The notes below the pieces were generated by a model that saw only the letters and a program-made list of their open reading frames with translations, had not been told where the DNA came from and searched no databases. Below, in pieces: positions 1-64,000 of a stretch of DNA of 64,000 nt. This DNA comes from Halichondria panicea. Lineage: Eukaryota; Porifera; Demospongiae; Suberitida; Halichondriidae. The position numbers were made by a program, and so were the translations under genes. The stretch is from contig NC_087383.1 in the NCBI RefSeq assembly GCF_963675165.1, positions 4,680,979-4,744,978 on the forward strand, given 5' to 3'. The number at the start of each line of letters is the position of its first letter. Position 1 is the stretch's first letter.

Positions 1-38
1 CAGGTTAATGAGAAGCTACTTGCAAATTCGATCATTAC

Positions 39-3000
39 CTTGGCACATTCTCTTATGAAAGCTGTTCCAAGACCAATATCTGATAGTCATTAAAAGTCAG
101 GCAAACTACAATAATTATTGTCTCACTTCTGTATTGCTGTCTTACGAATAGATCCTCTAGATATAACACTCGTCCCTCCCAAGTAGAGTAGTTGAAGAAG
201 TAGAGAGCATACCCGACAAGTCTCTCATTCCTCACCATCTTTGAGCTTCGCAAATCAGGTGGATACGTGCTTTCTGCATGAAAGATGAGCAAACACAAAC
301 AGTAGTGCTGTCCATGTGATGGAATGGATGAACTATAATAATATAGAGAGCTGACCGGTTGTATAAATAAGTATAATATATTATAACATCTCACAATCAG
401 TGTTGAAAAGCCATACATACAAAATATATAGTGTGTATGTATATATGAAAACCTAGCATGCAGGAATATCAGTATGACAAGACAAACGACTGTGGTGTGC
501 ATGGTCAGACATAATTATTAGGATTAACAGAAGTCCGCAAAAATAAAGTCTATAGGGCACCTGGCATGCATTGAGTCAGCGTAGAGCCTTCCCATGAAAT
601 AATTAGGGCTGTAGTGCGCATGCATGTGTAATGGCGTGCCTTGCTAGCTAGTGTATAGCCAACGTGCTAGTATAGCCAACGAGCAAGGAAAGCTTCTTAG
701 CTTTTACTTGCACAGGCGAAGCTTTAACATCAAAATATGCTACTATTAAAATGAAATAACTGCGGGTGCTGATGCCTCGATGAAAGCTAGCTGCACATGA
801 AGCTACTGCTATTTAATAGTTGCTTGCGCTATGCAGGAATGGTGCAAGATAGTGGAAGTGATCGACCTGATAGTGGCTAAAAGGGTGTATGCCTATAAAG
901 TTCAAAGTCCATACTTAATGGCTGCATTCAGTGCTTCTTGCAGCTACCAACAAATAGCTAGTATTTTAGTGCAGAGCTACAGAAGCTAAGTAATATCACA
1001 GGTTTTGCTATACACGAGTCTAAAGAGACTGCATTGGCCTTCAAAGTAGTCAAAACTCGCGGAACGGAGCATTATCTTCCAAGAAAGCATGACTAAAAGC
1101 CTATTGAAGCTCTTACTTGCACAGGTACGTACTATTTATCATTGAGCTATATATCAGTCTACATTACACACAAACACTATACCATATACCTCGCTGCGCA
1201 TAACTATATTAACTTATTTTGTTGAGGCTATCTTGCATGGTTCAGACTTTGTTGGTTTTTAATCAAAAAGGTAACAGGACGTATAAAGATTACATGACAC
1301 ACAATACGTTAAGGTTCATTGACTCTTATCACGACTTATAGCAACTGCAACCACAGTCTTGCTAAACACTTTTTTTATCTTGTTATGTTATGTTACCATC
1401 CCAAACCGGTTTATTAGCGTATAATTATGCTGATAGGGTATAACAGCAGAGCTCTAGGCGCTTATATAATGAAAGCACCGCAGGTGCTGATGCCTCGGTG
1501 GAGATGCCAAAGCTACATAACATAAAGCTACTAATAGCTTTTAATACACATTATAGTTTAATATGCATGATGAACATTAATTTGCTACATGCAAACTTAA
1601 AGACTAGAGTGGGTAATGAATGATCGATCATGATTGTTGTTAAAAACGATGCTAAAAGTTCAAGTCTAAAATTAATAGCTGCATCAGTAGAGCCTTGCAG
1701 CTCTCTTTTGACTCTTGCAGCTAGTGTTCTAGTGCAGAGCTACCTACTAAGTAGAGTAGCAACACTCGGTGAACTAGTTTTGCTACGTGCTCTTCAGAAA
1801 AGGCTGCAATGGCATTCCAAGTAAGCAAAACTAGGCATAACTCGAGAACTTCAATCGGTACAGTAGTTCATACGAAAATTTGCATCAACAAAAATTACCC
1901 GCTATACGGTATAACCAAGGGCGTATAAAAGAAGAGAGGATGCAACAGCAAAAAAGCAGAATTCAAACGTGGGCGGATGAATGTGTGACTGTGCACAAAA
2001 TTAATGTGCTAAATATTTTTAGCACTTCATGTCTACTTTGAATTCTGCACGCCCTCTCTTCTTTTATACGCACTTGGATATAGGTATTATTGAAGAAGTA
2101 GCTCATGCAGTTTCTGTAATTTGTAGTACGATATTGAATTAACATAACTTTCTTGCAACAATGGCCGCGTTATAATAATGTCTCAGGTAACTACTGCCCA
2201 TCCTCGATTTCAATTACTAAACAAAAAATGGAATAAATCCAGTGGCGGGATCCAGGGGGAGATCCAAGGGAGCAAAGGTACCCCACTTTTGCTCACAATA
2301 TTAGAATTGATTTTTAGCAATCCATGCAGTCATTTACAGTCATAATAATATTATTCTAACTTAAATGCAATAATCAGTAATGTCAATTACCTGCATGCAG
2401 TCAACTTTAGAACGAATAGAAACTAGCTAAACCAGTGACAGCTTCTTCTTTCTCAACTAATCGCTTCGCAAAATAATTATGCAATAGGAGCAAAATTGAG
2501 GGAAGCCCCCTGAACAGAGATGGGATAACCTTCGATTTAAGGTAACACTTACGAAGCCAGAGGTAGTTTCTTTTGGAGGTTGAAAAAATTATGTTAAAGT
2601 CGCGGTGTCGCATATTTAATGGGTCGCATCTAATTGGAGGTTACTCTACTATCCTCGATACAAGCACCTTAAGTTACATTGTTTCTAGCGGTCTGGAATC
2701 GAGGCTATGGTTTGACCTCTATTAATTTTAGGACGCGATGTAAAAAAATAATTTGTCAACCCATGTAACCAATAATGAAACTGGAACAATGAAAGCACCG
2801 CAGGTGCCTCGGTGGAGATGTCAAAGCTACATAACATAAAGCTTAATTTTATACACAGGATGAACATTTTTTAATTTGCATGCTGCATGCAAACTCAAAG
2901 AGTGGGTAATGATCGACCATGATTGTTGTTAAAAACGATTGATGCCAAAAGTTCAAGTCTAAAATTAATGGCTGCCATCAGCAGAGCCTTGCAGCTCTCT

Positions 3001-6000
3001 TCTCACTCTTGCAGCTAGCGTTCTAGTGCAGAGCTAACTACTAAGTACACTCAGTAAACAAGTTTGGCTACGTGCTCTTCCGAAAAGGCTGCAATGGCAT
3101 TCCAAGTAATAGATAGCTTAGTTAGCCTTTTGTCTACATACATGTGTGATATTATAGTCTACGAATATTGTCATGCATTACTATTGATATTTGTACTATT
3201 TTCATATTTCACTGCGTTTCGTCTGACTGACTAAGTAAGTTAGTAAGTAAGTAAGTAAGTAACATTCTTGGAAAGCATTTCCTCCTTGTACAGACATTCC
3301 AAGTAAGTAAAACTCAAGAACGAAGCATTATTTTGCAAATCCACGAATGAAAACATGACTAGAAGCCTATAGAACTCTTACTTGCACTTCATTGATCCTT
3401 GAGCAGCTGTAGCAGTCTACACACACACGCACACACACACACAAAAAAACTACCGTATATCTCACTTGCGCATGCGCAGCACCAAGGCAGCTGTAGCAGT
3501 CTACACACACACGCACACACACACTACCGTATACCTCGCTTGTGCATGCGCAGCACCGAGGCATAAAAAGGGTTCAGTCCACCTCATTATTCTTCTCAGC
3601 ATGGTCAGACAATTAAGTAACAGCTTGTCCAAAGAGTCCTTTCATGCAGAAGGATATCACCAGCTATATAGCTGTACAGCTCATAGATAAACACAATTAT
3701 GAATCAATTCTAAAATTTCATTAATACCCTTCGCATAATCGCATAATTGGAAAAGCGCTTCAATTCGAGTACATTCGAGTACAAAAAACTTGCAGTTGAG
3801 CATGCGCTTAAAATAAAAGATACGCCAAGAGTCCATAAGAAGAGAAGAGTGTCGAACTACTGATACTTCTACACAAACACTGTGCACAAAGTAACAGGAC
3901 TCGCGCGCGATAAAGTATTGTAAACTTACTAGTAATCTCCTAGTAAATGTTAACCGTGACGTTTTTAGGGGTGTGATAATCGAAAATTCTAGCTAGTTGT
4001 TCACGTTCAACGTTCAGAGCTCATGGAGCTGCTCACTGCACACTGATAGGAGACGATCTCTAATCATCTAAATAGAGACAATAGTCGAGTTGATCCTCTT
4101 CACTTGCACTCTTTACTCACTATTAACAAATCCTGTGCGTTGCGCAAACGACATCAATTGCGAGTTGCTCATGTGCAATTGACAGGATGTCATGTTACTT
4201 TGTGCACAGTGTTTGTGTAGAAGTATCAGTAGTTCGACACTCTTCTCGGACTCTTGGATACGCTAATAATCGAGCAAGCACTAATAATCCAGTTTGCAGT
4301 CAACTCTAGAACGTACAGAAGCTAGCTAAAACCAGTGGCAGCTTCTATATTTCTTTTGTATATACGCTGCTCGCGTTGCAAACTCAGCCACAGAGATAAG
4401 GGGCGGACCCAGGGGGTGGTTTTGAGGGGCTGAAGCCCCCCTTTTAAAAACTACCTATGTATTGCTAGTCTGAGGTTACAACAATTTTACCACCAACCTT
4501 GTTACTTATGCATCTGCATGTAGACTCACTGACTTAAGAGGTGCTAGACAACAGCCGGGTCTAGCTACTAAGAGTATAAAGGATCTAGGCTAGCTAGCTG
4601 GACCGCTAGTAGTCTCGCGGGCCATACTCCACAATCTGATACTACCAGATTGTGGTGTATGGCCCGCGAGACTAGCTAGCTAGCTAGACCATAGATAGAG
4701 TAGAAGAGGGATTGGAAACGGAAGTGATTCACGTGATGTTTTACAATGAAGTCTACGTAGTGGCTCTGGGACCATCCGTGTATCTCCTCATAACTCCCGC
4801 AAAAGCCCGGGAAACTTATTGCGTCCAAAGCATACATCTCAGAGCTACCCCCATTACTGAATCACATGCCCCCTGATAGTAGGTATCAATTGGAAATAAT
4901 CTCGATTGTCGTGAAGTAGCTAGAGGTACACAGAGCGCTTTTTCATGCTTGTGTTCCTATAGTACCTTTGATATAGCTAAGGCTTTGTAACTAAATAGTG
5001 TCCTGTGTCCCAAATGGCCTCAAGTATTAGAGAAAGTTGATGTTTAGCAGCAGAACTGCTCGTGGACTTCTTACAGAGAGCAAACAATTCTCATGAATTA
5101 TTTATGTTTAGTCCACGTGTTAAAAAGTAAGCCTTGATTAAACCGCGGAGATACACGGATGGTACTTCGAGGGTACTTCCGTTTCCAATCCCTCTTCTAC
5201 TCTATCTATGGCTAGACTTACATACTAATTTAAAGTGCATAGGTCAACTATTGCTATTGCTGAGTCAGCTCCTTGTGCAATGTTTTGTAGCCTCGATCCC
5301 AGGCCTCTCTTCCTAGGCCTTGTGAAGGAGGCTATTGTGCATGCTGCTGCAACTTGGAGCAGATCTCAGACTTTTTCAGCTAGTTGCAAGCCTTACCTCC
5401 TCTCACTCTCAGTGCAGTCTGAGTAAGCATTGTGATTCTTTCATTAATTTTAATGTACCAAGAGTGCGTGAATGTGCATGTAACATCTACAGTATCATCT
5501 ACAGTATACAATCCTTTTGTTGATAAGAATGAGTTTTTTGTATTAACTTTTTCGTATTCAGTATTCATAAGAAAGTTCAAAGGTCAAATTGTGAGCAAAT
5601 TGTAAAAAGCAAAAAATTTCGCCTCTGGCAAGGCGGGAGGAGGACCCTGGGTGGCTCCACCACCCTCGTGCGGGGCTTTGCCCCTTTCTACTAGCCCCCC
5701 CCCTTTCATTTTTCCTGGATCCGCCCCTGGAGATAGCACACCATGTGGGCAGAGATTAAACCAGAAGGGGCATAACCTCAACATAATTATTTCTTTTACC
5801 CTTTTCTGGATTCGCCATTGGTATAATGTACCTCATACATGATATGTTACCTTGTGGATCTGAATTTAACTCCGCCACCAGTAAACGGAAATATTTCTCT
5901 TTCCCAAACCCATCACGTAGAAGTTCTGGGGGAAAGAAACTTTATTACCATTTCATTCATCGCCATGCACAAACTTTCACATTAACATTAACCTAACCTT

Positions 6001-6255
6001 TCTCGCCAACCTTCATGATCTCCAAGGCACAGGGTTCATTTTGATGCTCAGCAAAGAGCTATGATAATTTATATAGATGTACGTACTATGATATGAAAAT
6101 CAATGTCTATGTCTGTCATAGATACTTACTTACTTGCTTAGTAGATCATGGTGCACTGCTCGCACCTGAATCATCCACAAGACACTGGGAATGTCTTCTG
6201 CACTGGCTGGTCTGATGGTATAGCCTAGGACATCTCTCTTCGAATTTGAAGTCAT
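39..6255 (-). CDS. Spermidine/spermine N1-acetyltransferase-like GNAT enzyme, 5 exons, C-terminus beyond left edge
   Basis: Predicted cytosolic GNAT acetyltransferase of the diamine/thialysine family (acetyl-CoA to a polyamine or related amine; the exact substrate is not readable). Minus-strand exons, in order: 6255-6166 (ATG at 6255), 6058-5998, 5925-5851, 273-127 and 79-39. Phases agree at every junction and give 138 residues of a family usually about 170 long. Family landmarks in order are YTIRPASAEDIPSV near the N-terminus, LLRDGFG and LLVAE in exon 3, LVGYALYFFNYSTW and LYLEDLFV in exon 4, and the acetyl-CoA loop R-N-I-G-L-G formed across the exon 4/5 junction. The C-terminal part, with the usual catalytic tyrosine, lies outside the window. 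Donors GTGCGA and GTTAGG of exons 1 and 2 are weaker than the rest. The gene is head-to-head with copy A. SAT1, SAT2 and thialysine-type members cannot be told apart here. Confidence 0.82.
1468..1852 (-). mobile_element. Truncated copy of the GCCTCGGTG short interspersed/MITE family
   Basis: Starts with AATGAAAGCACCGCAGGTGC followed by GATGCCTCGGTGGAGATGCC and runs to the internal block CATAACTCGAGAAC. The opposite end (TATGCCTCGGTGCGCATGCG) is missing, so this copy is truncated. The same family recurs in several introns of the tandem gene array. Confidence 0.65.
2788..3567 (-). mobile_element. Near-complete copy of the GCCTCGGTG short interspersed/MITE family
   Basis: Both ends are present: AATGAAAGCACCGCAGGTGC at the left and GCGCAGCACCGAGGCATAA at the right. 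The right end has a partial internal duplication with two CA-rich tracts (about 3418-3442 and 3502-3525). A TAAG/TAAGT tetranucleotide run at about 3231-3262 interrupts the body. No coding capacity. Confidence 0.65.
3818..4263. mobile_element. Fold-back MITE with ~75-bp inverted arms
   Basis: The left arm (about 3818-3899), which includes GAGTGTCGAACTACTGATAC and TTCTACACAAACACTGTGCA, recurs as its reverse complement at about 4190-4263. The ~290-bp interior shows no reading frame of interest. The arms are almost perfect by eye, suggesting recent activity. No target-site duplication was resolved. Confidence 0.65.
4611..4673. repeat. 63-bp hairpin
   Basis: 28-bp arms (4611-4638 and 4646-4673) starting AGTCTCGCGGGCCATAC pair with one mismatch around a 7-nt loop. 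GC-rich and in an intron. A mini fold-back element is likeliest; there is no evidence it acts as RNA. Confidence 0.7.
4689..5210. mobile_element. Fold-back element with 37-bp terminal inverted repeats
   Basis: The left end 4689-4725 (CCATAGATAGAGTAGAAGAG and onward) is the reverse complement of 5174-5210. A second inverted pair lies inside it: ACCATCCGTGTATCTCC at 4771-4787 and its complement at 5147-5163. No transposase is visible, so it is non-autonomous. Confidence 0.65.
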
Positions 6256-6426
6256 TTTAATAATTAATGAACTCTGATCCATCCTAGTCTCATGGATCAG
6301 GAGGGGGCTGATCCATGAGACTAGATCCATCCCAGGCCTCTCTGTTGTGAAGGAGGCGGGGTTGACTTGGGGCGCATGCGCAAGCAAAGTTCATTTGAGG
6401 TGCGAATAATAATTGTAAGTGGGTGC

Positions 6427-6528
6427 TTAGTTTTTGAAGTTGTCACTGTTAATGTTGTGAGTACAATAGAGTAGACTTAGTTTTTAAAGTTGTCACTGTT
6501 AATGTTGTAAGTACAATAGAGTAGACTT
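6427..6528. repeat. Direct tandem duplication, ~53-bp unit, two copies
   Basis: Two adjacent units share AAGTTGTCACTGTTAATGTTG and AGTACAATAGAGTAGACT with few differences. Copies B-D have no equivalent. Confidence 0.7.
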
Positions 6529-6975
6529 TTACCAACGTGCAAAAAGTTCAGTGTCTGATGACTGTCTGTAGACTACTGTTGGCTTTAGAAATTGTCTTTC
6601 ACATTCAGCCTAATTCTTGACCGTCCAGCTGAAGTTTTACACTAACTACAGGATCACACTGACTACAGGATAGTCTGATCTAACCAGAATCTTTATAACA
6701 CACTAATAGATTTGATAGTATCACAAATATAACTCTCCAGCTTCTGTCAAATAAAAATGTAGATCTAGACTATTATCTATGGCTACGTATGTAGACTTCT
6801 ATAAAATGAGTAGCTATCACAGATAGCCATAGCTCTACGGTGTAGCTAGCTAGCTGTAGATCTAGCTGTGACACTGTGCGCCAAATAGAAGTTGTTTTGG
6901 AGCAAGGCGCGCATACTGGTTTTCTTTTGTCTCTGTAACAAAGTGTGTCACGTGACGTGTAGAGCTCCGCCTTCT

Positions 6976-7014
6976 AATGCGCGGGGCCTGCGCACGCAGC
7001 ACGCTCTTGCTCCT
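6976..7014 (+). promoter_or_regulatory. Conserved GC-rich 5' block, copy A
   Basis: The block (ATGCGCGGGGCCTGCGC, then ACGCTCTTGCTC) lies about 105-140 nt upstream of the start codon. It recurs at the same relative place in B, C and D, so it belongs to the duplicated core promoter or 5' UTR. Unlike B-D, copy A lacks the adjacent CCAAT. Function is inferred from position and conservation only. Confidence 0.4.
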
Positions 7015-7117
7015 CAGAATAATGCTTCTGTTCTTTCAACGTACTGTGTGTAGCCTAGCTACATAGCTGCTTGTGAATGGTCAATGCTAGGGAAGCTCTA
7101 TGATCAAGAACAGAAAT

Positions 7118-7341
7118 ATGCAATCCTCTACGCTGTATGTGCTTGTTGCTGCGGTAAGTTGTGTCTAAATCTAAACTTAGCATTTTACTTGACTTTCATA
7201 TCATGCAACTTCGTTCATAGTATACCTCCTGCATGCCTCAAGCTAATTATATAGTAGTGCAGGAATTAAAACAGTCAGCACAGTTTTCTCTTACAGCTGG
7301 TGATAGTGGGACAGCATGCTGCTCAGGGTCAAGATGAAGTG
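7118..7341 (+). CDS. Copy A exons 1-2: split signal peptide
   Basis: Exon 1 (7118-7153) encodes MQSSTLYVLVAA and exon 2 (7297-7341) LVIVGQHAAQGQDEV. Joined, they form a short polar start, a hydrophobic core (LYVLVAALVIV) and a likely cleavage zone after HAAQG. Both exons begin and end in phase 0. All four copies keep this split leader. Confidence 0.82.
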
Positions 7342-10300
7342 GTGAGTGCTTTGGAGTGTACGTACTGTAGCCATCCATATTTAATAAAGCTATTCATACA
7401 TGCATTTTGCAGTGAACATAAAATATATTTACATGTAGCACAACTATATAAGGTCGGTGAGGGAAAGAATGGATCTGAAAAATCTCACCTAATAATACAT
7501 CATGCAAAAAATATTCCTGCACATAACTAGTACAGACATGAAGGTAGAAGTCGCTGGGGATCAAATTGTGTACATGTATACATTTACAATGGAACCTCCT
7601 CCATTAACGACAACCTAGCTCCGAAGAGCAACCACACGCTATAAAAAGGCAAATAGCGATGACTTCAATGTAAAGTAACCTCTCACCTCTGTACTCCATG
7701 CAACGAGCAGCTTTCTAGTTCCCAATCAGCTTTAGTATTAGCCTCGAGACCAGGCCGATTAAAATACGGCCTGGTCTCTATTGCATGGGCGATAGAACTG
7801 AGTTACCTATACTTTAGTAAACCTTCGTAAAATTATACCGTAAACTAGTTTGTTTACTAGTTTCTTTCCGTATTAATACTTGTCTCCTGTGAAGCTGTGG
7901 CTTATGCTCTCTATTGCGTTGTCGAGAAGACTTGCTGGCTAGCTGTGACCCTCTATGGTGTTGTCGAGAAGGCTTGCAGACTATAGTTTGAAGCCAGAAG
8001 AAGCTCTCATTTGTACAGAAACCAAGTTAAAAATATCACGACCATCCAACCATCATAGAGGTAGATGAGAGCCTCTTCTGGTTTCAGACTAGTGTGCAAG
8101 CATGCAAGCCTTCTCGACAACACCATAGAGTGCCACAGCTAGCTAGCTAAGTATAAAGCACGTATAGTAGATAGTACATGGGCGTGTATTTTAATTGGCC
8201 TGGTCTCAAGGCTACTTTAGTATATAATCTCCCAGAACGGACAGCCACACCCAGAATTAGCAGAAGATTATGAGATAGCATTATTTTGCACAATCGTGAA
8301 AACCTAGCAGTAGCTCGTCCCTACTGCCTTTTGTAGAAGCATTTAGCACAGCTCTAAAACTCATTTGCAGCAGAAATTTACTCATGGAGCATACGTGTGG
8401 TTAGCAATCAAAACCTCTCAACAAGGACCACCTTTCTATAACGGCCAAAAGGCTGTTCCCCAATGGTGTCTGTTTTATGGAGGCTCCACTGTATCATTTT
8501 TATAATTGTCCTTGTGTTGACCACAGTTTTCTGGGGGCTTAGAGCTACAAATTAATCGTTCGAATTTTGATGGCAATACACTGCTCAAGAGACCGCCATT
8601 TATCTAACAGCTTGCTGTCAACTAGAGCTGTATGTAGTTTACTAGTTGTAGAGAACGGTCATGCACTGCATGTAGCTATAGCTGTTTAGAGCTTTTTGTG
8701 AGAGTTCAAAGAATCGCGGCTATGTTCGAACTAAATAGTTGATTTGTTTGGCCTTGTCACTCCGCTGAGGAAGCTTTTTGTTGGCAGCGAATTTAGAGAC
8801 TTACCTAGTCTATACCTATAGGTGCTATCAGCTTAGATGCTTTGAGCCGTCGTCGTCGAGAAAAAACGTTTGAAAATAGCTTGTGTTCGATAATTGATTG
8901 CTATACACACCCCTAAACTTGTTCTAATATCAATCGTTAAACTGCGACTCGTTACCCTATCAATATACAGGTGTACAGTATCAAGTTGCAGGTGTTCCCT
9001 ATTAGCTAGCAGTTCATTGATTTTAAGTTATATTGTTTCGTTCTGACAAGGAAAGCTTGCACTAGAAAAAATTGTTGCTTAGCCCTTGGCCATTGTCTGT
9101 GAGAGGACTCAGAGAAGCACTTTTCTGCTTTGCAACTCTCATGTAGGAGATGTTGTTTGGTGATTCTACATCATACGGTTAGGTATTAAGAGTATAATTA
9201 ATGTTGTCTGAATCAAAGCTTGATCTATTGTAGCCTACTGGATTATTACGCACTAAGCTAACGTGCAGGTTTGATCTTTTCTTAGCCTCTTCTCACTTCA
9301 TCAAAATCTGTCAAACTTAAACTTCTACCTTGTTGTATTGAGGCTATCCAGTGGCAGCTTTTGATGAAGATCTGTCAAACTTAAACTTCTACCTTGTTGT
9401 GTTGAGGCTATCCAGTGGCAGCTTTTGATGAAGTGAGAAGAGGCTAAGAAAAGATCAAACCTGCACGTTAGCTTAGTGCGTAATAATCCAGTAGGCTACA
9501 ATAGAAATCTGCCACGAACAGTCAACTAGCTAGCCTAGGCTAACCTGAATACTCCTTTGGCAGTTGATACATCAAAACAACAGGTACAATCATTGATACA
9601 ATAGCTGATAAATAGCTAGCTGGTGTCATTAAGCCTTCTAAAGTTAACTTCAAAAGGGGGGGAGGGCCCATGGACCCTCCTCTGGATCTGCCACTGATAG
9701 CCTCAACACAACAAGGTAGAAGTTTAAGTTTGACAGATTTTGATGAAGTGAGAAGAAGCTAAGAAAAGATCAAACCTGCACGTTAGCTTAGATGTACACA
9801 CGCAGCTTTGACTCGAGGTTGTATAGACTTCACTAAACCCCAAATAACGCTGAAGGTTTGCACTTCAGTACTGATTTACTGCTATTAGATCTATTGAGCA
9901 AGGAATTGTTGCTTTTAATGGCTATATAGATCTACCCGTATAGAGAGGCTGTAGTATGCTTTGTTAAGATTATTTGGAATAAACACTATTCGACAATGAT
10001 GTACTAGAGAGACATTTGATACAGTGTCTCTCTACTAGAGGTTCCACTACATGTAGCTGTACTGTAAGTTGTATACGAAATAGATTGTTGCAATGAGTCA
10101 GTCATGCGTAAACTGTAATTTTATCCGTTCTCCTCCTGGATGTCTTATGAAGGAACACATGGTGGCCAATTTGAAGAGGTCATAATTCATTGTATGCGGA
10201 TGCTTATACGTCTACTTTAGAAATTTTAGCTCGTGCAGTGGTAAAGTTGATGAAATTACGTACAGCCATCTGGTTTTCTTTTTGTGCTACTGAATGACTT

Positions 10301-13300
10301 TTATAATTCCATAGGTATTTCAAACCATCAGTCTCAGCGCTAGTAGGGGGCCATCTGAAGTATTTGCCCAATTATCGATCAACGGAGTACCAAGTTTCTT
10401 CATCAATCGTCCAACAACAACACAACTCGATATCCCCGAAGGATCGAGTATATTTTACAATGGAAATAGTTTGGCCATAACTGGTGCCGATCCAATTGTG
10501 CTGACAGCAAGTAGATTTCAGTATTTGTATCAAGATCCTGGGAGTTTCAGATTTCGAGATGTCACTGGACCAATCCCGGATGCCGGTGGACAACCTGGAC
10601 CTGGAACTTTGTACTATGATGGAGATACAGCACTTTTTACAAATTCAGATATATTTATTGGTACTTATGAAGGTCTTGCAGCTCAATTTCCTGTCCCACC
10701 TTCACAAGTGACAATCAGTACTCGACGAGTAAACAATGAACTAGCTCTCAACCTCCAATCCAGTCCTTCTGATCCTGTTACTGATGGAAATGTCATTGAG
10801 CTCACAGGATCAGATGCGTTCATCCTAGGATCAGGCGAATCATTGACGTATGTATCAAACAGTCTACGATATCGAAGAGGATCTGTAACTCAAGAGGTTT
10901 TTAATCCTATCACCAATTTTTATGTTCTTGAGGATATCACTGAGAATGGACAGCAAGGCAGAACCCTGAGGCGGTTTACTGGCGGCTCAAGCGAGGTTAT
11001 CACAGGGCCTGGACTTCTTAGGGTGGGAACTTCTCCTAATGACAGTTCGAGGGTCGCTTTTTTCAGTCCATCTACTAGTGTCAATCAAGAAATAAATAGT
11101 GGCATTATTGATGGACAGCTTTCGTTTGATGCAGTCCAAAACAGTGCTCAAATCTCGGATATTTTTACAAATCCAGGGACTCCTACACGCCTGATCGACT
11201 TGGGTGGTACATCAAGAACCTTTACATACCCCACAGCAAGCAGAGTTAGTTATGATGTTACCTCTGATGGTACCTCTGATAGAAGAGAGATTCGTGTTTT
11301 CGATAGGTTTAACCAACAGCTTGGCTCTTTTTTCGGTTCTGACTTGAGTTCCTTCCTCAACGACCAAGTCCAAACAACTAGTTCTGGAACTGCATCTTTT
11401 GATATTCCTGATGGAGGTGTGACACTTATTAGCAATTCTAATGATGCTAATGATACTAATGATGGGCAAGCATTTATCTACCCGAGTAGAAATACACTCC
11501 TGACTGGTCGCATCAATGAAGCCCGCAGTTCAATTACTATTACCCCGAATCCTTTCCCAACTTTCAGTATATCATCAAGTGGTGGCTCTTCCGTCTTGTC
11601 AATCAATGGTGATGAAACGGTCACAATAACAGACAGACCACCAATCATTGTTGGCAGTGGACAAACTCTAAACTATGATGGCACATCTGTTGAAGTGTTT
11701 AATAATGGAGCACCAGGTACACCTGTTTCTAGTACTACCACGAATTCCTTGACAACATATGAGACGCCTGGAAACTCTTTAAATACATATACCTCAAGTA
11801 ATACTCCACCCCAAGACTTTTCTGGACCTGGTGTCGTGTATTTTGACGATCAAAATCGAGCATTTTTCACTAATGAAGTACAAGTGACAAATCTTATCTC
11901 TGGTTTCCTTGACAGCCGCCCCCCCGTGAGAATTACAACCACTACTCGTACTGAAGGCGGCAGACGCTTTGTTGACATTGTGAATCCAGACGGTGTGCGT
12001 CTAGTCGAGGGGAGTACATCAACCATTACGAATGTGGGATCACGGCAAGGCCTTATCTACACAGGGAACACCGTCCGTTCTGTCAATGGGTTTTCCGTTC
12101 CTCCATCATATACAGTGCGATATGTTGTGTCTACCACACCTGGTGTTGACGATACAGTTGAAGTTCTAAATCCTGATGGAGACGTTGTTTTCAACACAAC
12201 TGCTTCCAGTAGCTTTAGGTATCGACAAGGAGGAGTGCTTCAACCTACACCTACAACTACTACCTCGTATTCTGGAGGTGGTGTTTTCTACCTCAATCCG
12301 GACACCGGTGCTGTGGTTTACAATGACGATACTACAACTTCAACAGGTTTGGTTACGGATCTGACAACTTCAGGAATTGTTTTCGATACAAACACCAGGA
12401 ATATCACCACGTTGAATTTCTTCGATGGTCGTACAATTACACGGTACGATGGAAGCTCTACAAGCTTCTTATCTGGTCCTGGTACAATTTTCACATCCGG
12501 TAATGAAGGATTTTACTCCACAGACAGAACGACCACCACCAGAGTAGTTACAGAAATAACAAACAATATACCGGTTGAAATACGTGTGAACCAAACAACA
12601 GGAGGAGTAACAATATTTAATCCTGGAACACAAACTACGATTTTCAATTTCACCACCGGTTCAGAGCGCACTACTGTAAGCACTGGAACAACGATAACGT
12701 ACACCAATGGTGTCCTAATACTACCCGGCCGCAACATTACAACTGATAGTTTCACCTACTTTAACGGTATTAGCACGCAAGTGTTTACTTCAGGAGATAC
12801 TGTGACTTTTTCTGGACCAGGCCAAGTGATAGTTAACGAACAAACCACTGAAACGATTTTCATTGATAACCAAAATACGAACAATCGAATAAACAATGTC
12901 GTTGACAATGTTCCTGTGGTTCCACCAGTTCTAGTACGACCCACAACCACTTCATTCATCTCTAAAGTCGCGGACGTCTTCCCACTCTTTGGACAGGTAT
13001 AATTATATAAATATGAGATTATAGAACGTCTCACATTTATGTTTTTATTATTCAGAGAGTCACAGTGTATCAATCAGCTAATGTGAATCTACGCTGTGTG
13101 ATTCTTCAAAGTGTTCCAACATCATCTTTCATGTTCTTCAGAGATGGAGTTGCATTGGACGGCTCAGAGATAGGTTCTACCATTACCATGGTGAGTAGCC
13201 CTGTGTAGCAGTATTTATTATCCTTTTTACAATCGTGTGGTAAATTATATATCACCCGCACCTAACCATCTGCCAAATTAATTCGCATTTGAGGGGTTAC

Positions 13301-16300
13301 GTTTGAGGGGTTACATTACGGAAACATTGATTTGGGCATGCATAGTGTGCCACCCTGTAAGGATTTATGTTTCGCATGCTCATCAAAAATTCAATACACG
13401 TATAATAATATTTACAGGTGTCAGAGAATGAACAAATCCTGACTGTCAACACCTTCAATGTCAGTGCTGCCGGTAGATATGAATGTCGCGTGAGTAATGG
13501 TCCTGGACGAGACAATCTGTTCGCAGATATTTTCATCAGACCTCCAGGTATATAAAGTTTCTATCTAACATGGCTACAAACAGACCAAGATAAATGTGTA
13601 TAGTCACTCCTTGAGTGTAGTGTAAGTGCTTGTTCCTTAAAGTTTAATGTACGGAGCAAGCCATAATTAAGTTTGCTGACCACAAAGCAACCTGCCCCAT
13701 TGAATTGAGTTGAACAAATGGATATTTTCTTTCAGTTGCACCGATGATTCAAAATAACTTCTTTCCCTCAATTCCGGAGCTTCCTGGACTGACAGTCACT
13801 GCTCGGGATATACAACCACAAAATCCAGTAATGATCATCATTCGGGACAGAACACCTGTACAAACTCTAGAGCCTAATCCACTGCTTCTCACGAACACCG
13901 TCAACATTGCTTGCAAAGATGATGTGGGTCTTCCAAGACCTACAATCGTATGGACTGCAACGGACTCTAATGGAGCTGAGGTTCCGATCAACATGTCTAA
14001 CATATTCGTGCCACGTGCGGGACGCAGTATCTACACAATCAACACTGACAACACTGACCCTGACAACACTCTGTCCATCACCTACGAGTGCACAGCAAGT
14101 AATGAGGCTGGTGAGGCTACTGGACTGGTGACCATTACACCAAGATGTGAGTAACGGACTAAGTGAAGTTGTGTATGACTGTGGACTTATGAGCATTTTA
14201 GGCTTGTCCATTTCTAAATACAAAATTTAGAGGCACTCTAGATTGCTGGCTGGCTTTTTAAATGGTCAGTTTCCTGAATTTTGTGTAAAGCAATGATTAT
14301 ATGCACTCATGCAGCATACGTTTGTGAGGGTAATGTCTTTGGACCCTGCTCTGTTACTTGCGGCTTTGGTAAGTTAGTCTTATTCCCTCATCTGTAACTA
14401 CTCCCACTCTGTACATTGATTGTTGATGGTGGCATATGGCTGGCCATAGCGTATCCTGTGCTGTAAGAAACTTCCATTGATATGTAATTGTACCTGGGCA
14501 ATGTTCTGCTCTATACAGGTATTCAGAGTTCTGCTCCAATTAACTGTCAAGTCAGGACCAATGAAAATATTGCGTCCATTGATGCTGCTGATTTACCTCA
14601 GGGACTATACCCAACGCAATTACAGATTTGTCAAAGCAGTGTCATGCCTTTCTGGTGAATAACTCAATCTGTTTGCATACAACGCATGCATGCATGCTTA
14701 AATATACACATTTTGGCTTTTTAGAAATCTGTATTGGTATCACATTGACATTTTGTTTACTTGCATGGCATGCATTTTGAGTTTGGTGTTAATGCTGCCA
14801 TGTGTGCTCTGTTTCTATAGCCCAGCGATAACCTATGAATTTAACACTACCGCCTTCGGAGCTTGTTCACGTACCTGTGGTGGTGGAGTGCAAGAGAGAA
14901 ATATAACCTGTTTTCGTTTGATTGGTGGAGTGAGAGATATGGCCGTGGATGATATAGATTGTATCGTCTTTGGACTGAAACGGCCTGCTGCTGCACAAGA
15001 GTGCTTTCCTCAGAAGTGTCCAAGATGGATGATTCTCAGCGCCTACTCTCCAGTAAGATATTTAACTCTAATATAACTGCGTAGCTATAATTATGCTTAC
15101 AAACCATGCTTGCCCGAATAAAAGCAAGACCCTATCAGTATCAAATCAAGCTTTGTTGGCTTCATGGATAATAATAGCAGTTCATGCAATTAAGTTGTGC
15201 TCTGCATGGAAATATTCTTTATTTTCCTCACTCGCACTGCATTACAGAATAATTGTTGTCACTTTGTAGTAAGTTACCCTACAATACAACCAGGTTAATT
15301 CAGCCCCAACACATATAATTATGTGTATAGGCCACCTCCTAATACGCACAGCGTCTTCCCAAGGATGGCGTTAAATAGACAAGTTTCACTGTATAAGTAC
15401 AACAGCTGCTTACCGACTACACACACCACACATACACACAGTGCTCTAGTACCTGTGCTGGTGGAGTTCGCTCAAGAAATGTGTCCTGTGTGCAATTCAT
15501 TGCCCAAATTAATGCAACGACGGGAGAGTTTGTCTGTGATGCTGACGGAAATCCGATTGGAGAGAGTATAGTACTGTCAGATGCAAGCTGCTTTGCTGGT
15601 AATATGCCGAGAAGAGTAGACGCCTGCAACACTCAGATACCCTGCCCTCGTAGATGGTCCCCTGGGACATTTGCACCTGTAAGTCTGTTATCTTATCTAC
15701 TTCGTTTTTTATTACACCATAATTATTCATGTAGTAACTATAGGGACTAAGTTCATGTAATACATTATTATGTATAGTTTGAAAAGCGTACTGATATTAT
15801 AATTATGTTCATCGATTTTCTTCCATCCTGCAGTGTGATGCTAACTTCTGCCAAGAAAGGAGTCTTACGTGTACCGGATTTGATCCCAGTGATCCAGAGG
15901 AACAATGGTTGCTTGACGTTTCCGAGTGCGCGAATCTCCCTCTACTACACACAGTCCGCAGCTGTGGAGGGGGGACTTGTGATGCTGGAATATGGATGAC
16001 AGAGAATTTGGTACGGTATTGATAGTGGTACGCAAACAAAATGTGGTATGCCTTTTTATTCTGCTAGTTGTGTAGTTTGTTCTGCAAGTTAATCAATGGG
16101 TTGTGTCTCAATAAACCACTTCATTCAAACTACAGTAGATTCTCGTTAATCCGGTCACCCTTGAACAGTGCAGCTTGGCCGGAATAGCGAGTTGGCTGTA
16201 TTTCAGGAAATAGCCACGGCTTAAAAACGACCTTACCTCGAATCTAATGACTAATTTTGCGGTTCTTGTCTCGGGGATCATTTTGCTCTCTATTTAATCT

Positions 16301-18627
16301 GCCAAACCACACCCAAATCGTTATATCCAGCCGCAAAAATTACCTAGTTTAGGGCAGCCAGCACTGGCGAGTATATTGAATAGCAAGTGGCTGTACTTCA
16401 GGGTGAGTTTTGTGCAATAAACATCTAGCTAGCAATCCGTGCCAAACCAAATGGCCGATATATCGAGGTGACCGTATTTCAGAGAGCCGGAATAGCGAGA
16501 GTCTGCTGTACGTCTGTTTTAAGTGCATGCATGTACATTATTATTATGCCTCGGTGTGCATGCGCAAGCGAGGTATGGTAGTGTGTGTGTCTATGTAGAC
16601 TCCTACAGCTGCTCAATTAATGTAAGTGCAAGTATTAAAGTTTCTATAGGCTCCTAGACATGCTTTCTTGGATTTGTAAAACAATGCTTTAATCGTTCTC
16701 GAGTTATGCTTATAATTATAGCTTTGCTTTATAATACTTGGAATGTTATTGCAGAAGAGTTCTATAGCAAAACTTGTCCATGGAGTGTTGCTACTCCAAA
16801 GTTCTACTGATGCAACAGCCATTAATTTTAGACTTTGTACTTATTGCCATTTGGGATCCTTTTAGCATCAATCATGGTCGATCATTTCCCATGCACTCTT
16901 CTTTGAGATTACAGATTTAATAGCCTGCATGCAACAAAATGTATGCAAATAGCTATAAAAAGACCTTCTGCGTATAATATTAAACTTTGAACTGTTAAAT
17001 TAGGCATGGTTAATAAGCATTTGCGGATAATATATCTGCGTTCATTCGCAGAATTTTTAGGCCGCAGAATTTTCTAGCTATACGGTATGGTTTGTATTAG
17101 CAATAGCAAGTAGCTTTTTAATTAGCTTTGACACACATCTATGATCCACTGAAGCATCAGCACCCGTGGTGCTTTCAATTATTATTAACCACCAATATAA
17201 GTTTATAGCTACAGTTATAATGAAAACGCCCTATAATGGCTACTAGCTTCTTAAGCAGCTCTTTTTGACTCTTGTATAGCTAACAAAAAGCTAGCGCTTT
17301 AGTGCAAGGCTAACTCATAACTTGAATATAGAAAGTTTGTGCAAACAAATGATGCTATAAAAAATTCTAAAGAGACTGCAACAGCCTTCAATGTGAGTCA
17401 AACTAGCCATAACTCGAGAAAGAAGCTTTAGTTAGCTAATCCATGAATCAAAATCCAAGAAAACGTGGTTAGAAGCCTATAGAAGCTGTTAGTTTTCGTC
17501 GCATTGTAGCAGTTGAGCAATTACAGCTGGAACAGACACACACACACACACAGTCAGCTTTACTGTATCCCTCGTGCGGCTATGCCTCGAGGCATAATTA
17601 TTATTCGACCTTTAGGTACGTAGTCAGTCAAACAAATCGTTGGGACTATTTCCATCTAATTTTCTCATAATCACATGCAGGGTACTTGCACAGTGACCTG
17701 TGGGATCGGCAATCAAGAAAGGAATGTTTTCTGTGTGTCGCGTGCTGATGGGTCCCGAATCAATGAGGGATTCTGTAACATTAATGAACGACCACCGGTT
17801 TTCGAAACATGTATACTTTTTAATTGCCCAGGTAATTATAGCCTACATAATAGTAATACTGTATTTCCTGTCATCAAATCCACATTTCCAGCTGTACACT
17901 CGCACATATACATGCAGGACGTTGTGATTTCGAGCCCCCTGACTGTCGAGTATTTAGACTACTGAGGCGCTGTAAGGACCTGGCCGTCGGCATGCCCTGC
18001 TGTAAAAGCTGCCCCCTGCAATTTGTTGACAATACTCCTACTCTGATTACTAGAGACAACCTTGTTCTGTCGTTGGATCAGAATAGGTACAATGTGGCTG
18101 CGGGAACAGATTTAAGGATCTGCTGTGTGGCCTCGTCCAGTACTCCAAATGCCTTCCTGCCTTTCCTCTTCAATTGCAACTTCTGTGAGTTGTGAATGAC
18201 AACGTATACATTCATGCACTCCTGATACACTGCATACACATGTTACAAACTTCAGCAGTATATTATGTACCCCATGCATATGCATGCGCATAGATTCATG
18301 CAGGCACCATAGTTTAGTTGGGTGTGACCTGGGCTTCTAGAGCTTATGTGCATAACATGCTCAACTAGTTGTTAACTCCAAACGACTATTTACCGTGGTA
18401 CATCTGCATGATTTTAAATGTGTATCTTGATAACTTGATCCTACATCCGTCCATTACGTGCAGTTGCCGAAGAGATTGAAAGGGAGGTTATGGTAGGAAA
18501 AGTATTAGACAACACTGCGTGTGTTACCTTCCCTACTTCTGGACTTGCGAGTGGCAGTGGATTCCTTTTGTCACTAGAGGATGATCAGGGGATGGTGCGC
18601 GACATTGCTAATGTCACCATTGTTTAG
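7118..18627 (+). CDS. Copy A: secreted Ig/TSP1/PLAC protein with large N-terminal repeat region (14 exons, 1618 aa)
   Basis: Predicted secreted matrix or surface-associated glycoprotein. CDS exons: 7118-7153, 7297-7341, 10315-12996, 13056-13190, 13418-13547, 13736-14146, 14315-14368, 14519-14654, 14821-15052, 15442-15678, 15834-16010, 17681-17831, 17918-18184, 18464-18627. All introns are GT-AG, phases agree, and the 4857-nt sum leaves one open frame ending in TAG. Domains: signal peptide ~1-24, novel repeats 28-~900, Ig ~905-1010, Ig ~1010-1146, TSP1-like modules ~1147-1475, PLAC ~1475-1507, Ig-like ~1508-1618. No membrane segment or protease is seen. TSP1 plus PLAC plus Ig resembles ADAMTS-like/papilin proteins; the N-terminal region does not. 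The start is the first ATG giving a hydrophobic leader. First of four tandem copies; by splice logic it looks intact. Confidence 0.85.
7587..8491. mobile_element. Pogo/Tigger-like MITE with TA target site, interrupted by a nested element
   Basis: Ends are CAATGGAACCTCC at 7587 and its imperfect complement GGAGGCTCCACTG at 8491, flanked by TA (7585-7586 and 8492-8493) as in pogo-type elements. Removing the nested insertion leaves about 420 bp. No transposase frame is visible. Confidence 0.6.
7739..8215. mobile_element. Nested MITE, 8-bp target-site duplication TTTAGTAT
   Basis: TIRs TAGCCTCGAGACCAGGCC and GGCCTGGTCTCAAGGCTA bound the element. TTTAGTAT occurs at 7731-7738 and again at 8216-8223. 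The 8-bp duplication fits a hAT-like or related non-autonomous element. Further internal inverted segments (about 7960-8130) give it strong fold-back potential. Confidence 0.7.
9225..9502. repeat. ~80-bp-arm inverted repeat with duplicated spacer
   Basis: The left arm (9225-9305; includes CTACTGGATTATTACGCAC and CAGGTTTGATCTTTTCTTAG) returns as its reverse complement at 9424-9502. The spacer holds a direct duplication of TCTGTCAAACTTAAACTTCT. Parts of the unit recur near 9750 and in intron 2 of B (about 24530-24700), C and D. Confidence 0.7.
10315..12996 (+). CDS. Copy A exon 3: 894-residue degenerate repeat region of unknown family
   Basis: A single phase 0-0 exon starts after TTCCATAG and ends at CAG before GTATAA. 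It encodes about six or seven degenerate units of 115-140 residues, each closing with a GPG-type motif and a short Phe/Tyr/Thr segment: GPGTLYYDGDTALFT, GPGLLRVG, GPGVVYFDDQNRAFFT, GGGVFYLNPDTGAVVY, GPGTIFTSGNEGFYST, GPGQVIVNEQTTETIF. Composition is rich in Thr, Ser, Gly, Asn and Val with almost no Cys, suggesting repeated beta-sandwich or adhesin-like modules. N-x-S/T sequons are common. I recognise no named domain. The last residues (FISKVADVFPLFGQ) begin the first Ig domain. Copy A has extra in-frame codons in TSDGTSD and NDANDTND relative to B and C. Confidence 0.85.
13056..14146 (+). CDS. Copy A exons 4-6: two Ig domains
   Basis: Exons 4 (13056-13190) and 5 (13418-13547) complete an I-set-like Ig domain: VNLRC carries the first cysteine, MFFRDG replaces the usual tryptophan segment, and SAAGRYECRVSN gives the YxC motif. 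Exon 6 (13736-14146) encodes a second Ig domain with VNIACKDD, RPTIVWTA (canonical Trp) and ITYECTASNEAG. The phase 1 introns around exon 6 fit a shuffled Ig module. Confidence 0.85.
14315..17831 (+). CDS. Copy A exons 7-12: thrombospondin type-1 array
   Basis: About five TSP1-like modules. Recognisable CSxTCGxG cores are FGPCSVTCGFG (exons 7-8), FGACSRTCGGGVQERNITC (exon 9), CSSTCAGGVRSRNVSC (exon 10) and GTCTVTCGIGNQERNVFC (exon 12). Exon 11 encodes a degenerate module (CDANFCQERSLTC). Module boundaries fall inside exons, with the N-terminal Trp of one module at the end of the previous exon (PRW, PRRW, GIW). This layout is typical of the ADAMTS/ADAMTSL/papilin superfamily. Confidence 0.85.
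15053..15441 (+). other. Intron 9 of copy A
   Basis: A 389-bp intron conserved in all copies, ending in a CA-rich tract before acceptor ACACACAG. I see nothing functional beyond splice sites. Confidence 0.6.
16133..16508. mobile_element. Pogo/Tigger-like MITE, intron 11 of copy A
   Basis: TA-flanked, with ends CAGTAGATTCTCGTTAATCC and CGAGAGTCTGCTG. It has the TCTCG...AATCCGG terminal pattern of pogo-type elements. No transposase. Equivalent insertions lie at 33501-33884, 46994-47376 and 59724-60099. Confidence 0.7.
16545..17180 (+). mobile_element. GCCTCGGTG-family element, intron 11 of copy A
   Basis: Begins ATGCCTCGGTGTGCATGCGC and ends GCACCCGTGGTGCTTTCA. The body contains GTTTCTATAGGCTCCTAG and TTCTCGAGTTATGC, also present in the B-D intron 2 copies. 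Equivalents: 33921-34552, 47414-48028 and 60138-60765. Confidence 0.65.
17219..17598 (-). mobile_element. Second short element family (AACGCCCTATAATGG ... CCTCGAGGCATAA)
   Basis: Starts ATGAAAACGCCCTATAATGG and ends at CCTCGTGCGGCTATGCCTCG followed by AGGCATAA. It shares AACTCGAGAAAGAAGC and TATAGAAGCTGTTAG with a partial copy in intron 2 of B (about 27020-27369). The CA tract near 17536 belongs to the element. Confidence 0.6.
17918..18627 (+). CDS. Copy A exons 13-14: PLAC motif and C-terminal Ig-like domain
   Basis: Exon 13 (17918-18184) opens with CDFEPPDCRVFRLLRRC and continues to CCKSC; the cysteine spacing C-x6-C-x8-C-x9-CC-x2-C fits the PLAC (protease and lacunin) domain. It then runs into an Ig-like region (AAGTDLRICCVASSS). 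Exon 14 (18464-18627) supplies the second half (DNTACVTFPTSG) and ends IANVTIV-stop. The stop TAG is followed at once by GTGAGT, a good donor, so a 3' UTR intron is likely. No C-terminal membrane anchor. Confidence 0.8.
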
Positions 18628-21600
18628 GTGAGTTTACACACAACTCTGTGTAAAAATCAAACTACTCTATTACTACTAGCTTACTATTAATATAAGTAGT
18701 CGTGTTGTGACATCAAGTTAATGCTCCACTAGTAGGTGTCAAAATCACTTGCAATGCTTCTATTGACTCATTATTGAGTTGGGTTGTTTTTTTAACACAC
18801 TGTTTTATTCCCATGCACACGATATCTTCTACAGTGATTTCTCAGCATAGGAAGATTTGACTTCCACTTTCAGTGTATGTATGCTTATAATTTTTGTCAA
18901 GTTCAATGCCAGTTTTTTTGTATATAGCTCTTGCTTTGGGCGTCATATACTCCTTTTAGACTTTGCGTATAACCGTACATATTTTTGTGTAAAGAATGTG
19001 ATTAACTTAATTCTGTGTTGCACAAGCTGTAGGTAATAGAATGAATATCGCATTTTACCTCAATTTCACATAATGCTATCTTGCAGACCATTCAGACAAT
19101 GGTACATACACTATTATAGTGCATGACAGTATCAATATTAATACAGACTTGTAGACATTGCACTGACTCTCTACTATAATTATATGCAAGATGAAAGCAC
19201 CACGGGTGCATGCTGATGCCTTGGATGTGTCAAAGCTACCTTGTTGTTAACCCGAGGCGCGTGGGCGGCCACGGGTTATAGTAGTCGTTTGGTTTGTTTG
19301 TTTGTTTGTGACAGGTGAATCTACTCACCTGGATGCCACAGCACTGCGTTTACAGCATGGATAGCCTTCATACAACAAGTTATTAATTTTAATAGTGGCA
19401 GAATTTCATGTTAAACCTTCGTTGTCAAATAAAAACGAGCAAAAGCTAAGAAGCTTGTGACTGGGTCTGCTTACCTGGATGCTCTAGCACTGCGCTTACA
19501 GCATGGGTAGCCTCCACACAACAAGTCAGTACTTCTAATAGTGGCAGCTTTCGGTGTTAAAGCTTCGTTGTCTAATAAAAGCGAGCAAAATGTAGCTTGA
19601 ACAGAACTTGCACATGCGTTACTTATAACTGAAGTGATTCTGTACCAGGTCCAGAAACAATGGAACAGGGTCACTAAAGTAGAAAGCTGTATATACCAGG
19701 AACAATATTGGAACAGGGTCACTAAAGCAGAAAGCTTGCTTTAGCTGACTGGGATCCATGCAGGACCTGGAGCCATACTTCTCTGAGACTCCATGCTTCT
19801 TTGCTGTGATCCTAATCCACAGTGCATATATTTATAGTACTACTACCTGTTCTCAAATGTTTCAGCATGCCTCCAGTCTGGTTTAGTTTTATTGCTCCTG
19901 AGTTGCTGCATGTGCAAGTCATGCATGATGATGATAACAACATCACTATATGCACTGCATTATATCAGTCTTCTGGTTTCTTTATAATCATGTCACCAGC
20001 CGAGGGTTTGCACTTTAGTGCTCTAGTTACTATTATAAACGGGTACTAATTTTAACGAATTTGTAATTAACGCAAGCTAGCCCTTTTTCATCTGACTCCA
20101 AACTTTCCATTCAACCTTAAAACTCATACTTAGCCGAGATATTATTATGCTACAAATCTGCCAAAATTACTACCCTAAAAACAGAGAAAAATCTGAAAAC
20201 GCTAAAATTACTACCCGTCTATAATAATAACATTAAGGTACATAAACATAAAGCTACTACAGTATAGCTGTTGCTAATACCAAGACTAGAATTATAGGAA
20301 GAACAAGAGTACAGTAGGCGTTCTGTCCAACCTACATCACAACCACAGGCTGTTGTATACCTATAACTTAAGGTAACATATTTTTTCGGGTATTAATTTC
20401 TGCAAATGAGAGTAAAATCGCAAAAATGTGTACTCGCAGATAATTGGAAAATGGTAATTAAAACCACTCGCGAGTAATTAGAAACGCTATTAATTTCACA
20501 ACTTGAGTAGAATTTATATAGCAGAATTTACTGCTTGGAGATGAGCGGTATTTGCGGTAGAGGGCTGGGACTTGAATACAAACAAAATAAGCTATCGCAG
20601 ACAAATCTAGAGGAGTATGCAACTCCCACGCACATTCCATTCTACATCTAGGATTGAATACATCACTAACATAGCCTCCTTTGCAGGCCCTCCTTTTTCT
20701 GTTCTTTGTCACAAGAATTGGAGGGAAAGAAGGAAGCGACAAACAAAAAGGAGAGCTTGCCTTGCTAAGTCGCGTGATCCCCACTGACGTACTGTAGTCA
20801 ATTTTAATGAGCGCGTGGGCAAGAGTAAACCGCAATAACTCTCCTCCCACAAAGTACTTGGAGTGCATTTACCAGAAACATTATTTTTGAACAGCAGAGT
20901 CAGCCTTCGTCCTTTTAGTCAGTAGCTGTAATAATATATACCGTTCATCTAGGATTTTAAGTTTGGGAGGGAAGCTTGAAAAAGAGCCACGCGCACTCAA
21001 ACCTATATACCTTGTTGAAAACCAGAAAAAGACTTCCGACAGAAGCTTGAGAGCCTGGGCCTGTTCTGTATGGCTACATTTTAGTACTTGAGTCTGAGAG
21101 CATACACAGAGCTAAATTTACGGATTAACCGCAAAATGTGTCTGCTTTTTCCCAGTCCCTTAACCACGCGTAGATACAATCAATACTAGGCCGTCAAGAA
21201 AAATCGGCATGGGAACGAGGCTACAGTTGATTAGGCCTACTTACAATAAAAGGTCCACACATCGATACTAGAGACAGAAGTCCGCAGTTAACATCCATCT
21301 GAGGAATAGAATGAAATGTCCACATAGTGAATGATAATTTAATATGTAATTGAACCTATAGGCCCACTTACGGCATTAAAAGGTAAGTCTCATTATAGGA
21401 ATTAGTGATTAGAGATAGAAGTCCACGAGTTAAACACCATCCATCAGCATCATAGATAAAAGAGCTACATAGATCTATGGTTCCAGCCTCCTATATATTC
21501 TTCCATCTGCATGAGGAACAGAAAGTGAGGCTTAATGTAGTCTCACAAATCAGCCGCCCTTCAATGCATAGATCTATTGACACTAGAAGAGAGATATACT

Positions 21601-22239
21601 CTGCAAGCATGCTAGGGTAAGCTGCTGTTTCCAGTGGAACGCTTTACCCTCAAACATTGTAAGCTGCACTACCTTAATCTCATTTAAGTCAGCACTTAGT
21701 CTCGATCCCAGGCCGCATTTGTATCTCAAGGATTCCACATTTGTTGACTACTACCGGTAAGTCGATCACACGTACGCACGTACGCACGTACGCACGCACA
21801 CACGCACACACACACACACACTGCGAACCTCGGAGCTGAGAAGGGACGGGGTTATACATCTCTATGTACCCTGTCAGGCCGGTGAAGGAGGCTAGTCAGC
21901 ACTTAGACGTCATCTTATATTTCTGTGTCTTTTTCGGGAGCACCTTGTAAAGCAATTTGGATATAATCTGATGAGGAGCAGCGGCTGATTCATGAGACGA
22001 CCAATGCGCGGGGCCTGCGCACCCACCTCGAGAGGCTGTAAAGCAGAGCTGTAACAGAGCAGCGGCTGATTCATGAGGCTACCAATGGCAATGCGCGGGG
22101 CCTGCGCACGCACAACGCTCTTGCTCCTCAGCCTCAGATATTCATGTAAATGATCTAATTATCTTTCTAACATACATAGCAGGCGCTAGGCTGCTTGTGT
22201 ATGGTCAATGCTATATAGTGTGAGATCAATAACAGAAAT
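18628..22239. other. Intergenic region between copies A and B
   Basis: Contains the copy A 3' region (to about 19245), an A-specific insertion (about 19245-20032, starting AACCCGAGGCGCGTGGGCGG), then a block (about 20074-21240) that recurs after copy D at 62823-64000. A CA/CG-rich tract lies at 21775-21821. The B 5' flank follows. I found no supportable gene; a 136-codon minus-strand frame at 20458-20868 has no recognisable domain. Confidence 0.6.
22008..22134 (+). promoter_or_regulatory. Duplicated 5' flank block with CCAAT and GC-rich motif, copy B
   Basis: AGCAGCGGCTGATTCATGAG, then ACCAATG, then GCGCGGGGCCTGCGC appears twice in tandem (about 21974-22024 and 22058-22112), 100-250 nt upstream of the start codon. 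CCAAT beside a GC-rich palindrome is promoter-like. C and D keep the double block; A has only the GC-rich part. Inferred from position and conservation. Confidence 0.4.
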
Positions 22240-25200
22240 ATGCAATCCTCTACACTGTACGTGCTTGTTGCTGCGGTAAGTTGTGTCTAGATACAAACTT
22301 ATATTGATAATATCACATCTTGATCTAGATTTAGGTCTAGGTACGTCTACTTGAATACCTCCTGCATGTCTCGAATTAGCTTATTAGGCACTAATATAGA
22401 TCTAGTCGTGTAAGGAATTGTAACAGTCAGCACAGTGCTTCTCTTACAGCTGGTGATAGTGGGACAGCATGCTGCTCAGGGTCAAGATGAAGTGGTGAGT
22501 GCTTTGATATAATGTACTGGTAGCCATAATTAATTATGCCTGGTGCGGCGACGAGGGATACGGATTAAAAGCTGACTGTGTAAGTATGGGGTGCTGTTTG
22601 TCTCAAAACTAATAAAGAGTCGATGTTTTACCTACCAGATCAATGTTTAGAGACAAATCTATGCTTAACAGATGGATGTTTAGCAACCAGATATTTGCAT
22701 ACCAGATCGATGTTTAGCAACCAGATCGATGTTTAGAGACCAGATCGATGTTTAGCAACCAGATCGATGTTTACCTACCAGATCGATGTTTAGAGACCAG
22801 ATCGATGTTTAGCAACCAGATTGATGTTTAGAGACCAGATCGATGTTTAGCAACCAGATCGATGTTTAGCAAAGCTACCAGATCGCACAAAGTGCAGCTA
22901 TGGTTTCTTGTGATACTTAATTATGCCTCGGTGCGCATGCGCAAGCGAGGTATACGGTAGTGTATTTGTGTGTGTGTGTGTCTCTGTGTGTGTGTGTGTC
23001 TGTGTGTGTGTAGACTGCGTAAGAGTTTCTATAGGCTTCTAGTCATGTTCACTTGGATTTTAATTCGTGGATTTGCAAAATAATGCTTTGTTCTCGAGTT
23101 ATGCCTAGTTTTGCTTACTTGGAATGCCATTGCAGCCTTTTCAGAAGAGCACGTAGTCAAACTTGTTTACCAAGTGATGCTACTCTACTTAGTAGTTAGC
23201 TCTGCACTAGAACGCTAGGTATTGGTAATGTATAAAAAGCTATTAAAGTCTATTTGCGTTGAGTTCGACCCCGGAAGTTATGTGGTCAATTATGGCTTCA
23301 TTTATGCTTTATGTGGTGGACAAGTATGCTTGGGACTTACATAGAAAATGCTAACTTTTAGCTGGTTGGAGCTTATCAGCTCTACAGCATATAGATAGAA
23401 GTGCTTTTTAACAAGGAATCCAATGGTATATGAAACTTTGAATTTCAGTAAAGTATGACAAAGTTATGACAACTTTATGAAGGTCAAACTCAACACAAAT
23501 AGACTTTTATTATGTTATGTAGCTTTGGCACCTCCATCGAGGCATCAGCACCCACAGTGCTTTCATTTTTGAAGTTATAATTTATTGTTTCGGTTTGAGT
23601 GTTTATGCAGCTTTTGTTCTGACAAGGAAGGTTTGCCCTGGATTATTTTCCAGAACAAATTGTTGCTTAGCCCTTGGCCATTGTCTGTGAGACACACTTT
23701 TCTGCTTTGCAACTCTAATGTAGGAGATGTTGGCCCGAATATTGGTTGGTGATTCTTATACGATTAGGTTTATTAAGAGTATAATTACTGAATCGAAGCT
23801 ATGCACAATTGATCTACAGTAGACTCTCGTTAATCCGGTCACCCTTGGCCGGAATAGCAAGGTGGCTGCAGCTCAGGAAATAGCCGCGGCTTAAAACGAC
23901 CTTACCTCGAATCTAATGATTACTTTTGCGGTTCTTGTCTCGAGGATAATGTAGGATAATGAATCATTTTGTTCTCTATTTAAGTGTAATTCAATTTTAT
24001 TTGCTAAACCACACCCAAAACGTCATATCCGGCCGTAATACACGTATAAAATTACATTGAAAACCCTGTTTGGGACAGCCAGTACTGGCCGGTAACCGGA
24101 ATAGCGAGTGGCCGTACTTCAGGGTGAGTTTTGTGCAGTAAACATTATAGCTAGCATTCCGTGCCAAGCCAAATGGCCGGTATATCGAGGTGGCCGTACT
24201 TCAGGGAGCCGGAATAGCGAGAGTCTACTGTATTGTAGCGTACTGGATTATTACTTTACGTTCTTATGCTAAGCGCCAAACTGGAATTACTTTGTTGCGC
24301 CGCTGAAAAATCATTTAATTTTTGGAGCGGCAGTATGTAAAATTAACCCGCGGTGCCACCGGAGTCTGTTTGTCTGTCTGTCTGTCAGTCTGTCATTTTG
24401 TGTATTCTGAGTCTGCTCACCTCGTTGAGAAAGCACTGTGTTTGTATCATGGATAGCCTCAACACAACAAGGTAGATGTTTAAATTTGGCAAATTTTGAT
24501 GAAGCTTCGTTGTCGAATAAAAGCGAGAAAAAAAGCTAAAACCTAAGAAAAGATCAAACCTGCACGTTAGCCTAGATGTACATGCAGCTTTGACTCGAGA
24601 ATGTGCAGGTTTGATCTTTTCTTAGCCTCTTCTCGCTTCATCAAAATCTGTCAAACTTAAACTTCTACCTTGTTGTGTTGAGGCTATCCAGTGGCAGCTA
24701 GCTGCCACGAACAGTCAACCTAGCTAGCCTAGGCTAACCTGAACACTCCTTTGGCAGTTGATACATCAAAACAACAGGTACGTACAATCATTGAATCAAA
24801 TTACAATAGCTACAAAAACTGATAAATAGCTAGCTGGTGTCATTAAGCCTTCTAAAGTTAACTTCAAAAGGGGGGGTCAAGGGACCCCATGGACTCTCCT
24901 CTGGATCCTCCACTGGATAGCCTCAACACAACAAGGTAGAAGTTTAAGTTTGACAGATTTTGATGAAGCGAGAAGATGCTAAGAAAAGATCAAACCTACA
25001 CGTTAGCTTAGATGTACACACGCCAGGGGCGTAGCCAGGATTTTGGGGAAGGGGGTGCTTTCATAAATAAAAGAGGCCACGAAGCGCCGAAATGTTGTTG
25101 ACCAGAAACCACACCTCTTATTAGTGGCGTCATCGGCACAGTTGGGCGTGGCCTAGCAGGAGTGAGAAGCCTACATACATACATACTTAAAAGCCTCCTA

Positions 25201-28200
25201 GATCCTTTGCAGGCTCCTTTGTCCATCTCAATTGATAATCTCAGGATAATATTATTGCATAAAACTTTTACAAAGAAACAAGGGGCTGCAGGAAGTATTG
25301 GCAAGTCTCTCGAGGCCCTTGGATGTCTGATGATGAGTGCAGTCCTCTATGCACTATACAAGGCAGCTAGCTAGCTCAGTCATAGATAAATGATGAACGT
25401 TAATTATTATATTGAGCTCCACCCATGCATGCAGGAAATGAATAGCTGAACCCTATGTGACCTTCCATGCATTATCAATTATCTTTCGTAACGTGAGTCC
25501 AGCACAATAGTCCAAGCTGCTACTAACTAAAAACTACTCTCTTAGGTGAATAGCTAGAATAGCTAGTTCAGTATGCAGCAAACAATCTAAATCTGGAGTG
25601 CTGAGCTCAACTGGATCTTCAAGTATTATTAAAGCTTTAATTTACATGTAGAGTCAGGCAGGGGGGGTGCTCAAGCACCCAAAGCACCTCCCCTGCCTAC
25701 GTAGCCTCCTTCACAGGCCTTTGAAAGAAGGCCTGCTATCGACTGCTTGCGCATGCGCCAAATTATTGGATTTTTTTCCCGTAAATATTTCTATAATACT
25801 ATAATATTGGATTTTTTACCCGTAAATATTCCTATAATACTGGATACATCAGAGAAAATATTCTAAAAGTCATACACAGAGCTATATAGCTAGCTAGCTA
25901 GAAACAGAGCTGTGTAGGTTTGTTGTACTGCTATTTTCTTCTGATAGAATCAGTAGCAGTAGTATAGTAGACTTTCACCAAAGTTAGTGTTAAATGGGCG
26001 TGGCCTGTCCATATAGGCTCTTATCAGCCGTCACTCCTTTCAGACGATCGTTATCCACACTGTTGCAGGCTGTGAGTCTTTTGTTAACATAGCAGGCTAA
26101 GGGTAGCTATCACAGAATGCTATCTGATGGGCTAGAAACCTTCAATCGAACTTTCTATCTACTTCCTTCAATCCACTTCCTTTCGTTGTGATGTCATAGT
26201 TTTACTGAGCATAAACGATGTTATCCAAAGCCCCCAAATACCGGGGGGATATTAGCGCATGCGCAAGCAGTCGATACCAGGCCCACTTCCCTAGCGGGAA
26301 GTGCGGCCTGGGATCGAGGCTACTGCCTACGCCCCTGCACGCAGCTTTGATTCGAGGTTGTATAGACTTCACTAAACCCTAAATAACGCTGCTGATTTAC
26401 TGCTATTGGATCTATTGAGCAAGGAATTGTTGTGTTTAATGGCTATATAGATCTACCCGTATAGAGAGGCTGTAGTATGCTTTGTTAAGATTATTTGGAA
26501 TAAACACTATTTGACAACTAGTGTTCAAGCTGGCGCTGTGCTAATGCCTCTCGCCATGTTTTGCTTTCGCTCAAAAGTATTAGAGTGTTATCTATAATGA
26601 ATTTTATATTAAAGTTAGCTTATCTATATAAAGTCACTGAGAAGAAAATACTTATTTACATGTATCTATTGTTGTTATTTATTGTATTATGTGGCTTACC
26701 AGGACCTCAAGAAAGAAGAAAATTGATTCTTCCAGGATCTGTAGTTCAGTGTATATAATATCTAAGAAGAAAAGACCTGTGTAGTCTACATGCATATAAT
26801 TGTTATCTATATTGTTATATGGTAGTGTTTTGTGGCTTACCAGGCCCTCAAGACAAAGATGATTCTGCCAGGAGGATCTGGATCTGGATCTTGGATATTA
26901 TTTTCTCATGCACACGGGGGAATGAGCAAGCATGCGCATTACATCCACAGGAATAATTAAAGGGTGTGTCCAAAGATATCAATTTCACAAATGGCTACTG
27001 CTAGCTAGCTGTTTTAACAGATATTTTCACGTAGCTAACAAAAAGCTAGCGCTTTAGTGCAAGGCTAACTCATATGTTGAATAGAAAGTTTGTGCGGACA
27101 GATGATGCTATGAAAGATTCTGAAGAGACTGCAACAGCCTTCAATGTGAGTCAAACTAGCCATAACTCGAGAAAGAAGCTTTAGTTTGCTAATCCACGAA
27201 TCAAAATCCAAGAGAAGGTGGCTAGAAGCCTATAGAAGCTGTTAGTTTTCGTCGCATTGCAACCGTTGAGCAGTTATAGCTGGAATACACACACAGACAG
27301 ACAGACAGACAGACAGACACACACAGTCAGCTTTACCGTATCCCTCGTGCGGCTACGCCTCGAGGCATAATGATGTACTAGAGAGACATTTGATACAGTG
27401 TCTCTCTACTAGAGGTTCCACTACATGTAGCTGTACTGTAAGTTGTATACGAAATAGATTGTTGCAATGAGTCAGTCATGCGTAACTGTAATTTTATCCG
27501 TTCTCCTCCTGCATGTCCTACGAAGGAACACATGGTGGCCAATTCGAAGAGGTCATAATTCATTGTATGCGGATGCTTATAAGTCTACTTTAGAAATTTT
27601 AGCTCGTGCAGTGGTAAAGTTGATGAAATTACGTACAGCCATCTGGTTTTCTTTTTGTGCTACTGAATGACTTTTATAATTCCATAGGTATTTCAAACCA
27701 TCAGTCTCAGCGCTAGTAGGGGGCCATCTGACGTATTTGCCCAATTATCGATCAACGGAGTACCAAGTTTCTTCATCAATCGTCCAACAACAACACAACT
27801 CGATATCCCCGAAGGATCGAGTATATTTTACAATGGAAATAGTTTGGCCATAACTGGTGCCGATCCAATTGTGCTGACAGCAAGTAGATTTCAGTATTTG
27901 TATCAAGATCCTGGGAGTTTCAGATTTCGAGATGTCACTGGACCAATCCCGGGTGCCGGTGGACAACCTGGACCTGGAACTTTGTACTATGATGGAGATA
28001 CAGCACTTTTTACAAATTCAGATATATTTATTGGTACTTATGAAGGTCTTGCAGCTCAATTTCCTGTCCCACCTTCACAAGTGACAATCAGTACTCCACG
28101 AGTAAACAATGAACTAGCCCTCAACCTCCAATCCAGTCCTTCTGATCCTGTTACTGATGGAAATGTCATTGAGCTCACAGGATCAGATGCGTTCATCCTA

Positions 28201-31200
28201 GGATCAGGTGAATCATTGACGTATGTATCAAACAGTCTACGATATCGAAGAGGATCTGTAACTCAAGAGGTTTTTAATCCTATCACCAATTTTTATGTTC
28301 TTGAGGATATCACTGAGAATGGACAGCAAGGCAGAACCCTGAGGCGGTTTACTGGCGGCTCAAGCGAGGTTATCACAGGGCCTGGACTTCTTAAGGTGGG
28401 AACTTCTCCTAATGACGGTTCGAGGGTCGCTTTTTTCAGTCCATCTACTAGTGTCAATCAAGAAATAGATAGTGGCATTATTGATGGACAGCTTTCGTTT
28501 GATGCAGTCCAAAACAGTGCTCAAATCTCGGATATTTTTACAAATCCAGGGACTCCTGCACGTCTGATCGACTTGGGTGGTACATCAAGAACCTTTAAAT
28601 ACCCTACAGCAAGCAGAGTTACCTTTGATGATACCTCTGGTAGAAGAGAGATTCGTGTTTTCGATAGGTTTAACCAACAGCTTGGCTCTTTTTTCGATTC
28701 TGACTTGAGTTCCTTCCTCAACCACCAAGTCCAAACAACTAGTTCTGGAACTGCATCTTTTGATATTCCTGATGGAGGTGTGACACTTATTAGCAATTCT
28801 AATGATGGGCAAGCATTTATCTACCCGTGTAGAAAAACACTCCTGACTGGTCGCATCAATGAAGCCCGCAGTTCAATTACTATTACCCCGAATCCTTTCC
28901 CAACTTTTAGTATATCATCAAGTGGTGGCTCTTCCGTCTTGTCAATCAATGGTGATGAAACGGTCACAATAACAGACAGACAACCAATCATTGTTGGCAG
29001 TGGACAAACTCTAAACTATAATGATGCATCTGTTACAGTGTTTAATAATGGAGCACCAGATACACCTGTTTCTAGTACCCCAATTACCACGAATTCCTTG
29101 ACAACATATGAGACGCCTGGAAACTATTTAAATACATATACCTCTAGTAATCCTCCACCCCAAGATTTTGTTGGACCTGGTGTCGTGTATTTTGACAATC
29201 AAAATCGAGCATTTTTCACTAATGAAGTACAAGTGACAAATCTTATCTCTGGTTTCCTTGACAGCCGCCCCCCCGTGAGAATTACAACCACTACTCGTAC
29301 TGAAGGCGGCAGACGCTTTGTTGACATTGTGAATCCAGACGGTGTGCGTCTAGTTGAGGGGAGCACATCAACCATTACCAATGTGGGATCAACCTTTACC
29401 AATGTGGGATCAACCATTACCAATGGGGGATCACAGCAAGGCCTTATCTACACAGGGAACACCGTCCGTTCTGTCAATGGGTTTTCCGTTCCTTCATCAT
29501 TTACTATTCGATATGTTGTATCTACCACACCTGGTGTTGACGATACAGTTGAAGTTATAAATCCTGATGGAGATGTTTATTTCACCACAACTGCTTCCAG
29601 TAGCTTTAGGTATCGACAAGGAGGAGTGCTTCAACCTACACCTACAACTACTACCTCGTATTCTGGAGGTGGTGTTCTCTACCTCAATCCGAACACCGGT
29701 GCTGTGGTTTACAATGACGATACTACAACTTCAACAGGTTTGGTTACGGATCTGATAACTTCAGGAATTGTTTTCGATACAAACACCAGGAATATCACCA
29801 CGTTGAATTTCTTCGATGGTCGTACAATTACACGGTACGATGGAAGCTCTACAAGCTTCTTATCTGGTCCTAGTACAATTTTCACATCCGGTAATGAAGG
29901 ATTTTACTCCACAGACAGCACGACCACCACCAGAGTAGTTACAGAAATAACAAACAATATACCGGTTGAAGTAGGTGTGGACCAAACAACAGGAGAAGTA
30001 ACAGTATTTTATCCTGGAACACAAACTACGATTTTCAATTTCACCACCGGTTCAGAGCGCACTACTGTAAGCACTGGAACAACGATAACATACACCAATG
30101 GTATCCTAATACTACCCGGCCGCAACATTACAACTGATAGCTTCACCTACTTCAACGGTATTAGCACGCAAGTATTTACCTCGGGAGATACTGTGACTTT
30201 TTCTGGACCAGGCCAAGTGATAGTTAACGAACAAACCACTGAAACAATTTTCATTGATAACCAGAATACGATCAATCGAATAAATAATGCCCTTGACAAT
30301 GTTCCTGTGGTTCCACCAGTTCTAGTTCGACCCACAACCACTTCATTCATCTCTAAAGTCGCGGACGTCTTCCCACTCTTTGGACAGGTATAATTATATA
30401 AATATGAGATTATAGAACGTCTCACATTTATGTTTTTATTATTCAGAGAGTCACAGTGTATCAATCAGCTAATGTGAATCTACGCTGTGTGATTCTTCAA
30501 AGTGTTCCAACATCATCTTTCATGTTCTTCAGAGATGGAGTTGCATTGGACGGCTCAGAGATAGGTTCTACCATTACCATGGTGAGTAGCCCTGTGTAAC
30601 TGTATTTATTATCCTTTTTACAATCGTGTGGTAAATTATATATTGCCCCGCACCTAACCATCTGCCAAATTAATTCGCATTTGAGGGGTTACATTACGGA
30701 AACATTGATTTGGGCGTGCATAGTGTGCCACCCTGTAAGGATTTATGTTTTGCATGCTCATCAAAAATTCAATACACGTATAATAATATTTACAGGTGTC
30801 AGAGAATGAACAAATTCTAACTGTCAACACCTTCAATGTCAGTGCTGCCGGTAGATATGAATGTCGCGTGAGTAATGGTCCTGGACAAGACAGTCTGTTC
30901 GCAGATATTTTCATCAGACCTCCAGGTATATAAAGTTTCTATCTAACAATATGGCTACAAATAGACCAAGATAAATGTGTCTAGTCACTCCTTGAGTATA
31001 GTGTAAGTGCTTGTTCCTTAAAGTTTAATGTATGTAGCAAGCAATAATTAAGTTTGCTGACCACAAAGCAACCTGCCCCATTGATGAACAAATGGTATTT
31101 TCTTTCAGTTGCACCGGTGATTCAAAATAACTTCTTTCCCTCAATTCCGGAGCTTCCTGGACTTACAGTCACTGCTCAGGATATAACACCACAAAATCCA

Positions 31201-34200
31201 GTAATGATCATCATTCGGGACAGAACACCTGGACAAACTCTAGAGCCTAATCCACTGCTTCTCACGAACACCGTCAACATTGCTTGCAAAGATGATGTGG
31301 GTCTTCCAAGACCTACAATCATGTGGACTGCAACGGACTCTAATGGAGTTGACATTCCGATCAATATGTCTAACATATTCGTGCCACGTGCGGGACGCAG
31401 TATCTACACAGTCAACACTGACCCTGACAACACTCTGTCCATCACCTACGAGTGCACAGCAAGTAATGAGGCTGGTGAGGCTACTGGACTGGTGACCATT
31501 ACACCAAGATGTGAGTAACGGACTAAGTGAATTTGTGTATGACTGTGGACTTATGAGCATTTTAGGCTTCTCCATTTCTAAATACAAAATTTAGAGGCAC
31601 TCTAGATTGCTGGCTGGCTTTTTAAATGGTCAGTTTCCTGAATTTCGTGTAAAGCAATGATTATATGCACTCATGCAGCATACGTTTGTGAGGGTAATGT
31701 CTTTGGACCCTGCTCTGTTACTTGCGGCTTTGGTAAGTTACTCTTATTCCCTCATCTGTAACTACTCCCACTCTGTACATTTTGTTGATGGTGGCGTATG
31801 CCTGGCCATAGCGTATCCTGTGCTGTAAGAAACTTCCATTGATTTGTAATTGTACCTGGGCAATGTTCTGCTCTATACAGGTATTCAGAGTTCTGCTCCA
31901 ATTAACTGTCAAGTCAGGACCAATGAAAATATTGCGTCCATTGATGCTGCTGATTTGCCTCAGGGACTATACCCAACGCAATTACAGATTTGTCAAAGCA
32001 GTGTCATGCCTTTCTGGTGAATAACTCAATCTGTTTGCATACAACGCATGCATGCATGCTTAAATATACACATTTTGGCTTTTTAGAAATCTGTATTGGT
32101 ATCACATTGACATTTTGTTTACTTGCATGGCATGCATTTTGAGTTTGGTGTTAATGGTGCCATGTGTGCTCTGTTTCTATAGCCCAGCGATAACCTATGA
32201 ATTTAACACTACCGCCTTCGGAGCTTGTTCACGTACCTGTGGTGGTGGAGTGCAAGAGAGAAATATAACCTGTTTTCGTTTGATTGGTGGAGTGAGAGAT
32301 ATGGCCGTAGATGATATAGATTGTATCGTCTTTGGACTGAAACGGCCTGCTGCTGCACAAGAGTGCTTTCCTCAGAAGTGTCCAAGATGGATGATTCTCA
32401 GCGCCTACTCTCCAGTAGGATATTTAACTCTAATATAACTGCGTAGCTATAATTATGCTTACAAACCATGCTTGCCCGAATAAAAGCAAGACCCTATCAG
32501 TATCTAAATCAAGCTTTGTTGGCTTCATGGATAATAATAGCAGTTCATGCAATTAAGTTGTGCTCTGCATGGAAATATTCTTTATTTTCCTCACTCGCAC
32601 TGCATTACAGAATAATTGTTGTCACTTTGTAGCAAGTTACCCTACAATACAACCAGGTTAATTCAGCCCCAACACATATAATTATGTGTATAGGCCACCT
32701 CCTAATACAGCGTCTTCCCAAGGATGGCGTTAAATAGACAAGTTTCACTGTATAATTTAGTAGTACAACAGCTGCTTACCGACTACACACACACCACACA
32801 TACACACAGTGCTCTAGTACCTGCGCTGGTGGAGTTCGCTCAAGAAATGTGTCCTGTGTGCAATTCATTGCCCAAATTAATGGAACGACGGGAGAGTTTG
32901 TCTGTGATGCTGACGGAAATCCGATTGGAGAGAGTATAGTACTGTCAGATGCAAGCTGCTTTGCTGGTAATATGCCGAGAAGAGTAGACGCCTGCAACAC
33001 TCAGATACCCTGCCCTCGTAGATGGTCCCCTGGGACATTTGCACCTGTAAGTCTGTTATCTTATCTACTTCGTTTTTTGTTACACCATAATTATTCATGT
33101 AGTAACTATAGGGACTAAGTTCATGTAATACATTATTATGTATAGTTTGAAAAGCGTACTGATATTATAATTATGTTGATCGATTTTCTTCCATCCTGCA
33201 GTGTGATGCTAACTTCTGCCAAGAAAGGAGTCTTACGTGTACTGGATTTGATCCCAGTGATCCAGAGGAACAATGGTTGCTTGACGTTTCCGAGTGCGCG
33301 GATCTCCCTCTACTACACACAGTCCGCAGCTGTGGAGGGGGGACTTGTGATGCTGGAATATGGATGACAGAGAATTTGGTACGGTATTGATAGTGGTACG
33401 CAAACAAAATGTGGTATGCCTTTTTATTCTGCTAGTTGTGTAGTTTGTTCTGCAAGTTAATTAATGGGTTGTGTCTCAATAAATCACTTCATGCAAACTA
33501 CAGTAGATTCTCGTTAATCCGGTCACCCTTGGATAGTGCAGCTTGGCCGGAATAGCGAGTTGGCTGTATTTCAGGAAATAGCCACGGCTTAAAAACGACC
33601 TTACCTCGAATCTAATGACTAATTTTGCGGTTCTTGTCTCGGGGATAATGAATCATTTTGCTCTCTATTTAATCTGCCAAACCACACCCAAATCGTTATA
33701 TCCGGCCGCAAAAATTACCTAGTTTGGGGGCAGCCAGCACTGGCGAGTATATTGAATAGCAAGTGGCCGTACTTCAGGGTGAGTTTTGTGCAATAAACAT
33801 CTAGCTAGCAATCCGTGCCAAACCAAATGGCCGGTATATCGAGGTGACTGTATTTCAGAGAGCCGGAACAGCGAGAGTTTGCTGTACGTCTGTTTTAAGT
33901 GCATGCATGTACATTATTATTATGCCTCGGTGTGCATGCGCAAGCGAGGTATGGTAGTGTGTGTGTCTATGTAGACTCCTACAGCTGCTCAATTAATGTA
34001 AGTGCAAGTATTAAAGTTTCTATAGGCTCCTAGACATGCTTTCTTGGATTTGTAAAACAATGCTTTAATCGTTCTCGAGTTATGCTTATAATTATAGCTT
34101 TGCTTTATAATACTTGGAATGTTATTGCAGAAGAGTTCTATAGCAAAACTTGTCCATGGAGTGTTGCTACTCCAAAGTTCTACTGATGCAACAGCCATTA

Positions 34201-36253
34201 ATTTTAGACTTTGTACTTATTGCCATTTGGGATCCTTTTAGCATCAATCATGGTCGATCATTTCCCACTCTTCTTTGAGATTACAGATTTAATAGCCTGC
34301 ATGCAACAAAATGTATGCGAATAGCTATAAAAAGACCTTCTGCGAATAATATTAAACTTTGAACTGTTAAATTAGGCATGGTTAATAAGCATTTGCGGAT
34401 AATATATCTGCGTTCATTCGCAGAATTTTTAGGCCGCAGAATTTTCTAGCTATACGGTATGGTTTGTATTAACAATAGCAAGTAGCTTTTTAATTAGCTT
34501 TGACACACATCTATGATCCACTGAAGCATCAGCACCCGTGGTGCTTTCAATTATTATTAACCACCAATATAAATTTATAGCTACAGTTATAATGAAAACG
34601 CCCTATAATGGCTACTAGCTTCTTAAGCAGCTCTTTTTGACTCTTGTATAGCTAACAAAAAGCTAGCGCTTTAGTGCAAGGCTAACTCATAAGTTGAATA
34701 GCTATACGGTATGGTTTGTATTAGCAATAGCATGTAGCTTTTTAATTAACTTTGACACACATCTATGATCCACTGAAGCATAGCACCCGTGGTGCTTTCA
34801 ATTATTATTAACCACCAATATAAATGTAGCTACAGTTATAATGAAAACGCCCTATAATGGCTACTAGCTTCTTAAGCAGCTCTTTTTGACTCTTGTATAG
34901 CTAACAAAAAGCTAGCGCTTTAGTGCAAGGCTAACTCATAACTTGAATATAGAAAGTTTGTGCAAACAAATGATGCTATAAAAAATTCTAAAGAGACTGC
35001 AACAGCCTTCAATGTGAGTCAAACTAGCCATAACTCGAGAAAGAAGCTTTAGTTAGCTAATCCATGAATCAAAATCCAAGAAAACGTGGTTAGAAGCCTA
35101 TAGAAGCTGTTAGTTTTCGTCGCATTGTAGCAGTTGAGCAATTACAGCTGGAACAGACACACACACACACACAGTCAGCTTTACTGTATCCCTCGTGCGG
35201 CTATGCCTCGAGGCATAATTATTATTCGACCTTTAGGTACGTAGTCAGTCAAACAAATCGTTGGGACTATTTCCATCTAATTTTCTCATAATCACATGCA
35301 GGGTACTTGCACAGTGACCTGTGGGATCGGCAATCAAGAAAGGAATGTTTTCTGTGTGTCGCGTGCTGATGGGTCCCGAATCAATGAGGGATTCTGTAAC
35401 ATTAATGAACGACCACCGGTTTTCGAAACATGTATACTTTTTAATTGCCCAGGTAATTATAGCCTACATAATAATTATGTAATACTGTATTTCCTGTCAT
35501 CAAATCCACATTTCCAGCTGTACACTCGCACATATACATGCAGGACGTTGTGATTTCGAGCCCCCTGACTGTCGAGTATTTAGACTACTGAGGCGCTGTA
35601 AGGACCTGGCCGTCGGCATGCCCTGCTGTAGAAGCTGCCCCCTGCAATTTGTTGACAATACTCCTACTCTGATTACTAGAGACAACCTTGTTCTGTCGTT
35701 GGATCAGAGTAGGTACAATGTGGCTGCGGGAACAGATTTAAGGATCTGCTGTGTGGCCTCGTCCAGTACTCCAAATGCCTTCCTGCCTTTCCTCTTCAAT
35801 TGCAACTTTAGTGAGTTGTGCATGACAACGTATACATTCATGCACTCCTGATACACTGCATACACATGTTACAGACTTCAGCAGTATATTATGTACCCCA
35901 TGCATATGCATGCGCATAGATTCATGCAGGCACCATGGTTTAGTTGGGTGTGACCTGGACTTCTAGAGCTTATGTGCATAACATGCCCAACTAGTTGTTA
36001 ACTCCAAACGACTATTAACTGTGGTACATCTGCATGATCTTAAATATGTATCTTGATAACTTGATCCTACATCCGTCCATTACGTGCAGTTAGCGAAGAG
36101 ATTGAAAGGGAGGTTATGGTAGGAAAAGTATTAGACAACACTGCGTGTGTTACCTTCCCTACTTCTGGACTTGCGATTGGCGATGGATTCCTTTTGGCAC
36201 TAGAGGATGATCAGGGGATGGTGCGCGACATTGCTAATGTCACCATTGTTTAG
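22240..36253 (+). CDS. Copy B: secreted Ig/TSP1/PLAC protein with large N-terminal repeat region (14 exons, 1621 aa)
   Basis: Same architecture as copy A. CDS exons: 22240-22275, 22450-22494, 27688-30387, 30447-30581, 30796-30925, 31109-31510, 31679-31732, 31881-32016, 32183-32414, 32810-33046, 33202-33378, 35302-35452, 35544-35810, 36090-36253. The sum is 4866 nt with one open frame. It differs from A by a 14-residue in-frame repeat expansion in exon 3, loss of three codons (TDN repeat) in exon 6, GPGQDS for GPGRDN in the first Ig domain, and codon ATT instead of TTT at the exon 13/14 junction. The exon 9 donor is GTAGGA rather than GTAAGA. Intron 2 is the longest of the four (5.2 kb) because of B-specific insertions. 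Apparently intact. Confidence 0.85.
22612..22888. repeat. ~20-bp minisatellite, intron 2 of copy B
   Basis: Head-to-tail units of the form CCAGATCGATGTTTAGCAA alternate with a GAGA variant (GTTTAGAGACCAGATC). Some units carry ATTGATG or a CTACCAG junction. Homologous shorter arrays occur in C and D, none in A. Confidence 0.8.
22922..23567 (+). mobile_element. GCCTCGGTG-family element, intron 2 of copy B
   Basis: Begins TATGCCTCGGTGCGCATGCG and ends GGCATCAGCACCCACAGTGC. It contains a short TG tract (about 22963-23010), which is massively expanded in the orthologous insertions of C and D. No coding capacity. Confidence 0.65.
23817..24230. mobile_element. Pogo/Tigger-like MITE unique to copy B intron 2
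   Basis: Ends CAGTAGACTCTCGTTAATCC and GCGAGAGTCTACTG are perfect TIRs, flanked by TA on both sides (23815-23816, 24231-24232). C and D carry the uninterrupted site GATCTATTGTAGCG, so this is a clean insertion with TA duplication after B separated from them. Confidence 0.85.
25024..26337. mobile_element. Copy B-specific element with CAGGGGCGTAG TIRs and CACGC duplication
   Basis: Starts CAGGGGCGTAGCCAGG and ends CTACGCCCCTG. Flanking CACGC (25019-25023 and 26338-26342) corresponds to a single CACGC in copy A (GTACACACGCAGC near 9790). The CAGGGGCGTAG end recalls hAT-type elements, but the duplication is 5 bp rather than 8, so class is uncertain. A second element is nested at 25701-26322, leaving about 690 bp of host element. 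No transposase frame. Confidence 0.75.
25701..26322. mobile_element. Nested MITE with CTGCCTAC 8-bp duplication
   Basis: Begins GTAGCCTCCTTCACAGGCC and ends GGCCTGGGATCGAGGCTA, flanked by CTGCCTAC at 25693-25700 and 26323-26330. Its TIRs match the element at 7739-8215, so both belong to one TAGCCTCGA...CAGGCC family with 8-bp duplications. Confidence 0.75.
27688..30387 (+). CDS. Copy B exon 3: 900-residue repeat region
   Basis: Open throughout, phase 0-0. It differs from A by one SNV-scale change every few dozen codons plus codon-multiple indels: four and six codons fewer around positions 28621 and 28801, two codons more near 29079, and fourteen codons more at 29379-29433, where a 7-residue unit (T-[IF]-TN-[VG]-GS) is present three times. 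Repeat units and GPG motifs are kept. SRKT of other copies reads CRKT here, adding an unpaired cysteine. Confidence 0.85.
33501..33884. mobile_element. Pogo/Tigger-like MITE, intron 11 of copy B
   Basis: Orthologous to 16133-16508 by position and TA-flanked. The right end has drifted to GCGAGAGTTTGCTG. Confidence 0.7.
34448..34955. repeat. ~250-bp tandem duplication inside intron 11 of copy B
   Basis: CTATACGGTATGGTTTGTAT through AAGGCTAACTCATAA occurs twice in succession. The other gene copies have it once. The second unit differs by small indels, for example GAAGCATAGCACCC against GAAGCATCAGCACCC. Confidence 0.8.
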
Positions 36254-37402
36254 GTGAGTTTACACACAACTCTGTGTAAAAATCAAACTACTCTATTACT
36301 ACTAGCTTACTATTAGCCGTGTTGCGACATCAAGTTAATGCTCCACTAGTAGGTGTCAAGATCACTTGCAATGACTCATTATCGAGTTGGGTTGTTTTTT
36401 TAACACACTGTTTTATTCCCATGCACACGATATCTTCTACAGTGATTTCTCAGCATAGGAAGATTTGACTTCCACTTTCAGTGTACGTATGCTTATAATT
36501 TTTGTCAAGTTCAATGCCAGTTTTTTTTGTATATAGCTCTTGCTTTGGGCGTCATATACTCCTTTTAGACTTTGCGTATAACCGTACATATTTTTGTGTA
36601 AAGAATGTGATTAACTTAATTCTGTGTTGCACAAGCTGTAGGTAATAGAATGAATATCGCATTTTACCTCAATTTCACATAATGCTATCTTGCAGACCAT
36701 TCAGACAATGGTATGTACACTATTATAGTGCTTGACAGTATCAATATTAATACAGACTTGTAGACATTGCACTGACTCTCTACTATAATTATATGCAAGA
36801 TGAAAGCACCACGGGTGCATGCTGATGCCTTGGATGTGTCAAAGCTACCTTGTTGTTACTATTATAAACGGGTACTAATTTTAACAAATTTGTAATTAAC
36901 GCTAAATTAAGTACGCGCTAATAATAAATATTATGAATCTCGTTAAAAAAATTAATTGTTCTAATTACTTTTGTATAATGTAATGTACTTTTGAGAGTAT
37001 GCTAAGCAAGCTAGCCCTTTTTCATCTGGTATCTGACTCCAAACTTTCCATTCAACCTTAAAACTCATACTTAGCCGAGATATTATTATGCTATAAATCT
37101 GCCAAAATTAGTACCCTAAAAACAGAGAAACATCTGAAAACGCGACTACCCGTCTATAATAGTAACATTAAGGTACATAAACATAAAGCTACTACAGTAT
37201 AGCTGTTGCTAATACCAAGACTAGAATTATAGGAAGAAGAAGAGTACAGTAGGCGTTCTGTCCAACCTACGTTACAACCACGGGCTGTTGTATACCTATA
37301 ACTTAATCTCATTTAAGTCAGCACTTAGTCTCGATCCCAGGCCGCATTTGTACCTCAAAGATTCCACATTTGTTGACTACTACCGGTAAGTCGATCACAT
37401 GT

Positions 37403-37405
37403 ACG

Positions 37406-37442
<37 letters not shown>
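37403..37442. repeat. CA microsatellite
   Basis: Mostly uninterrupted CA dinucleotides after GTACGCACG. Orthologous tracts lie at 21775-21821 (CG-interrupted) and 50985-51020. Confidence 0.9.
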
Positions 37443-37445
<3 letters not shown>

Positions 37446-37685
37446 GAACCTCGGAGCTGAGAAGGGATGGGGTTACACATCTCTATGTATATACCCTGTC
37501 AGGCCGGTGAAGGAGGCTAGTCAGCACTTAGACGTCATCTTATATTTCTGTGTCTTTTTTGGGAGCACCTTGTAAAGCAATTTGGATATAATCTGATGAG
37601 GAGCAGCGGCTGATTCATGAGACGACCAATGCGCGGGGCCTGCGCACCCACCTCGAGAGGCTGTAAAGCAGAGCTGTAACAGAGC

Positions 37686-38448
37686 TAGACTCGCAAGCCA
37701 CTCCCTTTTCTCTGATTGGACGGGGGCGGGAGAAAAGGGACTGGTGACTCTGGGACACATTTTGTGTCTCTACCGGAATTTGGGTAGAGATTATTCATTG
37801 ATTTTTCCACGTGATCCAAAAATTGCGTGAGGTTAAGTAGAATTGCGTAGCCTGCAAAAGTGATCGCGGGCTTCTTAGCTACAGTTTAAGAATGGATGCT
37901 AGTGCTAGAAAAGAGAAGATGATGGAGTAATAACATCATCAGGCATTCAGCTAGGATATAGTCATCTAAGACACCAGCAGAGATTAGCTTGTTTTAGTTT
38001 TACGTGATGAGAACTGGCAGCCGAAAGTCATTGGTTGCCTAAAGCTTTTAATAACCTGTACAATACAAGACAGATAATGGCAGACGGCAGCAGTTGAATT
38101 GAGAGTAGTCAGACTTGTACAAGCTGTCTTAAATCGCTGCCACTCCTCGGTTCAAAGAAGGACTGCCAAGATTTCTATGTTCATCAGCTGTTCCATGCTA
38201 ATCCACAAGTTGTGGCACAACAGACACTGGTACAAGGATCTATAAAATCAAAAGGCTGGCTAGATAGATCTGTATACTTGTCTTCTGTGTGTCTTTAACT
38301 TTTGACGCATCAGAATAAATTGGATAATTTGCACGTGACATTAATATTTAATAGCATTCCTGATTTACACAAGCTGTAGCCCAGAGTCACCAGTCCCTTT
38401 TCTCCCGCCCCCGTCCAATCAGAGAAAAGGGAGTGGCTTGCGAGTCTA
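37686..38448. mobile_element. 763-bp long-TIR element inserted in the copy C 5' flank
   Basis: TIRs of about 65 bp start TAGACTCGCAAGCCACTCCC and end GGGAGTGGCTTGCGAGTCTA. TAACAGAGC flanks both sides (37677-37685, 38449-38457) and occurs once in copies B and D (GCTGTAACAGAGCAGCGG). Long TIRs and a 9-bp duplication suggest a Mutator-like non-autonomous element. The interior shows no transposase. Confidence 0.85.
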
Positions 38449-38486
38449 TAACAGAGCAGCGGCTGATTCATGAGGCGACCAATGGC

Positions 38487-38530
38487 AATGCGCGGGGCCT
38501 GCGCGCGCACAACGCTCTTGCTCGCCTCAG
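38487..38530 (+). promoter_or_regulatory. Proximal GC-rich 5' block, copy C
   Basis: ATGCGCGGGGCCTGCGCGCG with CCAAT just upstream (about 38478), 110-150 nt before the start codon. The distal twin of this block is now separated by the 763-bp insertion. Confidence 0.4.
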
Positions 38531-38638
38531 ATATTCATGTAGATCTAAATGATCTAATTATGCTTCTAACTTACATAGCAGGCGCTAGGCTGCTTGTGTG
38601 TGGTCAATGCTATATAGTGTGAGATCAAGAACAGAAAT

Positions 38639-39390
38639 ATGCAATCCTCTACACTATACGCGCTTGTTGCTGCGGTAAGTTGTGTCTAGATACAAACTTA
38701 TATTGATAATATCACATCTTGATCTAGATTTAGGTCTAGGTACGTCTACTTGAGCACCTCCTGCATGTCTCGAATCAGCTTATTAGGCACATCCTTTTAA
38801 TATAGATCTAGTCGTTGTAAGGAATTATAACAGTCAGCACAGTGCTTCTCTTACAGCTGGTGATAGTGGGACAGCATGCTGCTCAGGGTCAAGATGAAGT
38901 GGTGAGTGCTTTGATATAATGTACTGGTAGCCATAATTAATTATGCCTGGTGCGGCGACGAGGGATACGGATTAAAAGCTGACTGTGTAAGTATGGGGTG
39001 CCGTTTGTCTCAAAACTAATAAAGAGTCGATGTTTACCAACGAGGTCGATGTTTTACCTACCAGATCAATGTTTAGAGACAAATCTGCTTAACAGATGGA
39101 TGTTTAGCAACCAGATATTTGCATACCAGATCGATGTTTAGTAACCAGATCGATGTTTAGAGACCAGATCGATGTTTAGCGTCGATGTTTACCTTCCAGA
39201 TCGATGTTTAGAGACCAGATCGATGTTTAGCAACCAGATTGATGTTTAGAGACCAGATCGATGTTTAGCAACCAGATCGATGTTTAGCAAAGCTACCAGA
39301 TCGCACAAAGTGCAGATATGGTTTCTTGTGACACTTAATTATGCCTCGGTGCGCATGCGCAAGCGAGGTATACGGTAGTGTATTTGTGTG

Positions 39391-39437
<47 letters not shown>

Positions 39438-39446
39438 TGTGTGTGT

Positions 39447-39531
<85 letters not shown>

Positions 39532-42500
39532 ACTGCGTAAGAGTTTCTATAGGCTTCTAGTCATGTTTACTTGGATTTTAATTCGTGGATTTGCAAAATA
39601 ATGCTTCGTTCTCGAGTTATGCCTACTTGGAATGCCATTGCAGCCTTTTCAGAAGAGCACGTAGTCAAACTTATTTACCGAGTGATGCTACTCTACTTAG
39701 TAGTTAGCTCTGCACTAGAATGCTAGCTATTGGTAATGTATAAAAGCTATTAAAGTCTATTATTTTGCGTTGAGTTTGACCCCGGAAGTTATGTGGTCAA
39801 TTATGGCTTCATTTATGCTTTATGTGGTGGACAAGTATGCCTGGGACTTCTACATAGAAAATGCTAACTTTTAGCTGGTTGGAGCTTATCAGCTCTACAG
39901 CATATAGATAGAAGTGCTTTTTAACAAGGAATCCAATGGTATATGAAACTTTGAATTTCAGTAAAGTATGACAAAGTTATGACAACTTTATGAAGGTCAA
40001 ACTCAACACAAATAGACTTTAGTAGCTTTTATAGCTTTGGCACCTCCATCGAGGCATCAGCACCCACAGTGCTTTAATTTTTGAAGTTATAATTTATTGT
40101 TTCGGTTTGAGTGTCTATGCAGCTTTTGTTCTGACAAGGAAGGTTTGCACTGGATTATTTTCCAGAACAAATTGTTGCTTAGCCCTTGGCCATTGTCTGT
40201 GAGACACACTTTTCTGCTCTGCAACTCTAATGTAGGAGATGTTGGCCTGAATATTGGTTGGTGATTCTACAATGTAGAATCACCAACCAAACATCATACG
40301 ATTAGGTTTATTAAGAGTATAATTACTGAATCGAAGCTATGCACAATTGATCTATTGTAGCGTACTGGATTATTACTTTACGTTCTTATGCTAAGCGCCA
40401 AACTGGAATTACTTTGTTGCGCTGCTGAAAAATCATTTAATTTTTGGAGCGGCAGTATGTAAAATTAACCCGTGGCGCACCGCGGTGCCACCGGAGTCTG
40501 TTTGTCTGTCTGTCAATCAGTCTGTCATTTTGTGTATTATGAGTCTGCTCACCTCGTTGCGAAAGCACTGTGTTTGTATCATGGATAGCCTCAACACAAC
40601 AAGGTAGATGTTTAAATTTGGCAAATTTTGATGAAGCTTCGTTGTCAAATAAAAGCGAGAAAAAAAGCTAAAAGCTAAGAAAAGATCAAACCTGCACGTT
40701 AGCCTAGATGTACATGCAGCTTTGACTCGAGGCTGTATAGACTTCTAAACCCCAAATTAACGCCGAGGGTTTGCACTTCAGTGTTCTATTGGATTTATTG
40801 AGCAAGGAATTGTTGCGTTCAATGGCTATATAGATCTACCCGTATAGAGAGGCTGTAGTATGCTTTGTTAAGATTATTTGGCTATTCGACAATGATGTAC
40901 TAGAGAGACATTTGATACAGTGTCTCTCTACTAGAGGTTCCACTACATGTAGCTGTACTGTAAGTTGTATACGAAATAGATTGTTGCAATGAGTCAGTCA
41001 TGCGTAAACTGTAATTTTATCCGTTCTCCTCCTGCATGTCCTATGAAGGAACACATGGTGGCCAATATTCGAAGAGGTCATAATTCATTGTATGCGGATG
41101 CTTATAAGTCTACTTTAGACATTTTAGCTCGTGCAGTGGTAAAGTTGATGAAATTACGTACAGCCATCTGGTTTTCTTTTTGTGCTACTGAATGACTTTT
41201 ATAATTCCATAGGTATTTCAAACCATCAGTCTCAGCGCTAGTAGGGGGCCATCTGAAGTATTTGACCAATTATCGATCAACGGAGTACCAAGTTTCTTCA
41301 TCAATCGTCCAACAACAACACAACTCGATATCCCCGAAGGATCGAGTATATTTTACAATGGAAATAGTTTGGCCATAACTGGTGCCGATCCAATTGTGCT
41401 GACAGCAAGTAGATTTCAGTATTTGTATCAAGATCCTGGGAGTTTCAGATTTCGAGATGTCACTGGACCAATCCCGGGTGCCGGTGGACAACCTGGACCT
41501 GGAACTTTGTACTATGATGGAGATACAGCACTTTTTACAAATTCAGATGTATTTATTGGTACTTATGAAGATCTTGCAGCTCAGTTCCCTGTCCCACCTT
41601 CACAAGTGACGATCAGTACTCCACGAGTAAACAATGAACTAGCTCTCAACCTCCAATCCAGTCCTTCTGATCCTGTTACTGACGGAAATGTCATTGAGCT
41701 CACAGGATCGGATGCGTTCGTCCTAGGATCAGGCGAATCATTGACGTATGTATTAAACCGTCTACGATATCGAAGACGATCTGTAACTCAAGAGGTTTTT
41801 AATCCTATCACCAATTTTTATGTTCTTGAGGATATCACTGAGAATGGACAGCAAGGCAGAACCCTGAGGCGGTTTACTGGCGGCTCAAGCGAGGTTATCA
41901 CAGGGCCTGGACTTCTTAGGGTGGGAACTTCTCCTAATGACGGTTCGAGGGTCGCTTTTTTCAGTCCATCTACTAGTGTCAATCAAGAAATAAATAGCGG
42001 CATTATTGATGGACAGCTTTCGTTTGATGCAGTCCAAAACAGTACTCAAATCTCGGATATTTTTACAACTCCAGGGAATCCTACACGCCTGATCGACTTG
42101 GGTGCATCAAGAACCTTTACATACCCTACAGCAAGCAGAGTTACCTTTGATGATACCTCTGGTAGAAGAGAGATTCGTGTTTTCGATAGGTTTAACCAAC
42201 AGCTTGGCTCTTTTTTCGATTCTTACTTGAGTTCCTTCCTCAACCACCAAGTCCAAACAACTAGTTTTGGAACTGCATCTTTTGATATTCCTGACGGAGG
42301 TGTGACACTTATTAGCAATTCTAATGATGGGCAAGCATTTATCTACCCAAGTAGAAATATACCCCTGACTGATCGCATCAATGAAGCCCGCAGTTCAATT
42401 ACTATTACCCCGACTCCTTCCCCAACTTCCTTTATATCATCAAGTAGTGGCTCTTTCGTCTTGTTAATCAATGGTGTTGAAACGGTCACACTAACAGACA

Positions 42501-45500
42501 GACAACCAATCATTGTTCGCACTGGACAAACTTGCAACTTTAATGGTGCATTTGTTATAGTGTTTAATAATGGAGCACCAAGTATACCTGTTTCTGGTAC
42601 CCCTATTGCTGTAAATGTTTTGACAACGCTTGTGACGCCTAGAAAGTTAATAAATACATTTAGCTCCTCTAATCCTGCACCCCGAGATTTACCTGGACCT
42701 GGTATCGCGTATTCTGACAATCAAAATCGAGCATTTTTTACTGATAATATACAAATGATGAATACTATTTCTGGTTTCCTTAACAGCCGCCCCCCCGTGA
42801 GAATTGCAACCACTACTCGTACTGAAGGCGGCAGACGCTTTGTTGATATTGTGAATCCAGACGGTGTGCGTCTAGTCGAGGGGAGTACATCAACCATTAC
42901 CAATGTGGGATCACGGCAAGGCCTTATCTACACAGGGAACACCGTCCGTTCTGTCAATGGGTTTTCCGTTCCTTCATCATTTACTATTCGATATGTTGTA
43001 TCTACCACACCTGGTGTTGACGATACAGTTGAAGTTATAAATCCTGATGGAGATGTTTATTTCACCACAACTGCTTCCAGTAGCTTTAGGTATCGACAAG
43101 GAGGAGTGCTTCAGCCTACACCTACAACTACTACCTCGTATTCTGGAGGTGGTGTTTTCTACTTCAATCCGAACACCGGTAATGTGGTTTACAATGATGA
43201 TACTACAACTTCAACAGGTTTGGTTACAGATCTGACAACTTCAGGAATTGTTTTCGATACAAACACCAGGGATATCACCACGTTGAATTTCTTTGATGGT
43301 CGTACAATTACACGGTACAATGGAAGCTCTACAAGCTTCTTATCTGGTCCTGGTACAATTTTTACATCCGGTAATGAAGGATTTTACTCCACAGACAGCA
43401 CGACCACCACCAGAGTAGTTACAGAAATAACAAACAATATACCGGTTGTAGTACGTGTGAACCAAACAACAGGAGGAGTAACAATATTTAATCCTGGAAC
43501 ACAAACTACGATTTTCAATTTCACCACCGGTTCAGAGCGCACTACTGTAAGCACTGGAACAACGATAACGTACACCAATGGTGTCCTAATACTACCCGGC
43601 CGCAACATTACAACTGATAGTTTCACCTACTTTAACGGTATTAGCACGCAAGTGTTTACTTCAGGAGATACTGTGACTTTTTCTGGACCAGGCCAAGTGA
43701 TAGTTAACGAACAAACCACTGAAACGATTTTCATTGATAACCAAAATACGAACAATCGAATAAACAATGTCGTTGACAATGTTCCTGTGGTTCCACCAGT
43801 TCTAGTACGACCCACAACCACTTCATTCATCTCTAAAGTCGCGGACGTCTTCCCACTCTTTGGACAGGTATAATTATATAAATATGAGATTATAGAACGT
43901 CTCACATTTATGTTTTTATTATTCAGAGAGTCACAGTGTATCAATCAGCTAATGTGAATCTACGCTGTGTGATTCTTCAAAGTGTTCCAACATCATCTTT
44001 CATGTTCTTCAGAGATGGAGTTGCATTGGACGGCTCAGAGATAGGTTCTACCATTACCATGGTGAGTAGCCCTGTGTAACTGTATTTATTATCCTTTTTA
44101 CAATCGTGTGGTAAATTATATATTGCCCCGCACCTAACCATCTGCCAAATTAATTCGCATTTGAGGGGTTACATTACGGAAACATTGATTTGGGCGTGCA
44201 TAGTGTGCCACCCTGTAAGGATTTATGTTTTGCATGCTCATCAAAAATTCAATACACGTATAATAATATTTACAGGTGTCAGAGAATGAACAAATTCTGA
44301 CTGTCAACACCTTCAATGTCAGTGCTGCCGGTAGATATGAATGTCGCGTGAGTAATGGTCCTGGACGAGACAATCTGTTCGCAGATATTTTCATCAGACC
44401 TCCAGGTATATAAAGTTTCTATCTAACATGGCTACAAACAGACCAAGATAAATGTGTATAGTCACTCCTTGAGTGTAGTGTAAGTGCTTGTTCCTTAAAG
44501 TTTAATGTACGGAGCAAGCCATAATTAAGTTTGCTGACCACAAAGCAACCTGCCCCATTGAATTGAGTTGAACAAATGGATATTTTCTTTCAGTTGCACC
44601 GATGATTCAAAATAACTTCTTTCCCTCAATTCCGGAGCTTCCTGGACTGACAGTCACTGCTCGGGATATACAACCACAAAATCCAGTAATGATCATCATT
44701 CGGGACAGAACACCTGGACAAACTCTAGAGCCTAATCCACTGCTTCTCACGAACACCGTCAACATTGCTTGCAAAGATGATGTGGGTCTTCCAAGACCTA
44801 CAATCGTATGGACTGCAACGGACTCTAATGGAGCTGACGTTCCGATCAACATGTCTAACATATTTGTGCCACGTGCGGGACGCAGTATCTACACAATCAA
44901 CACTGACAACACTGACCCTGACAACACTCTGTCCATCACCTACCAGTGCTCAGTAACTAATGAGGCTGATGAGGCTACTGGACAGGTGACCATTACACCA
45001 AGATGTGAGTAACGGACTAAGTGAAGTTGTGTATGACTGTGGACTTATGAGCATTTTAGGCTTCTCCATTTCTAAATACAAAATTTAGAGGCACTCTAGA
45101 TTGCTGGCTGTCTTTTTAAATGGTCAGTTTCCTGAATTTCGTGTAAAGTAATGATTATATGCACTCATGCAGCATACGTTTGTGAGGGTATTGTCTTTGG
45201 ACCCTGCTCTGTTACTTGCGGCTTTGGTAAGTTAGTCTTATTCCCTCATCTGTAACTACTCCCACTCTGTACATTGATTGTTGATGGTGGCATATGCCTG
45301 GCCATAGCGTATCCTGTGCTGTAAGAAACTTCCATTGATATGTAATTGTACCTGGGCAATGTTCTGCTCTATACAGGTATTCAGAGTTCTGCTCCAATTA
45401 ACTGTCAAGTCAGGACCGATGAAACTATTGCGCCCATTGATGCTGCTGATTTGCCTCAGGGACTATACCCAACGCAATTACAGATTTGTCAAAGCAGTGT

Positions 45501-48500
45501 CATGCCTTTCTGGTGAATAACTCAATCTGTTTGCATACAATGCATGCATGCATGCTTAAATATATACACATTTTGGCTTTTTAGAAATCTGTATTGGTAT
45601 CACATTGACATTTTGTTTACTTGCATGGCATGCATTTTGAGTTTGGTGTTAATGCTGCTATGTGTGCTCTGTTTCTATAGCCCAGCGATAACCTATGAAT
45701 TTAACACTACCGCCTTCGGAGCTTGTTCACGTACCTGTGGTGGTGGAGTGCAAGAGAGAAATATAACCTGTTTTCGTTTGATTGGTGGAGTGAGAGATAT
45801 GGCCGTGGATGATATAGATTGTATCGTCTTTGGACTGAAACGGCCTGCTGCTGCACAAGAGTGCTTTCCTCAGAAGTGTCCAAGATGGATGATTCTCAGC
45901 GCCTACTCTCCAGTAAGATATTTAGCTCTAATATAACTGTGTAGCTATAATTATGCTTACAAACCATGCTTGCCCGAATAAAAGCAAGACCCTATCAGTA
46001 TCTAAATCAAGCTTTGTTGGCTTCATGGATAATAATAGCAGTTCATGCAATTAAGTTGTGCTCTGCATGGAAATTTTCTTTATTTTCCTCACTCGCACTG
46101 CATTACAGAATAATTGTTGTCACTTTGTAGCAAGTTACCCTACAATACAACCAGGTTAATTCAGCCCCAACACATATAATTATGTGTATAGGCCACCTCC
46201 TAATACATACAGCGTCTTCCCAAGGATGGCGTTAAATAGACAAGTTTCACTGTATAAGTACAACAGCTGCTTACCGACTACACACACCACACATACACAC
46301 AGTGCTCTAGTACCTGCGCTGGTGGAGTTCGCTCAAGAAATGTGTCCTGTGTGCAATTCATTGCCCAAATTAATGAAACGACGGGAGAGTTTGTCTGTGA
46401 TGCTGACGGAAATCCGATTGGAGAGAGTATAGTACTGTCAGATGCAAGCTGCTTTGCTGGTAATATGCCGAGAAGAGTAGACGCCTGCAACACTCAGATA
46501 CCCTGCCCTCGTAGATGGTCCCCTGGGACATTTGCACCTGTAAGTCTGTTATCTTATCTACTTCGTTTTTTGTTACACCATAATTATTCATGTAGTAACT
46601 ATAGGGACTAAGTTCATGTAATACATTATTATGTATAGTTTGAAAAGCGTACTGATATTATAATTATGTTGATCGATTTTCTTCCATCCTGCAGTGTGAT
46701 GCTAACTTCTGCCAAGAAAGGAGTCTTACGTGTACCGGATTTGATCCCAGTGATCCAGAGGAACAATGGTTGCTTGACGTTTCCGAGTGCGCGGATCTCC
46801 CTCTACTACACACAGTCCGCAGCTGTGGAGGGGGGACTTGTGATGCTGGAATATGGATGACAGAGAATTTGGTACGGTATTGATAGTGGTACGCAAACAA
46901 AATGTGGTATGCCTTTTTATTCTGCTAGTTGTGCAGTTTGTTCTGCGAGTTAATTAATGGGTTGTGTCTCAATAAACCACTTCATGCAAACTACAGTAGA
47001 TTCTCGTTAATCCGGTCACCCTTGGACAGTGCAGCTTGGCCAGAATAGCGAGTTGGCTGTATTTCAGGAAATAGCCACGGCTTAAAAACGACCTTACCTC
47101 GAATCTAATGACTAATTTTGCGGTTCTTGTCTCGGGGATAATGAATCATTTTGCTCTCTATTTAATCTGCCAAACCACACCCAAATCGTTATATCTGGCC
47201 GCAAAAATTACCTAGTTTGGGGCAGCCAGCACTGGCGAGTATATTGAATAGCAAGTGGACGTACTTCAGGGTGAGTTTTGTGCAATAAACATCTAGCTAG
47301 CAATCCGTGCCAAACCAAATGGCCGGTATATCGAGGTGACCGTATTTCAGAGAGCCGGAACAGCGAGAGTCTGCTGTACGTCTGTTTTAAGTGCATGCAT
47401 GTACATTATTATTATGCCTCGGTGTGCATGCGCAAGCGAGGTATGGTAGTGTGTGTGTCTATGTAGACTCCTACAGCTGCTCAATTAATGTAAGTGCAAG
47501 TATTAAAGTTTCTATAGGCTTCTAGACATGCTTTCTTGGATTTGCAAAATAATGCTTCAATCGTTCTCGAGTTATGCTTATAATTATAGCTTTGCTTTAT
47601 AATGTTATTGCAGAAGAGTTCCGTAGCAAAACTTGTCCATGGAGTGTTGCTACTCCAAAGTTCTACTGATGCAACAGCCATTAATTTAGACTTTGTACTT
47701 ATTACAATTTGGGATATCCTTTTAGCATCAATCATGGTCGATAATTTCCCACTCTTCTTTGAGATTACAGATTTAATAGCCTGCGTGCAACAAGATTTCT
47801 GCGAATAGCTATAAAAAGACCTTCTGCGAATAATACTTCTGTGAATTAAACTTTCAACTGTTAAATTAGGCGTGGTTAATATAAGCATTTGCGGATATTA
47901 TATATCTGCGTTCATTCGCAAAATTGTTGGGCCGCAGAAATTTCTAGCTATACGGTATGGTTTGTATTAGCAATAGCAAGTAGCTTTTTAATTAGCTTTG
48001 ACACACATCTATGATCCACTGAAGTTTATTAACCACCAATATAAATGTAGCTACAGTTATAATGAAAGCACCGCAGGTGCTAATGCCTCGGTGGAGATGC
48101 CAAAGCTACATAACATAATAGCTTTTATGCACATGATAAACAATTTAGTTTTGCTGCATGCAAAAACTCAGAGAGTGGGTAGTGATCGACCATGATTGTT
48201 GTTAAAAACGATCGATGCCAAAAGTTCAAGTCTAAAATTAATGGCTGCATTAGCAGAGCCTTGCAGCTACCAATAGCTATAGCGTTCTAGTGCAGAGCTA
48301 ACTACTAAGCTATAGAAACTCTTACTTGCACTTGATTCATCCTTGAGCAGCTGTAGCAGCTAGTCTACACACACAGACACAAACACACTACCGTATACCT
48401 CGCTTGCGCATGCGCACCGAGGCATAATGAAAACGCCCTATAATGGCTACTAGCTTCTTAAGCAGCTCTTTTTGACTCTTGTAGCTAACAAAAAGCTAGC

Positions 48501-49812
48501 GCTTTAGTGCAAGGCTAACTCATAAGTTGAATAGAAAGTTTGTGCGAACAAATGATGCTATAAAAGATTCTAAAGAGACTGCAACAGCCTTCAATGTTAG
48601 TCAAACTAGCCATAACTCGAGAAAGAAGCTTTAGTTAGCTAATCCACGAATCAAAATCCAAGAAAACGTGGCTAGAAGCCTATAGAAGCTGTTAGTTTTC
48701 GTCGCATTGTAACAGTTGAGCAATTACAGCTGGAACAGACACACACACACACACACAGTCAGCTTTACTGTATCCCTCGAGGCATAATTATTATTTGACC
48801 TTTAGGTAGTCTGTCAAACAAATCGTTGGGACTATTTCCATCTAAATTTCTCATAATCACATGCAGGGTACTTGCACAGTGACCTGTGGGATCGGCAATC
48901 AAGAAAGGAATGTTTTCTGTGTGTCGCGTGCTGATGGTTCCCGAATCAATGAGGGATTCTGTAACATTAATGAACGACCACCGGTTTTCGAAACATGTAT
49001 ACTTTTTAATTGCCCAGGTAATTATAGCCTACATAATAATTATATTAGTAATACTGTATTTCCTGTAATGAAATCCACATTTCCAGCTGTACACTTGCAC
49101 ATATACATGCAGGACGTTGTGATTTCGAGCCCCCTGACTGTCGAGTATTTAGACTACTGAGGCGCTGTAAGGACCTGGCCGTCGGCATGCCCTGCTGTAA
49201 AAGCTGCCCCCTGCAATTTGTTGACAATACTCCTACTCTGATTACTAGAGAAAACCTTGTTCTGTCGTTGGATCAGAATAGGTACGATGTGGCTGCGGGA
49301 ACAGATTTAAGGATCTGCTGTGTGGCCTCGTCCAGTACTCCAAATGCCTTCCTGCCTTTCCTCTTCAATTGCAACTTCTGTGAGTTGTGCATGACAACGT
49401 ATACATTCATGCACTCCTGATACACTGCATACACATGTTACAGACTTCAGCAGTATATTATGTACCGCATGCATATGCATGCGCATAGATTCACGCAGGC
49501 ACCATAGTTTAGTTGGGTGTGACCTAGACTTCTAGAGCTTATGTGCATAACATGCCCAACTAGTTGACGACTATTTATCGTGGTACATCTGCATGATCTT
49601 AAATGTGTATCTTGATAACTTGATCCTACATCCGTCTATTACGTGCAGTTAGCGAAGAGATTGAAAGGGAGGTTATGGTAGGAAAAGTATTAGACAACAC
49701 TGCGTGTGTTACCTTCCCTACTTCTGGACTTGCGAGTGGCGATGGATTCCTTTTGGCACTAGAGGATGATCAGGGGATGGTGCGCGACATGGCTAATGTC
49801 ACCATTGTTTAG
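38639..49812 (+). CDS. Copy C: secreted Ig/TSP1/PLAC protein with divergent exon 3 patch (14 exons, 1609 aa)
   Basis: CDS exons: 38639-38674, 38857-38901, 41213-43867, 43927-44061, 44276-44405, 44594-45004, 45173-45226, 45377-45512, 45681-45912, 46303-46539, 46695-46871, 48867-49017, 49113-49379, 49649-49812; 4830 nt in one open frame. Leader is MQSSTLYALVAA plus exon 2. The second Ig domain ends TYQCSVTNEADEATGQV where A has TYECTASNEAGEATGLV, and the first TSP1 module reads CEGIVFGPC. Exon 3 carries a block (42354-42810) far more divergent than its surroundings. All introns keep GT-AG and phase, so it appears functional. Its exon 14 and 3' flank match B more closely than A or D. Confidence 0.85.
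39027..39301. repeat. ~20-bp minisatellite, intron 2 of copy C
   Basis: GATCGATGTTTAG units as in B, with a different order and number of variants, including a truncated GCGTCGATGTTTACC unit near 39179. Confidence 0.8.
39341..40078 (+). mobile_element. GCCTCGGTG-family element with expanded TG tract, intron 2 of copy C
   Basis: Same insertion as 22922-23567 in B. Its internal TG tract spans 39385-39530, about 145 bp, against under 50 bp in B. The tail shows a small deletion before GCTTTGGCACCTCC. Confidence 0.65.
39385..39530. repeat. TG microsatellite
   Basis: Nearly uninterrupted TG dinucleotides with two GGTG interruptions. It generates the spurious Val/Cys reading frames on the plus strand. 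Confidence 0.9.
40254..40290. repeat. Perfect 18-bp-arm hairpin, intron 2 of copy C
   Basis: TTGGTTGGTGATTCTACA, one base, then its exact reverse complement. Copy D has the same structure at 53018-53054; A and B have only one arm. Confidence 0.85.
41213..43867 (+). CDS. Copy C exon 3: 885-residue repeat region with a divergent block
   Basis: Open and phase 0-0. The N-terminal third and the last third track the other copies closely, but from 42354 to 42810 (about residues 380-533 of the exon) amino-acid substitutions are dense: ITITPTPSPTSFISSSSGSF replaces ITITPNPFPTFSISSSGGSS, and GPGIAYSDNQNRAFFTDNIQ replaces GPGVVYFDDQNRAFFTNEVQ. The reading frame stays open. The block covers most of repeat unit 4. 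This looks like replacement by a diverged paralogue or strong local diversification. Confidence 0.85.
46994..47376. mobile_element. Pogo/Tigger-like MITE, intron 11 of copy C
   Basis: TA-flanked and orthologous to the insertions in A, B and D. It has CAGAATAGCGAG where the others have CGGAATAGCGAG. Confidence 0.7.
48061..48427 (-). mobile_element. Extra GCCTCGGTG-family copy unique to copy C intron 11
   Basis: Starts ATGAAAGCACCGCAGGTGC and ends GCGCATGCGCACCGAGGCAT, shortened internally. A, B and D lack it at this position, so it inserted after duplication or was lost from the others. Confidence 0.65.
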
Positions 49813-50983
49813 GTGAGTTTACACACAACTCTGTGTAAAAATCAAACTACTCTATTACTACTAGCTTACTATTAGCCGTGTTGCGACATCAAGTTAATGC
49901 TCCACTAGTAGGTGTCAAAATCACTTGCAATGCTTCTATTGACTCATTATTGAGTTGGGTTGTTTTTTTAACACACTGTTTTATTCCCATGCACACGATA
50001 TCTTCTACAGTGATTTCTCAGCATAGGAAGATTTGACTTCCACTTTCAGTGTATGTATGCTTATAATTTTTGTCAAGTTCAATGCCAGTTTTTTTGTATA
50101 TAGCTCTTGCTTTGGGCGTCATATACTCCTTTTAGACTTTGCGTATAACCGTACATATTTTGTGTAAAGAATGTGATTAACTTAATTCTGTGTTGCACAA
50201 GCTGTAGGTAATAGAATGAATATCGCATTTTACCTCAATTTCACATAATGCTATCTTGCAGACCATTCAGACAATGGTATGTACACTATTATAGTGCTTG
50301 ACAGTATTAATATTAATACAGACTTGTAGACATTGCACTGACTCTCTACTATAATTATATGCAAGATGAAAGCACCACGGGTGCATGCTGATGCCTTGGA
50401 TGTGTCAAAGCTACCTTGTTGTTACTATTATAAACGGGTACTAATTTTACCAAATTTGTAATTAACGCTAAATTAAGTACGCGCTAATAATAAATATTAT
50501 GAATCTCGTTAAAAAAAATTAATTGTTCTAATTACTTTTGTATAATGTAATGTACTTTTGAGAGTATGCTAAGCAAGCTAGCCCTTTTTCATCTGGTATC
50601 TGACTCCAAACTTTCCATTCAACCTTAAAACTCATACTTAGCCGAGATATTATTATGCTACAAATCTGCCAAAATTAGTACCCTAAAAACAGAGAAAAAT
50701 CTGAAAACGCTAATATTACTACCCGTCTATAATAGTAACATTAAGGTACATAAACATAAAGCTACTACAGTATAGCTGTTGCTAATACCAAGACTAGAAT
50801 TATAGGAAGAAGAAGAGTACAGTAGGCGTTCTGTCCAACCTACGTTACAACCACGGGCTGTTGTATACCTATAACTTAATCTCATTTAAGTCAGCACTTA
50901 GTCTCGATCCCAGGCCGCATTTGTACCTCAAAGATTCCACATTTGTTGACTACTACCGGTAAGTCGATCACACGTGCGTGCGT

Positions 50984-51022
<39 letters not shown>

Positions 51023-51443
51023 GAACCTCGGAGCTGAGAAGGGACGGGGTTACACATCTCTATGTATATACCCTGTCAGGCCGGTGAAGGAGGCTAGTCA
51101 GCACTTAGACGTCATCTTATATTTCTGTGTCTTTTTTGGGAGCACCTTGTAAAGCAATTTGGATATAATCTGATGAGGAGCAGCGGCTGATTCATGAGAC
51201 GACCAATGCGCGGGGCCTGCGCACCCACCTCGAGAGGCTGTAAAGCAGAGCTGTAACAGAGCAGCGGCTGATTCATGAGGCGACCAATGGCAATGCGCGG
51301 GGCCTGCGCGCGCACAACGCTCTTGCTCGCCTCAGATATTCATGTAGATCTAAATGATCTAATTATGCTTCTAACTTACATAGCAGGCGCTAGGCTGCTT
51401 GTGTATGGTCAATGCTATATAGTGTGAGATCAAGAACAGAAAT
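49813..51443. other. Intergenic region between copies C and D
   Basis: Collinear with the B-C spacer but without the 763-bp element. It contains AATAAATATT (about 50490), a CA tract (50985-51020) and the double CCAAT/GC-rich block (about 51175-51334). No supportable gene. Confidence 0.65.
51286..51334 (+). promoter_or_regulatory. CCAAT and GC-rich 5' block, copy D
   Basis: CCAATGGCAATGCGCGGGG, then CCTGCGCGCGCACAACGC, about 110-160 nt before the start codon. Identical in layout to the proximal block of C. Confidence 0.4.
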
Positions 51444-51832
51444 ATGCAATCCTCTACACTGTACGCGCTTGTTGCTGCGGTAAGTTGTGTCTAGATACAA
51501 ACTTATATTGATAATATCACATCTTGATCTAGATTTAGGTCTAGGTACGTCTACTTGAGTACCTCCTGCATGTCTCGAATTAGCTTATTAGGCACATCCT
51601 TTTAATATAGATCTAGTCGTTGTAAGGAATTATAACAGTCAGCACAGTGCTTCTCTTACAGCTGGTGATAGTGGGACAGCATGCTGCTCAGGGTCAAGAT
51701 GAAGTGGTGAGTGCTTTGATATAATGTACTGGTAGCCATAATTAATTATGCCTGGTGCGGCGACGAGGGATACGGATTAAAAGCTGACTGTGTAAGTATG
51801 GGGTGCCGTTTGTCTCAAAACTAATAAAGAGT

Positions 51833-52035
51833 CGATGCTTTACCTACCAGATCAATGTTTAGAGACAAATCTGCTTAACAGATGGATGTTTAGCAACCAG
51901 ATATTTGCATACCAGATCGATGTTTAGTAACCAGATCGATGTTTAGAGACCAGATCGATGTTTAGCAACCAGATTGATGTTTAGAGACCAGATCGATGTT
52001 TAGCAACCAGATCGATGTTTAGCAAAGCTACCAGA
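51833..52035. repeat. ~20-bp minisatellite, intron 2 of copy D
   Basis: The shortest of the three arrays; same CCAGATCGATGTTTAG units with GAGA and GCAA variants. Confidence 0.8.
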
Positions 52036-52074
52036 TCGCACAAAGTGCAGATATGGTTTCTTGTGACACTTAAT

Positions 52075-52138
52075 TATGCCTCGGTGCGCATGCGCAAGCG
52101 AGGTATACGGTAGTGTATTTGTGTGTCTGTGCGTGTGT

Positions 52139-52219
<81 letters not shown>

Positions 52220-52224
52220 TGTGT

Positions 52225-52285
<61 letters not shown>

Positions 52286-52843
52286 ACTGCGTAAGAGTTT
52301 CTATAGGCTTCTAGTCATGTTTACTTGGATTTTAATTCTTGGATTTGCAAAATAATGCTTCGTTCTCGAGTTATGCCTACTTGGAATGCCATTGCAGCCT
52401 TTTCAGAAGAGCACGTAGTCAAACTTATTTACCGAGTGATGCTACTCTACTTAGTAGTTAGCTCTGCACTAGAATGCTAGCTATTGGTAATGTATAAAAG
52501 CTATTAAAGTCTATTATTTTGCGTTGAGTTCGACCCCGGAAGTTATGTGGTCAATTATGGCTTCATTTATGCTTTATATGGTGGACAAGTATGCCTGGGA
52601 CTTCTACATAGAAAATGCTAACTTTTAGCTGGTTGGAGCTTATCAGCTCTACAGCATATAGATAGAAGTGCTTTTTAACAAGGAATCCAATGGTATATGA
52701 AACTTTGAATTTCAGTAAAGTATGACAAAGTTATGACAACTTTATGAAGGTCAAACTCAACACAAATAGACTTTAGTAGCTTTTATTATGTTATGTAGCT
52801 TTGGCACCTCCATCGAGGCATCAGCACCCACAGTGCTTTCATT
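52075..52843 (+). mobile_element. GCCTCGGTG-family element with expanded TG tract, intron 2 of copy D
   Basis: Orthologous to the insertions in B and C. The TG tract (52121-52284) carries a GTGC-repeat interruption near 52200 that C lacks. Confidence 0.65.
52121..52284. repeat. TG microsatellite with GTGC interruption
   Basis: About 160 bp of TG dinucleotides interrupted by GCGTGCGTGCGTGCGTGCG. It accounts for three overlapping spurious reading frames. Confidence 0.9.
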
Positions 52844-53017
52844 TTTGAAGTTATAATTTATTGTTTCGGTTTGAGTGTCTATGCAGCTTTTGTTCTGACA
52901 AGGAAGGTTTGCACTGGATTATTTTCCAGAACAAATTGTTGCTTAGCCCTTGGCCATTGTCTGTGAGACACACTTTTCTGCTTTGCAACTCTAATGTAGG
53001 AGATGTTGGCCTGAATA

Positions 53018-53054
53018 TTGGTTGGTGATTCTACAATGTAGAATCACCAACCAA
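53018..53054. repeat. Perfect 18-bp-arm hairpin, intron 2 of copy D
   Basis: Identical to 40254-40290 in copy C, supporting common descent of the C and D 5' halves. Confidence 0.85.
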
Positions 53055-53974
53055 ACATCATACGATTAGGTTTATTAAGAGTATGATTACTGAATCGAAG
53101 CTATGCACAATTGATCTATTGTAGCGTACTGGATTATTACTTTACGTTCTTATGCTAAGCGCCAAACTGGAATTACTTTGTTGCGCTGCTGAAAAATCAT
53201 TTAATTTTTGGAGCGGCAGTATGTAAAATTAACCCGTGGCGCACCGCGGTGCCACCGGAGTCTGTTTGTCTGTCTGTCAATCAGTCTGTCATTTTGTGTA
53301 TTATGAGTCTGCTCACCTCGTTGCGAAAGCACTGTGTTTGTATCATGGATAGCCTCAACACAACAAGGTAGATGTTTAAATTTGGCAAATTTTGATGAAG
53401 CTTCGTTGTCAAATAAAAGCGAGAAAAAAAGCTAAAAGCTAAGAAAAGATCAAACCTGCACGTTAGCCTAGATGTACATGCAGCTTTGACTCGAGGCTGT
53501 ATAGACTTCTAAACCCCAAATTAACGCCGAGGGTTTGCACTTCAGTGTTCTATTGGATTTATTGAGCATAGAATTGTTGCGTTCAATGGCTATATAGATC
53601 TACCCGTATAGAGAGGCTGTAGTATGCTTTGTTAAGATTATTTGGCTATTCGACAATGATGTACTAGAGAGACATTTGATACAGTGTCTCTCTACTAGAG
53701 GTTCCACTACATGTAGCTGTACTGTAAGTTGCATACGAAATAGATTGTTACAATGAGTCAGTCATGCGTAAACTGTAATTTTATCCGTTCTCCTCCTGCA
53801 TGTCCTATGAAGGAACACATGGTGGCCAATTTGAAGAGGTCATAATTCATTGTATGCGGATGCTTATAAATCTACTTTAGAAATTTTAGCTCGTGCAGTG
53901 GTAAAGTTGATGAAATTACGTACAGCCATCTGGTTTTCTTTTTGTGCTACTGAATGACTTTTATAATTCCATAG

Positions 53975-56612
53975 GTATTTCAAACCATCAGTCTCAGCGC
54001 TAGTAGGGGGCCATCTGAAGTATTTGCCCAATTATCGATCAACAGAGTACCAAGTTTCTTCATCAATCGTCCAACAACAACACAACTCGATATCCCCGAA
54101 GGATCGAGTATATTTTACAATGGAAATAGTTTGGCCATAACTGGTGCCGATCCAATTGTGCTGACAGCAAGTAGATTTCAGTATTTGTATCAAGATCCTG
54201 GGAGTTTCAGATTTCGAGATGTCACTGGACCAATCCCGGGTGCCGGTGGACAACCTGGACCTGGAACTTTGTACTATGATGGAGATACAGCACTTTTTAC
54301 AAATTCAGATGTATTTATTGGCATTTATGAAGGTCTTGCAGCTCAGTTCCCTGTCCCACCTTCACAAGTGACGATCTCTACTCCACGAGTGAACAATGAA
54401 CAACCTCCAATCCAGTCCTTCTGATCCTGTTACTGACGGAAATGTCATTGAGCTCACAGGATCGGATGTGTTCATCCTGGAATCAGGCGAATCATTGACG
54501 TATGTATCAAACAGTCTATGATATCGAAGAGGATCTGTAACTCAAGAGGTTTTTAATGATATCACCAATTTTTATGTTCTTGAGGATATCACTGAGAATG
54601 GACAGCAAGGCAGAACCCTGAGGCGGTTTACTGGCGGCTCAAGCGAGGTTATCACAGGGCCTGGACTTCTTAAGGTGGGAACTTCTCCTAATGACGGTTC
54701 GAGGGTCGCTTTTTTCAGTCCATCTACTAGTGTCAATCAAGAAATAAGTAGTGGCATTATTGATGGACAGCTTTCGTTTGATGCAGTCCAAAACAGTGTT
54801 CAAATCTCGGATATTTTTACAAATCCAGGGAATCCTACACGTCTGATCGACTTGGGTGCATCAAGAACCTTTACATTCCCTACAGCAAGAAGAGTTACCT
54901 TTGATAATGGATTGGTCGATGTTTTCGATGGGTTTGGCCAACTTCTTTGGAGCTTGATTGAATGTATTCTTTCTCGTTTTTTGAACCACCTAATCCAAAC
55001 AATTGCTTCTGGAACAGTATCTTTTGATATTCCTGATGGAGGTTTGACACTTATTAGCAATTTTGATGATAGGGAAGCATTTATCTACCCGAGTAGGAAT
55101 ACACTTCTGACTGATCGCATCAATGAAGCCCGCAGTTCAATTACTATTCCCCCGAATCCTTTCCCAACTTTCAGTATATCATCAAGTGGTGGCTCTTCCG
55201 TCTTGTCAATCAATGGTGATGAAACGGTCACAATATCAGACAGACAACCAATCATTGTTGGCAGTGGACAAACTCTAAACTATGATGGCGCATCTGTTAC
55301 AGTGTTTAATAATGGAGCACCAGATACACCTATTTCTAGTACCCCAATTACCACGAATTCCTTGACAACATTTGAGACGCCTGGAAACTATTTAAATACA
55401 TTTAACTCTAGTAATACTCCATCCCTAAATTTTCCTGGACCTGGTGTCGTGTATTTTGACGATCAAAATCGAGCATTTTTCACTAATGAAGTACAAGTGA
55501 CAAATCTTATCTCTGGTTTCCTTGACAGCCGACCTCCCGTGAGAATTACAACCACTACTCGTACTGAAGGCGGCAGACGCTTTGTTGACATTGTGAATCC
55601 AGAAGGTGTTCGTCTAGTCGAGGGGAGTACATCAACCACTACCAATGTGGGATCACAGCAAGGCCTTATCTACACAGGGAACACCGTCCGTTCTGTCAAT
55701 GGGTTTTCCGTTCCTCCATCATATACAGTGCGATATGTTGTGTCTACCACACCTGGTGTTGACGATACAGTTGAAGTTCTAAATCCTGATGGAGACGTTG
55801 TTTTCAACACAACTGCTTCCAGTAGTAGCTTTAGGTATCGACAAGGAGGAGTGCTTCAACCTACACCTACAACTACTACCTCGTATTCTGGAGGTGGTGT
55901 TTTCTACTTCAATCCGAACACCGGTAATGTGGTTTACAATGATGATACTACAACTTCAACAGGTTTGGTTACGGATCTGACAACTTCAGGAATTGTTTTC
56001 GATACAAACACCAGGAATATCACCACGTTGAATTTCTTCGATGGTCGTACAATTACACGGTACGATGGAAGCTCTACAAGCTTCTTATCTGGTCCTGGTA
56101 CAATTTTCACATCCGGTAATGAAGGATTTTACTCCACAGACAGCACGACCACCACCAGAGTAGTTACAGAAATAACAAACAATATACCGGTTGTAGTACG
56201 TGTGAACCAAACAACAGGAGGAGTAACAATATTTAATCCTGGAACACAAACTACGATTTTCAATTTCACCACCGGTTCAGAGTGCACTACTGTAAGCACT
56301 GGAACAACGATAACGTACACCAATGGTGTCCTAATACTACCCAGCCGCAACATTACAACTGATAGTTTCACCTACTTTAACGGTATTAGCACGCAAGTGT
56401 TTACTTCAGGAGATACTGTGACTTTTTCTGGACCAGGCCAAGTGATAGTTAACGAACAAACCACTGAAACGATTTTCATTGATAACCAAAATACGAACAA
56501 TCGAATAAACAATGTCACTGACAATGTTCCTGTGGTTCCACCAGTTTTAGTTCGACCCACAACCACTTCATTCATCTCTAAAGTCGCAGACGTCTTCCCA
56601 CTCTTTGGACAG
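53975..56612 (+). pseudogene. Copy D exon 3: broken repeat-region exon
   Basis: 2638 nt, not a multiple of three; adding back the 8 missing bases restores 882 codons. The frame reopens after the TGA at 54519-54521 and runs to the normal donor at 56612. A patch at 54895-55080 differs strongly from A, B and C (for example VDVFDGFGQLLWSLIECILS). Downstream, some units are A-like (VPPSYTVRYVV, VLNPDGDVVFNTT) and others C-like (FYFNPNTGNVVYNDD). Confidence 0.8.
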
Positions 56613-59601
56613 GTATATATAAATATGAGATTATAGAACGTCTCACATTTATGTTTTTATTATTCAGAGAGTCACAGTGTATCAATCAGCTAATGTGAAT
56701 CTACGCTGTGTGATTCTTCAAAGTGTTCCAACATCATCTTTCATGTTCTTCAGAGATGGAGTTGCATTGGACGGCTCAGAGATAGGTTCTACCATTACCA
56801 TGGTGAGTAGCCCTGTGTAACAGTATTTATTATCCTTTTTTACAATCGTGTGGTAAATTATATATCGCCCCGCACCTAACCATTAATTTGAGGGGTTACA
56901 TTTGAGGGGTTACATTACGGAAACATTGATTTGGGCGTGCATAGAGTGCCACCCTGTAAGGATTTATGTTTCGCATGCTCATCAAAAATTCAATACACGT
57001 ATAATAATATTTACAGGTGTCAGAGAATGAACAAATCCTGACTGTCAACACCTTCAATGTCAGTGCTGCCGGTAGATATGAATGTCGCGTGAGTAATGGT
57101 CCTGGACGAGACAATCTGTTCGCAGATATTTTCATCAGACCTCCAGGTATATACAGTTTCTATCTAACATGGCTACAAACAGACCAAGATAAATGTGTAT
57201 AGTCACTCCTTGAGTGTAGTGTAAGTGCTTGGTCCTTAAAGTTTAATGTACGGAGCAAGCCATAATTAAGTTTGCTGACCACAAAGCAACCTGCCCCATT
57301 GAATTGAGTTGAACAAATGGATATTTTCTTTCAGTTGCACCGATGATTCAAAATAACTTCTTTCCCTCAATTCCGGAGCTTCCTGGACTGACAGTCACTG
57401 CTCGGGATATACAACCACAAAATCCAGTAATGATCATCATTCGGGACAGAACACCTGGACAAACTCTAGAGCCTAATCCACTGCTTCTCACAAACACCGT
57501 CAACATTGCTTGCAAAGATGATGTGGGTCTTCCAAGACCTACAATCGTATGGACTGCAACGGACTCTAATGGAGCTGAGGTTCCGATCAACATGTCTAAC
57601 ATATTTGTGCCACGTGCGGGACGCAGTATCTACACAATCAACACTGACAACACTGACCCTGACAACACTCTGTCCATCACCTACGAGTGCACAGCAAGTA
57701 ATGAGGCTGGTGAGGCTACTGGACTGGTGACCATTACACCAAGATGTGAGTAACGGACTAAGTGAAGTTGTGTATGACTGTGGACTTATGAGCATTTTAG
57801 GCTTCTCCATTTCTAAATACAAAATTTAGAGGCACTCTAGATTGCTGGCTGGCTTTTTAAATGGTCAGTTTCCTGAATTTCGTGTAAAGCAATGATTATA
57901 TGCACTCATGCAGCATACGTTTGTGAGGGTAATGTCTTTGGACCCTGCTCTGTTACTTGCGGCTTTGGTAAGTTAGTCTTATTCCCTCATCTGTAACTAC
58001 TCCCACTCTGTACATTGATTGTTGATGGTGGCGTATGCCTGGCCATAGCGTATCCTGTGCTGTAAGAAACTTCCATTGATATGTAATTGTACCTGGGCAA
58101 TGTTCTGCTCTATACAGGTATTCAGAGTTCTGCTCCAATTAACTGTCAAGTCAGGACCAATGAAAATATTGCGTCCATTGATGCTGCTGATTTACCTCAG
58201 GGACTATACCCAACGCAATTACAGATTTGTCAAAGCAGTGTCATGCCTTTCTGGTGAATAACTCAATCTGTTTGCATACAACGCATGCATGCATGCTTAA
58301 ATATACACATTTTGGCTTTTTAGAAATCTGTATTGGTATCACATTGACATTTTGTTTACTTGCATGGCATGCATTTTGAGTTTGGTGTTAATGCTGCCAT
58401 GTGTGCTCTGTTTCTATAGCCCAGCGATAACCTATGAATTTAACACTACCGCCTTCGGAGCTTGTTCACGTACCTGTGGTGGTGGAGTGCAATATAACCT
58501 GTTTTCGTTTGATTGGTGGAGTGAGAGATATGGCCGTGGATGATATAGATTGTATCGTCTTTGGACTGAAACGGCCTGCTGCTGCACAAAAGTGCTTTCC
58601 TCAGAAGTGTCCAAGATGGATGATTCTCAGCGCCTACTCTCCAGTAAGATATTTAGCTCTAATATAACTGCGTAGCTATAATTATGCTTACAAACCATGC
58701 TTGCCCGAATAAAAGCAAGACCCTATCAGTATCAAATCAAGCTTTGTTGGCTTCATGGATAATAATAGCAGTTCATGCAATTAAGTTGTGCTCTGCATGG
58801 AAATATTCTTTATTTTCCTCACTCGCACTGCATTACAGAATAATTGTTGTCACTTTGTAGTAAGTTACCCTACAATACAACCAGGTTAATTCAGCCCCAA
58901 CACATATAATTATGTGTATAGGCCACCTCCTAATACATACAGCGTCTTCCCAAGGATGGCGTTAAATAGACAAGTTTCACTGTATAAGTACAACAGCTGC
59001 TTACCGACTACACACACCACACATACACACAGTGCTCTAGTACCTGTGCTGGTGGAGTTCGCTCAAGAAATGTATTCTGTGTGCAATTCATTGCCCAAAT
59101 TAATGAAACGACGGGAGAGTTTGTCTGTGATGCTGACGGAAATCCGATTGGAGAGAGTATAGTACTGTCAGATGCAAGCTGCTTTGCTGGTAATATGCCG
59201 AGAAGAGTAGACGCCTGCAACACTCAGATACCCTGCCCTCGTAGATGGTCCCCTGGGACATTTGCACCTGTAAGTCTGTTATCTTATCTACTTCGTTTTT
59301 TGTTACACCATAATTATTCATGTAGTAACTATAGGGACTAAGTTCATGTAATTCATTATTATGTATAGTTTGAAAAGCGTACTGATATTATAATTATGTT
59401 GATCGATTTTCTTCCATCCTGCAGTGTGATGCTAACTTCTGCCAAGAAAGGAGTCTTACGTGTACCGGATTTGATCCCAGTGATCCAGAGGAACAATGGT
59501 TGCTTGACGTTTCCGAGTGCGCGGATCTCCCTCTACTACACACAGTCCGCAGCTGTGGAGGGGGGACTTGTGATGCTGGAATATGGATGACAGAGAATTT
59601 G

Positions 59602-61263
59602 GTACGGTATTGATAGTGGTACGCAAACAAAATGTGGTATGCCTTTTTATTCTGCTAGTTGTGTAGTTTGTTCTGCAAGTTAATCAATGGGTTGTGTCTC
59701 AATAAACCACTTCATTCAAACTACAGTAGATTCTCGTTAATCCGGTCACCCTTGAACAGTGCAGCTTGGCCGGAATAGCGAGTTGGCTGTATTTCAGGAA
59801 ATAGCCACGGCTTAAAAACGACCTTACCTCGAATCTAATGACTAATTTTGCGGTTCTTGTCTCGGGGATCATTTTGCTCTCTATTTAATCTGCCAAACCA
59901 CACCCAAATCGTTATATCCAGCCGCAAAAATTACCTAGTTTAGGGCAGCCAGCACTGGCGAGTATATTGAATAGCAAGTGGCCGTACTTCAGGGTGAGTT
60001 TTATGCAATAAACATCTAGCTAGCAATCCGTGCCAAACCAAATGGCCGGTATATCGAGGTGACCGTATTTCAGAGAGCCGGAATAGCGAGAGTCTGCTGT
60101 ACGTCTGTTTTAAGTGCATGCATGTACATTATTATTATGCCTCGGTGTGCATGCGCAAGCGAGGTATGGTAGTGTGTGTGTCTATGTAGACTCCTACAGC
60201 TGCTCAATTAATGTAAGTGCAAGTATTAAAGTTTCTATAGGCTCCTAGACATGCTTTCTTGGATTTGCAAAATAATGCTTCAATCGTTCTCGAGTTATGC
60301 TTATAATTATAGCTTTGCTTTATAATACTTGGAATGTTATTGCAGAAGAGTTCTATAGCAAAACTTGTCCATGGAGTGTTGCTACTCCAAAGTTCTACTG
60401 ATGCAACAGCCATTAATTTTAGACTTTGTACTTATTGCCATTTGGGATCCTTTTAGCATCAATCATGGTCGATCATTTCCCACTCTTCTTTGAGATTACA
60501 GATTTAATAGCCTGCATACAACAAAATGTATGCGAATAGCTATAAAAAGACATTCTGCGAATAATATTTCTGTGAATTAAACTTTGAACTGTTAAATTAG
60601 GCATGGTTAATAAGCATTTGCGGATAATATATCTTCGTTCATTCACAGAATTTTTAGGCCGCAGAATTTTCTAGCTATACGGTATGGTTTGTATTAGCAA
60701 TAGCAAGTAGCTTTTTAATTAGCTTTGACACACATCTATGATCCACTGATGCACCCGTGGTGCTTTCAATTATTATTAACCACCAATATAAATGTATAGC
60801 TACAGTTATAATGAAAACGCCCTATATAATGCCTACTAGCTTCTTAAGCAGCTCTTTTTGACTCTTGTATAGCTAACAAAAAGCTAGCGCTTTAGTGCAA
60901 GGCTAACTCATAACTTGAATATAGAAAGTTTGTGCAAACAAATGATGCTATAAAAAATTCTAAAGAGACTGCAACAGCCTTCAATGTGAGTCAAACTAGC
61001 CATAACTCGAGAAAGAAGCTTTAGTTAGCTAATCCATGAATCAAAATCCAAGAAAACGTGGTTAGAAGCCTATAGAAGCTGTTAGTTTTCGTCGCATTGT
61101 AGCAGTTGAGCAATTACAGCTGGAACAGACACACACACACACACAGTCAGCTTTACTGTATCCCTCGTGCGGCTATGCCTCGAGGCATAATTATTATTCG
61201 ACCTTTAGGTACGTAGTCAGTCAAACAAATCGTTGGGACTATTTCCATCTAATTTTCATGCAG
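59602..61263 (+). other. Intron 11 of copy D, repeat-filled
   Basis: Pogo-like MITE (59724-60099), GCCTCGGTG element (60138-60765) and second family (60809-61192). The sequence follows copy A in its diagnostic sites (CCCTTGAACAGTG, GGGGATCATTTTGC). No exon supported. Confidence 0.7.
59724..60099. mobile_element. Pogo/Tigger-like MITE, intron 11 of copy D
   Basis: Same TA-flanked insertion as in A. It lacks the AATGA insertion found in B and C after GGGGAT. Confidence 0.7.
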
Positions 61264-62210
61264 GGTACTTGCACAGTGACCTGTGGGATCGGCAATCAAG
61301 AAAGGAATGTTTTCTGTGTGTCGCGTGCTGATGGGTCCCGAATCAATGAGGGATTCTGTAACATTAATGAACGACCACCGGTTTTCGAAACATGTATACT
61401 TTTTAATTGCCCAGGTAATTATAGCCTACATAATAGTAATACTGTATTTCCTGTCATCAAATCCACATTTCCAGCTGTACACTCGCACATATACATGCAG
61501 GACGTTGTGATTTCGAGCCCCCTGACTGTCGAGTATTTAGACTACTGAGGCGCTGTAAGGACCTGGCCGTCGGCATGCCCTGCTGTAAAAGCTGCCCCCT
61601 GCAATTTGTTGACAATACTCCTACTCTGATTACTAGAGACAACCTTGTTCTGTCGTTGGATCAGAATAGGTACAATGTGGCTGCGGGAACAGATTTAAGG
61701 ATCTGCTGTGTGGCCTCGTCCAGTACTCCAAATGCCTTCCTGCCTTTCCTCTTCAATTGCAACTTCTGTGAGTTGTGAATGACAACGTATACATTCATGC
61801 ACTCCTGATACACTGCATACACATGTTACAAACTTCAGCAGTATATTATGTACCCCATGCATATGCATGCGCATAGATTCATGCAGGCACCATAGTTTAG
61901 TTGGGTGTGACCTGGGCTTCTAGAGCTTATGTGCATAACATGCTCAACTAGTTGTTAACTCCAAACGACTATTTACCGTGGTACATCTGCATGATTTTAA
62001 ATGTGTATCTTGATAACTTGATCCTACATCCGTCCATTACGTGCAGTTGCCGAAGAGATTGAAAGGGAGGTTATGGTAGGAAAAGTATTAGACAACACTG
62101 CGTGTGTTACCTTCCCTACTTCTGGACTTGCGAGTGGCAGTGGATTCCTTTTGTCACTAGAGGATGATCAGGGGATGGTGCGCGACATTGCTAATGTCAC
62201 CATTGTTTAG

Positions 62211-64000
62211 GTGAGTTTACACACAACTCTGTGTAAAAATCAAACTACTCTATTACTACTAGCTTACTATTAGTCGTGTTGCGACATCAAGTTAATGCTC
62301 CACTAGTAGGTGTCAAAATCACTTGCAATGCTTCTATTGACTCATTACCGAGTTGGGTTGTTTTTTTAACACACTGTTTTATTCCCATGCACACGATATC
62401 TTCTACAGTGATTTCTCAGCATAGGAAGATTTGACTTCCACTTTCAGTGTATGTATGCTTATAATTTTTGTCAAGTTCAATGCCAGTTTTTTTTTGTATA
62501 TAGCTCTTGCTTTGGGCGTCATATACTCCTTTTAGACTTTGCGTATAACCGTACATATTTTTGTGTAAAGAATGTGATTAACTTAATTCTGTGTTGCACA
62601 AGCTGTAGGTAATAGAATGAATATCGCATTTTACCTCAATTTCACATAATGCTATCTTGCAGACCATTCAGACAATGGTATGTACACTATTATAGTGCTT
62701 GACAGTATCAATATTAATACAGACTTGTAGACATTGCACTGACTCTCTACTATAATTATATGCAAGATGAAAGCACCGCGGGTGCATGCTGATGCCTTGG
62801 ATGTGTCAAAGCTACCTTGTTGCTAGCCCTTTTTCATCTGACTCCAAACTTTCCATTCAACCTTAAAACTCATACTTAGCCGAGATATTATTATGCTACA
62901 AATCTGCCAAAATTACTACCCTAAAAACAGAGAAAAATCTGAAAACGCTAAAATTACTACCCGTCTATAATAATAACATTAAGGTACATAAACATAAAGC
63001 TACTACAGTATAGCTGTTGCTAATACCAAGACTAGAATTATAGGAAGAAGAAGAGTACAGTAGGCGTTCTGTCCAACCTACATCACAACCACAGGCTGTT
63101 GTATACCTATAACTTAAGGTAACATATTTTTTCGGGTATTGATTTCTGCAAATGAGAGTAAAATCGCAAAAATGTGTACTCGCAGATAATTAGAAAATGG
63201 TAATTAAAACCACTCGCGAGTAATTAGAAACGCTATTAATTTCACAACTTGAGTAGAATTTATATAGCAGAATTTACTGCTTGGAGATGAGCGGTATTTG
63301 CGGTAGAGGGCTGGGACTTGAATACAAACAAAATAAGCTATCGCAGACAAATCTAGAGGAGTATGCAACTCCCACGCACATTCCATTCTACATCTAGGAT
63401 TGAATACATCACTAACATAGCCTCCTTTGCAGGCCCTCCTTTTTCTGTTCTTTGTCACAAGAATTGGAGGGAAAGAAGGAAGCGACAAACAAAAAGGAGA
63501 GCTTGCCTTGCTAAGTCGCGTGATCCCCCACTGACGTACTGTAGTCAATTTTAATGAGCGCGTGGGCGAGAGTAAACCGCAATAACTCTCCTCCCACAAA
63601 GTACTTGGAGTGCATTTACCAGAAACATTATTTTTGAACAGCAGAGTCAGCCTTCGTCCTTTTAGTCAGTAGCTGTAATAATATATACCGTTCATCTAGG
63701 ATTTTAAGTTTGGGAGGGAAGCTTGAAAAAGAGCCACGCGCACTCAAACCTATATACCTTGTTGAAAACCAGAAAAAGACTTCCGACAGAAGCTTGAGAG
63801 CCTGGGCCTGTTCTGTATGGCTACATTTTAGTACTTGAGTCTGAGAGCATACACAGAGCTAAATTTACGGATTAACCGCAAAATGTGTCTGCTTTTTCCC
63901 AGTCCCTTAACCACGCGTAGATACAATCAATACTAGGCCGTCAAGAAAAATCGGCATGGGAACGAGGCTACAGTTGGTTAGGCCCACTTACAATAAAAGG
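62211..64000. other. 3' flank of copy D, matching the 3' flank of copy A
   Basis: After the D stop codon the sequence follows the shared 3' region to TACCTTGTTGC (about 62822). It then joins a block (62823-64000) nearly identical to about 20074-21255 downstream of A. The A-specific insertion at 19245-20032 is absent. No supportable gene; the 131-codon minus-strand frame at 63204-63599 is the counterpart of 20458-20868 and is not convincingly coding. Confidence 0.65.

Follow-up and report, generated by a model that had tools for sequence, protein, structure and literature searches.

Families of ADAMTS-like proteins and papilins are characterised by an ADAMTS spacer with a Cys-rich module and by a C-terminal PLAC domain, and the sponge aggregation factor combines Calx-beta domains with domains of its own family. 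Among tandem recognition genes of invertebrates, SpTransformer of the sea urchin is built with mosaic segments. The present analysis concerns a tandem array of the sponge Halichondria panicea, found in the window (the whole stretch of 64,000 nucleotides that was analysed, positions 4,680,979 to 4,744,978 of NC_087383.1). The predicted protein resembles ADAMTS-like proteins and papilins in its ADAMTS-type TSP1 repeats (TSP1_ADAMTS, 8.6e-32 over four stretches), its Ig domains, its probable secretion and its Cys-rich C-terminus. It differs from them in its N-terminus, where a repeat region about 890 residues long is found; no such region is known from those families.

No Pfam model of the ADAMTS spacer, the Cys-rich module or the Kunitz domain matched the spliced downstream parts at E values up to 10, a range in which few matches above about 0.1 survive the HMMER filters. 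The Cys-rich tail of copy 2 (143 residues) matched none of the Pfam families, PLAC included, and contains a CC-x-S-C stretch that is PLAC-like by eye only. Calx-beta was absent from the Pfam results for both the repeat exon and the downstream exons. Likewise, the Pfam models compared for Poriferan-TSP (Mol Biol Evol 2019, PMC6526912) had no match in this protein. Since the defining domains were not found by Pfam (Calx-beta in the case of the aggregation factor), the protein was not classed as an ADAMTS-like protein or papilin, a thrombospondin or an aggregation factor.

Tandem copies and predicted protein

A stop-to-stop reading frame of 895 amino acids (10315-13002) surrounds the repeat exon of copy 1. 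The exon limits given in the preliminary description, 10315 and 12996, were confirmed by the GT donor directly after 12996 and by this open frame. Four tandem copies could be aligned in the window, and because they align and their homology is long, reaching up to about 9.5 kb, the array is regarded as the product of recent tandem duplication. Both the fourfold occurrence of the exon and its Ig/TSP1 protein context had gone unmentioned in the preliminary description. The main features, all on the forward strand, are the following.

10315-12996, forward strand: repeat exon of copy 1, 894 open codons, phase 0 at both ends, TAG before 10315 and GT after 12996
13056-13547, forward strand: first Ig domain of copy 1, in two exons (13056-13190 and 13418-13547) with splice signals, Ig_3 at 8e-11
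13736-14146, forward strand: second Ig domain exon of copy 1, with splice signals; under the Pfam cut-off alone, supported in the spliced part
14315-17831, forward strand: TSP1 and Cys-rich exons of copy 1 (14315-14368, 14519-14654, 14821-15052, 15442-15678, 15834-16010, 17681-17831), with splice signals
27467-36253, forward strand: predicted gene model of copy 2, the most complete of the models, 13 exons with GT-AG introns, 1643 amino acids, stop at the end only
27688-30387, forward strand: repeat exon of copy 2, 900 residues in the spliced model
41213-43867, forward strand: repeat exon of copy 3, open, 885 codons, bearing the unit-4 patch
53975-56612, forward strand: repeat exon of copy 4, interrupted by a deletion of 8 bases and by a stop codon in frame, bearing the unit-3 patch

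The exons of the copy 2 model were picked by hand from reading frame and splice signals. They encode, in this order, a signal-like start, the repeat region, two Ig domains, ADAMTS-type TSP1 repeats and the Cys-rich tail. Ig and TSP1 domains together in an intron-rich gene are characteristic of animals. Once the downstream exons of copy 1 were spliced, the Ig_3 (8e-11) and TSP1_ADAMTS matches both passed the Pfam cut-off. The start of the copy 2 model is hydrophobic and signal-like by eye, and no membrane-spanning stretch was seen by eye near the end of the protein, which points to secretion; a role in the matrix or in cell adhesion is probable.

Copy 2 was the only copy with an open and hydrophobic signal exon, and the 74-base intron upstream of the repeat exon was identical in all four. 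The signal exon of copies 1 and 4 has one additional base, followed by two stops. In that of copy 3, the additional base is joined by an insertion of two bases; reading from the same ATG meets no stop there, but the hydrophobic stretch is replaced. At the first stop site, CG in copy 2 corresponds to TG in copies 1, 3 and 4, and at the second, CG in copies 2 and 3 corresponds to TG in copies 1 and 4, a pattern suggestive of CpG decay from the state of copy 2. In addition to the damage to its repeat exon, copy 4 has a further 8-base deletion in a TSP1 exon. The copies with an altered signal exon (1, 3 and 4) may be pseudogenes or may use another start; for copies 1 and 3, this would mean another start or genes that are dying.

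Downstream of copies 1 and 4, respectively, segments 20076-21253 and 62822-64000 are 99.4% identical, and as the second of them runs off the end of the window, the array may extend beyond 64000. Between copies, a 19-base minisatellite of related unit was present at 22669-22872, 39027-39290 and 51879-52025, and long TG tracts were present at 39385-39530 and 52120-52284. One intron of the copy 2 model contains a 249-base tandem duplication (34447-34949, 96% matches).

Composition, internal symmetry and relatives of the repeat region

The richness in Thr, Ser, Asn and Gly and the near-absence of Cys that had been reported for this region were both recovered. The 895 amino acids of copy 1 include 134 Thr, 98 Ser, 87 Gly, 78 Val and 66 Asn, as well as 57 Phe and 27 Tyr among aromatic residues, with no Cys, His, Met or Trp and a single Lys. 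Codon-position shuffles gave expectations of 28.0 Lys and 22.2 His, against 1 and 0 observed. A Lys scarcity confined to the repeat region was rejected, as the downstream exons of copy 1 are also poor in these residues (3 Lys and 1 His in 554 amino acids); the whole copy 2 model of 1643 amino acids has 10 Lys and 4 His. The claim of many N-glycosylation sequons proved wrong: copy 1 has 7, against 16.0 +/- 3.4 in shuffles, and the repeat exons of copies 2 and 3 have 3 and 5.

Seven units were delimited by eye in copy 1, the limits of unit 4 being set after the window plot of divergence had been viewed and before the fine patch limits were drawn.

10315-10704, forward strand: unit 1, aligned in register with unit 4 (113 columns, 31% identity)
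10705-11133, forward strand: unit 2, above all HHalign nulls against units 1, 4, 5 and 6
11134-11529, forward strand: unit 3, GPG absent, no HHalign pair above nulls, site of the copy 4 patch
11530-11925, forward strand: unit 4, residues 406-537, site of the copy 3 patch
11926-12363, forward strand: unit 5, GGG in place of GPG, above nulls with unit 2 over just 17 columns
12364-12561, forward strand: unit 6, half length, above all nulls with units 2 and 7
12562-12924, forward strand: unit 7, above all nulls with unit 6

At least six units closing with GPG-type motifs had been proposed, and the excess of such motifs over chance was upheld. There were 5 GPG motifs where 0.52 would be expected, and 6 matches to a broader motif, G[PG]G-x-[VILF]-[YRFIV], where 0.11 would be; the broader motif was defined post hoc on a sequence already inspected. 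Neither count was reached in any of 5000 shuffles. The tally of units was less uniform than proposed, with five GPG, one GGG, one unit devoid of the motif and one of half length. The proposed spacing of 115-140 residues did not hold, since motifs at residues 95, 231, 504, 654, 721 and 834 of the copy 1 repeat region are separated by 136, 273, 150, 67 and 113 residues; regular opening spacings of 136, 136 and 137 are obtained only if the degenerate unit 3 is placed by eye (GG near residue 367).

Self-comparison, a check that had been named beforehand, revealed internal symmetry of a degenerate kind: the best off-diagonal Smith-Waterman match scored 103, the maximum among 200 shuffles being 84. 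When the seven units were compared pairwise in HHalign with 126 column-shuffled nulls, 6 of 21 pairs (U1/U2, U1/U4, U2/U4, U2/U5, U2/U6 and U6/U7) exceeded all nulls, U1/U2 and U2/U4 narrowly so (scores of 18.2 and 17.3, the highest null being 17.2). The other 15, including every pair that involves unit 3, were within the nulls. Units 1 and 4 formed the best in-register pair and the sole one of the six to align along the greater part of its length. HHalign probabilities of unit pairs peaked at 25%. A profile HMM built from these two units scored the remaining ones no higher than shuffled sequence, and a hydrophobic-moment test, a poor test in itself, detected no strand periodicity (z from -0.6 to 0.2 at 160-180 degrees) and lent no support to the beta-rich fold that had been suggested. 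By these comparisons of sequence, the repeat symmetry of the exon is real, yet degenerate and weak. In copy 2, a 21-base tandem repeat was observed within unit 5 (29367-29433), where 14 residues are absent from copies 1, 3 and 4.

The assertion that the region belongs to no named domain family held within the Pfam, NCBIfam, PHROGs and PDB-sequence searches. The best Pfam E value was 0.24, under the cut-off, for the whole repeat exon, and 0.14 for 12 unit sequences submitted one by one, as had been advised. Against PDB sequences, phmmer gave a best E value of 0.91 with the repeat exon; a 12-row unit profile reached 57 sequences within a limit of E 10 (best 0.02). These were mainly short stretches of a single family, the spike glycoproteins, and were taken as chance. 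For the repeat exon, PHROGs and NCBIfam had no match up to E 1, nor had plasmids, and tblastn against phages returned five records with E values of 0.3-0.5, regarded as chance. Two scans of a genome contig collection yielded 254 and 110 peptide-pattern matches and a viral contig collection 154, none of them upheld by tblastn; each scan relied on a small number of peptide patterns, would detect only close relatives and covered a prokaryotic or viral collection, hence it is silent on other animals. Rfam at the gathering threshold found nothing in the 64-kb window. By title or abstract start, no protein of this description appeared in the literature among the matches listed, which were mostly from outside subscription journals. 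The repeat region seems to hold about seven degenerate units, of which six measure 115-150 residues and the other is half as long. None of the libraries searched contains this kind of unit, and it is quite possible that a known fold whose sequence similarity has been lost lies behind it.

Divergent patches in copies 3 and 4

Introns differed by 1.1-2.2% in all six copy pairs, and windows of 150 columns along the aligned copies mostly differed by 0-7%. In the repeat exon, copy 4 differed from the rest by 20.5-23.6% in two adjacent windows. The core of this patch, 11276-11393 in copy 1 coordinates (118 bases, unit 3), contained 44 private changes, about 37%. For copy 3, two windows showed differences of 16.7-22.9% from the rest, and the window preceding them 8.7-10.7%. 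Its dense stretch lies at about 11549-11935 (copy 1 coordinates), close to unit 4, and over the patch it is 81.3-83.1% identical to the other three copies (17-19% different). Private changes were tested on 6884 gap-free columns between 9990 and 17000, in runs of 250 columns with 1000 shuffles. A single run held 43 of the 109 private changes of copy 3 (shuffled maximum 15) and 53 of the 96 of copy 4 (shuffled maximum 13); those of copy 1 were unclustered (4 of 32, shuffled maximum 8). In copy 2, 12 of 68 private changes fell in one run near 12699-12949 (about 30090-30340 in copy 2), equal to the shuffled maximum of 12, and a mild third patch is possible there. Three intron windows at 17231 also showed high divergence between copies 2 and 3 (51, 39 and 17%), the other copies being gapped in the first two; this looks like an alignment of unlike insertions.

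Both patches have sharp limits and keep the reading frame open, and each is confined to about one repeat unit. They introduce Cys, Met, Lys and Trp, residues nearly missing from copy 1. Their best matches were the corresponding units of the other copies, unit 4 for the copy 3 patch and unit 3 for the copy 4 patch. An origin elsewhere in the exon was not supported, with scores of 20 and 24 against 25 and 27 for the best of 50 shuffles, and no donor was present within the 64-kb window.

Synonymous change was also raised in the patches: dS was 0.315-0.389 in the unit-3 patch for pairs involving copy 4, and 0.1145-0.138 in the unit-4 patch for pairs involving copy 3 (three pairs each). This argues for imported sequence rather than selection alone. 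The dN/dS comparisons comprised 18 tests with patch limits set post hoc, and all p values are uncorrected. Outside the patches, ratios among copies 1-3 were 0.54, 0.61 and 0.43 (Fisher p 0.035, 0.098 and 0.0011), which suggests purifying selection, and those of pairs with copy 4 were 0.99, 0.68 and 0.60 (p 1, 0.23 and 0.11). In the unit-4 patch, copy 3 gave 1.79, 1.95 and 1.69 against copies 1, 2 and 4 (p 0.096, 0.044 and 0.096), and in the unit-3 patch, copy 4 gave 0.79, 0.91 and 0.77 against copies 1, 2 and 3 (p 0.47-0.85). Over the six pairs, the whole repeat exon ranged from 0.64 to 1.02 and the Ig and TSP1 exons from 0.35 to 0.85.

Origin of the patches and comparison with known systems

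We favour, with moderate confidence, a secreted matrix or adhesion protein whose N-terminal repeat module is unclassified and whose gene belongs to a young array in which units have been converted piecemeal from divergent paralogs outside the window. Gene conversion is the simplest reading of the patches, and its donors are as putative as the process. Against this account stand the absence of any donor from the window, the altered signal exons of copies 1, 3 and 4 and the weakness of the repeat similarity. An array of at least four copies would have arisen by recent tandem duplication, a single repeat unit would sometimes have been overwritten by conversion from such a paralog, and the remainder would have stayed at about 1-2% divergence. 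Judging from domain types, the exported protein may be held in the matrix by its Ig and TSP1 domains acting as an anchor, and the repeat region may form an extended stalk facing a ligand.

It is somewhat unlikely that the array is simply decaying, with copy 2 alone at work and the patches reflecting relaxed constraint in pseudogenes, possibly with conversion from dead copies. The sole intact signal exon of copy 2, the 8-base deletions in the repeat and TSP1 exons of copy 4, the dN/dS of 0.77-0.91 in its unit-3 patch over three pairs and the appearance of Cys, Met, Lys and Trp in the patches would all fit such a course. However, plain decay does not yield 37% divergence within 118 bases when introns diverge by 1-2%, and the repeat exons of copies 1 and 3 are still open over 894 and 885 codons. 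The high similarity of copies over up to about 9.5 kb, together with long dinucleotide tracts, favours misassembly, so that another family member or an allele could have been merged into copies 3 and 4; we hold such assembly or haplotype artefacts to be unlikely, because the frame is open in both patches, each lies within about one repeat unit and a divergent family member would still be required as their source.

The region could also be an unfolded, low-complexity stalk with some recurring motifs and no folded repeat, as its Thr/Ser-rich composition, the failure of the two-unit HMM to find other units and the lack of beta periodicity in the hydrophobic-moment test might indicate. This is decidedly improbable in view of the GPG excess, the Smith-Waterman and HHalign scores above nulls, the 57 Phe and 27 Tyr, and the fact that dN/dS among copies 1-3 is less than 1 away from the patches. 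A cassette-diversified recognition surface, for which a pool of divergent paralogs would donate units and individuals would differ for self/non-self or microbe recognition, is very doubtful; the elevated rate of amino-acid replacement in the unit-4 patch (dN/dS 1.69-1.95 in pairs with copy 3, uncorrected p 0.044-0.096) is compatible with it. If piecemeal conversion in a secreted protein is the right account, the locus encodes an Ig/TSP1 protein with a large undescribed repeat module of which single units are swapped between paralogs, and offers a concrete place to test the diversification of a surface or matrix molecule in animals. At a minimum, it provides a candidate new repeat family for domain libraries.

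Compared with SpTransformer, this locus shares near-identical tandem genes and a repeat-bearing exon that varies in blocks. It differs by its domains and by being an array known from one sequence only. The product would work like a secreted Ig/TSP1 matrix protein.
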